Origin: Blastomyces gilchristii SLH14081
Taxonomy: Eukaryota > Ascomycota > Eurotiomycetes > Onygenales > Ajellomycetaceae
Reading direction: 5' to 3'
DNA length: 64,000 bases
NCBI RefSeq assembly: GCF_000003855.2
Contig: NW_003101641.1
Coordinates: forward strand, 85,978 to 149,977
Position numbers and translations under genes: made by a program
Notes under the pieces: model-generated
Told to the model about the DNA's origin: nothing
What the model saw: the letters and a program-made list of their open reading frames with translations, nothing else
Databases searched by the model: none
Shown here: positions 1 through 64,000 of the stretch, piece after piece
Position numbering within the stretch: the stretch's first letter is position 1
Layout of the letters: each line of letters begins with the position of its first letter

Positions 1-346
1 GGTAATAGAGGAAAGTTTTTCAAAAAGGCGCCTTATGTTTATCAGAAGAAAGAGGGGTTAAGGGGCTGAGTTCTCATACCAGCATTGCATACGAGAATAT
101 CCAACCTATCAGCCCTCCCCCGAATATTCCACGCCGCCCTCCTTACCTATACCATATCTCCCAAATCGCATTGGATAAACTCAGTTCTCTGCATCTCGCA
201 CCAGTCTCCAGCTGAATATGCGGGTTCCTCTTCCAGATATCGACGGTAGCGTCATATTTGTCTCGTCTGCGACTAAAGTATATATAGCTTCGCGATGCCA
301 TAGAGGAGAAGCTGCATGCTTATCCCTAGAGAGATGTTTTTTTTAA

Positions 347-377
<31 letters not shown>

Positions 378-1205
378 TCAGCAACGTCAAAGTGTTGGAT
401 TAGGATATGGGATGGATGAATAGTAGATAAATGAGTACAACAATCGAACTGAAGAGAAAATTTAGAAATCGAACTTTCCTTGTCCAATGCCTGATTGACC
501 TCCCTATTGGGATACGCGTAAAATAATAGCCGGCGACCACAATCGTTAATTGTCTATTGCCTATGGATTAGATGTTGTATCATAGATAGTTGTGCAGATA
601 GATACCCTAGCCACTGCGACCACACGAAACGGGGCTTACAGTGATAATCACAGCCTTCCCATGAAGGTCTGGAACTTGAGATAATGAGAACCTCCGGGAT
701 GTAAATATACCTGTCATCTTCGACGTGTTCTTCTTCCAATTAACGGTTTGTGCAGCATCTTCGTTTGTAGATATAACTTACAGTGTATGTATGTACTTGA
801 AGTTGCGTGGTTTAGTTATACGGCGTATGAGGCGGATATACTCATTTAAGCTAAATAAACATATTGGGAAAGCCACCCTTGCATGAAGCAAGCTGACGGG
901 TTGACATTGAAAATCAGGAGCTTGAAAATAAGTAGAAATTCCCATGGATATTCGATGTTGAATTATATAGAATCTATCATGCTACATTAATAGCCAGAGG
1001 TAATTAAGTCATCGTCATATCTCCAGGGGTTTGTTATGTTGAAAACAGGTTGGAGCCTCACCACCTTTTTGATGTCGACATCATGGCGCAAATTCTATCT
1101 AAAGAAAGCCCGAAGACCTGACTGACTTGCCATAGGAATGGAGAGAATAAAATACCCAAAACTCAAACACCAGAGCGGCCACCGATGGTTACAGACTAAG
1201 ACAAA
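1..1205. other. Intergenic region downstream of the CBS gene
   Basis: Balanced base composition with no convincing gene. The only open frames are short (for example about 60 codons at 554-739 on the minus strand) and show no recognisable domain. An (AT)n run lies at 347-373. The proximal part presumably holds the 3' UTR and terminator of the cystathionine beta-synthase gene. Confidence 0.6.
347..373. repeat. (AT)n microsatellite
   Basis: About 13 uninterrupted AT dinucleotides in otherwise mixed-composition intergenic DNA. It is a simple-sequence repeat with no further structure. Confidence 0.95.
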
Positions 1206-3026
1206 TCAGCCTTGCACTTTACTCTGGTGTAGCAGCCAGGTCAGTAAATCCACCTTGGTAGCCACAGCCACCGGCTTCATAGCTCCGCTTTCATCCTTCT
1301 CCGTAACAACAGCGGCACTGTTCCATTCGAAAAAACGCTTTAATGCGCTCAGCGGAGTTTCTAGCGTTATTTCAATAAACTGGCGACGCTTCTCTGCGCC
1401 CGGCTCAGATTCAGAACGTGTCGAGCCAGCGAGGAGTTCTGGAGCAGACCGTGAGATATCTCTGGGATCTGTTACTACCTCTGACAACTTCGAGAAGTCA
1501 AACATCACATCGGAAACGGGACTGCTGCTCGTAGCTCTTCCGTGAGAAAGGCGGCTGAGGATATTTCCGAGAGTTACAAGACCAACCAAACGTCTCCCCG
1601 TAGGGGCAAGCACGGGTAATTGATCGAAGCTTTTTTCTCTCATTACCTCGATGGCGGCTTCGCATGTGGAATTTGATAGGATTGTAGTAACTGGCTTTAA
1701 TCTGAGCGCCTTAACTTTGGCCCCTGAGAATGGATCCTTTGGACCGCGTGGTTGCAACTCCGGTGATGGAGGCTCCGTCGGCGGGACCTCTGGAAGTAGA
1801 TCATTCGCCGCAAGCCAGTCATCATCCGCAAACTAAAGGGTAATCAGTACCATTCATATCGACACCACATCCTAGGGCATAATGTAAAAAAGGAAATACC
1901 TTGGTCAGATAGCTTCGAATGCTATCAGGGAGAACAACAACGATAACGTCATCCTGAGTAAAATTGAAGTCTTTGGCTGCCTTTGCAAGACCGGCAATCG
2001 CACTTCCACTACTCCCACCAACGAGAAGGCCCTCTTCAGCTATCAGCCGTCTGGCATACTGGAACGACTCCCTGTCACCCGTCTTATACCATTTGTCAAT
2101 AGTACTACGGTCCAGCACATCAGGAATGAAGTCGTAACCGATGCCTTCTACCTTGTATGGCTCGTTCATGTGCTCCTCGTTCAAAATTTCCGGTAACGCG
2201 AGGACGGAGCCGTGAGGGTCCGCCGCAATGACTTTGATATTGGGATTGTACTTCCTTAGACCACGGGCAACGCCAGTAATCGTACCACCTGTCCCCGCTC
2301 CTGCTACCACAGCCTTGATCTTGCCTTCAGTTTGGGTCCATATTTCCTCCGCTGTGCCATATTCGTGCGCGAGTGGGTTATCTTCATTTCCATACTGGTC
2401 TAAAATGTGGGCGTTTGGTAATTCCTTCTCCAATCGCTTTGCGACACCGATGTGAGATTCTGGAGAGTCGAAGGCGGCTTCTGTTGGTGTTCGGATAATT
2501 GTGGCACCCAATGCACGCAGAACGGAAACCTTTTCAGCGGACATCTTCTCTGGGAGAGTGATTATAGTTTTATAACCTGCCGGTGTATAACGTAAACCGT
2601 TAGAGAGCTGGGACAACCGATCGACAGAAGGAGTACACGCGACTCAGGATTACAACTCACCTTTCACTGCAGCAACAAGAGCAAGTCCAATACCCCTAAT
2701 CACCAATTGTAGTCAGTCAACCGATCTTAATCCAATTGGCTCCAGCCAACATGGGCATATCCGGTTATCACTCACGTATTTCCACTTGTAGGCTCAATCA
2801 GCGTATCACCTGGCTTTATTCTTCCCTTGCGCTCGGCCTCCTCAATCATGCGCAGTGCAATCCGATCTTTGACACTACCCCCCGCATTGAAGTATTCCAA
2901 TTTAGCATAAACAGTCGCTTTGATACCCAGACTCTTGGGCACCTTGTTGAGGCGGACTAGCGGGGTATTGCCGATTTGTTGCGTGATGGATTCCATCACC
3001 ACTGGAGGGTTCGTTTTGGTAGACAT
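1206..3026 (-). CDS. CYS4: Cystathionine beta-synthase, four exons
   Basis: PLP enzyme of transsulfuration that condenses serine and homocysteine to cystathionine, expected in the cytosol. My model joins exons 3026-2776, 2695-2661, 2576-1900 and 1832-1206. All three introns (80, 84 and 67 bp) are GT-AG, and the exons sum to 1590 nt (529 aa plus a TGA stop). The PLP lysine is K53 in GGSVKDR; PTSGNTGIG follows at about residues 79-87, and AGTGGT and GGSSGSA further on. The last 150 or so residues form a pair of CBS (Bateman) domains, which separates it from plain cysteine synthase. There is no N-terminal heme-binding extension, as in yeast Cys4; the length is close to the fungal norm. The start is the first ATG, followed at once by the conserved [14 protein letters not shown]. 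In Aspergillus the orthologue is called mecA. It lies downstream of, and on the same strand as, the hydrolase gene. Confidence 0.95.
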
Positions 3027-3610
3027 TGTCGCGGGGTGTAGATATGAGTGGACAATGAAACTGAGAGAGAGAGAGAAGGGCGAGAAGTAACGGAGGACGG
3101 AAAAAGTAAAGAAAAAGGTAGAATAGTTAGAGCGAGGTATGCCACCTTAGGTGAAGCAGGGCGGGTGTTGCCGATAATAACGGAGGTGTTTTTTTCGGCC
3201 TTCAGCAAAACTTCAGATGGGGCCGGACTGCCCTAGCTCGCCGATGCAAACCGCTTTGTGAAGTCAAGCATGAGAAAAGTATGTAAGAGGGGAACTCCAA
3301 CATCTCAACAAGGTCATAATATTTCTAGAAAGGAGATAAAGATAAATCACTGCGACTGAATGCCTATACGTGGTCATCCTGAATTAAATGTATGTGGTGA
3401 TGTGGCAATGCTCGCTTTTTCACAACTTTGTCTGAGCTAAAAAGGCTATTTTGAAGGCATATTATTGAAGGGTGTATGTGGAACTTCAACGATTTCATTG
3501 ATATCAAATAAGTCACTCGGAATGAGTTAAATACATGGATACAAATTTGCGGTCCTTCTACATCGCACATCGGATGCTGCTCAGCTCTATGGTCAACCAG
3601 CCGATACAAT
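3027..3610 (-). promoter_or_regulatory. Intergenic region upstream of CBS
   Basis: This 584-bp spacer lies between the CBS start codon and the hydrolase stop codon. It must hold the CBS promoter and 5' UTR and the hydrolase 3' end. A purine-rich stretch (GA repeats on the plus strand, about 3060-3120) sits just upstream of the CBS ATG. I see no binding site I can name. Confidence 0.5.
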
Positions 3611-4714
3611 CTAAGATACTAACCCATCAATGAATGCCAGTAGGTCCTGAAGAAGTTGTTCACGATGCGTGATATACAGGCCTGTCAAGGGACGAAATTG
3701 ATTAGCAAAGGAGGGATACAAAAGATGAAATACCAATTACAACATTGGTTGGAAATAAAAGAATGAGACAAATGATTCACGCACCATGAGCACCCGACTC
3801 ATACTTCCTGGCCACCGTCCTGGGAATCATATCCTTGATGATTTGGGTGCTGGACTCATAGGGACAACCCATGTCCTGATCTCCATGAACGCACATGATG
3901 GGAACATCAGTTTCCGCACCAAGTTTTCGCAAGCGGTCCGTGAAATCCACGCTCGTGATGATCTGGACACAGCGCTCGATGGCGAGGGAATCGGCCTGGG
4001 CAACAATGCCTTCCACCCGGCGGAGCGTGCATTCTGATACTTTGCGGTCTGACGAGAGTACAGCTAGTGATAGCGGGAGAGCTTCATGGGTGTAATCAGC
4101 CCGTGAAGCACGGAATCCTTCGACAATCGATCCCCACACCTCGCGCGATGGTGCCGTAGGGTTTTCCGGAGTGTTCAGGGGAAATGGAAGTGCGGGACCT
4201 ATCCAGAAGAATCCCTATATATATCGACCGTCCGTTCGTGTTAGTGAAATTATCGTAAAACTTGCTAATTGCTAATGGGAATGTTTCGACATACCTTGCA
4301 GTTACTTCTGACATATTCGCTGCGCTCGTACGCCAGCAGAGTTTCTCCTGGGCCCATACTGGCTGCCACAAATACAAAAGGCCGGATATCAAGTTTCTCC
4401 AATAGATAGACCGTGTCCTGAGCGAAGACGTCATAGTCTATCTGCTCCTTGCCCGGTTCGGCACCGTTCCAGTCACTCTGACCGAAACCACGGCGATCAG
4501 GGGCAATGCATCTGAATCGATAAGTCTCGCAAAGGGGTAGAGTCTGTTGCTCAAACATCAGCGAAGACATTGGCCATCCATGGATGAATACCAGTGCGGG
4601 CTTCTGTTTGCCTGCATAGGTTTTGTCCACTCTGAATGGCGGGGGATTGCTTGTAGGTTGGTAATCCCTATAGAAGAGCTCGGCTCCGTCAAAAGGGCTG
4701 GTGAAGCGAGGCAT
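3611..4714 (-). CDS. Alpha/beta hydrolase fold protein, three exons
   Basis: Soluble serine-hydrolase-like enzyme of the alpha/beta hydrolase 1 family (epoxide hydrolase, haloperoxidase and esterase group); the substrate cannot be told from sequence. The model joins exons 4714-4295, 4214-3785 and 3681-3611, with GT-AG introns of 80 and 103 bp, giving 921 nt or 306 aa. Stopping at 3777 would end the protein just after the catalytic-histidine motif; splicing to the small third exon adds a typical C-terminal helix (LYITHREQLLQDLL). Visible motifs are HGWP at residues 45-48 (oxyanion hole), the nucleophile elbow AASMG with S119 (first glycine replaced by alanine), HGDQD at 250-254 with D252 or D254 as the acid, and H283 in GAHG. 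There is no signal peptide or membrane segment. It is the last apparently intact gene before the AT-rich block. Confidence 0.88.
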
Positions 4715-5686
4715 GTTAAGGTAGCAATAAAAGCAATAGATGATTATTTGGTATTCTCTGGGTGCTGGAAATCGTTTTGATATTGAATTACTCGTCAGCT
4801 TTGTGAGGAAACAGGGGCGATATCAGCAGCGGTGTGGAGTTGGCTTTCATAATATATTCTTGCGACGATGTTAAATACAAAATATAACGAGCGCAACTGT
4901 TGGCTTTCGTTATTTAAGGTCATGTTTCAGGCAGATGCCCATGTGTATTTTGCACGTCAACTCTTTGGCAAGCACCAGTTGGTTCCCCGCGCAGTAGTTA
5001 AATATACGAGATTCCGTCCTCACACCTCATAACGTTATGGCTAGAAAGACCAGTACGGAAGACTTTTCACCATAGAAACTCTCAACCACCACAACAAAAT
5101 TGTGGATTTGGTGGCTTAAGGGATACGAGCGATGATGTGATAGAGTTCTTCTGTTGAAATATGCAAAGGTTGAATGGAGTCAAAGGCTGTCGGTAGTTAA
5201 AGAATTGGTTTCTGGTTGTTCATTCATTTCAACGCTCAAGTATGAGTTGATTGATAGCACAAGAAACTGCTGACTTTTGCGTCCTATTCCAGACATCAGC
5301 AATTTCAGCTGAGCGGCTTTGACCCAGCTTCAACCTTTTTTTCCTTTCTAGGAACTGGGATTGAGCGGTTTATCCCTTAATGTAACGATTTAGCCGGGGT
5401 TAGTTTCGGGGGGTTTGCGCCGCGCTTTGTTTTCAGCAATCGTTCGCCATGCATCCTTCTGGCCATCATTGGATCACAGCTAACGTTAGGCATAGTAATC
5501 ACTAACATATGTACGGAGTAATGGATATAACGTAGCTGTAGGTGGGAAAGATTGATCCTTCTATGATTATGGGAGCAGCTAGCTACGTTATAACGTGACT
5601 CACCACCCAACAAACTCATCCACCCAACGAACTCCAAAAAGCACTTTATAGAGCTGTTAATTTTCAACCATAGCATAACAATGCAA
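4715..5686. other. Intergenic region at the edge of the AT-rich block
   Basis: Unmutated sequence with no gene I can support. It contains the hydrolase promoter, one TACGGAGTA motif (5512-5520) and an inverted repeat (5526-5592). A 99-codon minus-strand frame at 5377-5676 has no recognisable domain and is probably chance. Confidence 0.5.
5526..5592. repeat. Imperfect inverted repeat
   Basis: A perfect 12-bp arm, TATAACGTAGCT at 5526-5537, pairs with AGCTACGTTATA at 5581-5592 across a 43-bp loop. It could be a short foldback element or the remnant of a miniature element. No target duplication is apparent. Confidence 0.55.
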
Positions 5687-5732
5687 TAAGATATTAATAA
5701 AATATCTTAATGCACACGAGCCTCTGTGTGCA
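5687..5732. repeat. Two adjacent hairpins at the composition border
   Basis: Hairpin one has a 9-bp stem (TAAGATATT, 5687-5695, with AATATCTTA, 5701-5709) and a 5-nt loop. Hairpin two has a 7-bp stem (TGCACAC, 5711-5717, with GTGTGCA, 5726-5732) and an 8-nt loop. They sit where normal DNA gives way to hypermutated DNA and where the 3' end of the minus-strand Helitron should be. Helitrons carry a subterminal hairpin before a CTRR end, but I could not find a clean CTRR here. Confidence 0.55.
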
Positions 5733-7385
5733 AAGATGTTGCAGAGCTAAGCTCAAAACAGAAGGCCCTGCAAGATTGATTTTACAGCTTATTATTAATA
5801 ATAATAGAAGGGATAGAACTGTAAAAACATATAGAGATTCATTTTTCAGTGCAAAAGCATCAGCTAACTAAGCAAGGAAAAAAACAAAAAACACTTCACT
5901 CTGCCCTGCTGACTCATATGTCATTCTCAAGAACAGTTTGAGTGATCTGAAAAAGGCTTGTAATAGTTCTGAATTTGGTCTTCAGAACTGCATTCTTCTT
6001 GCACAGAGTCTCATTTTCAATATAAAGAGTCAAAATCTCAATATCACAATCATCAACTGACTCAATACTTACTGTCTGTTTTTTCAAGATTCTAGTCTCT
6101 GTATTCTCAGCTGCAGAGTACTTCTTGAATGAACTTTTCTTCTTAACTTTCTTTCTCTTTTCATTCTTCTATTTCTTTTCTTTCACTTTATCATTCTTCT
6201 TACTGACATTGACTATATATAACTATTAGTTAATTGTATTAAAATTGATATATTTCATATTGAAAAGTGACTCACTTCTATGATAAGAGTAGTAACTTTC
6301 AGTGCTATTATAATAATAACTGATACAAGCTTTATAACATTAATTCAGAGCACTGAGATAGATGATAAAAGAGTCTTCTCTTCTAATACAGTGACTGTAG
6401 AGAACTGTAAAAACAGCACTATGAGATTATAGAAGAAGAACTTTATAATTTGTATTGATTTTTATATTAATCTGATAACTCTTTCATAAGACTGACTTAT
6501 AAGTATAAAGCAATTTGATGAGAGTCTGTAGCTTCTTTAACAGCTTCTCAGACATTCTTTCAGTCAAATGAGTCAACAGTTGACTTGATAATCTAGAACT
6601 GACAGACACAGCAGAGACAGACGCAGACATAGATACAGAACTGAGAATGAGATTAACAGCTGATAGCTCAGCAGACTGAACAAGGTTATTAAGAACTGTG
6701 CTGACTGTTAGAATTGCAATTTTCATCATTTTAAGAATCTTACTTACAATAAACATGTTTTGAAATATTATTTTCAATTATAATAACAGTATTGATGATT
6801 TTTTAAACTTCTGATAAATTAATAGAGATAAATAACATGATTTCTGAAAAAAAAAAAAACAGCTGATAGAGATGAGAGATGAGAGATAAGATAAATTCTT
6901 CAAAGAGAAAGAGAATACTCTGAGATTCATTTACTTTCTCTTATACATGTGTTGATAGCTGTAAGAATTCAATATCTCTTATCACATAATACAATACAGA
7001 TCTTAATAACACAGGCCTTAGAAGATTCTTGATCTCTCAGATTAAAAATATTATTATATTAAATCTAGACTGTATAGATCAATATTCAGATTATTTTAAT
7101 ATCTTTTATAGACTGCTAACTGCTCATTCTCAGATTCAGTGATTATAATAGAATTAACTGCAATAGATTTATTAAATTCAATGATTGAATTCAGTGAATC
7201 TGCAAGTAGAACAGATGAAAAGAATGATAGAACAGAGAATGAAGAACTTGTAGTAATAAAGAATGAGTGAATGAGCAGATTAAATATGAACTATGAAAAA
7301 GATGAAATAAAGAGCAGATGAAGTTATATAGAATATAGATTAGCAGAGATCTACAAAAAGAAAAGAAATATAACTTAGTTATCTA

Positions 7386-7700
7386 TTAACTTTGATATCT
7401 TGTATAATCAATCTCATGCATCTGCATGCTTCTGCTTACTTCACTATCAGGCTGATGAAATCTGAAATAATCAAAGAGTTGTTCAAATAGAAGATCTTGA
7501 TATATTTTAACCTGTGAAACCACAACATATGTGAGACCAGCCTGAAATTTAGTCTTGAAAATATTAAGAACAGTCTGATCAAGTGATAATTCTTGAGATT
7601 TATAAACAGTAATAATATATGCAACTGTAATAGAGAACTGTGTGTGACTGCAGACTTGATTAATATGAGAAAAGTCATAACAGCTGCAGAAGATAGGCAC
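7386..7700 (-). pseudogene. Helitron PIF1-like helicase C-terminal fragment
   Basis: A 104-codon open stretch matching the C-terminal helicase motifs of Helitron PIF1 proteins: a VAYIITVYKSQ block (motif V, canonical form with HKSQG) followed by TYVVVSQVK (motif VI, normally VSR). The glycine after KSQ and the arginine of VSR are replaced by residues that fit G-to-A mutation on the coding strand. It is the best-preserved part of the helicase. The upstream helicase motifs are broken by stops. Confidence 0.8.
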
Positions 7701-9638
7701 AAGTTTAAGATTCTCTCATTTCAAATAAGCAGAGCTGTCATATTTGTCAAAATTAATTAGCAGTGTAAATGAAGAATCTTGACAGAGATTCTTCACATCT
7801 GAACTTTATACAATATTATGAAAAGTCTTAAGAGCACTGTTAACAAGGCTGCAGTCTGTTCAAATATTCTGTAGAAGTATGATTTAACAGCTGATAAAGA
7901 GAGAAAGATTCTGATAAAGATTGTCAGTCTTATCAGAATCTAACTGAGAAGTGTCTATATCAATATTTATAACCTGAATATTAATAACAGGTTGTTTATG
8001 ACTTCAAATAGCATTATTATTATAGGCATGAATATAATGCTTCTTTGTATAAATGTGAATTGTATTCTCAAAGACTGAGACTTCATGAGGGATAAGAGTC
8101 TGCACACACTTTGAAAGAAACTCTCAATCATTCAGAGTTAACTGATCAAGATGAAGATTTTTCAAGATCTTACAGAACTGACAGCTGATGACATCTTCAC
8201 TCACTTATTATTAAATCACAGTAAGTTGAATGATTTTACTAAAAGTCAAGTAGATTTGATAGCTCTGAATGTCTTCTTTATAATCAATACATTCATTATA
8301 ATAGAGTGAAGTTTGAAAAACAGATAAGAGCTGATAGAAATCTTCACTGAGAATGATACTGAGATTATTAAAATGAGCATTCTTGTGAGAGAATATGTAA
8401 TGACAGGCCTGATTAATTCATGAAAGTTGCTGTAAATCAATCATTGACTTTTCATCAATTAACAGATAGTGAACATCCTTAAAAAGGGCCTGCAAAGATC
8501 AAAGATTTTGAGGGTTGAGTGATTTATATGATATATTCTTATGTATGAGAAGTCAAAATAATGCATATAAGATTCAAGTGTTAATGAAGTAAGCAGCTAC
8601 ATCAGTTGACATGGCTTGAATAATTGAGGTTGAGAGATCTTGAGCCTCTGCAAGATTTTGAAGAGTTGTAGATAAAATCATAATCAGATAAGTTTTATCA
8701 GTGTCATCTTTACTATCTAGATTAATTAATAAAGGATCTGAAGATCTGCTGTTAAGAATCTCAGTATAATGATAGAGAATAGTGTTATGAAGAAGATGTT
8801 GATCAGGGCCTAGAGTCTTGAGTGAGTCATATTCATGAAGAGTAGTATCTGCAGAGAAGTCAGCCTTTATATTATTTTAAAATTCAGTGTCAAGATTGAT
8901 ATAAGTGTCAACATGAGAGCTTCAATCATAGTTGAAATCTAAGAACTGATGACCAAGCTGTTCACAGTTTCAGGTGTCAATGAGGCCATCATTATCACAC
9001 TGTGGGTTTTGATAGATGAGTAATACTCAAGAGAGATCAAGCTTCTCTTCATCATTCTGATCATCTTCAAACTCAGGTTCTGATTCTGACATATCTTCAT
9101 CATAGACATCAACTGAGTAATTATGAGAAAGACAGTAATAATTAAAGACCTCTGTAAAAGAGAGTCAAGAAGTGAAGAGATCAATAATCTTGAGATCTTC
9201 AATTTAATAAAAAGAGTGATGAAGAAGAAGTTTGACACAAGCATAGTTCTCTGAATCAGTTTCAAACTGATAAACAGAAAAGTAGATCAACACTCAGGAT
9301 TTTATATGAAGATTTCTCTTAATTTGATGACTGTGAGAAAAGATTTAAAGAAATTCAAGAAATGAAAGATCTTCAAATTCAGTTGACTGCTGCTTATATT
9401 TTTTTAAAAAGAATGAACTACATTATAATTCATCAGATTCAAGAATATAGCTATGACAATATTGAGATTTGAGCTGATAATCAACTGCAATTGACTTGTG
9501 AGAACTCATTTGTAAAGAAAGATTTAAAAGAAGATGATAAATCTTCTAAGCAGATCAATCACACTCATCAATGAGCTGATTCATAAGTTTAATAACTGTA
9601 GAGAGCAGTGAGTGACTTGAACTAACTCTTGAAATCAC

Positions 9639-9839
9639 TCATTGAACAATCTGATGATAGGATTCTATGTCTGTTTCAGCCTTGACAATGTACTTAGACA
9701 GATAATTAAGAATGGCACAGCTGCTAGTGCAGAGAACAATGTCAGTATTTACTAGCCAGCTAACTGTAATCAATCTGTTATAGTTATTGAGAATTGAGTT
9801 GTTACAATGAGAATGCAGCTGATAATATCTACTATTCAA
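9639..9839 (-). pseudogene. Helitron Rep-domain downstream block
   Basis: A 66-codon open stretch with NNYNRLITVSWLVNTDI, then a cysteine, then LNYLSKYIVKAET. This is the conserved segment between the HUH nuclease and the helicase in fungal Helitrons (canonical: YNR, GNTD, YxxKYxSKAE). It supports the Helitron call independently of the helicase fragment. Confidence 0.78.
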
Positions 9840-11225
9840 AGATTTGAGAATAGCACAGTTAGTTCAGCATTCATGTGAGAAGTGAAATCAGTAACATAGA
9901 TTATCAGTGACCTGATGTTTACAAATGCAGTACTTTTCACTACAGTGATGATATTGAACACAGTTGAGAACTGCAGATAAATGTTCAATGACATTCATCT
10001 AATCAGAATGACTGAGGAAAAGGAATGACTGTGCATCTTCAGACTGAGTGTGATTAAGCTCAGAATTCTCAGTTATAATAATGATGTCTCAGTAGTCAGC
10101 AAAGGCTTGATGAGAGTCTTCATCTATATCAAGTTCAGGATTCAGCACATTCTTACATTAAAATACACTATATGAGTGCACTGATTCATGATCTTGTCAC
10201 TCATAATGAGTTCAGTGATCTAGGATTTTGAAATTCAGATCTAGAATCTTTTCCTTGAAGATTGTAAGTTATAGATGCAAGTAATATATGACTATAGTGA
10301 AATAGTCATGAATACTATCTCTTACAAACTTCAACCTCTCAAGATCAGTGCTGTGCTTTTAAATAATATAGTCAGAAAAGTGATGCATCAGATCATTTCA
10401 GTGATGATCTGTGACTGAGAGAGTAAGAAATAGATGTGAAGATCTGATATTTTGAACATAGACTTATAGCTGATGATATTTTATATCTTAAAAAGAATGA
10501 GTTTCATGAAGACTCTCTGCAAACTATGTAAGTGAATTCAAAATCATAGCAGATTGTGAAGTGTCAGCAGTAAAAGCAGTCTGTAGCTTCTCTAGAGTGA
10601 GATTCTTAATAAGAGAGTCAGTTTGATTGTAGAAAAAGCAGTCCTGATTATTAATCTATCTATGAAATAGAGAATTGAAAAGAACATATTGAAAACAGCT
10701 ATAATGAGCAAAGCAGCTATCATGATATTTAAGAAGAAACTGCATGTAATCTGCAAGACTAATTATTCTTTATCTAGAGAGAATGAATTCAGCTTCATCT
10801 TGTGAGAAAAGTATTGAAAAGATCTAAGAAAAGAGTGAATGAGTGTTGTTAAACTTACTAAGTAATGTATTATAGATCAAAGACAGAGTGAGATGATCAA
10901 TCTATTCTTACTGTGATATTTCAAGTTCATGATGAAGTTACTCAACTTCAGACTGTGAGATCAAAAGATCTGAAACATCAGAGTATTCAGATAAGATATT
11001 CAAGTTATCAAGGTTTAAATAATTCTCATTCTCAATAGCTATTAATTCTTGTTTATCAAGCTTGTGAAAAGAAATCTGATCAGAGACATCTTTATTTTCA
11101 GATAACTGATTTTAAGTCTCTTCATCAATTACAATATTCTGATAATCAGAATGATTTTTATAGAGATAGATTAGTCATTGAGTAATAGTTTCTTTACAAA
11201 CTATGAAATCTTGATGAAACTGATA

Positions 11226-11564
11226 TTACAAGCAGGGATCTGCATTTGAATTTAAAGACTTTAATATAATAACATCAAGATTCTTAGAAAGAAGTGAGAG
11301 AGTGTTATAAACACAGTCAGTGTCTCTAAGAAAGCTAACAACATGATCTTTATACTTATACTGATGTTCTCTGACTTGATGAACCTCAATGAAGACATGC
11401 ATGTGTGAAATTAACATCTCTTCAACCTGACTGAGAACAGAGAGATCTGAATCAAGATCATCAGAATCAAGGTTATTCTCTTGAGAGAATAAAAACAGCT
11501 TATCAGACAGCTGTCTTAAATTAACAGCATAATAATGAGTATAAATATCATCTTGAAGATTCAT
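11226..11564 (-). pseudogene. Helitron N-terminal helitron-like domain fragment
   Basis: A 112-codon open stretch containing EHQYKYKDHVVSFLRDTDCV and, 20 or so residues on, LDVIILKS. This matches the conserved region upstream of the Rep nuclease in Helitron proteins (pattern QYGYxGHVINFxQD, LPxxLDIxVLR). It lies 5' of the Rep block on the same strand, as expected. Confidence 0.75.
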
Positions 11565-12569
11565 TCTAAATCAGTGAATTCAACAACAGCTACAGATCTT
11601 CATCTGTAAATCTTTAAGTATGTGATGAAATTCCTGCATATACTATCAATTATCAGAATTAACAGCTGAATCTATAAGATAAGTAGAACTCTGAGAGTTC
11701 ATCAGAGAATCTGAGATAATTACAGTCTGTAACTGATTATATTTCTGAAGAATTATAAGAGCTTCTATATTTGATATATCAATTGAGCTTTCAGATTATA
11801 TAGAGTGCTGAGATGTTAAGAGACTGTTAACTCTTCTATTAAGTTAATTAATAAATAAATCTGCAGAACTCTGAGAAACAGAACTTTGAGAAGTTGAGAG
11901 TAAGAAAAATAATATAAAAGATGTCTGCAGCAGAAGCATGCCTGTAAAAGTGAAATGAGATTGACTTGAAAATGAGTTGAATAATGACACAGATAATTGA
12001 TGAAAGGTTGAAGAGAGATCTGCAGAACTAGAAGATGAATTAATTATCAAAGATAACAGCTGCAGCTGTTTTCTCAATTGAGTTAAGAATAAAGTTGATA
12101 AGAGATGTTTTCTATAATGTCTGATAACACAGTAAGCTCTTTGAATGATAATTTTCTTTTTACAGACTACTGTTAATGAAGATGCATCAGAACTATGAAT
12201 CTCACAGTGATAAAACTTAATCTTAGATGACATGTCTGTTGCAATAGACTGTTCACAGGCTCAAGAGACTGCTGTTGATTGCATGAAGTATTAACATGTC
12301 TGAGATGATGAGAGAAGTTCAGGCTCATTTATCACAGAATCTGTGACTATAGAAGAATCTGGTTTCACTGCATGCATCTGTTTACAGTTCTACACAGTGT
12401 AAAGAGATAATCAGTGATAGAAAAGGTGTAATGAGAGAAGATTACAATACCTGAGTTCTCTGAGTGCAGCATTGAAGGCAGACAGCTGTAGAAGTAGTAG
12501 AACACTGTAAAGAAATGAATTGGTCAAGAGACTGGTTTTGCAAGCAGCGAACACAGGCTTTTGACGCGT

Positions 12570-12715
12570 TATTCATTCTTGAGAATCTATGAGAGGTGGT
12601 TGATCAGATGCATTATCTATTCAAGAATCTGTACGGAGTAGGTAGTTGATGAGATGTGTGATCTATTATTCAAGAATCTGTACGGAGTAGATGATATGGT
12701 TGATAAGATGAAAGA
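12570..12715. repeat. Three tandem copies of a 48-49 bp unit
   Basis: Imperfect units begin at about 12570, 12618 and 12667. Each has the form TATTCAAGAATCT, then GTACGGAGTAG or a mutated version, then GGTTGATnAGATG. They lie just upstream of the Helitron reading direction, near its expected 5' end, in sequence that retains CpG. They could be part of the element terminus or of a flanking satellite. Confidence 0.7.
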
Positions 12716-13340
12716 TGAACGCGTTGTGAGCGTGTAGAAGAAGTCATAGTGCAATGTCATGAAATTGTGCTTCACTTAATTCTACATTAATCAGTGAGCT
12801 GTATTCACGCCAAGAACCTTAAAAAGGAAATTCTTCACTTTTAATGACCAGGGTTTTCATCATATATTTGCTTCGCTTCGCTCCGCAAATTAATTATTAA
12901 AGATTAAAACTATATACAGAATACATCATATAAATATATATGATTAATTCAGAGAACAGTTGCTTGACCTAATAATTCACCTGAAATGTGAAACTCATGA
13001 TTTTGAAATGATTGAATCAGATCACAGTGTAGAAGATGTCAGAGAAGGAATATTATTTAATTTCATTAGAGAGATCTGTATGTAATACTTATTACTGCTT
13101 TCAGAGAATTGTATAGAGCTTCTACAGTGTTTAAGCTCACTGTTAATCTTCTTATAGATCTTTTGAGATCTTTATAAATATCTGCTTTACTAACTGTGCT
13201 TTATAATATTTAGCAGTATATTCTTTCTTCTCTTTTTACAGTTAAAGCTTTCATTTATCTCACTGTTACTTCTCTATAAGATGTTTAGCTACAGCTGCAG
13301 CTTTGATCTTCTCACAGTATTAAGCAGTTTCTAATTATTT
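12716..13340. other. Spacer between Helitron and Gypsy element
   Basis: No coding signal. It includes a lightly mutated stretch with CpG (about 12720-12890) holding a hairpin at 12866-12890 (ATTTGC with GCAAAT around a CG-rich loop). The remainder to 13340 is fully hypermutated. Confidence 0.5.
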
Positions 13341-13649
13341 TATAAGAGGTCTACGCCGAATAGATCAGTATAATATTTATAGATCTTATATAACAAAGAG
13401 AAAAATGTTAGAGAAGAAAAGAAAGAGAAAGTGTGAGAATCAGTGATCAGAGTGAATATTTATACATGTATATGATAATGTACATAGTGAAGCTTCAGGG
13501 CGGAAGAATCTATATATATTTATAACAGCTGAGAATCAGTGATTGAGAATGACTGAGAATCAGAGTGTATACATTTGAGAATAAAGTAATTGAAATCTGT
13601 GAAGTGTAATGAAATAGTCTATATCATTGATCAGATGCAGTCTGTTATA
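13341..13649 (-). repeat. 3' LTR of the Gypsy element
   Basis: This 309-bp LTR, read on the plus strand, begins TATAAGAGG (mutated from TGTAAGAGG) and ends TCTGTTATA (mutated from CCTGTCACA). It is the same length as its partner at 18723-19031; nearly all differences I noted are C/T or G/A transitions. Confidence 0.92.
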
Positions 13650-16049
13650 TTAGTTCTCTCTTTTCAGAAGTAGTTCTCATCAGTTAAGAGCTGCTATTTC
13701 AGATAATATGAAACTCAGAGTTCAGATTGAGTGATTATATCTGATTCATTTTATGAGATATTATTGACTGCAGCTGTGAGATCTCTTATTAAGAATATTC
13801 TCAATCTCTTACTTAAGCTTATTATCTTCTTCTATAATGTCTGACAGCTGTCAGTTGAAAGTCAGTTAAGAAGAGAACAGATCAGTGATAGTACAGTGAA
13901 GCAAGCTTGTATAAAAGATATTATAAATCTCTGATAATATGTTAAGACAGTAGTTATAACTACTTAGAACTTCTATCACTTTATACTTTGTATAACAGTA
14001 ATTCAGTATACAGAATGAATGTATAATCTGTATATTCTTAAGATTTAATTATATCAGATCTTCTATCTTATATTATTTAATAAGATCTTGATAAATATTA
14101 ATTCAATCTTCTTAATTCTATTTAGCACTTGGCATGAAGACTTCTACTCAATTATAAATATCTTAGAGTTTTATTACTATATTATCAGTGATCTGAATTG
14201 AACTGCAGAGATTTGATATAAACTGTGTGATCTCTAGAAGATTCAACACTTTCATGTAATAATTATATGTAAGAAAGAACAGACTTATATCTATTAAAAT
14301 ATTATTTTAATCATTGATAGTAATCTCTGTATATAGAAGAAGATTATATCAATCATCTTATAAGTAATTATAAAACTTATAAAGATAATTCTTTACAGTC
14401 TGAATTATTCATTCTAATGTATTATTAGTCTCAGAGTGATAGATAGTTAATAAACAGTGTATAATCTTAAGAACTTGATAGATTCTTGTTCAGAAAGTAC
14501 TTATAAATTGACAGCTCTGATCTGATACTATAGATCTCAGTAATTTATATATCTAATAGAACAGGCTTCTTAGAAAAGCTTCAATAACTTGTTCAGTATT
14601 CATCTTATCATAGAGTTTCAATATTACACTCTTACTCAATCAGTTTATAATAACTAGAATATTTCTATAGTTCTTACTCTCAGAGAGATTAATAGTGAAG
14701 TTAATTATCACATCTTATTAGATTCTATCAGAGATATTAAGCAGTTTCAGCAGGTCTTTTCTACAGTTCTTTTATAAGATGATAGAGAAATAATAGTTAC
14801 AGTTTCAGATAAAATGTCTGATACTGTGTAATATCTCAGACTAGTGAAACTCTTAAGAGATCATTTAATATAGTTATTTACAACCTGAATAACTGATTAT
14901 ACATGAATTATACATCTCTTGTATTATTCAAGTGTATAAGAGTTCAGAGTGAAGAACTTAACATTATTTATAGAATTATAGAGTGTTATTATCATCAATT
15001 AAACATTCTGAGATATCAGTTCTTATATATAGTTCTGGAAGAAATCAGAGCACTTCTTGATATACTGCTTCAGTGAGTGTTTGAAGAAGTTCATCAGTTT
15101 GAGCTGTTATATATCATAATTTATTCAGTGTAGATTCAGAGAATGTTCTGATCAGTAAAGTATGTATAGTATTATAGATAATCTCATTGTGATTAACTAA
15201 TATCTTCAGATTTAAGAGTCAGTGTTCTCAATTCATTCAGTGTGTATCTGTTACATTAGACAGTATATCTTGTTCTCATTATAAAAGAGTATCTATCATT
15301 GAGTTCTGACTGTCAGAGCAGTAGTATATTATAAAATGAAAGCAGCTTAGAAACTCTGATTATTATATCTATCATTCAGTGAGTTTACAGGTTATTATGA
15401 AGTATTTGAGATTCTTATAATCTATAATTATTTTAAATTCAGAGATACTTCAGAGTTCAGAGTCTCATTCTTCTAGACAGTATATAATTATAAGAAGTTT
15501 CTTATCATAGATCTTATAATTGCATTCAGCAGGACTCAGTTTCTTAGATATAAAGATATGTGATTGTAGAACATCTTCATCATTATATTATAATATTACT
15601 TCTTCTATTATATAGTTAGAGAAATCAGCTTTAATAACTATCTTATAATCAGAATCAAATATTATTAGTAGAGAAGTATTGATAAATATCTTCTTTATCT
15701 ATATAAATACAGCTTCAGTATTCACTGATGACTGAAATACTGAGTTCTTCTTAATAAGTTCTGTAAGTAATCTTACAATATCTGAGAAGTTTTATATAAA
15801 TCACTGATAGAAGTTAGTAAATCTGATGAAGCTTTATACATCTTTCACAGTACACAGAGCTTCTCATTCAAGAATAACAGAGACTTTCTCAGAATTCATT
15901 TGAATTCTCTTATCAGCTTCTATAATAAAACTCAGATATTTAATACTCTTGCCTTTAAAATCATATTTATCAATATCTATTAATAGTTCTGCTTCTTGTA
16001 GTCATTGTAATATCTTCTGTACATATTCTTGATATTCTTTCCTGAATTC

Positions 16050-16390
16050 ATCAGTAAAGATGAGAATGTTATCAAGATATATAAATATAAATTTATTAAG
16101 AAAATCTCAGTGTTCAGTTAATATACTTCTGAAATGTACTGAGAGTGTTAATCAGTCTGAAGAGAGTAATTATTCATTTAAAAAGACTATATTGTGTTTA
16201 AAATACTGTAAGTCACTCATCTTCTTCAGTGATGCAGATCTTATAAAACATAGTGATGATATCTAGTTTTATAAATCATTGAGCTTGTTCAATATGAGCC
16301 AGAATTTCATTAATAAGAGATAGTTGATAGCAGTCTTTCTTTGTTATTCTATTCAGTTCTTGATAGTTCACACAGAATCAGAGTTCTTTA
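16050..16390 (-). pseudogene. Reverse transcriptase core of the Gypsy element
   Basis: Reading down the minus strand from about 16390: LFAKKSDKEL, stop, FCVNYQELNR, then a stop before FIKLDI, then a catalytic box reading YLDNILIF (16079-16056). Order and spacing are those of Ty3/Gypsy RT. The in-frame stops sit where tryptophan or arginine codons are expected, which fits G-to-A change. Confidence 0.88.
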
Positions 16391-18722
16391 TCTGATTTCT
16401 TTGCAAAGAGAATAGAGACTGCAGTGAAAGAATTATTCACATGTATGAATTCTTTATTCAATAGATTATTAAGTGTCTTTCAAAGAAGAAGAAGTGCATC
16501 TCAGAATATGTTATAAAGAGAACTTCATAACAGTTCAGAGTTCTTATCATTCTTCTTCTCTAACTTAATACTGTGATTCACTTCAGAATCTTATAAGAAG
16601 AATATATTTATAATATTATCTTATCAGAAGACATCTAGATATTCATGATATTATTAAGAGAGTTTTGTATGAGAATCTGTAATTGTAATATGAGATAACT
16701 TTTCTAGAGCCTTTTTAATATCAGTCAGACTGATGAAATAGATTGTCACATGATTCTGCTATCAGCAACTTCTTTTTCAAAGCATTTTATATATATTGAC
16801 AGAGATCTGTGTCAGATTCATAGTCTTGTGAATATCATCTTCATGAATTCTATCATTGTTAGAGAATATCAAGCTTCTGTTTTAAGCATTTAACAAGATA
16901 TCTTATTCAGATAGTCAGACAAGTTCTAACATAAGATTATAATCAAGATTATCAACTTCATATGTATAGGCATCTTCATATTGATGTTCTCTCATATCTA
17001 TAGTCAACTTCATCATGTAACAGATACAAATGTCTTTTGAACTATCACATTCTGCAAGAAGTCAGAGTTTTGATAAGAGAATACACTGAAGGTTATAATA
17101 TCTCATAACTGAAGATTTTATCATTGTATAGTGATATAGATCACTGTCTATCATAGCTTTCATATTATATATATTATCAATCACAGTAGATACAAGAATC
17201 ACATTCATTATTATTTTCTCTTCAAATTATTATCATCTGATCTCTTTAAGCTTCTATTTACAAATTTAAACAGAAGCTAATCTTTTTCCTGTTTCATCAG
17301 AGCATTCTTATAGTTATCTTTTCAATCTTTCTTCACTGCAATGTGATTGACATGAACAGATACTGATTTATTCTTCAAATAAGAAGACACTGATCTTTCT
17401 CTTGATTGAGAGAGCACATAGATCAGTCAACAGTTGAAAGTAATATGTTCTGATTAGTTACAGTTAATGTATACTTCACATTGACATTGATCAGCGACTT
17501 CTTCAGAAGTGATCTCAGAAACTCAGAAGTCTGTTTAAACAGTGAAAACTCTTGCTTATACATAGGCATTTGAATCTATTCAGTTCATAACATCTGTATC
17601 ATTACTGTTACTTCTCTTCAGTGTAAGTGTATAAGTGACTGAAATGTAACATCTTCTGTCACTGTTTTGTATACTCTTAAGCTTGATAAGACAGTCATTC
17701 AATGTTCAGAGCTGTGTGCAGAAATCTTCATAAGTCTGATCTTCATCTACACTTACAAAAGTCTGTAAGAGTTCAAAAGTTAATATCTTCTTAAGCATAC
17801 TAATCTTCATTCAATTCTTTCAAGATTGATCATCTGCTTCTAGAATCTTAGTATCAAAGTCAGAGATGAATATTGTAAGTGAAGTGTTTCTCTGTCAGAT
17901 ACTCTGTAATCAATCTAATACTTTCTGTTATATAACAGTGTCTCAGAACAGAACATTAAGATGTTTGATAATATTATTAGATATTTGTAACACTGGTTCA
18001 CATGCTTTCATTCATGAATTAAACTTCTGTTTCACATGATTCTTCAATTATTCATTGATATATCAATCTTAATTAGTTAACAAACTGATAGCATCTTCAT
18101 CTACACTCAGTTTGATGAGCATTTCCATTCTTCATGATGAGTAGAGAGTGAGATTGAAAGCATTAAAATATGCAGAAGTATCTAAGCATTCTTTTAGCAT
18201 CTTTATATTTAATTCTATAGATGTTAAAATTGCATGAGTTTCTTATTGTGATAATTGTTGAATCTCTTCATATTGATGTTATTGAGTTGCATGCATATCA
18301 GCTATTTATTATTATTGTAATTTCAACATTGCTCAGAGTCACTGTGATATCATATCTATGCTTGTATTTGATAGTTCTTTCATATTGTTGTTAGACATGA
18401 TTATATTATTTATCAGATATGTAATATCTGTGAAAGTGTAATTGTATGAATATATCATATATCTGAGATGTCAGAACTCTCAGGTCTTTCACTGATATTC
18501 TCTTATAAGATCTTACTCTCTTCATAAGATCTTGTTGCAGAGTCAGAGTGACTGATGAGCAAGCTTCTATCTGAGAACTCAGTGTTCACCTAACTGTTTA
18601 ACTGTTTCTCTATTTCTTACATGTTGTTATGCATTCAGATATCTTGATAAATAATCATTTCTAATAAGAAGACAATGTGTGAATAATCATTTCTAATAAG
18701 AAGATGATGAATGTTTTTCTAG

Positions 18723-19031
18723 TGTAAGAGGCCTACGCTAAATAGATTGATATAATATTTATAGATCTTATATAACAAAGAGAAAAATGTTAGAGAAGAA
18801 AAGAAAGAGAAAGTGTGAGAATCAGTAATTGAAGTGAATATTTATATGTGTATGTGATGATGTATGCAGTGAAGCTTCAAGGCGGAAGAATCTATACATA
18901 TTTATAGCAGCTGAGGATCAGTGATTGAGAATGGCTGAGAATCAAAGTGTATGTGTTCAACAATGAAGTGATTGAAATCTGTGAAGTGTAATGAAATAGT
19001 CTATATCATTGATCAGGCGCAGCCTGTCACA
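18723..19031 (-). repeat. 5' LTR of the Gypsy element
   Basis: This 309-bp LTR has well-preserved ends on the plus strand: TGTAAGAGG at the left and CCTGTCACA at the right. It is the TG...CA type and lies 5' of the minus-strand gag-pol. A related LTR lies reversed at 62039-62311. Confidence 0.92.
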
Positions 19032-19618
19032 CATTTCTTCTTATATTATTTCTTTCACTTAACAAGCTTTATTTACTTTTACTTATAAAGAATCACTTGT
19101 TAAAGCTTTATATTCTTCTTATATATCTGATCATTGACTTTTATAGCTTTATTAGTATCTATTTACTCTCTCACAGTCTGTATCTTGATAAGAGAAAAGA
19201 ATTAAGTAAGTAAAAGATTTAATAAATTAAATAATATTATATATTTACTCTATTTATATTATTTTCTCTCATTATTTAGAGCAGTCTGAAGATTTCTATT
19301 CTCTATTAAGAGAATCTCTCTATTCAGAGTAATATTCTTCTCAGTATAGAGAATTTTTTTAATATTAATTAAAAGTTAGTAATAATATTAATTTATCTGC
19401 TTTATCAGATCTTATAAAACTTGTATAGATATAAATATACACTACTAAAGCAGTTCTGAGAGTATAAGTAAATATAATTAAATCTTTTTTAGAATACAGA
19501 TAGAATGTATAGAATGTATATTAATAGTTATAAAAATACATTTAATATTTTCTACAGTTATAGAAATTTCTTATACAGTATAAAATAATTATTAAAAATC
19601 TCACTTTATAATCTGAAT
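19032..19618. other. AT-rich sequence of unknown origin
   Basis: Fully hypermutated and poor in G+C. I see no domain, terminal repeat or open frame above background. Its right end provides the 8-bp duplication (19611-19618) of the miniature element that follows. Confidence 0.5.
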
Positions 19619-20639
19619 TAGACTGGCCGCTGAGATCATGAATTTCACATTTGATCTCATTTGATCTGATCTCATACATTTCTTGGCGTGAATCCCCCTG
19701 GGACTGACTATCAAAAAAACATGTAAAGTGACTATATATCAGATCTTAAAATGAAACCATGACTTGAAAAAAATGAGAAAGTGATTTCATTTGATCTCAT
19801 TTAGTCTCATTCTTGGTATAAAGTTACTATTTTTAGCCATTTTAAGGTTTTTTTTAGACTATTTTTAATTTTTTAAAAAGTAACGCTTTTTGGTAACACT
19901 TAAATGAGATTTAAAGTCATTTAAAGCAATAAAAATAATTTAAATTGAGAAGTGGAAATCATGATCTTATTTGGAAAATGTGACAAGAGTAGACAGTAAG
20001 TCTCACTGAGACAGTATGAGACTACTATCTAATGTTAAAACCATGTAATGAGATCAGTCGAATTGATAATAAGACTATCAAAAAATCTGGTCCTGGTCCC
20101 AGACTAGACTGGCCGCTGAGATCATGAATTTCACATTTGATCTCATTTGGTCTGATTTCATACATTTCTTGACGTGAATCCCGCTGGGACTAGCTATTAA
20201 AAAAACATGTAAAGTGACTATATATCAGATCTTAAAATGAAACCATGACTTGAAAAAAATGAGAAAGTGATTTCATTTGGTTTCATTTAGTCTTATTCTT
20301 GGCATAAAGTTACTATTTTTAGACATTTTAAGGTTTTTTTTAGACTATTTTTAATTTTTTAAAAAGTAACACTTTTTGATAATGCTCAAATGAGATTTAA
20401 AGTCATTTAAAGCAATAAAAATAATTTAAATTGAGAAGTGGAAATCATGATCTCATTTGGAAAATGTGATAAGAGTAGACAGTAAGTCTCACTAAGACAG
20501 TATGAGACTACTATCTAATGTTAAAACTGTGTAATGAGATCAGTTGAAATTGGTAATGAGACTATCAAAAAATCTGGTCCTGATCTCAGACACGGTCACA
20601 CGGTCAGTCTATCTCAGACACGGTCACACGGTCAGTCTA
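19619..20639 (+). mobile_element. hAT-like miniature element, outer copy (split by its sibling)
   Basis: The outer copy occupies 19619-20104 plus 20620-20639 (506 bp without the insert). The ends are TAGACTGG at the left and CAGTCTA at the right, forming short imperfect terminal inverted repeats. It is flanked by a perfect 8-bp duplication, ATCTGAAT (19611-19618 and 20640-20647). An 8-bp duplication and TAG-type ends fit the hAT superfamily. There is no coding capacity, so it must have been moved by a transposase elsewhere. Confidence 0.85.
20105..20611 (+). mobile_element. hAT-like miniature element, inner copy
   Basis: A second 507-bp copy of the same family, in the same orientation, inserted 20 bp from the right end of its sibling. 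The insertion made an 8-bp duplication: TCCCAGAC (20097-20104) and TCTCAGAC (20612-20619), one C/T difference. The result looks like a 486-bp tandem repeat followed by a 28-bp tandem repeat, but the duplication shows that it is a nested insertion. Confidence 0.88.
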
Positions 20640-20647
20640 ATCTGAAT

Positions 20648-21990
20648 AAAGCTATAGTTAGAATGTGTATAGAAATCTAGTTAATCTGAATATATCTTTA
20701 TAAATAAGTTAAATATTTTAATATCTAGTAACTGTAAATAATGTGTAGAGTGAGAAGAAAGAATTGTAAGTAAAATTTAATTTCAATCTATATAATCAAT
20801 GAATGTTATATTTATATAAGATGAATAATTATCTAATATAAATAGATAGTAATAATTTCTTGCTTTTTACTTTATATAAGAATTAAACATCTGTTTCAGT
20901 TAGATTAATTTATATTTATTATTACTTTATTTATTTTCTGAAGTAATAAAGTATATCTGATTCTTTTTAAAATTAAAATCTTTAAGTTATATATCTTATA
21001 TATCTCTTAATTCTCTGTAGTAAATGAGTGTAGATGAAATTATAGTTTTATTTATATAAATATTATTAAGTAGAGAAATAAATTCTTTACTATTATTTTA
21101 TACTGCTTTAATTATATACTTCTGTTTAAGAGTTTCTATAGAAATGAGTTATTTAAGAGTATAAAGAAGATCAAGAAGAAAGTCTTTTTCATTGAAATTG
21201 TATATATTCTGAGATAGAATATTATACTACTTAATCTTCTTCTATAACTATTCAATAAAAGTGAGTAAAAAGATTATAAAATTATATATAAAAAGAAGCA
21301 AAAAAACTGTAATTATTAGAATAAAGAATTATTCAAAATAGTAGTTATTATTCATCTATTTTCTCTTTTAATTCAGAGTATAAAGATAGATACTCTTAAT
21401 CTTTATTTTATATTACTTATAAAAGTGAGATACTCAGTTAATTTCTACTTATATTTTTATAATCTTAAATACAAAGTTGTATAGTATTTGAGATATTATA
21501 GAGAAGTTATAATTGAATAACTGATTAATATGAAATTAAAGATGTTATTCTTCAGTATTTATAAGATTCTGATAGTAAGTTAATATTATCTCTATTCTAA
21601 AGATTTGTTGATTATTGAACTACTGTATTAAGATAATATAATTGATTCTGAATTTCTTTACAACTGCAGCATATTTAGAAATCAATTATTAATTCAATTG
21701 AGTGATTACTTGCTTTATAATTGCTTCATTAAGTAACATGATGAGTGATTGAAGTTGAAGATTTGCAGAGATTTATGAAAAAAATAGCAGTTTATTAAGT
21801 AAATGAGTTTATTGAGTGATGAGTCACATTATAATATAAGAGATTATATGTAGGCGGAGTAATCACTAGAGTATATTATTAAGATAGCTACTGCTACACT
21901 CTCTCTCATATCACTGTGTGAGATTTTAACACTGTGATTATCTTTAAATATTATATAGAAAAGCCTGTCATACAGTCTCTAAGTCTCTTC
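20648..21990. repeat. AT-rich repeat, related to 42.85-43.72 kb
   Basis: Non-coding sequence resembling the left arm of the long inverted repeat near 43 kb. Shared landmarks include the TTATTTTCTGAA block (about 20930 and 42925) and the AGAAATCAATT block (about 21675 and 43650). It may be an old non-autonomous element. No open frame or terminus can be placed. Confidence 0.5.
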
Positions 21991-21999
21991 AAATCATGC

Positions 22000-23859
22000 T
22001 ATATACATTAATTTCAGGGATTCTGATTCTTTCTATCTATAAGATCTAATAAATCAAGAAATTACTGAAATATAATAGTGTTCAAATATTTAATCAATTC
22101 ATCTGCTATTATTTCCTCAGTTAAGATGTACTTCAAAGATATAACTTTCTTATTCAGCTGTATATATAAGAAATGAAATCATGTGTTAATATACTTACTG
22201 CACATAGTCACTGCTATCATAGTGATCAACTTAATTGAATTCTTATTATCAGTGTAAATCTTGATCAAGTTATTCAGAATGAATATCAAGTTCATTATTA
22301 TATTATATAATTATATTATCTCATACACTGTCTTATTAAAAGCTACATACTTAGCTTTATTTAAGCTAAGAGATATACAGAGCTGTTTAACAAATCATCA
22401 TAATATAGAGATATCTGTGACTTTAAAGACAAACTCAGACATAGACTTCTAATTATCATTGAAAGAGTCAGCTCAGTCAGAATTTATATATTCAATCAGT
22501 GCATATACGATGTTCAGTAAGTCACTCATACTATTATCATTATCATTGTTCAGTCTCTTGTAAAGAATGCCTATATTCTTAGTGCTATGAAAATAGTGTA
22601 TAATATGTAGCAGAGCTTTTCAAGCTTTCAGTGTGAGAGTCAAGTTCTTCTGTATTAGAAGAAATGCTGCACAGGTAATATCTGAATGTAATTTGACTGT
22701 CAAATACTGCAGGCAGCTGACTTCGTGTTGATATCAAGTCTTTGTAAATCCACTTTTTATCTCTGACACAGGGGAGTCATCTAGGTGTAAGTCTTCATTC
22801 ATGAATAAATGAACAGTAATCACATCATCAAGATGAAAATCTTGCATCAAGTGTGTGATATATTATTCAAGTGTCAATTTGATCTCATTCTTTGTATGAC
22901 TGACTTTCATATTCAGATACTTTTTGAGTTTCTTGAGGTCTTTAATCTCAAGCTTTTCACTCAGTATGTTTATCAATCAATCAGCATCCGCAGGCTGCTC
23001 AGCTATAATATGAAGATCCTCAACATAAATTGTCATATACAGATTCTTCCGCGTGTCATGTCGCCAGAGGCAAGGGTTGTATGAGCTGGGGGTGAATCCA
23101 TGTTCCCGCAGCAGGGTTGTGAGGTAATTGTACCAGATTTTCGCCGCAGGGTCCAAGCTGTATAGAGATCCCTCGACAGCACACACCATCGCGCGTCCGC
23201 GGAATCCAATAAGCTTATATAGATCGGCCCGAGCAGACAGCTTGTCCACTGGCTTCTGCGATCCATGAAGGTGAGCGTAGATGTCTGACCCAAGCTCGCG
23301 GAAATGTGAGATCTGCGGCGGGGCATTCGTCAGGGCTGAAAAAGAGATTGTATGAGGCCTGCAGATGGGTTCCTTGTCTTCCGCAACTGCAGGCCAATAC
23401 TTCTCATTGTATAATATAGTAGATGTAGACATGTTATTAGTTATCACTACAACAGTGTTCAATACATTCACTCAAAATTTCTTAGAAATGTTCTTGTCAA
23501 TGATAATCACTCTCATACATGCTATAATTGTGTGAATCCTGTGTTCAGAGACATCATCTTGATGTAGAGAATGAAGAGTTATCAGCTCTTAAATTATGCT
23601 GTAATTACTGAATAATGCAGTAATCTTTCCAAATCTGAACACTTTATTAATACTAGTTCTAACATACACAGACACTGTAAACCTTAAATTCTTTGTAAAT
23701 TGAGCTCAATAAGTATAATAGTCATAAGCTTAATCTTTACTTTGTATGAAATAGACTTATCTATATCTCATTGTATTATCTGTAATTAATATGTAGTATT
23801 TAGTTCTCTGACATAACTTGACAGAGTGATCAGATGTCTCACTTAATATACACTTATCA
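22000..23859 (-). mobile_element. Ty1/Copia retrotransposon relic, minus strand
   Basis: Reading down the minus strand: the integrase C-terminal half (about 23830-23450, with LHQDDVSEHRIHTII, IIDKNISKKF and VLNTVVVITN); then an open 165-codon stretch (23471-22977) joining the integrase C-terminus to the distal RT; RT continuation (LEIKDLKKLKKYLNM, about 22930); and RNase H (CISLSLNKAKYVAF, about 22390-22330). The canonical RT part between integrase and the SLYSLDP block is missing, so the element was internally deleted. A miniature element (23868-24373) sits at its right side, and more of the relic may lie beyond it. LTRs were not identified. Confidence 0.82.
22977..23471 (-). pseudogene. Copia integrase/RT fusion fragment, open reading frame retained
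   Basis: A 164-aa open frame whose central part (about 23036-23400) keeps normal GC content and CpG. Residues 1-40 or so continue the integrase, then DKLSARADLYKLIGFRG is the integrase C-terminal block. SLYSLDPAAKIWYNYLTTLL follows directly and is the RT motif normally written SLYGLKQ...W. YVEDLHII replaces the catalytic YVDDL, with D changed to E. Roughly 200 residues between the two are absent without loss of frame. The frame is not an intact enzyme, but its lack of stops is unique in this block. Confidence 0.8.
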
Positions 23860-23867
23860 CACACAAG

Positions 23868-24373
23868 TAGACTGACTATGTGACTGTGTCTGAGATCAGA
23901 ATCAGAATATTTGATTATCTTATTATTAATTTAATTAATCTCATTACATAGTTTTAAGATTAAATAGTAGTTTTGTACTATCTTAGCAAAACTTACTATC
24001 TACTCTTATCACATTTTTCAAATAAGATCATGATTTTCACTTCTCAATTTAAATTCATTTTATTACTTTAAATGACTTTAAATCTTATTTAAGTATTATC
24101 AAAAAGTGTTACTTCTTAAAAAATTAAAAATAGTCTTAAAAAAACCTTAAAATGTCTAAAAATAGTATCTCTATATTAAGAATGAAACTAAATGAGATTA
24201 AATGAAATTACTTTCTTATTTTTTCTAAGTCATGATTTTATTTTAAGATCTAATAAATAATCACTTTGCATGTTTTTTTGATGATTAGTTTCAGCAGAAT
24301 TTATATCAAGAAATGCATGAAATCAGATCAAATGAAATTAAATGTGAAATTTATAGTCTCAGCAGTTAGTCTA
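23868..24373 (-). mobile_element. hAT-like miniature element, third copy
   Basis: A 506-bp copy in reverse orientation: TAGACTGAC at the left and TTAGTCTA at the right. The flanking octamers are CACACAAG (23860-23867) and CATATAAC (24374-24381): five identical positions, two C/T differences and one G/C difference, so a decayed 8-bp duplication is plausible. It is more mutated than the copies at 19.6-20.6 kb. Confidence 0.8.
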
Positions 24374-27300
24374 CATATAACTGTCATAGAAAAAGTCAGT
24401 CTTGAGACTCTTAAATCGGATATTTAATAGCAGATTCTTCATTAGTACAATAATGACTTCTATATGTATATAATTTAAGTATGTATATTATTCAATGAGT
24501 GTTTTAGTAATTATAAGAAGTTAAGTTTGATTATTATTAGTGAAATTACTATTATTAATAGTAGTTATAGTAGTTATATATTTATATGATTTTGCAGTGT
24601 AATTTATTACTCCTGACTCATGATGAATATCAACATTCAATATTCTTTCAACAATCTTATATATAAAGCTCTGAGATGTGTGAATCACAGTGAATTATTA
24701 TTATTATTATTATTCTTCAATTATAGATGTATGCAGTCATAAACTATGACATCTACCTGAGAACCTTTAAATCTCAGGGTTTTTCCTATATTTATAGAGT
24801 CAACTATTATACATTTATTAATTTCAGATATACAAAATCAGAAAATTCCAGCTCAGAATACAAAAACTGTTTATAAATTACAGTATTTCAACACCTTCTG
24901 ATACTTTGAAATCATTTGAAAATATCATGACAAAGAAAAAGAGAACATAGTCTTAAAGATAGATATATTAAATAGATTGATAGAAAAGAACAGAAAGAAA
25001 TAAGTACAGTAAAGAGAGACTATAACAAAATAAAATTATTAAAAGAGAGTATATAGCTATTTTAACAGACTATATCTGATCAATTTCCTTCTCTTCATAT
25101 TGAGATATTTCTGAATTCAGTTATTTTCTTGTAGCTGCTTGAGTTAAAAGATAGAAAGTCTATTAAGTATTTAATTTCTGTCTCAGTTGAGAATAAGAAC
25201 CTCATATTTAATTAATTTAAATCATACTTCTTCTTTAATCTGACTCTGAGACTATTATATAATGCACAATGTATTACAATATACTCAGGATTTTCATTCA
25301 TATTGCAGAATGAGTACTCTGTTGAATCAAATCTATCATCAAATCTTTGTATATAGAATTTGAAATAATCATATTCTAGTTTCAGCTGAATTATAGATGA
25401 GAATATTTTCTTTTTACATTTAATTGAACAAGATTTTCACTTTGATTTTATCTCAAATCTTGAATAATATATACACTTCTTTTATTTTTGTCAGCTTTTA
25501 TTTCACTTATTTAAATAAGATTCTTTTATCTTTCTCTTTATAAAGAATTAGAAGACTGTTTTTTGAATAGATCTACTTAATTCTAAATTCTTTTTTACAG
25601 CTGAATCAGTCAATTTATTATCATGAATATTCATATAAGCAGGAACTCAATGCAGATAAATTATCAATTTTGATATTCTTCTCTTTTAAATTTTTAAAAC
25701 AGAGTTTAAAATCAGTTCAAGATTTATTTGATTATTATGAATCTGACTATTTCTAAGTCTTTTTAAAGCAGCTTGACTATCAGAGAATATTCATATCTCT
25801 TTTAAACTATTTTCTCTTTTATAAGATTTTATTTCAATGAGTTTAAAAGCTTTCACTATTATAAATAGTTCAGTATCAAAGACTTTGAATTCACAGTCTA
25901 AATTTCAGAAATCTGAGATAAAATTAATATTATCTTCAGTATAAGCAATGTCTGTATCTAATCTATTTAAATTCTCATTTTTTGAGTTATCTGAGTAAAT
26001 CAGAATAGAGTCTTTTATATTGATTGTAGAGATCTTCTTCAAATACTGTTCATATTCTCTCTCTTTAGATAGTTCACTTATTTATAAGTCTATGAGAGAT
26101 TCCAGCTTTTCTCTTCAGAGAAATATCTTCTCATGATTAATTTTCTCAATATTTAATGAAGAAAATTGATTTTTAATAAGTGAATATAGTCTATACAGTT
26201 GAGAGGGCATTTTCTTTAAAGTATTATTCTCATTTCAATCAAGAAATCTATTCTAATTCAGTTCATTTCCTGAGTTAACTGATGAAAATAAAGAAGAGAC
26301 TCTTTCTCTGATTATATAATTTAAGCTCATCTTCATGACTCTCAGAGTATAGTTTATACAGATCTTTTTAAATCAAATAGTAGAAGATGAAATTGAAGCT
26401 TCAATTTTCATTACTTTAATAGAAGATGATTTGAATACTCTCAGAATTCTTCTCAAAGCTCTGTTTTATAGACTTTGAAAGAGATCAGTGAAATTATCTT
26501 GATTATTTCATTAAACTTGAACTTCATAATCAGCTACTGAGATAATACAGGCTATATATAATTATCTCATAGTCTGAAAGAATAGATCTCTCTCAGTATT
26601 TAATAATCTGATTATTCTATTCAGTAGTCTCTCTATCTTAATAATTCTTTATTGAATATAATATTTAAAATTCAATTTAGAGTTTAATCATACTTCTAGT
26701 CATTTGACATTCAAACTGAGTTTAATCTCTTTATTTAAAAGAGTTAGACTTAGTTCTTTCTTATTAAATCTGGAAAAAAAGTGAATTAACTCAGTTTTAT
26801 TCATATTAAATTAAATTAAATTGATATCTGCTCTAACAAAGATTTTCTTTACTACTTTCTCAATCACTTCTAAATTCTCTTTGATTATCTTTGAACTGTA
26901 GAGTAGATCAATATCATCTATATAACTTGAAGATCTCACTATTTTCATCTCTCTATTCTTGAATAGATATGCAGTGTATATTACAAATAAAATAGATGAG
27001 ATTGAAGATTCTTATAATACTTCTATTTTCATCTCAGTTTTATCTTGTTTTCTTTTATCAAAGAATAGTTGTATAATTTTGTTAGATATAAAACAATTAA
27101 CTCATTTTATTAAAGAAAGTGACAGTTTTAACATCTTCAAAGTTTGAATTATCTCAGACTTTGAAACATGATTAAATGCATCTTTTATATTAATAAAAAC
27201 TGCAGTTGAGACCAGGTCTTCATACTTTGCTACTTGAATATCATGAATAACTGAAAGAACAGTGTCAATTACAGAACATTGTTTTCTATCTCTTATTTAT

Positions 27301-29417
27301 TCATTAAATAGAAGAGAATTACTAATAGAGCTTATAAAAGATAATCTAGTAGCTATTATTCTTTCTAGAATTTTTCTCAAACAGTTCAACAGAGATATTA
27401 CTCTATATAACTTAGAAATTGAAGCTTTTCTATTAGATTTTATAAGGATTACTTCAGTAGCTTCTCTTCAGTATTCAGAATAATAGTCATTTTTTAAGAG
27501 ATTGAAAAAGAGCTCAAAATATTCATTCTTCAAGTAGGAATATGTGTTTTGAATAATTAAGTGATTAATTGAATCAGGCTCTGCAGCAGTTTTAATTGAA
27601 CTTGAGAATATTACTGACTCTAGTTCATCACATGTAAGCTCAGATCATTCTCAGTTATTTTCATCAATATATTCATGAAATGATATATTCTTCTCTTCTA
27701 AATGTAATGAGTTTTGAAAGAGAATTCTTATAAAAGCTTGATATTTTTTTTCAAAAGAGTTTGCTGTATACAATTTATTCTGAAATTCATATTCTAAGAT
27801 TGAAAGCTTTGCTACACTTCTTATTTTAGTATAGTTGAAGACTTTAAAAACTTCTTTTTCTTATACTTCTTCAAGAAATTTGTTTCAGTAATCTGTTTTG
27901 ACTCTTTTAATATCTGAAAAATATTCATTTTAAATAGCTTTGAACTCTTTATCAGATATTAAGTTATTCTTTCAATCTCTCTTAACAGTGATTAATTACT
28001 TTCTTTTAGAAGTGATATTCTCATTTCATCAAGATTTGAAATACTCAGAAGACTTTTCTTTGAAATATTTTCTTCAATACTTATTAGAAGAATAGATGTA
28101 ATTAGCTTTACTCTATTCTTAAGTATTTTATTTGAGTTATCTTGACTTTGATTTCAATAGAGCTCACTCTGTCTTTCAGATTTCAGCTGTTTTACTCTTT
28201 CTTTAACTACTTTTCAATCAGCTTTTTCAAAGTTATACTGATTAGAGAGAAGAGGATTTTCACTTCTTTATTTTTCACTCAGTTCAATATTAAATTAAAT
28301 GATCTCATGATCTGATTCTGAGATTTTATTTAAATCAATAAATTAGTTTATAAGTCTTTTTTTAATTAGATTTTATAATATGAAAGTTAAATCTATAATA
28401 GATTTCTGTTTCATATCTTTTTTAAAGAATGTTTATTAATCATACTTGTTAACTAAATCTATTAAATATTTAAAAGTTTATTTAATCAGTTTATCTGTTC
28501 TTACTGCTCTTATACACTCTGAGTTTTATCAGAAATAATGTGTATTAAAGTCTTCTACAATTATAGAGTTTTTTAAGAGAGTTATATTCAAAAATTCTCT
28601 GTTAATTATTCAGATATTATTGTTTTCTTTCAATGACTTTTCATTATAGATATTTATAAGTTAAATAGTATCAAACTCATTCTCTTTATCTATAATATCA
28701 CTCACTAGAATATCAGAGTCAGATATGATATCAAATCTTAAATTAAATTAATATCTTAATCTTTTTCTCTCATAGATCACTACTCTTGATTTTATCTCAG
28801 ATTTTTCAGAAAGAAAGTAGTAATAGCTTGAATGAGAAATGATGTACTTTTACTCAGTATCAAAGTTTGATTCTTGAAAAGAAGTATAAAAGTTAACTTT
28901 TTATTTAAATATAATCTGAAGATAAAGAATAAATACAATTAGAGTTTCTATTTACATTATTTTGAATAAAATGTGATTTTTGAAGAGTTTTTAAACTTTT
29001 TTTATTGTTTTTGTTGTATATTCATACTAGAAGAAAGTAGAGATAGAATAGAATCTAATCACTATTATTAGATAGTAGATTATAACTATTTTAAAAAGTA
29101 GAAATCTCAACTGCTTACATTATATCTAGTTTATTATCAGAGTTATTTCTCAATTCTCTAATCTTAATAGAAGTTTGAGAATTCAAATTCTATTTACACT
29201 CAGCTGAAGAATTGAAGTTTGAAGATCTAGATAGTTGAGAATTTCTTCTTTTTAAGCTTACAGTTGCAGATTTACTAGTTTGACTTTTCTCTTCAGTTTT
29301 AGATTCACTTTGAGCTTCATCTTTTCTTCAGTTCTTCTGAGTTCTTGAAGTAAATACACATTCTTTTGAGTTAGATGCATATTTTTCTTTACAATTAAAG
29401 CACTTAAGCAGAGTCTA

Positions 29418-30673
29418 TTAATATATTTCATCTCTTTTTAAGCATGTTTCACATTTATACTCACTAGTTTTATAATCTCTAGTATAGAATGTGCATTTTA
29501 AGGCTCTGAAATAAGAGATTACAAAGTATTCATATCTTTGACAGTTTGAACACTGTATTTGAGCTTTGAGATTCATTCTTGAGTCTTTGTATTCATAAAC
29601 TCTCATTTTCAAATCTGCTACTCTTACTTCAGAGATTCTTGATTATTCAAGTGTTTTTGTATATATTAGAACAGAGACATTTCTTCTACTCTATCTGAAC
29701 TTAATTAAATTAAGTTATACAGACTCTTTTCTCAGTTGAATAGAATTGTATTCTTCTAATTCATTTTTGAGAAGTAGCATTTCTTTCTCACAGTCAAAGA
29801 TTTCAACTGAAATATTATAAAGAATGATTTTATCTCACTTTTTATCTCTTTTAAATAGAATTATTATGTTTAATAAAGATTCTACTGCTGATTTTCAGAG
29901 ATTCTCATTCTGAATAAGAAATTATGCATTGAATTCAGGTGTTGTGATCAGAATGATGAAGTTTTCAAAGAAGAATGACTCAATTAAAGTTATAACTGAT
30001 TTTTGAACTTTAATATCAGTTATTAACTGAGAAAAGAACTGCTGATTGATTTCATTTCTAATTCTGAAAATAAAATTTAAGTTTAGCTTATTTCTCTGTA
30101 AGATATTCTGATTTGAGACTTTGAGAATAAGTCTTCTATTTCTGAAGATTTGAAGATTTTTCTCTTTTTATATTTTTTCTTCACTCTTCTATCAATAGAA
30201 GTATGAGCAGTATTCTTCTCAGTTTTCTCAGAATTTTGAGCAGATTTTGAGACAGTAGATTTAGAGCTAGCAGATTTAGAGATAGCAGATTCAGCTACTT
30301 GAGTATATGTTTTCTTCTGATTTAAATCAGAAGAAGAAGAAGAAGTAGAAAAGAAAGAAAAGCAAACTGAAGAGTCAGTGATTGTATTAGAAATTTTCAA
30401 AGTTTTTAGAACTGTGTTTGAAATTCCAAGTTTGAACTTAATCACTTTCTATAGTTATCTAGTCTAAGTATGAAGAATTAACAGAACTTCTTTATTCATC
30501 TCACTCAGATACCACTTTTCAAGACTCTTGCTTACTTTTTCAAGGTTCTGTATTTCAAGAACTTGTTATTTCTCTATTTCTTCTTTCTTTCTTCTCTTCA
30601 GAATTTCCATCTCAGGAATAGTATTTGAGAAAGCATCTTTTTTCACATTAACTGAGTGTATTTTTGAACTCAT
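29418..30673 (-). pseudogene. LINE ORF1 (gag-like, zinc-knuckle protein)
   Basis: Translation can be followed from ATG at 30673 (MSSKIHSVNVKKDAF) with a stop about 35 codons in. It then passes a serine-rich stretch (30445-30083) to a cysteine-rich C-terminal segment (29612-29418) with CSNCQRYEYF and spaced C/Y residues. In the knuckles several Cys and His positions are now Tyr (TGC to TAC or CAC to TAC), so the metal sites are destroyed. Such proteins bind the LINE RNA. Confidence 0.75.
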
Positions 30674-30684
30674 TATTCTTACTC

Positions 30685-30830
30685 AATGAAAAGTTGATCA
30701 GACTGATTTAATTGAGATATTTATTAAACTCTTTTGAATTGAAAAGTTGATCAGACTGTTTCAATTAAGAGATTTCTAAGTCTGTTTTCAATTGAAAAGT
30801 TGATCAGACTGTTTCAAAAGAAGAATAAAA
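30685..30830 (-). repeat. 53-bp tandem monomers in the LINE 5' region
   Basis: The motif GAAAAGTTGATCAGACTG starts at 30688, 30741 and 30794, a strict 53-bp period, immediately upstream of the ORF1 start codon. Monomeric 5' repeats act as promoter units in some LINEs (for example mouse L1); that role is inference here. Confidence 0.8.
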
Positions 30831-30860
30831 GACTTTTATATATAAAACACCTGATTTTTT

Positions 30861-31389
30861 TCACACTAGTTCAGTAACTAGATTAGATTTTTGAAGAGAA
30901 TCTAATAAACTAAAATTGATTTTTGAGATAAATTAATAAGATCTTTATAATCTCTTTCTTGAAATACAGTGAGAAAAAGTATGATATCAATTGATAATAA
31001 ATCAGATAATATGACAGTTTTTGAGAGAAAAACTGATAAAAAATAAATTAATTTTTTACAGAGAAATTGATTAAACTATTCAATTTTATTCTAAATTATT
31101 CAGTTCTTCTCACACAACAAGTATACAACTCAAATCAGTTAATAAAAAGTGTAAAAAAGAATTAAGTATTAATAAAACTCTTCAGTCACTGAAAAAGTAA
31201 TTCTTACTTAAAAGAATGTGAAATTATAACAGAAAATAACTCTGTTTTTAATTCTTTGTAAGAATATTATATAAAACTCAGAGAAAAACATCTTACTTTT
31301 TCAAGAGATGTAAAAAACTATTTCTAAGATCTATTTTTTTTGTATTAACTGCTGTAGAAGAATGAGATAGAAACTGCTAAGATATATAC
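30861..31389. other. AT-rich spacer, no feature seen
   Basis: Hypermutated sequence between the LINE 5' region and the next repeat. It may include the true 5' end of the LINE. I see no open frame or terminal motif. Confidence 0.4.
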
Positions 31390-32372
31390 TACTGTATATT
31401 CTCTATCAAGACTTTTTCTCTTCAGAGTCTTGATATTATAGAGAATATAAGTCTGTTTCTATATAATAATATAAATATTATCAGCAGGATATAGAGGAAC
31501 TGATTATTTATATCTTAAAATAGAAGACTTTATCAATGATTATATTAATATAGAGTTAATTCTTAATTTCAATAGAAATCTAGTATTGCTATTCTCAATC
31601 TCTTGCAGAATGTATTAAATATTGAGATATTAAAACTAGATTTAATATATCTCACTGTGCAGGGATTAAAGACTCAGTCAGATCTTGAGATATAAGTTAC
31701 TGAATTTATAGTTATTGATGTGCTGTTAACTTGTTCTGTTAACTTATTATTCACTGATTATGTATTGAATACTGTTACTGAGATATCTTTTTGTAATATT
31801 CTGCTAGAAATGAGTCAGATTGAGAGGAGTAGTATGAGAGTGAGACTTGATGTTAATGTCTAAATACACTGAAGACAGACTGCAGAGATTGCACATCAGA
31901 AGTATCTGTTAATTATGTGCTTAATATTATTACTGAGATATCTTTTTGTATTTTTCTGCTGAGAATGAGCCAGATTGAGAAAGATAATATGAGAGTGAGA
32001 CTTAGTGTTGATGTTTTGAAACATCAAAGATGAACAGGATTTTCACAGAGATTACTTCTCAGATATCTTCACAATTACAGATCAGAGATCTTTCAAAATC
32101 AAGAAGATTGATGCATATGACTAGGTCTCTTCACCTTACAATTTGTATGGCAATTTGGCCTAGAGTTGTGATGTGATAGGAGAGAACAGGGGATAATCTC
32201 ACACAGGAGTTTTGAACAATGTCTGGTTCATGTTTGGCTGGATAACTCCACCACCACACGGGGTATGCGGTCGGCGATGGGGTCAAAAATGCTTGTATGA
32301 TCGAGGGCTTTTCGATGGACTATCGGCGGGTTCTTATTCGAAAAATCGAGCGAGTTCGTGGTGAAGCGGTTG
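31390..32372 (+). repeat. Repeat family X, copy 1 (983 bp; possible LTR)
   Basis: Matches 61077-62038 in inverted orientation along its whole length, and 39841-39990 over its distal part. The left end has a hairpin (TCTCTATCAAGACT near 31400 with AGTCTTGATATTATAGAGA near 31430). The middle holds two copies of a unit of about 155 bp (from about 31775 and 31930). The right 260 bp keep CpG and GG. It is followed at once by Gypsy pol sequence, so it may be a 5' LTR, but gag is missing and I cannot prove it. Confidence 0.7.
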
Positions 32373-32399
32373 TCTGGCATGAGATTGATTTGACTAAAG

Positions 32400-35300
32400 A
32401 AGAAAAGAAACTGAGAAGATATCTTCTTAAAGTAAACTTCTCTTCTAGTAAATATATCTGTAGAAGATAAAGAAGAGAAAAATATAAAGAATTAATAATT
32501 CTTATATCTCTGAGTTTATGTTATAATTACAATGAATACTCTGAATAAGAAGATACTAGTGAGATATCTAATTAACTTTGAGATAGATATTAACTTCATA
32601 TTCTATTTCTTTTCTTTGATAAAGAGTTGAAAGAAGATAGATCTATCAGATTATATGAAATTTACTGATGAATTAAAATATTATTATTTTAGTATAATTC
32701 AAGCAGAGTATATAATTATAGACTTAGAAGAAATCTTTAAAAAGAGCAGTCTGCTTCTTCACACTGTTAATATTATAGATAAGAACATTATTCTAGATCT
32801 TCTATAATTGAGAGAGAATAATTCTCTCATTGACTGAGTTACTCAGATATGATAGTACTGTCTCACTGATAAAGAGATAGTAATGGAGAAATCTGAATAG
32901 TTTCATTGAAAAAATCTTGAGAAAAAGATAGAGTTAATATACTATATAGCAGATAACTAAGACTTGAAAATAGATAAAGAAGTTATCATTCTCACTGCAA
33001 GATTAGCAGTAGTATCTGTTATTAAAAATAAATAAATATAATATCTCTTTATAGATTATAGGAATATCTTTTCAGAAAGAGAAGCAGTAAAGTTTTCTGA
33101 TATTAAGATATAATATAAAGTCTGTCTTAAAGATGATATAACAGCACTGTACAGATCTCTTTATAACTTATCAGTAAAGAAATTAAAAGTTCTGTATAAA
33201 TATCTTGAGAAAGCGTAATTAAAGAACTGAATATACTTATCAAAAAGTTTAGCAGAGACACTTATACTATTTATACTTAAGAAGAAGAGTAGACTATGTC
33301 TTTACATAGACTACAGAGATTTCAATAAGATGACAGTTAAGAATTACTATTTATTACTATTAATTACTAAGATCATTGATTAATTATCTGAAGCAAAGAT
33401 ATTCTCAAAGATTAATATACAAGATATCTATCATAGAATCAGAGTTAATAAAGATAATATTTGAAAAATAACTTTTTATATTAAATACAGCAATTTTAAA
33501 TATCTTGTTTTGTTTTTTAATTTTTATAATGCTTTAGCCATCTTTCAGATTTATATAAATAAGACACTGTAGAGCCTTGTCAACATCTTCTATATAGTAT
33601 ACTTAGATGATATTCTAATCTTCTCAAAAATGAAAGAAGAACATAATATTCATATTTAAAAAGTATTAAGTCACTTAAAACAGCATTAACTCTATATAAA
33701 CACTGAGAAATACCTGTTCTATATACAGAAGATTGATTTTCTTAGATTGTATTATTAAAGTTAATGACATTTCAATGAACAAAAGCTGAGTCTTTATTAT
33801 TGAGAACTGATCAGTATCATAGATATACTGTAAAATACAGATATTTCTGAGATTTATGAATTACTATAGACAGTTTATCTATATATATTCATAGATTACT
33901 GCCCTTCTTACAGATCTGTTAAAGAGAAATATTAAAGATAGAAAAATAAAACTATTTATTCTCACTCAAGACACTGTGAGAGTATTTACAGAATTGAAAT
34001 AAGCTTTTACAGATATCATAATACTGAATTACTTTAATTCTAATCTACTCAGTCAGTGTGAAACTGATACATTCAGAAATAAGATCTATGAAATCTTTTC
34101 ACAGTTAACACTAAAGATCTTTCAATATTAAAAGAATTAGAAAATAATAATCTCTGAGAATACAGGTAATAAAATATCTATAAGAGAAGATTTTTTCACA
34201 GAGTCTATAAGATACTGTGAATAAAGATTAGTGATCTTCTTCTTCAAAAAGTTATCACTTACACAGAGAAGATATAATACTCATAATTAAGAGATATTAG
34301 CAATTATTGAATTCTTTAAGATTTGATAATATTATCTTCAGAGTAGTAAATATTCAGTACAAGTTCTCACTAATTATATAAATTTATATTACTTCTTAAC
34401 AATAAAGAGCTTGATAAAATATCAAGTCAGATGTGCAGAGCTGCTTTCAGAGTATAATTTCTATATTTAATACTGCTCAGATCAGCTTAACTCTGCTGAT
34501 ATACTATTTAAACAGTCTGATTATAATATTGTTAATAAAAATGAAAATTCTATAAAAGAACATCTGTCATCACTGTAGAAGAAGCTAACTGTAGAGAGTT
34601 AAGATTCTCTAAAGCTTGAAAACAGCACTGATAAGACAGCTGTATAACTCAGTATAGAAGATGAAAGAAAATTCAGATCTCTGCAGAGAACTAACACTGA
34701 AGATTATAAGCTTCTTATATTATATCACACTATTATTGAATTGATAAAAGATGAAATGATCTACAATCTTTCAATCTGAATACTTTTAAAATTCATTAAT
34801 ATATTACAGCAGAGAAACATCTCTACTGCAGCTCAAATTTAAAAGTTAAAGAAGAAAGAATCTGATTTGAACTTGAAAGAGACAGATTCTGAGTGAGATG
34901 ATATCAGTAAGAAATCAAGTCACTGATACCTAGGAAAATGTGAACTTCTACTACTAAATAATTCAGTCTTTGTCTCTCATAGCAGAGCAGTGTGTTAGAA
35001 GTTATTGAGAATTCATTATAATAATCTTCATACTGAGCACTTCAGATTAGAGAAGACTGAAGAGCTTTTAAAATATAAATATGTTTAGAACAAGCTTCAG
35101 ACAGATATTAAAGAGTATATTAAGACTTATAATATTTGTTAAAGAATAAAGATTCTGCTGTATAAGTAATACAGTGAGTTAATATCACTGTCTGTTTCAA
35201 AGAGCTTATAACAGAATCTATCAATGAATTTCATAGTTGATCTGCTAAAGTCAATAAGAGTCAAAGAATATAACTCAATTTTGATCATTGTTAACTACTT

Positions 35301-36400
35301 TATAAAGATAGTAAAATGTATCTCTACTTATAAGAAGATTAAAGCCTCTGAATTAACTGATCTATTTCTAAATATTATTATTTATAATCATAATACTCTG
35401 AAATTATTAATAATAGATTAAGAATCTCTCTTTATCAGTAAATATTAGTCAGTCTTTTACTATTATCTTATAATAACACATCTTCTCAGCACTGTATTTC
35501 ATTCTCAGATAGATGATCAGACTGAATATCAGAATCAGATATTAGAATAGCATCTTTAAGTATTCTATTTATATTATTAGAATAACTGACTCAAACATCT
35601 TCTAACTACTGAATTTATGTATAATAATATACAGAATGCAATCTTAAAAGTATCTTCTTTCTATATTTATTATGAATATATTTCTTCATTACTCAGTGAT
35701 ATTGCAGATGACATTTTAAAGAGAAGAATAGACTGTTAGAATATTAAACAGAAACAGAGAACAGAGTATCTCTCAGTATCAGAAGTAAAAGCTAGATTGA
35801 AACTTTTAAATAAAATTCATAAGAAGATGATGAAAAGCATTTACTATACTCAGAAGTAATAGATAAAATACTATAATTGAAAACATCTTTCAATAAAGTT
35901 CTTGATAAAGAATCAAGTGCTACTTTTAGTAAAGAATATCAAGATAATAAGACTGTGTAAAAAGCTTAGTAAGTGATGACTAGAATCTTTCTCAGTAATA
36001 AGAGTGATGAATAAACAGATATATAAGTTGAAATTAATCTCAGAATTGAAATCAATTCATTCTGTTTTTCACATTCTTTATTTAAAACTCTATAAGTAAT
36101 ACTCTGAAGTGAAGCTGTTTCAGTCAGATGATATTAAGATTGAAAATGATATTAAATATCTTATAGAGAAAATATTGAACAAGTGAATATCTTACAGCAA
36201 GCTTCAATATCTTGTTAAATAAGAAGATTATTTATTATCAGATAATTTATAAGAACTGCTTGAGTATTTGAAAAATACTGAGAAAGAGATTATAAGCTAT
36301 GAGATAACTAGTAGAGATTACTCTGTTACATATCAGAGATATTGAGTAAGTAATACTGCTTAAAACTTCTCATTTTTCTTAAAGGGTTTTTTAGAAGTTT
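32400..36400 (+). mobile_element. Chromodomain Ty3/Gypsy relic, plus strand
   Basis: Decayed pol read on the plus strand: a segment before RT (IFSEREAVKFSDIKI, about 33065-33110); RT with FILKKKSRLCLYIDYRDFNKM (about 33270-33320) and an intact catalytic YLDDILIF (33600-33623); RNase H (about 33.9-34.4 kb); integrase, including an open 65-codon stretch (35224-35421) with MNFIVDLLKSI and the YNSILIIVNYFIK block; and a C-terminal chromodomain (about 36160-36310). Gag is absent between the family X repeat and pol. Many stops lie at expected Trp or Arg positions. It belongs with chromoviruses, whose chromodomain directs integration to heterochromatin. Confidence 0.85.
36160..36310 (+). pseudogene. 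Integrase C-terminal chromodomain
   Basis: The frame reads IEKILN, then LQYLVK, stop (a Trp position), EDYLLSDNL, stop (Trp), ELLEYLKNTEKEI. This is the chromodomain pattern YLVKWxGYxxxxNTWEPxxxL with both tryptophans changed to stops. In chromoviruses it binds methylated histone H3 tails. Confidence 0.8.
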
Positions 36401-37984
36401 AATAAGACTATATAAGTATAAAATTTCTGAAGCAGTTAAATAAAAGAGATATTTAAAAGTAATATGATTAATATTATTAATCTGTGAGATGCTGCTATTC
36501 TAATAGAGCTGCAGTCTATAGAAAAAGTAAAAAGAAGAATTTTAAGATCTACTTATTAATAATCTCACTCTCATTAAACTCATTCTTTATTGTTAAAGTC
36601 TTCAGTACTGATATCTTTATCTACTGTAAAGTTAGTACTACAGTATCACAGAAGAGTATGAGAGATATATAATAAAGTATTAACTTATTAATTTATAAAG
36701 CATCTCAGTCATCTGCTTCAACTGAAGTGAGATTCTCTTTAATCAGTGATTTGTCTCTGTAATACTTTTAATAGCAGTACTGACTGATCTCTTATTTTTA
36801 AGATCAGTCATTTTAAGGTGATTTTCCATCTCAGAGACTTATGTCTTCATCTTCTTTTATAAATAAGCAAAGATAATCTTCTCAGTCTTGATAAAATTTG
36901 TTAATACTTAAAGATCTGAGACTCTTACTCTGTATTACTTAAGCATCTGAGCTTGTTATCAGAACTGACATGATATCTTCTTATAGAGTAGTTAATACTT
37001 ACAGAGAGACAGATGTTGTTATTACAGATACAATGAAAATAATACAAGTGAGAGAAGAGATGAATATATAAAATCTCTTCTTTCTTCAGCTGCTTAGCAC
37101 AGTGCAGATATATAATAGTGCTGATCAGAGACTGTATCAGAGCCTCTTCACAGAGAGAAGATAAAGAAATCATGAGATTCTGCAGACTCAACTCAGCAGT
37201 ATCTTAAGCAGAGCTTGAGTGTGTCACAGAAGAAGAACTATAGATTGAACTCTTTCAAGCTACTGTTCTCAAAACCAAGCTCTTTCTGAGATTCTCTTCA
37301 AATGATTATACAAAATCATACACTACTCTGTTAATTGAGAAAGAAGGCAGTGTTGCAATGATGATGAAAGAAATAGAAGAAGAACTGAATACTGTTAAAT
37401 TGATCAGGAGAAGAGGTAATATCTTACTACGAGACGCAGCTTCTATCACTGCAGCTGCAAGAAAAGCAGGAGAAGAAGATGTGATAATGAGAGCAGTGCT
37501 CTCACAGTTCATCAACATCACTGTCTTCACCTTCAACCTGGTCTTCTTAACAGTCACAGAGGTCACAGTCACATCACAAAGACATTTATTAATCACTAGA
37601 GAAATGTCAGAATAAGTCTTTTATTATCTTTCAAGAATGATACTTTCATACACTCACTATTATAGATAAGAAGAGAGAGAGAATCAGTTTCTAATCACTC
37701 TATAACATTATTCAGATGTAATATAAAAAGAACATAAGAATCTCACTTCTATACAAGGTCAGTAGATTACTTCTTTCATAACAGTGAGACACTGCTGAGG
37801 TATCACTTCAGCTATTCTCACTTATAGAATAGAAGAAACGTATTCACTTATTATCTATATAGAATAGCTAGATGCTGACTTCTTATTAAAAGAGTCAGTG
37901 ATTTATTTTCTACTGATAATATATATAAGAGTTACTGTATTTCTTATACAATCTTCTTAGTATACTAAGTACTATATCTATGAT
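36401..37984. other. Unclassified hypermutated sequence
   Basis: No domain recognised. An 85-codon plus-strand frame and an overlapping 96-codon minus-strand frame at about 37306-37615 lie in slightly less mutated sequence, but they resemble nothing I know. The 37.79-38.12 kb part may belong to the LTR-like segment listed separately. Confidence 0.4.
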
Positions 37985-38116
37985 ATCCTCGCAATAACCC
38001 TGTAGCTCATGAGCTCACTATTCAAGCAAGATAGTCAAGCTCACTTATACGGCTTCTCAAACAACTATTCACGTGACACCGCTGACTAGTCACTGCTTTG
38101 GTTCCGCCATGTTACA
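37790..38116 (-). repeat. Possible LTR with an unmutated end
   Basis: Read on the minus strand from 38116, it starts TGTAACATGGCGG, a typical LTR start, and keeps CpG and GG for about 130 bp (38116-37985) before becoming hypermutated. No partner LTR or target duplication was found in the window; the other end is a guess. Confidence 0.4.
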
Positions 38117-38129
38117 CTTTACAAGAATT

Positions 38130-39800
38130 CTCAGAGAGAGTATCTATAATCTGAAGAGTTTATAAACTTTGAGAAGTACTGTGAAAGATCTGATATAAGA
38201 GAAAACAGAGTATAAGTCTTTATAAAATCTTCTATTCAGATTGTCAGAACTGTAACTGAAGAATGAATATACTCAGTATATTCAGAAACTGCTTACAGCA
38301 GAGATTAACTGTGCAGAAATAAAGAATTAAAGAGACTTAAATAATCTCTTATGAAGAGAGAACTGAATTTATATACTTATAAATAAGTTTCTATATATAG
38401 AACTTATTAAAAGATATCATAACTCTTCTCTAATAGATTATTTTACAAATACTAGAACTTATAAGTTACTTATAAGAAAATACTTCTGACTGAAGATATA
38501 AAAGCTTATAAAGAAGATAGTAAATTCTTATACTATTTATTAGAGTTTATAAGTAGTGTGATTCAGACTATATAAAGAACTTACTTCTCTACTCATTCTG
38601 TAAGAATCTTGAGAATAGCTAGAAATAAACACTTCTATAAGTCTCTCTGAAAGTTAGAATATATATAATACCAGCTTTGACAGTATGCTGATAATAATAG
38701 ATTACTTTATTAAGATAGTATACTTTATACTTATTTATAAGAACTTAAAGTCAAAGAATTTGACTTATATCTTTATCTATGATATGATTTGATTATATAA
38801 GTTATCTATGAACATTGTCCCAGATAGAGAATTAATTTTTATAGAGAAGTTCTGATTTAATCTGATAACTATACTAAAGATCTTATAAGATCTAAGTATA
38901 ACTTTTTATTAATAGATAGATAATCAGATAGAATATCTGATAAGTATATTAGAATAGTATCTGTAGTACTTTATTAATTATAATCAGAATAACTGAGTAT
39001 ATTAATTATTACTTACAGAGTTTATATATAATAACTTAAAACATATCAGTATAAGTAAAACTCTCTTTAAGATACTCACTGAGACTTATCTGTAAATAAT
39101 CTTAATGAATCTGTAAGAGTACACTATAGAGTGTAGTAATACTTATGAACAGACTGAGAGAATTTAGAATATTCAGAAGAATGCTTGTGAATTCTTGAGA
39201 AAGACTCAGAAGTATTAAAAGAGATATTATAACTTTAAGTATATTATAAAGAGTTTTAAGAAAGATAATAGAGTCTGACTAAGTTTGAAAAATATTATTA
39301 TACAGAGATCTAGTAAGAAGCTGAATCTCTTATAAATAGAGTCTTATAAAATTATGAAGAAAGTTAGTTTACAGTTCTACAGATTGAAACTATTATCTAA
39401 GTTATAAATATATAATATTTTTTATATCTCTTTGCTTCACAAATATAAGAAATTCTTAGAAGAGAACTCTGTGACTCATCACTCTATTTATAAAGTACTA
39501 GAAAGTGAAAGAGAATATCAGATCAAAGAGATTATTAAATCAGAGAAGTGAGAATATAAGCTCTGATTTAAGATTCAGTGATAAGAATATTCTGATAAGA
39601 TGAATAAGTGCACTTAAGAATTATCTAAACAGATAAGATATCTGCAGAAGCTGAGATATGACTTTTATACTATAAATTCTGATATGTTAGAATAACACAG
39701 TCTTTGCTAAGAACCTGATTGTGATAAAGATATTAACACTGTTATTTATAAACTCTAGTCTATAAAGATAATGAGTTTCTACTGAGATAAACAGTTCACA
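38130..39800 (+). mobile_element. Ty3/Gypsy integrase and C-terminal fragment, plus strand
   Basis: Only the distal pol remains. The integrase catalytic region can be followed near 38.81-38.98 kb: NIVPDRELIFIEKF, then a glutamine-rich IDNQIEYLI block and YLQYFINYN. This corresponds to the integrase pattern SDRGPQFxSxFW, then DGQTERxNxxLEQYLR. A chromodomain-like tail follows (about 39.45-39.65 kb), rich in KLW and KIQ with stops at Trp. It is more divergent than the 32.4-36.4 kb relic and is probably a separate family. Confidence 0.75.
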
Positions 39801-39840
39801 GTGTATGTAAAGAGAAGAAGAAATTATATTATACTATATT

Positions 39841-39990
39841 TGATTCACATTTGGTTGAATAACTCCATCACTACGCGAGGTATACAGTCCGCGGTGGGGT
39901 CAAAATGCTCGTATGATCGAGGGCTATTCGATAAATCTATCAGCGGGTTCTTATTGGAAAAGTTGAGCGAGTTCGTGATGGAATGCTGGC
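39841..39990 (+). repeat. Repeat family X, copy 2 (distal 150 bp only)
   Basis: Similar to about 32205-32360 of copy 1, keeping several CpG. It follows the Gypsy C-terminal fragment directly. The match stops at about the same internal place (after GAGCGAGTTCGTG) as the other copies, suggesting a real terminus near there. Confidence 0.65.
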
Positions 39991-40417
39991 TCAAAGATCT
40001 TGATCTTAGTTTTTCTTGCATTTTTAAACTTCTTTTCAATCTGTCATTGAGCAGCTCTTGCAGTCTTATTCATATCTTTTTACTGTTTTACTGTTTAATA
40101 AGTTGTCTCTCACTTTATTCTCTTTTGCATTATATCTGCTTTTTTCTGTTTTTTAAAAATAGTGTATTGCAACTTAGCATTCTATTTACAAGCCTGCTCA
40201 TTTTTTTTAACAGATTCAAAAGTTGTTATTTTTTCATAAATAATCTGTATCTTTGTCAGTAAAAAGAACTGTGTCAATGATGAATTTAAGAAATCTAGTA
40301 ACTACATTACTCTGTCACACTTGTAACATTTTCTCTCTTGATTAAAAGCTTACTGTAACTGTCTATTATCTACTAAAAGAATCTCTTTATGAAGAACAAG
40401 ATTTTCCTCTGTATTAA
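39991..40417. other. AT-rich spacer with a pyrimidine-rich plus strand
   Basis: An open plus-strand frame (39801-40262) codes for a Leu/Ser/Phe-rich peptide, but this follows from the pyrimidine-rich strand; the reverse reads Lys-rich. I recognise no domain. Confidence 0.4.
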
Positions 40418-40781
40418 ACTATTTTCTCTTTTATAAGATTTTATTTCAATGAGTTTGAAAGCTTTCACTATCACAAATAGTTCAGTATCAAAGACTTCAG
40501 ATTCACAGTCTAAATTTTAGAAATCTGAGATAAAATTGATATTATCTTCAGTATAAGCAATGTCTGTATCTAATCTATTTAAATTCTCATTTTTTGAGCT
40601 ATCTGAATAAATCAGAATAGAGTCTTTTATATTAATTGTAGAAATTCTCTTTAAATACTGTTCATATTCTTTCTCTTTAGATAGTTCACTTATTTGCAAG
40701 TCTATAAGAGATTCAAGCTTTTCTCTTCAGAGAGATAACTTCTCATGATCAACTTTTTCAACATTTAAAGAAGAAAATTAA
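40418..40781 (-). mobile_element. LINE RNase H fragment fused to the tRNA-headed module
   Basis: A 364-bp piece of the Tad-like LINE, covering RNase H (ILIYSDSSKNENLNR and AYTEDNINFISDF on the minus strand, 40699-40517). It ends abruptly at 40781, where the module begins. The equivalent LINE position is near 26165 in the first LINE and 51330 in the third. The LINE part 3' of RNase H is missing here, presumably lost later. Confidence 0.82.
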
Positions 40782-41531
40782 CTATGAGTGCTAGTCACTC
40801 ACAGAATGCATCTTAAGCTAATTACATTTAACCCTCTATAATTAACTGATCACTGTGTTCATTCTCTCAGGCCAGTCACTAATTTCCAGAGGCATTAGTT
40901 AGTGACTGTCATCACTCACTTAATGATGTACACACCAAGCTTTCAGTTGCTGATCTCAGTCTCATTAGATGCTCATAGGCCTATCAATCAGCTGTTATGA
41001 CCTCATCTCATATTAGAGACTAATCATAGACTTGATGACTGCAGTTCTCTCTGTCAGTATTAGAACTTAACAGTGAGCTTACAGACTCTAGTCTATCAGA
41101 GTGCTCTGTCTAGAGTCTAGATACATGTCTAGATCTGCTAGTTAAGTGATTTTCAAAATCATTCTCTGTATTTTAAGAGAGAGCTAGGCTCTGATAATGA
41201 CCCTAGTTAGAGACTCACTTACATAGTGTATAATCACTACATTAGACTTGACTCTATATTGTTAGAACCTTGACAGGTGCACAGTAGAATAGTGAGACAT
41301 TGACATTTCATACTGACTCTGATAAGTGTTCACAGAATCTTGCTTAACTAGTAACTTGGCTTGCAGTAGAGAGTTCTACTCCACACCAAGCCTTACTAAT
41401 TAGACTCAGCCTCTATTACATAGAGGCTTTCATGGGGAAGAAGTAGCAGATGCCAGCGTGGGATTTGAACCCACGCACCTCTAATGTGTGCGGCCTTGAT
41501 TACCAGTCTTATCAACTGAGCCACACTGGCA
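40782..41531 (-). mobile_element. tRNA-headed 750-bp module, copy 1
   Basis: A 750-bp sequence nearly colinear with 55378-56125. On the minus strand it starts with a tRNA-like head at 41531 and ends at 40782 with the reverse complement of CTATGAG. It is joined to LINE RNase H sequence. It differs from the other copy mainly by C-to-T and G-to-A changes. There is no open frame of note. It looks like the DNA copy of a structured non-coding RNA. Confidence 0.82.
41451..41531 (-). ncRNA. tRNA-like head of the module, copy 1
   Basis: 81 nt. The acceptor-like arms TGCCAGT/TGCCAGC and GCTGGCA pair; the T arm is GTGGG-TTCAAAT-CCCAC. A box A-like stretch (TGGCTCAGTTGA) and a perfect box B (GGTTCAAATCC) are present. 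A 17-nt segment that can fold as a class II variable arm (GCAC...GTGC) precedes the T arm. I cannot draw a canonical 5-bp anticodon stem with a 7-nt loop, so this is a tRNA-derived promoter/head and not a working tRNA gene. Confidence 0.7.
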
Positions 41532-41659
41532 GATCAGCAGCAGTAAATGAAGATGTATATTTGAAATATAACTGCTTCTCTCACACAGGATTAAATAGCT
41601 GTTAAAAAACTCTTTTTAATACATATAAATTTCATTTCAGTTCTCATCTATTCATGCAG

Positions 41660-42065
41660 TTATTATTCTTATTATTATTATTATTATTTAATTATAGATA
41701 TATGCAGTTAAAGACTATAACATTTATCTGAAAATTTTTAATTTGCAGAATTTTTCTAGTATTTATAAAGTTAATCATTATAGATTTATCAATTTCAGAT
41801 ATGTAAAATCAGAAAATTTCAGTTCAGAATACAGAAATCTTTTACAAATTACAGTAATTTTAACATGTTCTGATACTTTTGAAATCATTTAGAAAATAAC
41901 ATTATAAAAGCAAAGAAATAAAGTATTAAAAATAAATATATTAAATAAGTAGATAGAAAGAAAAAGAAAAGAAAATGTAAAAAGAGAGAATTTACAAAAT
42001 AAAATCTCTACAGTTTATATTTTAAACTATATACATATTTTAACACATTATATAATTAACTGCTG
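41660..42065 (-). mobile_element. LINE 3'-end fragment (5'-truncated insertion)
   Basis: Starts with the same (ATT)n tail as the other LINEs, then the shared 3' UTR (ATTATAGATATATGCAGT...) up to the end of ORF2. The match stops at about 42065, so the copy is 5' truncated to about 400 bp, typical of LINE insertions. It is strongly mutated. Confidence 0.8.
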
Positions 42066-42638
42066 TCTTTGTTCTCTCACATCTATTTCAGAGATTATTA
42101 TTTTCTTTAAAGAGCTGTCACTCAGCTATCTACTATAACTAGCTTATTTATAAGTGAGATTCTTACTAAGAATAATATCAGAGCTATTCAATTCTAGTTA
42201 AATCTTTATTCTTTCAACTGTTAATCTTATTTTTTTAATCTATTAATTGACTGTCACAGTCTTGCTTGTATTAATCATCTTTTAAAAGTACTTAAACTTT
42301 GTCTTATTTAAATTCTTGCTAGATTTAAGATATTCTGATTAAATAATTTTTAAATGTTAATTCTCTAAAGATGAGTGTTTAAAGTGAGAGAGAGAATGAA
42401 ATCTGATCAGTTAAACTTAACAATAATTCATTATTATATAAGTACTTTAAACTTCATTTACTCTAGTACTGATTTAACTTGAAGCATTTGAAAGACTGTT
42501 AACTTTAAAATCAGTGAAAATTAACATCTGAAAATCTCTGAAGTGAATATTTTAAGCTTGATATAATTCACTATATATATCTGAGAGTCTCTGATACTGT
42601 TTTATAGCTTACAGTGGAATGCTGTAATTAAAATGACT
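42066..42638. other. AT-rich sequence, nothing recognised
   Basis: Hypermutated, with no open frame or terminal repeat. It abuts the assembly gap. Confidence 0.4.
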
Positions 42639-42815
42639 NNNNNNNNNNNNNNNNNNNNNNNNNNNNNNNNNNNNNNNNNNNNNNNNNNNNNNNNNNNNNN
42701 NNNNNNNNNNNNNNNNNNNNNNNNNNNNNNNNNNNNNNNNNNNNNNNNNNNNNNNNNNNNNNNNNNNNNNNNNNNNNNNNNNNNNNNNNNNNNNNNNNNN
42801 NNNNNNNNNNNNNNN
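42639..42815. other. Assembly gap
   Basis: 177 undetermined bases (N). Open frames reported across it have no meaning. Confidence 0.99.
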
Positions 42816-43740
42816 GAAGTAATTATTTAATATGAAAAGTCTATTATTCATACTCTGTTTTTATTTTTATAAAATGTTCAAAAATCTTCTTTAATTATAT
42901 TAATTTATATTTATTCTTATTTATTTATTTTCTGAAATAATAAAATAAATCTGATTCTTTTCACTATTAAAATTCTTCAATCAAGTATTTTATATATCTC
43001 TCAATTTCTCTTAATATATAAAAGTAGATGTGAGTGAAGTTTTATCTGTATAAATTAAAATAAGTAATATTATAAATTCTCAACTGTTATTTTAACTTAT
43101 ATTTATTATACAGTCTAACTTGAGTGAAATATTCAATATAATATATTTATAAGTGTAAATGAGTTTTAATAAAAATTCTTTTTTTTTAAAATTATAAATA
43201 TTTATAAATTTAATATTATATTAAATAATTTTTATCTGTAATTATACATTAATTAATAAAAAGAAAAATATCAGTAGAAAAAAGAAAATTATTATAAAAT
43301 TAAAATAATACTTGAAATATATAAAGTTGTCTACGATTTTGTATTTTTAATTGATATTTCAAAGATAAAATAACTTAATTATAATTTTATAATACTGACA
43401 GAATTATAATACTCAGTTAATTTTAATAAATACTTTTAAAATCTCAATAATAAAATTATAAAGAATTTGAGATATACAAGAGAAACTGTAATCTATTAAT
43501 TAACTGATATAAAAAAAAGCTGTTTTTCTCACAAATCTGTGAAATTTTTACAGTGAATAAAGCTTGTTTCTTTTTTTCATATTTGAATATTTTTATAATA
43601 CTGTAATAATGTATATTAACTAATTCTATATTTTTTTAACAGTCTCAGTGTAATTAGAAATCAATTGTATGTTTAAATTATCAATTACTGCTTATAGAAC
43701 TGCTTTATAGTACATGTTACAAGTATTTGAAAATGAATAA

Positions 43741-43886
43741 AAAAATGAAGATTGAGCGGGTGTTAATAAGCAGGTGTTGAGTGATTAATCACGTTACTAA
43801 ATAGGTTGAATAACACGTGACTAAGGTAACGTAATCAATCACTCAACGCCTGCTTACACTTAATACTCACTCAATTTTCAATTTTG
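43741..43886. mobile_element. Small palindromic foldback element (about 145 bp), unmutated
   Basis: Arms of about 55 bp (43745-43797 and 43826-43886) flank a 28-bp loop. Shared arm features include TAAGCAGG, GTTGAGTGATT and ACGTTAC; the arms differ by a few bases and a 3-bp indel. CpG sites remain (ACGTTAC, CACGTG, AACGCC), unlike the surroundings, so insertion was late or the element is too short to be mutated. It looks like a MITE. Its superfamily is unknown and no clear target duplication is visible. Confidence 0.72.
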
Positions 43887-43942
43887 CATTTAGTTTTAAA
43901 CACTTATATCATGCATTATGAAGCCGTTATATAAGTGATAAT

Positions 43943-44448
43943 TAGACTGACTGTGTAACTGTGTCTAAGATCAGAATCAGAATATTTAATAGTCTCAGTA
44001 TCAATTTAATTAATCTCATTACACAGTATTAAGATTAGATAGTAGTCTTATACTATTTTAGTAAGACTTACTATCTACTCTTATTACATTTTTAAAATAA
44101 GATCATGATTTTCACTTCTTAATTTAAATTCATTTTATTGCTTTAAATGACTTTAAATCTCATTTAAGTATTATCAAAAATTGTTACTTTTTCAAAAATT
44201 AAAAATAGTCTAAAAAAAACTTTAAAATGTCTTAAAATAGTAACTTTATATCAAGAATAAGATTAAATGAAATTAAATAAGATCACTTTCTTATTTTTTC
44301 TAAGTTATAGCTTTATTTTGAGATCTGATAAATAGTTACTTTGCTTATTTTTTTAATAATTAATCTCAGCAAGATTCACATCAAGAAATGTGTGAGATCA
44401 GACTAAATGAAATTAAACATGAAATTTATAATTCTGTCAGTCAGTCTA
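43943..44448 (-). mobile_element. hAT-like miniature element, fourth copy
   Basis: A 506-bp reverse-orientation copy: TAGACTGACTG at the left, CAGTCAGTCTA at the right. Flanking octamers GTGATAAT (43935-43942) and GTGACAAT (44449-44456) differ by one C/T, a decayed 8-bp duplication. Confidence 0.87.
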
Positions 44449-44699
44449 GTGACAATTAATGATTTAAATATACAATTGATTTTTAATTAAACTGAGACTG
44501 TTAAAAAATATGAAATTAGTTAATATACATTATCACAGTGTTATAAAAATATTCAATTATTAAGAAAAAAAACAAGCTTTACTTACTGTAAAAATCTTAT
44601 AGATATGTAAGAAAAACAGCTTCTTTTTCATATCAATTAATTGATAGATTAGGATTTCTCTTATCTATCTCAAATTCTTCATAATTTTATTGTTGAGAT

Positions 44700-45205
44700 T
44701 AGACTGGCCGCTGGGATTATGAATTTCATATTTAGTCTCATTTGATCTGATCTCATACATTTCTTGGTTTAAATCCCGCTGAGACTAGTCATTAAAAAAA
44801 CATGCAAAGTGACTATATATCAGATCTTAAAATGGAATCATAACTTTAAAAAAATGAGAAAGTGATCTTATTTAATCTCATTTAGTTCTATTCTTGACAT
44901 AAAGTTACTATTTTTAGACATTTTAAGGTTTTTTTTAGACTATTTTTAATTTTTTAAAAAGTAACGCTTTTTGATAACACTCAAATGAGATTTAAAGTCA
45001 TTTAAAGCAATAAAAATAATTTAAATTGAGAAGTGAAAATCATGATTTCATTTGGAAAATGTGATAAGAGTAGATAGTAAGTCTCACTGAGACAGTCTGA
45101 GACTACTATCTAATGTTAAAACCGTGTAATGAGATCAGTCGAATTGATAATAAGACTATCAAAAAATCTGGTCCTGGTCTCAGATATGATCACACGGTCA
45201 GTCTA
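44700..45205 (+). mobile_element. hAT-like miniature element, fifth copy
   Basis: A 506-bp forward copy with TAGACTGGCCGC and CACACGGTCAGTCTA ends. Flanking octamers GTTGAGAT (44692-44699) and GTTAAGAT (45206-45213) differ by one G/A. It splits the right arm of the long inverted repeat, so it is younger than that repeat. Confidence 0.9.
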
Positions 45206-45415
45206 GTTAAGATTTTAACAGTATTTATTAAAATTAACTGAGTGTTATAATTCTGTCAATATTATAAAAATATAATTAAGTTATTTTATCTTTGAAATAT
45301 CAATTAGAAATACAAGATTGTAGATAATTTAATATATTTTAAGCATTATTTTAATTTTATAATAAATTTCTTTCTTCTATTAATTTTTTCTTTCTTATTA
45401 ATTAAATTTATCTTA

Positions 45416-45779
45416 ATGAAGATGATTTGTAGAGTAGTGAGTTATATTATTGAGATCTAGCTATTGTATAGTCTTTTATATATGATAAGTGTTTACTGAG
45501 TAATCTGTGATGAGTGTTCACTGAGTGATCAGTGATCACCTTGCTTATACAGAAGCAGTCAGTCTGTAAAGAAAATTCAACATCTTTTTTAATTACAGCT
45601 TCACTGAGTAGATATTTACAACTCAGCAGAGCAGTTCTATGACTAGAGAAAGAATATTATATATAAAAATAGTAGTATCTTCTGTCAAAGATTTTGTGAA
45701 AGACTAACAAGAATTGAAGAATTAAAAAAAATTAGCATAGAGATATTATTCTGATTAGACCTTATATATATCAGAATAC
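45416..45779. other. AT-rich spacer with short repeated GAGTGATC motifs
   Basis: A short patch at about 45490-45535 repeats TGAGT(A/G)ATC-type motifs reminiscent of the foldback arm near 43775, so it may hold a decayed relative. Nothing else is seen. Confidence 0.4.
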
Positions 45780-47080
45780 TCACAGAGCTTTACAGGCTAT
45801 AAGTACTTGAATTCTCATATTAATCAGAGTATTTTTATGAACTTTGAAGATTGACATCTTCATAAGAGTATCTGTGATTATGTAAGTAGTATTCATCTGT
45901 TCAATCTTGACAATGCTTAATACAGCAGTATCACAGATATAATAATGTTTTATATTAATATAATATACATTACAAATGATCTTGTCACTGTTTACTATAA
46001 TAATCATATCATTGTTATCAATATATAGAGAGACAGTGAAGTTAGAAAGTAGAAATTCAAGTTCAATTAGTAGTTCACACAGTCAGTTTATAGTTTTTAA
46101 GCTCTCACTGATAAATATATACTCAGCTTCTGTAATACTTAGACCTACAATTGTCTGTTTAGCTGATTTTCACACAATTAAGCTGTTAGCTAGATGAATG
46201 AGAAGACTAAATATAAATTTACAGTCATCAGTATCACCTGCTTAATCAGAATTTAGTGTAGACTTTAAAATTAAAATCTTTTATATCAGTAGCATATTGA
46301 ATGAAGCAGTTTATAGTACTGTGAATATAATGAAAGAGCCTTTGAACTGCAGCTTAGCAAGCTTGTATTAACTTGCTTAATCAGCATGCAATCTTTGGAG
46401 TTACAAAGAAAATATTAAGATGAGTATAAATGATAATATATTGAAGAGATTTAACAGTCTGCTAATATTTAAACTTATCAAAGAGTTTAAGATTGAATTG
46501 TGAATTAAATACAGATTTCATAAGAGTTATTACAGCTTTGAAGTCTGTCATTTCATACTTATTTAATATTGATTTAATATAGATGAATTGTGAGAGCTTA
46601 ATATCACTTTTATTCTTTTCAATTTTCATACTTAAGTAGTGATTTATGAGACTCAGATTCTTTACAGTGAATTAATCACTAATTTATATAAATATCTGTT
46701 CAAGAGTATTCACATCTGAGCTTATAAGTTTAATATTATTAATATATAAAGTGAGATAGATTTGAGAATCTCTTTTAAATTAGAGACTCTTATTATAATA
46801 AAAGAACTTAAAATTAATATCTTTTAGATAATTCATAAAAAGATTGAATCACAGATAGAATGCCTGTTTTAAGCTATAGACAGATTGTAGAAGTAAACAG
46901 ATATAGTCAGTATTATTACTAAAACTGATCAGCTATCTCATATAGAGTTACTCATTGAGTGAGAGATCTGTGTTTAGAAACACTGTAATGAAGTCAACTT
47001 AACAGACATTTCAGTTCTTACTCACTACAACTGTAAGTATTGCATAGATGACAGAGACAGAAATAACAGATATATATGTA
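45780..47080 (-). mobile_element. Second Ty1/Copia relic, minus strand
   Basis: Distal RT can be followed at about 46900-46720 on the minus strand, with FYELSK and a series of Phe/Tyr/Lys blocks of the Copia LLQSVYGLKQ...W region across frame shifts. RNase H follows at about 46260-45980: SAKQTIVGLSITEAEYIFISE, then LYIDNNDMI. The pattern KQxTVALSSTEAEYxAxSE is diagnostic of Copia RNase H. Integrase and gag are not evident. The right edge abuts a GC-rich island at 47085. Confidence 0.78.
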
Positions 47081-47215
47081 GTTCGGAAGAACGTACGACC
47101 GCCGGATAATAACGCGGCCGCTTCCGAACACGCTTACGAATGTAAAGAGGCCCTAGCGGCCACTAATTAATTTAGATAACATATATAAGAAGGCGGCGTA
47201 CGCCTGTAATTGTAC
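47081..47215. repeat. GC-rich unmutated island, possible short LTR
   Basis: About 135 bp starting TGTAGTTCGG and ending GTAATTGTACA, with more than ten CpG in the midst of CpG-free sequence. The TG...CA ends would suit a short LTR, lying where the 5' LTR of the minus-strand Copia relic might be. No matching second copy or target duplication was found. Confidence 0.4.
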
Positions 47216-49847
47216 ACTGACTTAAACAACCTTTGAATCACATCTGATAGCATGTCTAAAAACCAGTGAGAAGCACAGGCTTCTTCAGAGTGTGATAATT
47301 CTGCCTACAAAGCAATTCATAGTTATCACGCCAGTGTGGTTCTAAAACACCTCAAAAAAAAGATAGCATATGAAGAAGCAGTGAGCAGAAGAGCATTCAA
47401 TTGATGCTGTTTTACTTATTGAGAAAAAACTTCACACTCAGGCAAATATCACATATGCAAACAGATGAGATGTGAGAAAAAGAGAATGAGAGTAATGAAT
47501 CAGATTCAAAGAAGTTCACTATCTACTCAGAAGAATAAAAGAGAGATAGTCATTATTAGACTTATATAATAATAATAGAAATTATATAATGATATAATAA
47601 TAGACACTGTACAATCAATGAAAAATCACTGAAATGAATATCTTCTCTAGTTAATAAAAATAACACTCTTCTCTGCTATCTGAACTGAAAGATATGCAGA
47701 ATCTCTCAGAGAGTTTACTCAAAGTTGTAAGAAAAACAGCTGAGATCACTGAATCAAAATTGCAGCTTTATATATATATGAGAATTCTAAACAAGATCAA
47801 GGCCTTGCATATACAATGACAGACTGAGATAGAAGCTAAGTAACAATTGATATTCACTACAGATCAAGTATTTACTATGAAGAGCTTCACTGACACAATT
47901 ATCATTATCAATAAGAATAGGGAAAACCAGGTCATAGATCTGCAGTAGAAGATTAAACACTTATATAGATAGATAACTGCACTGAATCTGAAGATTTTAT
48001 CATGATTATTCATAATCTCTTCAGAAGTATACATATCATCTGAGACTGCTACATATGATGAGAATTTAAGTATGAAATATATCAAGTCAGATGATCTACT
48101 AAAGCTATTAAGCTTTAATAACAACTAAAAAAATAATACTGCAATCAGCTGACTAAGTTAGATGTGATTATATTATTAGATTAAATATAAACTCATAGAC
48201 AGACAGTTAACAGAATTTTAATAAGTGTTAAAATCTGTTACATTTCTATATGAAAAAGCAAAGTAATTATAAATAATGAGTGAAAAGATAAATCTCATAG
48301 ATCTGAAGCAGTATTCATTCTTATAAATATGGAATAAGTTTTCAAATGAATCTTACACAAGTTTAAGAAAGTGAATATATAAAATAAGTATTATAAATAC
48401 TTCACTGAGTATAGATAAGTAGATAATCTTATATTATACTTTATATACTTCAGCTTACACTATCTTATATTGAATAAAGAGCTTTTAACATCTTTCTATT
48501 TATAGATCTTCATTCATAATCTTATATCTGAGTTAAGAGTGAAATGAAAATACTTAATCTCATAATCAGATACAGTGAGAGAAGCATATAATATTCTCTT
48601 TATATAGAAATAGATAAGTCAGCTGTAATAGAAAATACTGTAATCAAGTATATCTTAGCATAATCAGACTTCTATAATACAAGTTATACACTTAAATACA
48701 ATGAATTTAGATTTGAATATCATTATTAAAGCACTGAATTCTCTGAAAAAGAAATCCTCTAAGTGAAAATCTTGATATTATAAGTATCAAGCTTGCTTCA
48801 ACTGCAGATATTAAAATCATGATATAAAAGATTACACACAGTGTACATAGTTAAGAGAAATAAGAGAGTTAAAAAACTAGCAGAATCAGTAAGCTCAGAG
48901 ACACTCACTGATATTCTATGAAAAGTCTTCAAAGTTAAAGAGATACTCACATTAGATAATTCTCTGAATTCTATAAATATTAAGAGAAAGCAGACTTCTG
49001 AATAAGATGCAGATAAGAATGAAGAAGCAGATACTTATCTCAATATTTTAAGATCTAAAATATTAATGTATAGAGAATACTTGAGTAAGAATTAAGAGAT
49101 GACTGTAAAAGTATTAACAGATACAGAAGCTTCTATATAATATATTAATAATTCTATAATCTGAAGACTGAAAGAGGTCTATTAAGTGAAGAATTCTCCA
49201 TATATAAGATTGTCTGATAATTAATATTTAATATTATCTGTAAGAGTAAGAGTTTTCTTATACTTTGAAGAATAATCTTACTAATTTGAGTGTGAGAGCT
49301 GAAGAACATGAAATACAACCTTATTCTCAGACTTAATTGATTTCAGAGATTCAATCTGCAGATTCAATGATATACATATTATATATGATTAATTAATAGA
49401 AAGAAAACAGTTCATATAATTCTATTAACTGATATGAGAAGAACATTTCATGTCTCTGATATAGAAGAGTTAAATCTGCTTACATATTAATAAGTAAAGA
49501 GAACAATTCACAAGACCTTATTCAAAAGTATTCTGTATATCATACAGCATCTGAAAGTGAAGAAAACTAAGATAAAGAATATACAGAAGAATAAGCATAT
49601 AAAGAAACTTCTGAAGAAGTATGAAAAAATCTTTTAAACAGATCTTTCATCAGAATTGTCACTAGAATGAGAATTCATATATGAGATTAATATAAGAGAT
49701 ATGAAATCAGTCAATCAAAATGCATACTCTCTGTTACAAACATATCTTGAGAAACAGAAGTATCAGATCACAGACCTTCTAGAACATAGTCTTATATAAC
49801 TCTTATTAAGCACATGAGATTTCTCAGTTCTATTTATGAAAAAGACA

Positions 49848-49860
49848 GAAGAGAAGTAAT
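49848..49860 (+). repeat. Target duplication of the LINE chimera, left
   Basis: GAAGAGAAGTAAT, identical to 56126-56138. It lies within the Gypsy RT coding region and marks the 3' side of the minus-strand LINE. Confidence 0.9.
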
Positions 49861-50240
49861 TATTATATTATTATTATTCTTCAATTATAGATGTATGCAG
49901 TCAGAGACTATGATATCTACCTGAGAACCTTTAGTTCTCAGGGTTTTTCCTTATATCTATAGAGTCAACTATTATACACTTATCAATTTCAGATATGCAA
50001 AATCAGAAAATTCCAGCCCAGAATACAAAAACTGTTTACAAATTGCAGTATTTCAACACCTATTAATACTTTGAAACCATTTGAAAACATTATGACAAAG
50101 GAAAAGAGAACATAGTCCTAAAGATAGACACATTAAATAGATAGATAGAAAAGAACAGAAAGAAACAAGTACAGTAAAGAAAGATTATAAAAAAATAAAA
50201 TTATTAAAAGATAGTGTATAGCTGTTTTAACAGACTATAT

Positions 50241-50570
50241 CTAATCAATTTCCATCTCTTCATATTCAGATACTTCTGAGTTAAGCCATTTTCTTATAGC
50301 TGCTTGAGTTTCTGATAGAAAGTCTATTAAGTATTTAAGTTCTGTCTCAGTTGAGAATAAGAACCTCATATTTAATTGATTTAAATCATACTTCTTCTTT
50401 AATCTAACTCTGAGACTATTGTATAATACACAATGCATTACAATATACTCAGGATTCTCATTTGTATTACAGAATGAGCACTCTGTTGAATCAAATCTAT
50501 CATCAAATCTTTGTATATAGAATTTGAAATAATCATGTCCTAGTTTTAGCTGAATTATGAATGAGAACAT
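50241..50570 (-). pseudogene. LINE ORF2 C-terminal zinc motif
   Basis: A 109-codon open stretch ending in the natural terminus of ORF2. It contains LKLGHDYFKFYIQRF, then C-x2-C-x7-E-x4-H-C (CSFCNTNENPEYIVMHC), a conserved tail in Tad1/I-type LINEs (zf-RVT family). The C/H ligands are intact here. The function in the family is RNA or DNA binding during integration. Confidence 0.82.
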
Positions 50571-51863
50571 TTTCTTTTTGCATTTAATTGAACAAGATTT
50601 TCACTTTGATTTTGTCTCAAATCTTGAATAATGTATACTCTTCTTTTGTTTCTGTCAGCTTTCATTTCACTTGTTTAAATAAGATTCTTTTATCTTTCTC
50701 TTTATGAAAGATCAGGACACTGTTTTTTGAACAGATCTGCTTAATTCTGAACCCTTTTTTGCAGCTGAATCAGCCAATTCATTGCCATGAATATTCATAT
50801 GAGCAGGAACCCAATGCAGGTGAATTATCAGTTTAGATATTCTTCTCTTTTGAATTTTCAAAACAGAGTTTAAAATCAGGTCAAGATTCATTTGATCATT
50901 ATAAATCTGACTATTTCTAAGTCTTTTTAAAGCAGCTTGACTATCAGAGAATATTCATGCCTCTTTCAAACTATTTCCTCTTTTATGAGATTTTATTTCA
51001 ATGAGTTTGAAAGCTTTCACTATTACAAATAGTTCAGCATCAAAGACTTCACATTCACAGCCTAGATTTCAGAAATCTGAGATAAAATTGATATTATCTT
51101 CAGTATAAGCAATGCCTGCATTTAATCTATTCAAATTCTCATTTTTTGAGTCATCTGAGTAAATCAGAATAGAGTCTTTTATATTGATTGTAGAGATCTT
51201 CTTCAAATACTGTTCATATTCTCTCTCTTTAGATAGTTCACTTATTTGTAAGTCTATGAGAGATTTCAGCTTTTCTCTTCAGAGAGATATCTTCTCATGA
51301 TTAATTTTCTCAACATTTAATGAAGAAAATTGATTCTTAATAAGTGAACATAGTCTATACAGTTGAGAGGGCATTTTCTTTAAAGCATTATTCTCATTTC
51401 AATCAAGAAATCTATTTCAATTCAGTTCATTTCCTGAGTTAACTGATGAAAATGAAGAAGAGACTCTTTCTCTGATTATATGATTTGAGCTCATCTTTAT
51501 GACTCTCAGAGCATAGTTTATACAGGTCTTTTCAAATTGAATAGCAGGAGATGGAATTGAGACTTCAATTTCCATTGCTTTAATAGAAGATGATTTGAAT
51601 GCTCTCAGAATTCTTCTCAAAGCTCTGTTTTATAGACTTTGAAACAGTTCAGTGAAGTTATCTTGATTGTTTTATTAAACTTGAACTTCATAATCAGCTA
51701 CTGAGATAATACAGGCTATGTACAACTGTCTCATAGCCTGAAAAGATAAACCTCTCTCAGTATTTGATAGTCTGATTATACTATTCAGTAGTCTCTCTGC
51801 CTTGATGATTCTTTGTTGAATATGATATTTAAAATTCAACTTAGAGTTTAATCATACTTCTAG

Positions 51864-52697
51864 TCATTTGACATTCAAACTGGGTTTAATCTCTTTATTC
51901 AGAAGAGTTAGACTTAGTTCTTTCTCATTAAATCTGAGAAAAAAGTGAATTAACTCAGTTTTATTCATATTAAATTGAATTAGATTGATATCTGCTCTAA
52001 CAAAGATTTTCTTTACTGCTTTCTCAATCACTTCTAAATTCTCTTTGATTGTCTTTGAACTGTAGAGAAGACTAATATCATCTACATAACTTAGAGATCT
52101 CACTATTTTCATCTCTCTATTCTTGAATAAATATGCAGTGTATATTGCAAATAAAACAGATGAGATTGAAGATTCTTATAATACTTCTATTTTTATCTCA
52201 GTTTTATCTTGTTTTCTTTCATCAAAGAATAGTTATATAATTCTTTTAGACATGAAATAATTAACTCATTTTATTAGAGAAAGTAACAGTTTTAACATCT
52301 TCAAAGTTTGAATCATCTTAGACTTTGAAACATGATTAAATGCATCTTTTATATCAATAAAAACTGCAGTTGAGACCAGGTCTTCATACTTTGCTACTTG
52401 AATATCATGAAGAACTGAGAGAATAGTGTTAATTACAGAACATTGTTTTCTATCTTTCATTTATTCATTAAATAGAAGAGAATTACTAATAGAGCTTATA
52501 AAAGATAATCTAGTAGCTATTATCTTTTCTAGAACTTTTTTTAAATAGTTTAACAGAGATATTACTCTATATAACTTAGAAACTGAAGCTTTTCTATTAG
52601 ATTTTACAAGGATTACTTCAGTAGCTTCTCTCCAGCATTCAGAATGATAATCATTTCTTAAGAGATTGAAAAAGAGCTTAAAATATTCATTCTTCAA
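51864..52697 (-). pseudogene. LINE reverse transcriptase core
   Basis: Three consecutive open stretches in nearly one frame: 52697-52461 (WREATEVILVKSNRKASVS, the RT motif 0-2 region), 52460-52266 (VFIDIKDAFNHVSKSKMI, motif A) and 52112-51864 (SYVDDISLL, motif C). The catalytic aspartates are retained. Stops separate the stretches. It corresponds to about 27.5-26.7 kb in the first LINE. Confidence 0.85.
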
Positions 52698-54577
52698 GTA
52701 GAAATATGTGTTTTGAATAATTTAATGATTAATTGAATCAGGCCCTGCAGCAGTTTTAATTGAACTTAAGAATATTACTAACTCTAGTTCATCACCTGTA
52801 AGCTCAGGTTATTCTCAGTTATTTTCATCAATAGATTTATGAAATGACATATTCTTCTCTTCTAAATGTGATGAGTTTTGAAAGAGAATTCTCATAAAAG
52901 CTTGATATTTTTCCTCAAAAGAGTTTGCTGTATACAATTCATTCTGAAATTCATATTCTAAGATTGAAAGCTTTGCTACACTTCTTGTTTTAGTATAGTT
53001 GAAGACTTTAAAAACCTCTTTTTCTTATACTTCTTCAAGAAATTTGTTCTAGCAATCTGTTTTGACTTTTTTAATATCTGAAAAATATTCATTTTGAATA
53101 GCTTTGAACTCTTCATTAGATATTAAGTTATTCTTTCACTCTCTCTTAGCAGTGACTAGTTACTTTCTTTTAGAAGTGATATTCTCATTTCATCAAGATT
53201 TGAAATACTCAGAAGACTTTTTCTTTGAAATATTTTCTTTAATACTTGTTAGAAGAATAGATGTAATCAGCTTTGCTCTATTCTCAAGTATTTCATTTGA
53301 GATATCTTGACTTTGATTTCAATAAAGCTCACTCTGTCTTTCAGATTTCAGCTGTTTTACTCTTTCTTCAACTGCTTTTCAATCAGCTCTTTCAAAGTTA
53401 TACTAATTCAAGAGAAGAGGATTTTCACTTCTTTGTTTTTCACTCAGTTCAATATCAAATTGAATGATCTCATGACCTGATTCTGAGGTTTCATTTGAAT
53501 TAACAAACCAGTTTATAAGTCTCTTTTCAATTAGATTTTGTGATATGAAAGTTAGATCTATAATAGATTTCTGTTTCATATCTTTTCTAAAGAATGTTTG
53601 TTGATCAGACTTGTTAACTAAATCTATTGAATACTTAAAAGTTCATTCAATCAGTTTATCTGCTCTTACTGCTCTTATACACTCTGAGTTTTATCAGAGA
53701 TAATGTGCATTGAAGTCTTCTGCAATTATAGAGTTTTTTAAGAGAGTTATATTCAAAAATCCTCTATCAATTATTCAGATATTGTTGTTTTCTTTCAATG
53801 ACTTTTCATTATAGATATTTATAAGTTGAATAGTATTAAACTCATTCTCTTTATCTATAATATCACTCACTAGAATATCAGAGTCAGATATGATATCAAA
53901 TCTCAAATTAAATTAATATCTTGATCTTTTTCTCTCATAGATCACTACTCTTGATTTTATCTCAGATTTTTCAGAGAGAAAGTAGTAATAGCTTGAATAA
54001 GAAATGATATACTTTTACTCAGTATCAAAGTTTGATTCTTGAAGAAGTACAAAGTCAACTTTTTATTCAAATACAATCTGAAGATAAGAATAAATATAAT
54101 TTGAGTTTCTATTCACATTATTTTGAATAAATGTGATTTTTGAAGAGTTTTTAAACTTTTTTTATTCTTTTTGTTATATATTCATACTAAGAGAGAGTAG
54201 AGATAGAGTAGAATCTAATTTCTATCATCAGATAGTAGATTATAACTATTTTGAAAAGTAGAAATCTCAACTGCTTGCATTATATCTAGTTTATTATCAG
54301 AGTCATTTCTCAATTCTCTAATCTTAACAGAAGTTTAAGAATTCAAATTCTATTTACACTTAGCTAAAGAGTTGAAGTTTGAAGATCTAGATAGTTGAGA
54401 ATTTCTTCTTTTTAAGCTTATAGTTGTAGATTTACTAGCTTGACTTTTCTCTTCAGTTTTAGATTCACTTTGAGCTTCATCTTTTCTTCAGTTCTTCTGA
54501 GTTCTTGAAGTAAATACACATTCTTTTGAGCTAGATGCATGTTTTTCTTTGCAATTGAAGTACTTAAGCAGAGTATA

Positions 54578-54772
54578 TTAACATATTTCATCTCTTTTTA
54601 AGCATGTTTTATAATTATACTCACTAGTTTTATAATCTCTAGCATAGAATGCATATTTTGAGTCTCTGAAATAAGAGATTGTAAAGTGTTCATATCTTTG
54701 ACAGTTTAAACACTGTGTTTGAGCTTTGAGATTCATTCTTGAGTCTTTGTATTCATGAACTCTCATTTTCAA
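54578..54772 (-). pseudogene. LINE ORF1 zinc-knuckle segment
   Basis: A 64-codon open stretch with CLNCQRYEHF, DYKTSEYNY and CLKRDEIC: a series of CCHC-type knuckles in which some Cys/His are replaced by Tyr. One knuckle keeps its histidine (EHF), which is mutated to Tyr in the first LINE, so this copy is less decayed. Confidence 0.78.
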
Positions 54773-55377
54773 ATCTGCTACTCTTACTTTAGAGATTCTT
54801 GATTATTTAAATGTTTTTGTATATACTAGAATAGAGACATTTCTTCTACTCTATCTGAACTTAATTGAATTAAGTCATACAGGCTCTTTTCTCAGTTGAA
54901 TAGAATTGTATTCTTTCAATTCATTTTTAAGAAATAGCATTTCTTTCTCACAGTCAAAGATTTCAACTGAAATATTATGAAGAATGAATTTATCTCACTT
55001 TTCATCTCTCTCAGATAGAATTGTTGTATTTAACAGAGATTCTACTGCTGACTTTCAGAGATTCTCATTCTGAATAAGAAATTCTGCACTGAATTCAGGC
55101 ATTGTGATCAGAATGATGAAGTTTTCAAAGAAGAATAACTCAATTGAAGCTATAACTGGTTTTTGAACTTTAATATCAGTTATTAACTGAGAAAAGAACT
55201 GCTGATTAATTTCATTTCTAATTCTGAAAATGAGGTTTGAGTTTAGCTTATTTCTCTGCAATATGTCCTGATTTGAGACTTTGAGAATAAGTCTTCTATT
55301 TCTGAAGATTTGAAGATTTTTCTCTTTTTGCATTTTTTTCTCCACTCTTCTATTAATAGAAGTATGAGCAGTATTCT

Positions 55378-56125
55378 CTACGGGCGCTAGCCACCGCAGG
55401 ATGCACCTTAAGCTAATTACATTTAACCCCCTATAATTAACCGACCACCGCGTCCGTCTCTCGGGCCAGCCACTAATTTCCAGGGGTGTTAGTTAGTGGC
55501 TGTCACCGCTCACTTGGTGGTGTACACACTAAGCTTCTGATTGCTGATCTCAGCCTCATTAGCTGCTCATAGGCCTATCAATCAGTCATCATGGCCTTGC
55601 CTCATGTTAGGGACTAATCATAGGCTTGATGACTGCAGTTCTTCCTGCCAGTATTAGGGCTTAGCAGTGAGCTTACAGACTCTAGTCTATCAGAGTGCTC
55701 TGTCTAGGGCCTAGATATGTATCTAGACCTGCTAGTCAGATGGTTTTCAAAATCATTCTCTGTATTTGAGAGAGAGCTAGGCTCTGATGACAGCCCTAGT
55801 TAGAGACTCACTTAAGTAGTGTATAATCACTACATTAGGCTTGGCTCTACATTGTTAGAACCTTGACAGGTGCACAGTAGAATAGTGAGACATTGACATC
55901 TCATACCAGCCCTGGTGAGTGTTCGCAGGATCTTGCTTAACTAGTGGCTTGGCTTGCAGTAGGGAGTTCTAGCCCGCACCAAGCCTTACTAATTAGGCTC
56001 AGCTCCTATTACATGAGGGCTTTCATGGGTAAGAAGTGGCAGGTGCCAGCGATGAGATTTGAACCCACGCACCTCTAATGTGTGCGGCCTTGGTTACCAG
56101 TCTTACCAACTGGGCCACGCTGGCA
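55378..56125 (-). mobile_element. tRNA-headed 750-bp module, copy 2
   Basis: 748 bp, retaining many CpG and GG (for example at 55378-55400 and 55440-55470). On the minus strand it begins at 56125 with the tRNA-like head, which directly abuts the target duplication, and ends at 55378 (reverse complement of CTACGGG), joined to LINE ORF1. A TTTT run on the minus strand (about 55753-55750) could stop RNA polymerase III about 370 nt after the head. There is no protein-coding frame. Module and LINE share one target duplication and so inserted together. Confidence 0.87.
56044..56125 (-). ncRNA. tRNA-like head of the module, copy 2
   Basis: 82 nt with TGCCAGC at the 5' end pairing with GCTGGCA. Box A TGGCCCAGTTGG (56117-56106) is a good match; box B GGTTCAAATCT (56065-56055) has one change from copy 1. 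It is followed by CC, reminiscent of an encoded CCA. The long spacer before the T arm suggests descent from a class II tRNA (Leu or Ser), but the anticodon arm is not canonical. Confidence 0.72.
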
Positions 56126-56138
56126 GAAGAGAAGTAAT
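56126..56138 (+). repeat. Target duplication of the LINE chimera, right
   Basis: GAAGAGAAGTAAT, identical to 49848-49860; the Gypsy RT frame resumes after it. Confidence 0.9.
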
Positions 56139-58900
56139 GAATGTGTATTAATTATCAAGCACTTAACAAGCTTACAATCAAGAATGAATATTCACTGTTA
56201 TAAATTTAATAACAGTTGAATACACTCAGAAATACTTAATATCTATTAAAGATTAATCTTCTCTCAGAATACTGACAGATCTGTATAGACAAACTATCAG
56301 TACTGTAAATTACATTTAATATATAATGAGAGAAGTTTGAATTTCTGATAATATTATTCAGTCTGATAAATGCACTCATTATCTTTTAAATAATGATAAA
56401 TACAATTCTTTATAAATAGAATAAAATCTTGTATCTTATATATCTAGATAATATTCTAATCTTCTTAAACTTATATAATAAATATCTGAAGTATCTCAAT
56501 GAAGTGCTTATAACTCTAACAGAGTATAAGCTCTATATTAAATCAATCAAGTATGTGTTTCAAATGAAAGAGTTGAAGTTTATAGAATATGTAGTAAGTC
56601 ATAACTGTATACATTACATCTTAGAGAAATTGAATATCATAGCAAATTAACTACAGCTAAGAAATGTACATTATATACAACAGTTTCTTAAGTTAATCTT
56701 ATACTATTACAGATTCATCAAGATTTCATATAAATAACTATATCACTCTCAGATCTATTAAGAAAAATAGATACAAATCTGTGAAAGAAGAAGTTTTATT
56801 CAATTATCTGAAATACTGTGTATGAAGAGATCTTTCTCACTCTGAGAAAATATATAATAATATTCTCAGTACTTATTCAATCAGATTATAATAAACCTTT
56901 CTACATTAAAACAGACATATCTGAATAAGCTATCAGAGACACTCTTTTACAGATAAGTAAGAATAGCAAGCTGCACTCAGTGATATATAATAATAGAAAA
57001 CTATCAGATACTGAACTCAATTACTCAGTGTATAAAAAGAAATTGCTGATAATTAAGCACATACTGATATTATAAGATAGATATATTAACAACAGACATA
57101 TAATAACAGTGATTATAAATTAGAAAAGTCTCATCTATTTACAATTAATAATAAAATCATTCAAATACTTAGTATATTGAATCTCAGAGTTTTAAGCATA
57201 CAATCTTTATATTAAATAATAAATGAGATGAAACACTGTAATATCTGATACAATCAGTCACAGACCTGATTTCATGAGTAAGAATTCTGTGAATTAGATA
57301 TAAGAGAAGCTCACATTAAACACACTGAGAGAATGCAAGAAATCAGAATAAGTGAATATAATAATCTCTCACTTAAAGAACAGTAAGATAGCAGAAGATA
57401 AGCATCTTATAAAAGTAGTAGAAGAGATGCTTCTCAACTTCAAGCTGAGAAAATTGAAAAATTATATTATATTTTATTATAATCTAGAATATGCAGAAGC
57501 TTTCTATCTGAAACATTTATTTAGACACAACTTAGTAACTTATATGTATAAGAAATTCAGTCACTTAGAAAGTTCTGAACTCATGAGTATACTTAAATCA
57601 AGAGTATACTGATCAAGCATGACTGAGAACATTCAGATATATACTTATAAGTATCTGAATTATCAGATTATGAAAGAATCTAAGAAAGAGTTAGAATATA
57701 AAAAAGTATAATATCAGATAAAATGTATAATATAATTATTCAAATAATGAGAGATAGATCTTATAGATATATTACTGTAAATATTAAATGAAAATCATTG
57801 AATAATCACTGCTATTGACTACACTACTGACTGATGAGTTATAAAAGCAGTTTCAGAGATAATAGAGAAGATAATAATGAAGTTTCTATATAATAAGATC
57901 TATATCAACTATGAAATACTGTGTGAGATTCTAACTGATAACAGTGCAAACCTTGTAGAAGAAGTAGTAAGGCATTTTATAAGTTAGTTATAGATAAGAT
58001 ATTATAGAATAATATCATATCATCTGCAGATAAATAGAAAGATGAAACACTTGAATGAAATTCTGAGTATCATGCTAATAAAATATCTAGTGAGTAAGTC
58101 TACAAGACTATGAGATGAATATCTCAGACAGATGCTATTAATCACATGAATTCAGCAGTATGCAGTCTTTAAGTATTTATCATTTTATCTGTTATATGAA
58201 TTGTATCTGCGCATTTCAGAGAATGTTTTGAAAAAGCTGAGAGAGAAAACAGCAGTTGCAGACACAACAGTCATGAACACAGTAGTCACAGACATGGAAT
58301 TGAGATTGAAACAGATCAGTTATGCATATATAAAAGCTAATAAGTTACTTCTGAACTGAGTAATTCAATCAAAAAGAATACAAGACTCACTGATTAAGAA
58401 ATTGAGTCTCAAGATAAGAATATGAGTTCTTGTATACAATGAGAGTTCTGAGAAGTTTCAATCTAGATAATTTGAGCTCTATAAAATACTCAAATCATAT
58501 TCTCTGAGAATATACACATTGAAGGAATCAGAGAGACAGATCTTATATAACTTAATAAATAATTCACATCTTATAGAGATAAAGATGCAAGATCTGAGCA
58601 GATTATAGTTATTCACAGCACTATTATTAATATTGAAAAAGAAGAGACTTATAATTAAAAACTCTTATAAAGTAAGAGAAATCATAGACACTTATAAATC
58701 AGATAATCTCACTTATTTCAATCTTTTTATAATTATAAGAAAAGAATGAGAAGCAATGAAGAAATTAGATAAATATCACACTTCAATAAGTAATAAAACT
58801 GTAGTCAGTCATATAATAACACATCACAGACAGTGAGTATAATACAGTAAAGAGTGATCTCAAAGTAGCAGACTTATACATGAATCAGATCACAGAGGAA

Positions 58901-61076
58901 AAAGAAATTCAGAGTTAAATTTAACTGTTTATATCAGTTTAATTACAGAAATATCAGAGAATAAAACATCCGAAACATTTACAGACATGTGAGATCAAGT
59001 CATCTCAATCTCTGAGAATACTCAGAGATTGAGTGAGATTAGTTTCAATGAGCTGTTCACTGTAGTAGTCTGAGCAGGCAAAGAGAGATAGTATAATACA
59101 TGAGATAGAATTATAAGAGATGAAAGCTGCTGAACCTAGTCACTGAATACTGTATTATATAGAGGTCATATAAGAGTAGTAACTAGCAGATAAAGAAAAA
59201 GTGTAAGAAAAGAAAAGATAATAACTTAAGAGATAATAAATTAACTATCAACTGTAAGAATCAACTATAAAAAAGACAAATATTATCATATATATCTTAT
59301 TCATTTTCATACATCACATATTTAATCTATTTTCAACATCACATCACATAAAAAACACTAAAAATAAAGGAAATCTCAAAACTCAAGATCTGTAAGAAAT
59401 TCAAGAGTTATAAGTCACTCTGATAATAATACTATACATATCTCTGATTCCTCTACTGCTCTGTATACAACATTGATATCATTTATTACAAGATTGACTA
59501 AAATGTCAATATAGAAATGTGTACACATATATGTAGAAAAATTGAAGAAGAGCACAGAATCCGCAGAATCAAAAGCCAGAGTAGAGAGAGTAAAGATGAA
59601 AGAAACTGAAGAAGAAGAGAGCATAGAACTGAATAAATAACAGCAGAAGTTACTCAGAGTCAAACACTTACAATCTAATATGCATACAACCTTACTCACA
59701 GAGAACATGTTGAGAGAGAAAATAACAGAAGAAGCTTGAGAGTAGAAGAGAATAGTCTCAGCAGTATTGTCATCTTCAGAGATTACAATGATCTCTAGCA
59801 CTGAAGCAACTAAGAATTATTATTAGTATATAAAATCATAAAATCAGTGATGAGAACAGTTACTGAATAAACATCTACTGATCTTAGAATTATACATAAA
59901 ATTACAACACATACAAGGCTTCTCGGAAAAAGAGATAGAGATATGAGAAAATGCAGAAAGAAGAACACAGTATATGAACAGCTCATTCTCATAACAATAT
60001 TTCAGACAAGATATATAAGTCTCACACTCACACATGTAAAAGAGTACAACATCTATATTCTCATTTTTAAAAACACAGATATTCTTCATCTGTATCACAA
60101 AGTCAGACAATAAATATCAGAGAATAGACTAATACAAATGTATTATTTCAAAGAAATTCATCAGAGCAGATATACTCATAATATTAAACTTTACAGTTGT
60201 AAAAAGTTCCTTGATATTCATAGACATTACAACTTTATATACAATAAAACTCATAACAATTTCATCTAGAAAAATCAGCATTAGAAGAGAAGAAGAAAAA
60301 GAAAAAGACTTATAATCTTAACACTGTTAAGAAGAAGAATAATTCTTCAGTATGAATAAATAATTACTTTATTATAAATATTTAAAATAAATGTAATAAT
60401 CAGCATCTATAACTGAGCTTCAGATAGTTATATTATACATAGTCTTTATACAATAAATTGTTCTAGAGATTAGTAAAAAGAGCAGAAGTATACACACGGA
60501 GAAACATAGTTCACTAAGTCTACACAATATCATCTTGAAATGAGAAGAGCTAGTAACAGTAACAGAAGTAGCAGAGACAGAAGTAGCAGAAGTGAAAATA
60601 GCAGAAACAGAGATAGCAGAAGTGAGAGAACAGAATACAGAGACAAGTGTAGAAGATTGAGAAGAAGCAGCAGAAGAGACAGAGAGAGACATGAGAGACT
60701 CAGTTATATATAACACAGACAATTTCTTCATTATCACATTTATTAAGTTATTAATTAATAATTCAATATTAAGGTATTCACTATCATCAGCAGATACAGA
60801 TCTGTGAATACATGAAGATTCTACATGAATAAAAATAAATATATCAGCATCTACATTTATACAGAATTATGTCAGAAAACACAATTAGATACCTGCTAAG
60901 AAGAAAAGAGTGAAGAGTATATAAGAAGATGAAGAAGATGTATCATTCATAATAATACATTCTGATAATTGTTAGAAAAACAAATCCTGGTCATATTTTA
61001 CAACACATTTCACTTACTGCTAACAAACTGTTCAGTACAGACACTAAAATGATGCTCAAACTGTTATACAGATTTT
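58901..61076. other. Unclassified hypermutated sequence with low-complexity coding strand
   Basis: Open minus-strand stretches (59801-59415, 60110-59844, 60737-60420) are rich in Ser, Val, Ile and Phe. At 60661-60545 a short repeat encodes TSA/SVSA-type units on the minus strand. No domain recognised. The strand is purine-rich on the plus side. It may be the gag end of an element whose terminus is the family X repeat to the right. Confidence 0.4.
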
Positions 61077-62038
61077 CAACCACTTCATCACAAACTCGCT
61101 CAATTTTTCGAATAGGAACCCGCTGATAGATTCATCGAAAAGCCCTCAATTATATAAGCATTTTAACCACATCGCCGACTGCATACCCCGTGTGGTGGTG
61201 GAGTTATCTAGCCAAATATGAACCAGACATTGTTCAAAACTCCTGTGTGGAATTATCCCCTGTTCATTCCTATCACATTACAATCCCAGGCCAAATTGCC
61301 ATACAAATTGTAAGATGAAGAGACCTAGTCATATGCATCAATCTTCTTGATTTTGAAAGATTCTTAATCTATAATTGTGAAGATATCTGAGAAGCAATCT
61401 CTGTGAAAACCCTGTCTATCTTTAATGTTTTAAAACATCAACACTAAGTCTCACTCTCATATCCCTCTTCTCAATCTGACTCATTCTGAGCAGAAAAATA
61501 CAAAAAGATATCTTAGTAATAATATTAAGTATATAATTAATAAATATATCTGAAGTGTAATCTCTGTAAGAACTTTATCTGTCTTTGATGTATCAAGACA
61601 TCAATACTAAGTCTCATTCTCATACTGCTTCTTTCAATCTAGCTTATTTCTGACAGAAAAATATAAAAAGATATCTCAGCAACAGTATTCATATATAATC
61701 AGCAGATAATAACATATTATACTATAAATCAGTATATCTAAGATCTGACTGAGTCATGATCTCTGCATAGTAGAGATATATAATCTACTTTAATATCTCT
61801 CATATTCAATAGATTCCGTTAGAAAGTTGAGGACCGCAATTCTAGATTTCTATTGAATTTTAGAATTAACTCCTTTATAATAATATCATTGGCAAAATCT
61901 TCTTCTATTAGATGATAATAATCAGGTTCTCCTCTACCTCCCAATAATAATTTTTATATTATTATATAGAAACAGACTTATATTCTTTATAATATCAAGA
62001 CTCTGAAGAGAGAAAGTCTTGATAGAGAATATACAGTA
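61077..62038 (-). repeat. Repeat family X, copy 3 (962 bp, inverted)
   Basis: Reverse complement of 31390-32372. The left 250 bp (61077-61320) are little mutated, including CCCCGTGTGGTGGTGGAG; the right part is hypermutated and ends in the same hairpin (about 61990-62030). The two full copies have opposite orientation about 30 kb apart. Identity as an LTR is possible but unproven. Confidence 0.7.
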
Positions 62039-62311
62039 TATGACGGGCTGCGCCCGATCAATCATATAGACTATTTCATTACACTCCACAGATTCCGCCG
62101 AAAGCTCCGATCCTCAGTCCCCAATTCTCAGCTGAAAAACCCATGGAATTTCTATTCTTCCGCCTTGAAGCTTCACTGCACACATGTATAAATACTCACT
62201 CTGATCACTGATTCCTGTACTTTCTCTTTCTTTCCATCTCTAATGTTTTCCACCTTTGTTATATAAGACCTATAAATATTATACTGATCTATTCGGCGTA
62301 GGCCTCTTACA
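62039..62311 (+). repeat. Reversed, lightly mutated LTR of the 13-19 kb Gypsy family
   Basis: 273 bp from TATGACGGGCTGCGCC to CCTCTTACA: the reverse complement of the 309-bp LTR, shorter by an internal deletion. It keeps CpG-rich segments (GCTGCGCCC, TTCCGCCG, CGGCGTAGG), showing what the mutated LTRs once looked like. It lies head to head with the LTR fragment at 62336-62527. Confidence 0.82.
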
Positions 62312-62335
62312 CTTGAAAAACATTGAAGAAGGAAA

Positions 62336-63024
62336 GAGAGAGAAAGTGCGGGAATCAGTGATTGAAGTGAGTATTTATACACATACACAGTGAAGCTTCA
62401 GAGTGAAAGAATAGAAATTTCATAAGTTTTTCAGCTAAGAATCAGTGACCGAGAATTGAAGCTTTCAGCAGAATCTGTGAAGTGTAATAGAGTAGTCTAT
62501 ATGATTGATCAGATGCAGTCTGTCACATTAATCCTTTCTTTTCAGAAGTGATATAGAATTGTAAGTGTATAGTTTTCATTAGTCAAGAGCTGCTGTCTCA
62601 GATAATACAGAGCTCAGAGTTCAGGTTAGATAATTATAGTTAACTCATTTCATAAAATATTATCAGCTGCAGCTGTAGAATCTCTTATTGAGATTATCTT
62701 CAATCTCTTATTTAAGTTTATTATCTTCTTCTATAATCTCTGACAGCTGTCAGTTGAAAGTCAGTTGAGAAGAGAATAGATTAATGATGATACAGCAGAG
62801 TAAGCTTATATAAAAGATATTATAAATCTCTGATAATATGTTAAGATAGTAGTTATAACTGTCTAGAACTTCTATCACTTTATACTTAGTATAATGATAA
62901 TTCAATATATAAGATGAGTGTGTAATCTGTATATTCTTAAGATTCAATCATATCAGATCTTCTATCTTATATTATTGAATAAGATCTCAGTGAACATTGA
63001 TTCAATTGTCTTAATCTTGTTTAG
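62336..63024 (-). mobile_element. 3' portion of a second copy of the 13-19 kb Gypsy family
   Basis: LTR fragment (about 62336-62527, ending GTCTGTCACA) plus internal sequence 62528-63024 colinear with about 13650-14130. The 5' tip of the LTR is missing. It is interrupted at 63025 by a LINE. It includes an open 65-codon minus-strand stretch (62947-62750) with the integrase C-terminal pattern YNYYLNILSEIYNIFYISLL. Confidence 0.8.
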
Positions 63025-63026
63025 TT

Positions 63027-64000
63027 ATTATTATTATTATTATTATTATTCTTCAATTATAGATGTATGCAGTCAGAGACTATAACATCTACCTGAGAAC
63101 TTTTAGTTCTCAGGGTTTTTCCTATGTCTGTAAAGTTAACTATTATACATTCATCAATTTCAGATATGCAAAATCAGAAAATTCCAGCCTAGAATACAAA
63201 AACTGTTTACAAATTGCAGTGTTTTAACATCTTTTGATACTTTGAAATCATTTGACAATATCATGACAAAGGAAAAGAGAAAAAGAACACAGTCTCAAAG
63301 ATAGACACATTAAATAGATAGTATAGAAAGAAATTGAAAGAAAAAGATAAAGAAAAAGATAAAGTAAAGAGAGACTATAACAAAACAAATTATTAAAAGA
63401 GAGTGTATAGCTGTTTTAACAGACTATATCTGATTGATTTCCTCCTCTTCATATTCAGATAATTCTGAATTTAGCCATTTTCTTATAGCTGCTTGAGTTT
63501 CTGATAGAAAGTCTATTAAGTATTTAATTCCTGTCTCAGTTGAGAATAAGAATCTCATATTTAATTAATTTAGATCATACTTCTCTTTCAATCTGGTGCT
63601 GAGACTATTGTATAATGCACAGTGTATTACAATATGCTTAGAATTCTCATTTGTATTGCAGAATGAGCATTCTGTTGAGTCAAATCTATCATCAAATCTT
63701 TGTATATAAGATTTGAAATAGCCATGTCCTAGTTTCAGCTGTATTATAGATGAGAATATTTTCTTTTTACATTTAATTAAACAAGATTTCCACTTGGGTT
63801 TTGTTTCAAATCTTGAATAATGTATACTCTTCTTTTGTTTCTGTCAGCTTTCATTTCACTTATCTAAACAAGATTCTTTTATTTTTCTCTTTATAAAAGA
63901 TCAGGACACAATTTTTTGAATAGATCTGCTTAATTTTACATTCTTTTTTACAGCTGAATCAGTCAATTCATTATCATGAATATTCATATGAGCAGGAACT
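63027..64000 (-). mobile_element. LINE 3' end, running off the window
   Basis: Begins with (ATT)n (about 63025-63052), then the shared LINE 3' UTR and the ORF2 C-terminus with its zinc motif and RNase H tail. Colinear with 49862 to about 50830. Less mutated than the first LINE. It continues beyond the window. Confidence 0.87.

What the first reader, a model, noticed from the sequence alone, without database searches (positions are those of the whole stretch)
40418..56138. A tRNA-headed 750-nt RNA module fused to a LINE at two different LINE positions
Seen: the module at 55378-56125 (748 bp) and at 40782-41531 (750 bp) has the same two ends in both copies. One end is the tRNA-like head; the other begins CTAYGRG. 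It is joined to LINE ORF1 in one case (55377, equivalent to about 30217 of the first LINE) and to RNase H in the other (40781, equivalent to about 26165). A fixed module with variable LINE junctions is what is expected if the LINE reverse transcriptase leaves its own RNA part-way and jumps to the 3' end of another RNA, copying it to its 5' end. Known parallels are U6-L1 chimeras and the WEIRD/MGL chimera (MINE) of Magnaporthe. Inference: a non-coding RNA of about 750 nt with a tRNA-like 5' end exists or existed in this fungus and is a preferred switch acceptor.
Basis: partly seen in the sequence, partly recalled or inferred. Interest (0 to 1): 0.9.

Follow-up and report, generated by a model that had tools for sequence, protein, structure and literature searches.

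The report
tRNA-headed RNA riding on cut LINEs
In a fungal genome, a 747-base non-coding sequence that begins like a tRNA is fused, in each of 41 copies read, to the 3' part of a LINE retrotransposon, at 37 different LINE positions; the two RNAs were likely joined where the LINE RNA breaks at AAA|UC, which would let this RNA spread without the LINE-like tail that ordinary SINEs carry.

Summary
The module (window 55378-56124 and 40782-41530, minus strand) starts at base 1 of a tRNA-like head and ends ...GTAG. In 41 copies read it joins LINE directly, at 37 LINE positions. In 26 of 27 testable copies one 12-17 bp target duplication encloses module plus LINE, so they entered together. Six LINE 5' ends are fixed and different, so the module is not the LINE 5' UTR. 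New here: (1) the LINE breakpoint has a sharp motif, AAA|TC, whose A side is absent from the chimera; it marks the LINE template (a cut or stop), not microhomology. (2) Different LINE subfamilies broke at the same base. (3) A related tRNA-headed SINE has a fixed LINE tail at 73 or more of 132 ends; the module has one at 2 of 101. (4) The modules fall into few lineages, each with many junctions. It works like the WEIRD-LINE chimeras (MINE) of Magnaporthe, with another motif. Whether joining is RNA ligation or reverse-transcriptase jumping is open; I lean to cut-and-ligate. No LINE-free source copy was found.

The parts
55378..56124 (-). module copy A (747 nt; 5' end at 56124, 3' end ...GTAG at 55378)
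56044..56124 (-). tRNA-like head of copy A
   Evidence: Rfam tRNA 27.8 bits, just under the cutoff of 29; 17 of 20 other copies (L002-L021) pass the cutoff
49861..55377 (-). 5'-truncated LINE fused to copy A (LINE position 2157 to the 3' tail)
56125..56138 (-). target-site duplication, copy at the module 5' end
49847..49860 (-). target-site duplication, copy after the LINE 3' tail
40782..41530 (-). module copy B, more C>T/G>A mutated
40407..40781 (-). LINE piece fused to copy B (LINE 6204 to 6577; the rest of the LINE is missing)
24689..32372 (-). LINE1 of the window, judged full length, with the fixed LINE 5' end at 32372 and no module
   Evidence: domains of a related copy: endonuclease and reverse transcriptase, RNase H
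41660..42638 (-). old copy of the sibling SINE (SINE2) with LINE tail, cut by an N run

Best explanation
The module is a tRNA-headed non-coding sequence that sits at the 5' end of 5'-cut LINE copies and entered the genome together with them as single insertions; its RNA is likely made by RNA polymerase III and likely becomes joined, end to end, to LINE RNA that has been cut at AAA|UC. Shown from sequence: fixed module ends; 37 LINE junctions in 41 copies; one target-site duplication around module plus LINE; the AAA|TC motif at the LINE breakpoint; few module lineages with many junctions each, and more than one LINE subfamily as partner. Inferred: the Pol III transcript; an RNA endonuclease that cuts LINE RNA between A and U; [quoted passage not shown] then ordinary target-primed reverse transcription from the LINE tail through the LINE piece and the module to its 5' end. 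Each chimeric RNA would thus act like a SINE made afresh, with a LINE tail of any length. That the joining is ligation rather than a jump of the reverse transcriptase is a lean, not a result.
For: LINE follows the last module base directly in 41 of 41 copies read, at 37 distinct positions. A 12-17 bp exact duplication flanks module plus LINE in 26 of 27 testable copies; control windows reach 9 bp in 5 of 1080. LINE motif at 38 sites: A 33, 25, 26 at -3, -2, -1; T 30 and C 21 at +1, +2; flat elsewhere from -30 to +20; random positions never reach this in 5000 sets. TC follows 58 of 101 module ends genome-wide. At 37 of 40 joints the first two bases equal those of another LINE copy, the other 3 differ by substitution. 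Same-base pairs L042/L046 and L009/L045 have LINE parts of different subfamilies and near-equal modules. tRNA-like head in 17 of 20 copies. For ligation: reports that human U6/LINE-1 chimeras arise by ligation before retrotransposition (statement in PMC8857657; passages of PMC13174262).
Against: No RNA data. Neither a nuclease, the module's 3'-end chemistry nor a fusion RNA has been seen. The Magnaporthe authors explain MINE by template switching. The AAA|TC motif could mark a stop of the reverse transcriptase; the sites are only slightly more unpaired than matched sites (0.56 against 0.46, p 0.048). Three module-free LINE 5' cuts seen lack the motif, too few to tell, but they do not support a general LINE cut. 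No LINE-free source gene was found. The sample is the best-scoring hits, not random; L017 has no duplication and L034 shows only 25 bp of LINE.
Confidence: 0.5

Rival explanations
1. Template switching: the LINE reverse transcriptase starts at the LINE 3' end, leaves its RNA at AAA|UC, at a stop or at a broken end, and goes on from the 3' end of the module RNA to its 5' end.
For: Same anatomy as above. Accepted model for MINE; template jumping is a known activity of R2 and LINE-1 enzymes in vitro (abstract of PMC8857657; passages of PMC10830420). TC at +1/+2 could be microhomology if the module RNA really ends GUAGUC.
Against: The -3 to -1 A's are not copied and lie outside any microhomology. 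The R2 enzyme needs added bases to jump and adds mostly A's (PMC8857657 section); extra T's are not seen at the 8 joints that start with C or A.
Confidence: 0.4
2. The module is an ordinary 5' UTR of a LINE subfamily, and variable junctions are later internal deletions.
For: Module always upstream of LINE in the same orientation in the 41 copies read.
Against: 37 different deletion ends always meeting the same module base; a motif at the LINE side; six LINE 5' ends with another fixed start; L007 joins inside the LINE's own 5' region at position 1454.
Confidence: 0.02
3. The module is a classical SINE whose body simply has a LINE-derived tail.
For: tRNA head; L032 and L048 share one short LINE tail without transversions and have different target duplications.
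Against: That tail start is present at 2 of 101 module ends, against 73 of 132 for the sibling SINE2.
Confidence: 0.05
4. Spliceosomal trans-splicing of the module onto LINE RNA.
For: Fixed donor end and many partner sites with a short consensus.
Against: A 3' splice site needs AG before the cut; -1 is G in 1 of 38 sites.
Confidence: 0.02

Closest known systems
MINE: WEIRD-MGL chimeric retroelements of Magnaporthe grisea (PMC2104539; parts 1 to 3 of 5 read)
   Same: Full-length non-coding RNA at the 5' side, 5'-truncated LINE at the 3' side, same orientation, one target duplication around both, varying LINE length, a short consensus at the LINE breakpoint, several sites used twice, and no solo copy found.
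   Different: Here the RNA has a tRNA-like head; the motif is AAA|UC instead of GCC|A/U and covers bases on both sides; a sibling SINE sharing a 3' domain exists; many more copies (101 ends against 31 MINE reported). Sequence relation to WEIRD could not be tested. WEIRD RNA is shown to be expressed; the module is not tested.
U6 snRNA/LINE-1 and other RNA/LINE-1 chimeras of mammals (PMC13174262 abstract, two sections and passages; PMC4476161 passages)
   Same: Complete Pol III-type RNA fused in sense to 5'-truncated LINE, with target duplications; ligation or template switching discussed as mechanisms.
   Different: There the RNA is a host housekeeping RNA; here it is a repeat family. tRNA/LINE-1 chimeras of that paper carry mostly half tRNAs in antisense; here the whole 747-nt RNA is in sense.
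tRNA-derived SINEs with a LINE tail
   Same: tRNA-like head, unrelated body, mobilised by a LINE; the sibling SINE2 here is one.
   Different: The module has no tail of its own; its LINE part differs from copy to copy.

Membership tests
LINE-made chimeric retroelements (class of MINE and U6-L1) | 5' part is a complete copy of a non-LINE RNA | tested here: met
   41 of 41 copies read are complete, but they were chosen as best-scoring hits; a further copy in L004 lacks the first 114 nt and is also joined to LINE
LINE-made chimeric retroelements (class of MINE and U6-L1) | 3' part is a 5'-truncated LINE in the same orientation, joined directly | tested here: met
   41 of 41; L034 with 25 bp of LINE only
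LINE-made chimeric retroelements (class of MINE and U6-L1) | target-site duplication around the whole chimera | tested here: met
   26 of 27 testable; 14 of 41 could not be tested
MINE of Magnaporthe | breakpoint consensus GCC|A/U in the LINE | tested here: not met
   AAA|TC instead
MINE of Magnaporthe | 5' part is WEIRD RNA | not testable with these tools
   no WEIRD sequence at hand
tRNA-derived SINE | tRNA-like head | tested here: met
   17 of 20 copies reach the Rfam tRNA cutoff; copy A just misses it
tRNA-derived SINE | fixed 3' tail shared with its LINE | tested here: not met
   2 of 101 ends
tRNA-derived SINE | transcribed by RNA polymerase III | not testable with these tools
   no RNA data; A and B box recognised from memory of their consensus only
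U6/LINE-1-type RNA ligation | fusion RNA exists before reverse transcription | not testable with these tools
   no RNA data

The most novel reading that the evidence does not exclude
A site-specific RNA cut-and-join reaction in a fungus: LINE RNA is cut at AAA|UC and sealed to the 3' end of a tRNA-headed RNA, so that a selfish RNA with no LINE tail of its own spreads only as one half of joined RNAs, a way of life beside that of ordinary SINEs.
Probability: 0.4. Interest if true: 0.85.

Novelty: new variant of a known kind. Interest (0 to 1): 0.62.

Why it matters
It is a second fungal case, now with a tRNA-headed RNA, of a non-coding RNA that multiplies by being joined to LINEs, and it brings an internal control: a related RNA in the same genome that moves as a normal tailed SINE. 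The sharp AAA|UC motif makes an open question directly testable: are such chimeras made by reverse-transcriptase jumping or by RNA cutting and ligation. The two copies with one shared short LINE tail suggest how a new SINE could be born from such a chimera.

Tried and rejected
Rejected: LINE 5' UTR, spliceosomal trans-splicing, plain tailed SINE. A Pol III terminator right after the module was my own idea on seeing T5 in L032 and L048. It failed: other LINE copies carry the same T's at that place, and of the 101 ends only these two have T5 within 6 bases. Pure microhomology does not explain the A side of the motif. Rfam gave no ribozyme in copy A; a salivarius-1 match of 25.5 bits lies under its cutoff of 50 and is taken as chance. 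Folding the whole module gave z -3.2 from only 20 shuffles; not pursued. Only three module-free LINE 5' cuts could be looked at and none has AAA|TC (L048, L033, L036). Organism: among the 120 listed hits of a host gene the named ones are Aspergillus, and for a LINE piece Emmonsia and Pyrenophora; no species is claimed. Print: searches listed no fungal case like this besides Magnaporthe; I saw listings and abstract starts, and most subscription papers are not held. The study of Moldovan et al. 2019 on ligation was seen only as a reference and as cited by others.

Full report
Observation. The two window copies align at 87% over 746 bp. The element reads as RNA on the minus strand. In 41 copies the base before GCCAGCG varies while GCC is invariant, so the module starts at base 1 of the tRNA-like acceptor stem; it ends ...GTAG. 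A search of the window's own genome (74.8 Mb, 75 contigs) scored 40 of 243 candidates, all 40 nearly full length; a search with copy B scored 40 of 264. A pattern for the last 15 bases, tolerant of C>T and G>A changes, has 101 matches against 13 for the reversed pattern; one of the 100 listed looks like chance.

Sample. I read 41 copies: the 40 hits (L001-L021 and L031-L049; L022-L030 are shorter versions of L031-L039 and were dropped) and window copy B. L001 is window copy A. This favours complete, little-mutated copies.

Junctions. LINE sequence follows the last module base directly in all 41. Counted on LINE1 from its 5' end (window 32372), junctions run from 1454 to 7371, 37 distinct in 41; the LINE parts have a median of about 1.8 kb on that scale. 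L034 shows only 25 bp of LINE before unrelated sequence, a weak case. Exact duplications of 12-17 bp lie before the module and after the LINE (TAA)n tail in 26 of 27 testable copies; L017 is the exception; 14 copies could not be tested because the LINE 3' end is outside the DNA held or lost. Control windows: 5 of 1080 reach 9 bp. A few duplications may include a base or two of the TAA tail. So module and LINE came in together. A further, 5'-incomplete module in L004 (module 115 onward) also ends GTAG|TC and is followed by LINE.

Not a 5' UTR. Six LINE 5' ends with unrelated flanks share one start (CAACCGC with C>T-type variants; the L009 match starts one base later), among them LINE1 of the window. 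A related LINE copy has endonuclease and reverse transcriptase domains and RNase H.

The breakpoint motif. For 40 of 41 copies another LINE copy spans the breakpoint (L034 is missing). Using 38 of them (L048 and copy B dropped as repeats of a site), the LINE reads A 33/38 at -3, A 25/38 at -2, A 26/38 at -1, T 30/38 at +1 and C 21/38 at +2, and is flat at the other positions from -30 to +20. At 3716 TC sites inside the LINE parts, -3 is A in 1376. The summed information over the five positions, a stretch chosen after looking, is 3.01; 5000 random position sets reach at most 0.97. In the whole genome 58 of 101 module ends are followed by TC. The A side is not in the chimera, so it is a mark of the LINE RNA. 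At 37 of 40 joints the first two LINE bases equal those of the compared LINE copy; L021, L033 and copy B differ there by substitution, so no joint clearly holds extra bases.

Independent events. Four pairs share a junction base. In L042/L046 (3397) the LINE parts differ by 44 transversions in the first 1400 bp, the modules by 2; in L009/L045 (7290) by 8 in 389, the modules by 5; in L047 and copy B (6204) by 7 in 372, the modules by 4; in L032/L048 (7354) by 0 in 321, the modules by 1. The first two, and likely the third, are separate events; L032/L048 may be one chimera that moved again. Four module columns have transversions shared by two or more copies; three of them split the 41 copies into groups of 21, 10, 8 and 2, with 21, 9, 8 and 2 distinct junctions. 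So a few lineages each gave many joinings. Over all pairs compared, transversions per site average 0.0039 in modules and 0.0088 in LINE parts.

A sibling SINE. L032:5500-6584 and L037:9274-8189 carry a tRNA-headed element with a body of about 750 bp and about 330 bp of LINE tail; the L032 copy has its own target duplication. The old copy at window 41660-42638 belongs here. Its last 79 bp of body are 76-78% identical to module 656-731; nothing else in the bodies matches beyond a weak 40-bp stretch. At least 73 of 132 genomic ends have the same tail start, against 2 of 101 for the module. I suggest that the shared 3' domain recruits both RNAs to the LINE particle; this is inference.

Mechanism. 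Shown: the anatomy above. Inferred: transcription by Pol III from the tRNA-like head (A and B boxes recognised from memory; 17 of 20 copies pass the Rfam tRNA cutoff); a cut or stop at AAA|UC; joining; target-primed insertion. For the joining I lean to RNA ligation (0.5) over template jumping (0.4), because the motif lies on both sides of the break, the joints are clean, and U6/LINE-1 chimeras are reported to form by ligation (PMC8857657; PMC13174262; the cited study itself was not read). Against: no RNA evidence; the Magnaporthe authors favour switching; three module-free LINE cuts lack the motif; junction sites are only slightly more unpaired than matched sites.

Comparison. The closest known system is MINE of Magnaporthe. 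As far as anatomy tells it works alike, but its motif is GCC|A/U, and homology to WEIRD could not be tested. I file the case as a new variant of LINE-made chimeric retroelements.

Limits. No LINE-free module was found among 41 copies read; about 60 of the 101 pattern-matched ends could not be read. LINE 3' ends gave 2137 first-look candidates against 243-264 for the module, so perhaps one LINE copy in ten carries it; these are unscored counts.

Noticed in passing
L032:5500-6584; L037:9274-8189 (minus); window 41660-42638 (minus): A second tRNA-headed, about 1.1-kb SINE with a LINE tail, sharing a 79-bp 3' domain with the module.
   Followed up: partly
   Followed up: no
L004:2986-3612: A further module copy lacking its first 114 nt, ending GTAG|TC and followed by LINE.
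   Followed up: partly
window 19619-20611, 23865-24373, 43249-45405: An approximately 490-510 bp repeat in tandem and inverted copies, 83-94% alike.
   Followed up: no
window 30687-30817: A 78-bp tandem repeat in the LINE 5' region.
   Followed up: no
window 22980-23471 (minus): Relic of a Copia-type reverse transcriptase (RVT_2 match just under its cutoff).
   Followed up: no
window 1209-2643 (minus): Host gene resembling cystathionine beta-synthase in a G+C-richer stretch.
   Followed up: no
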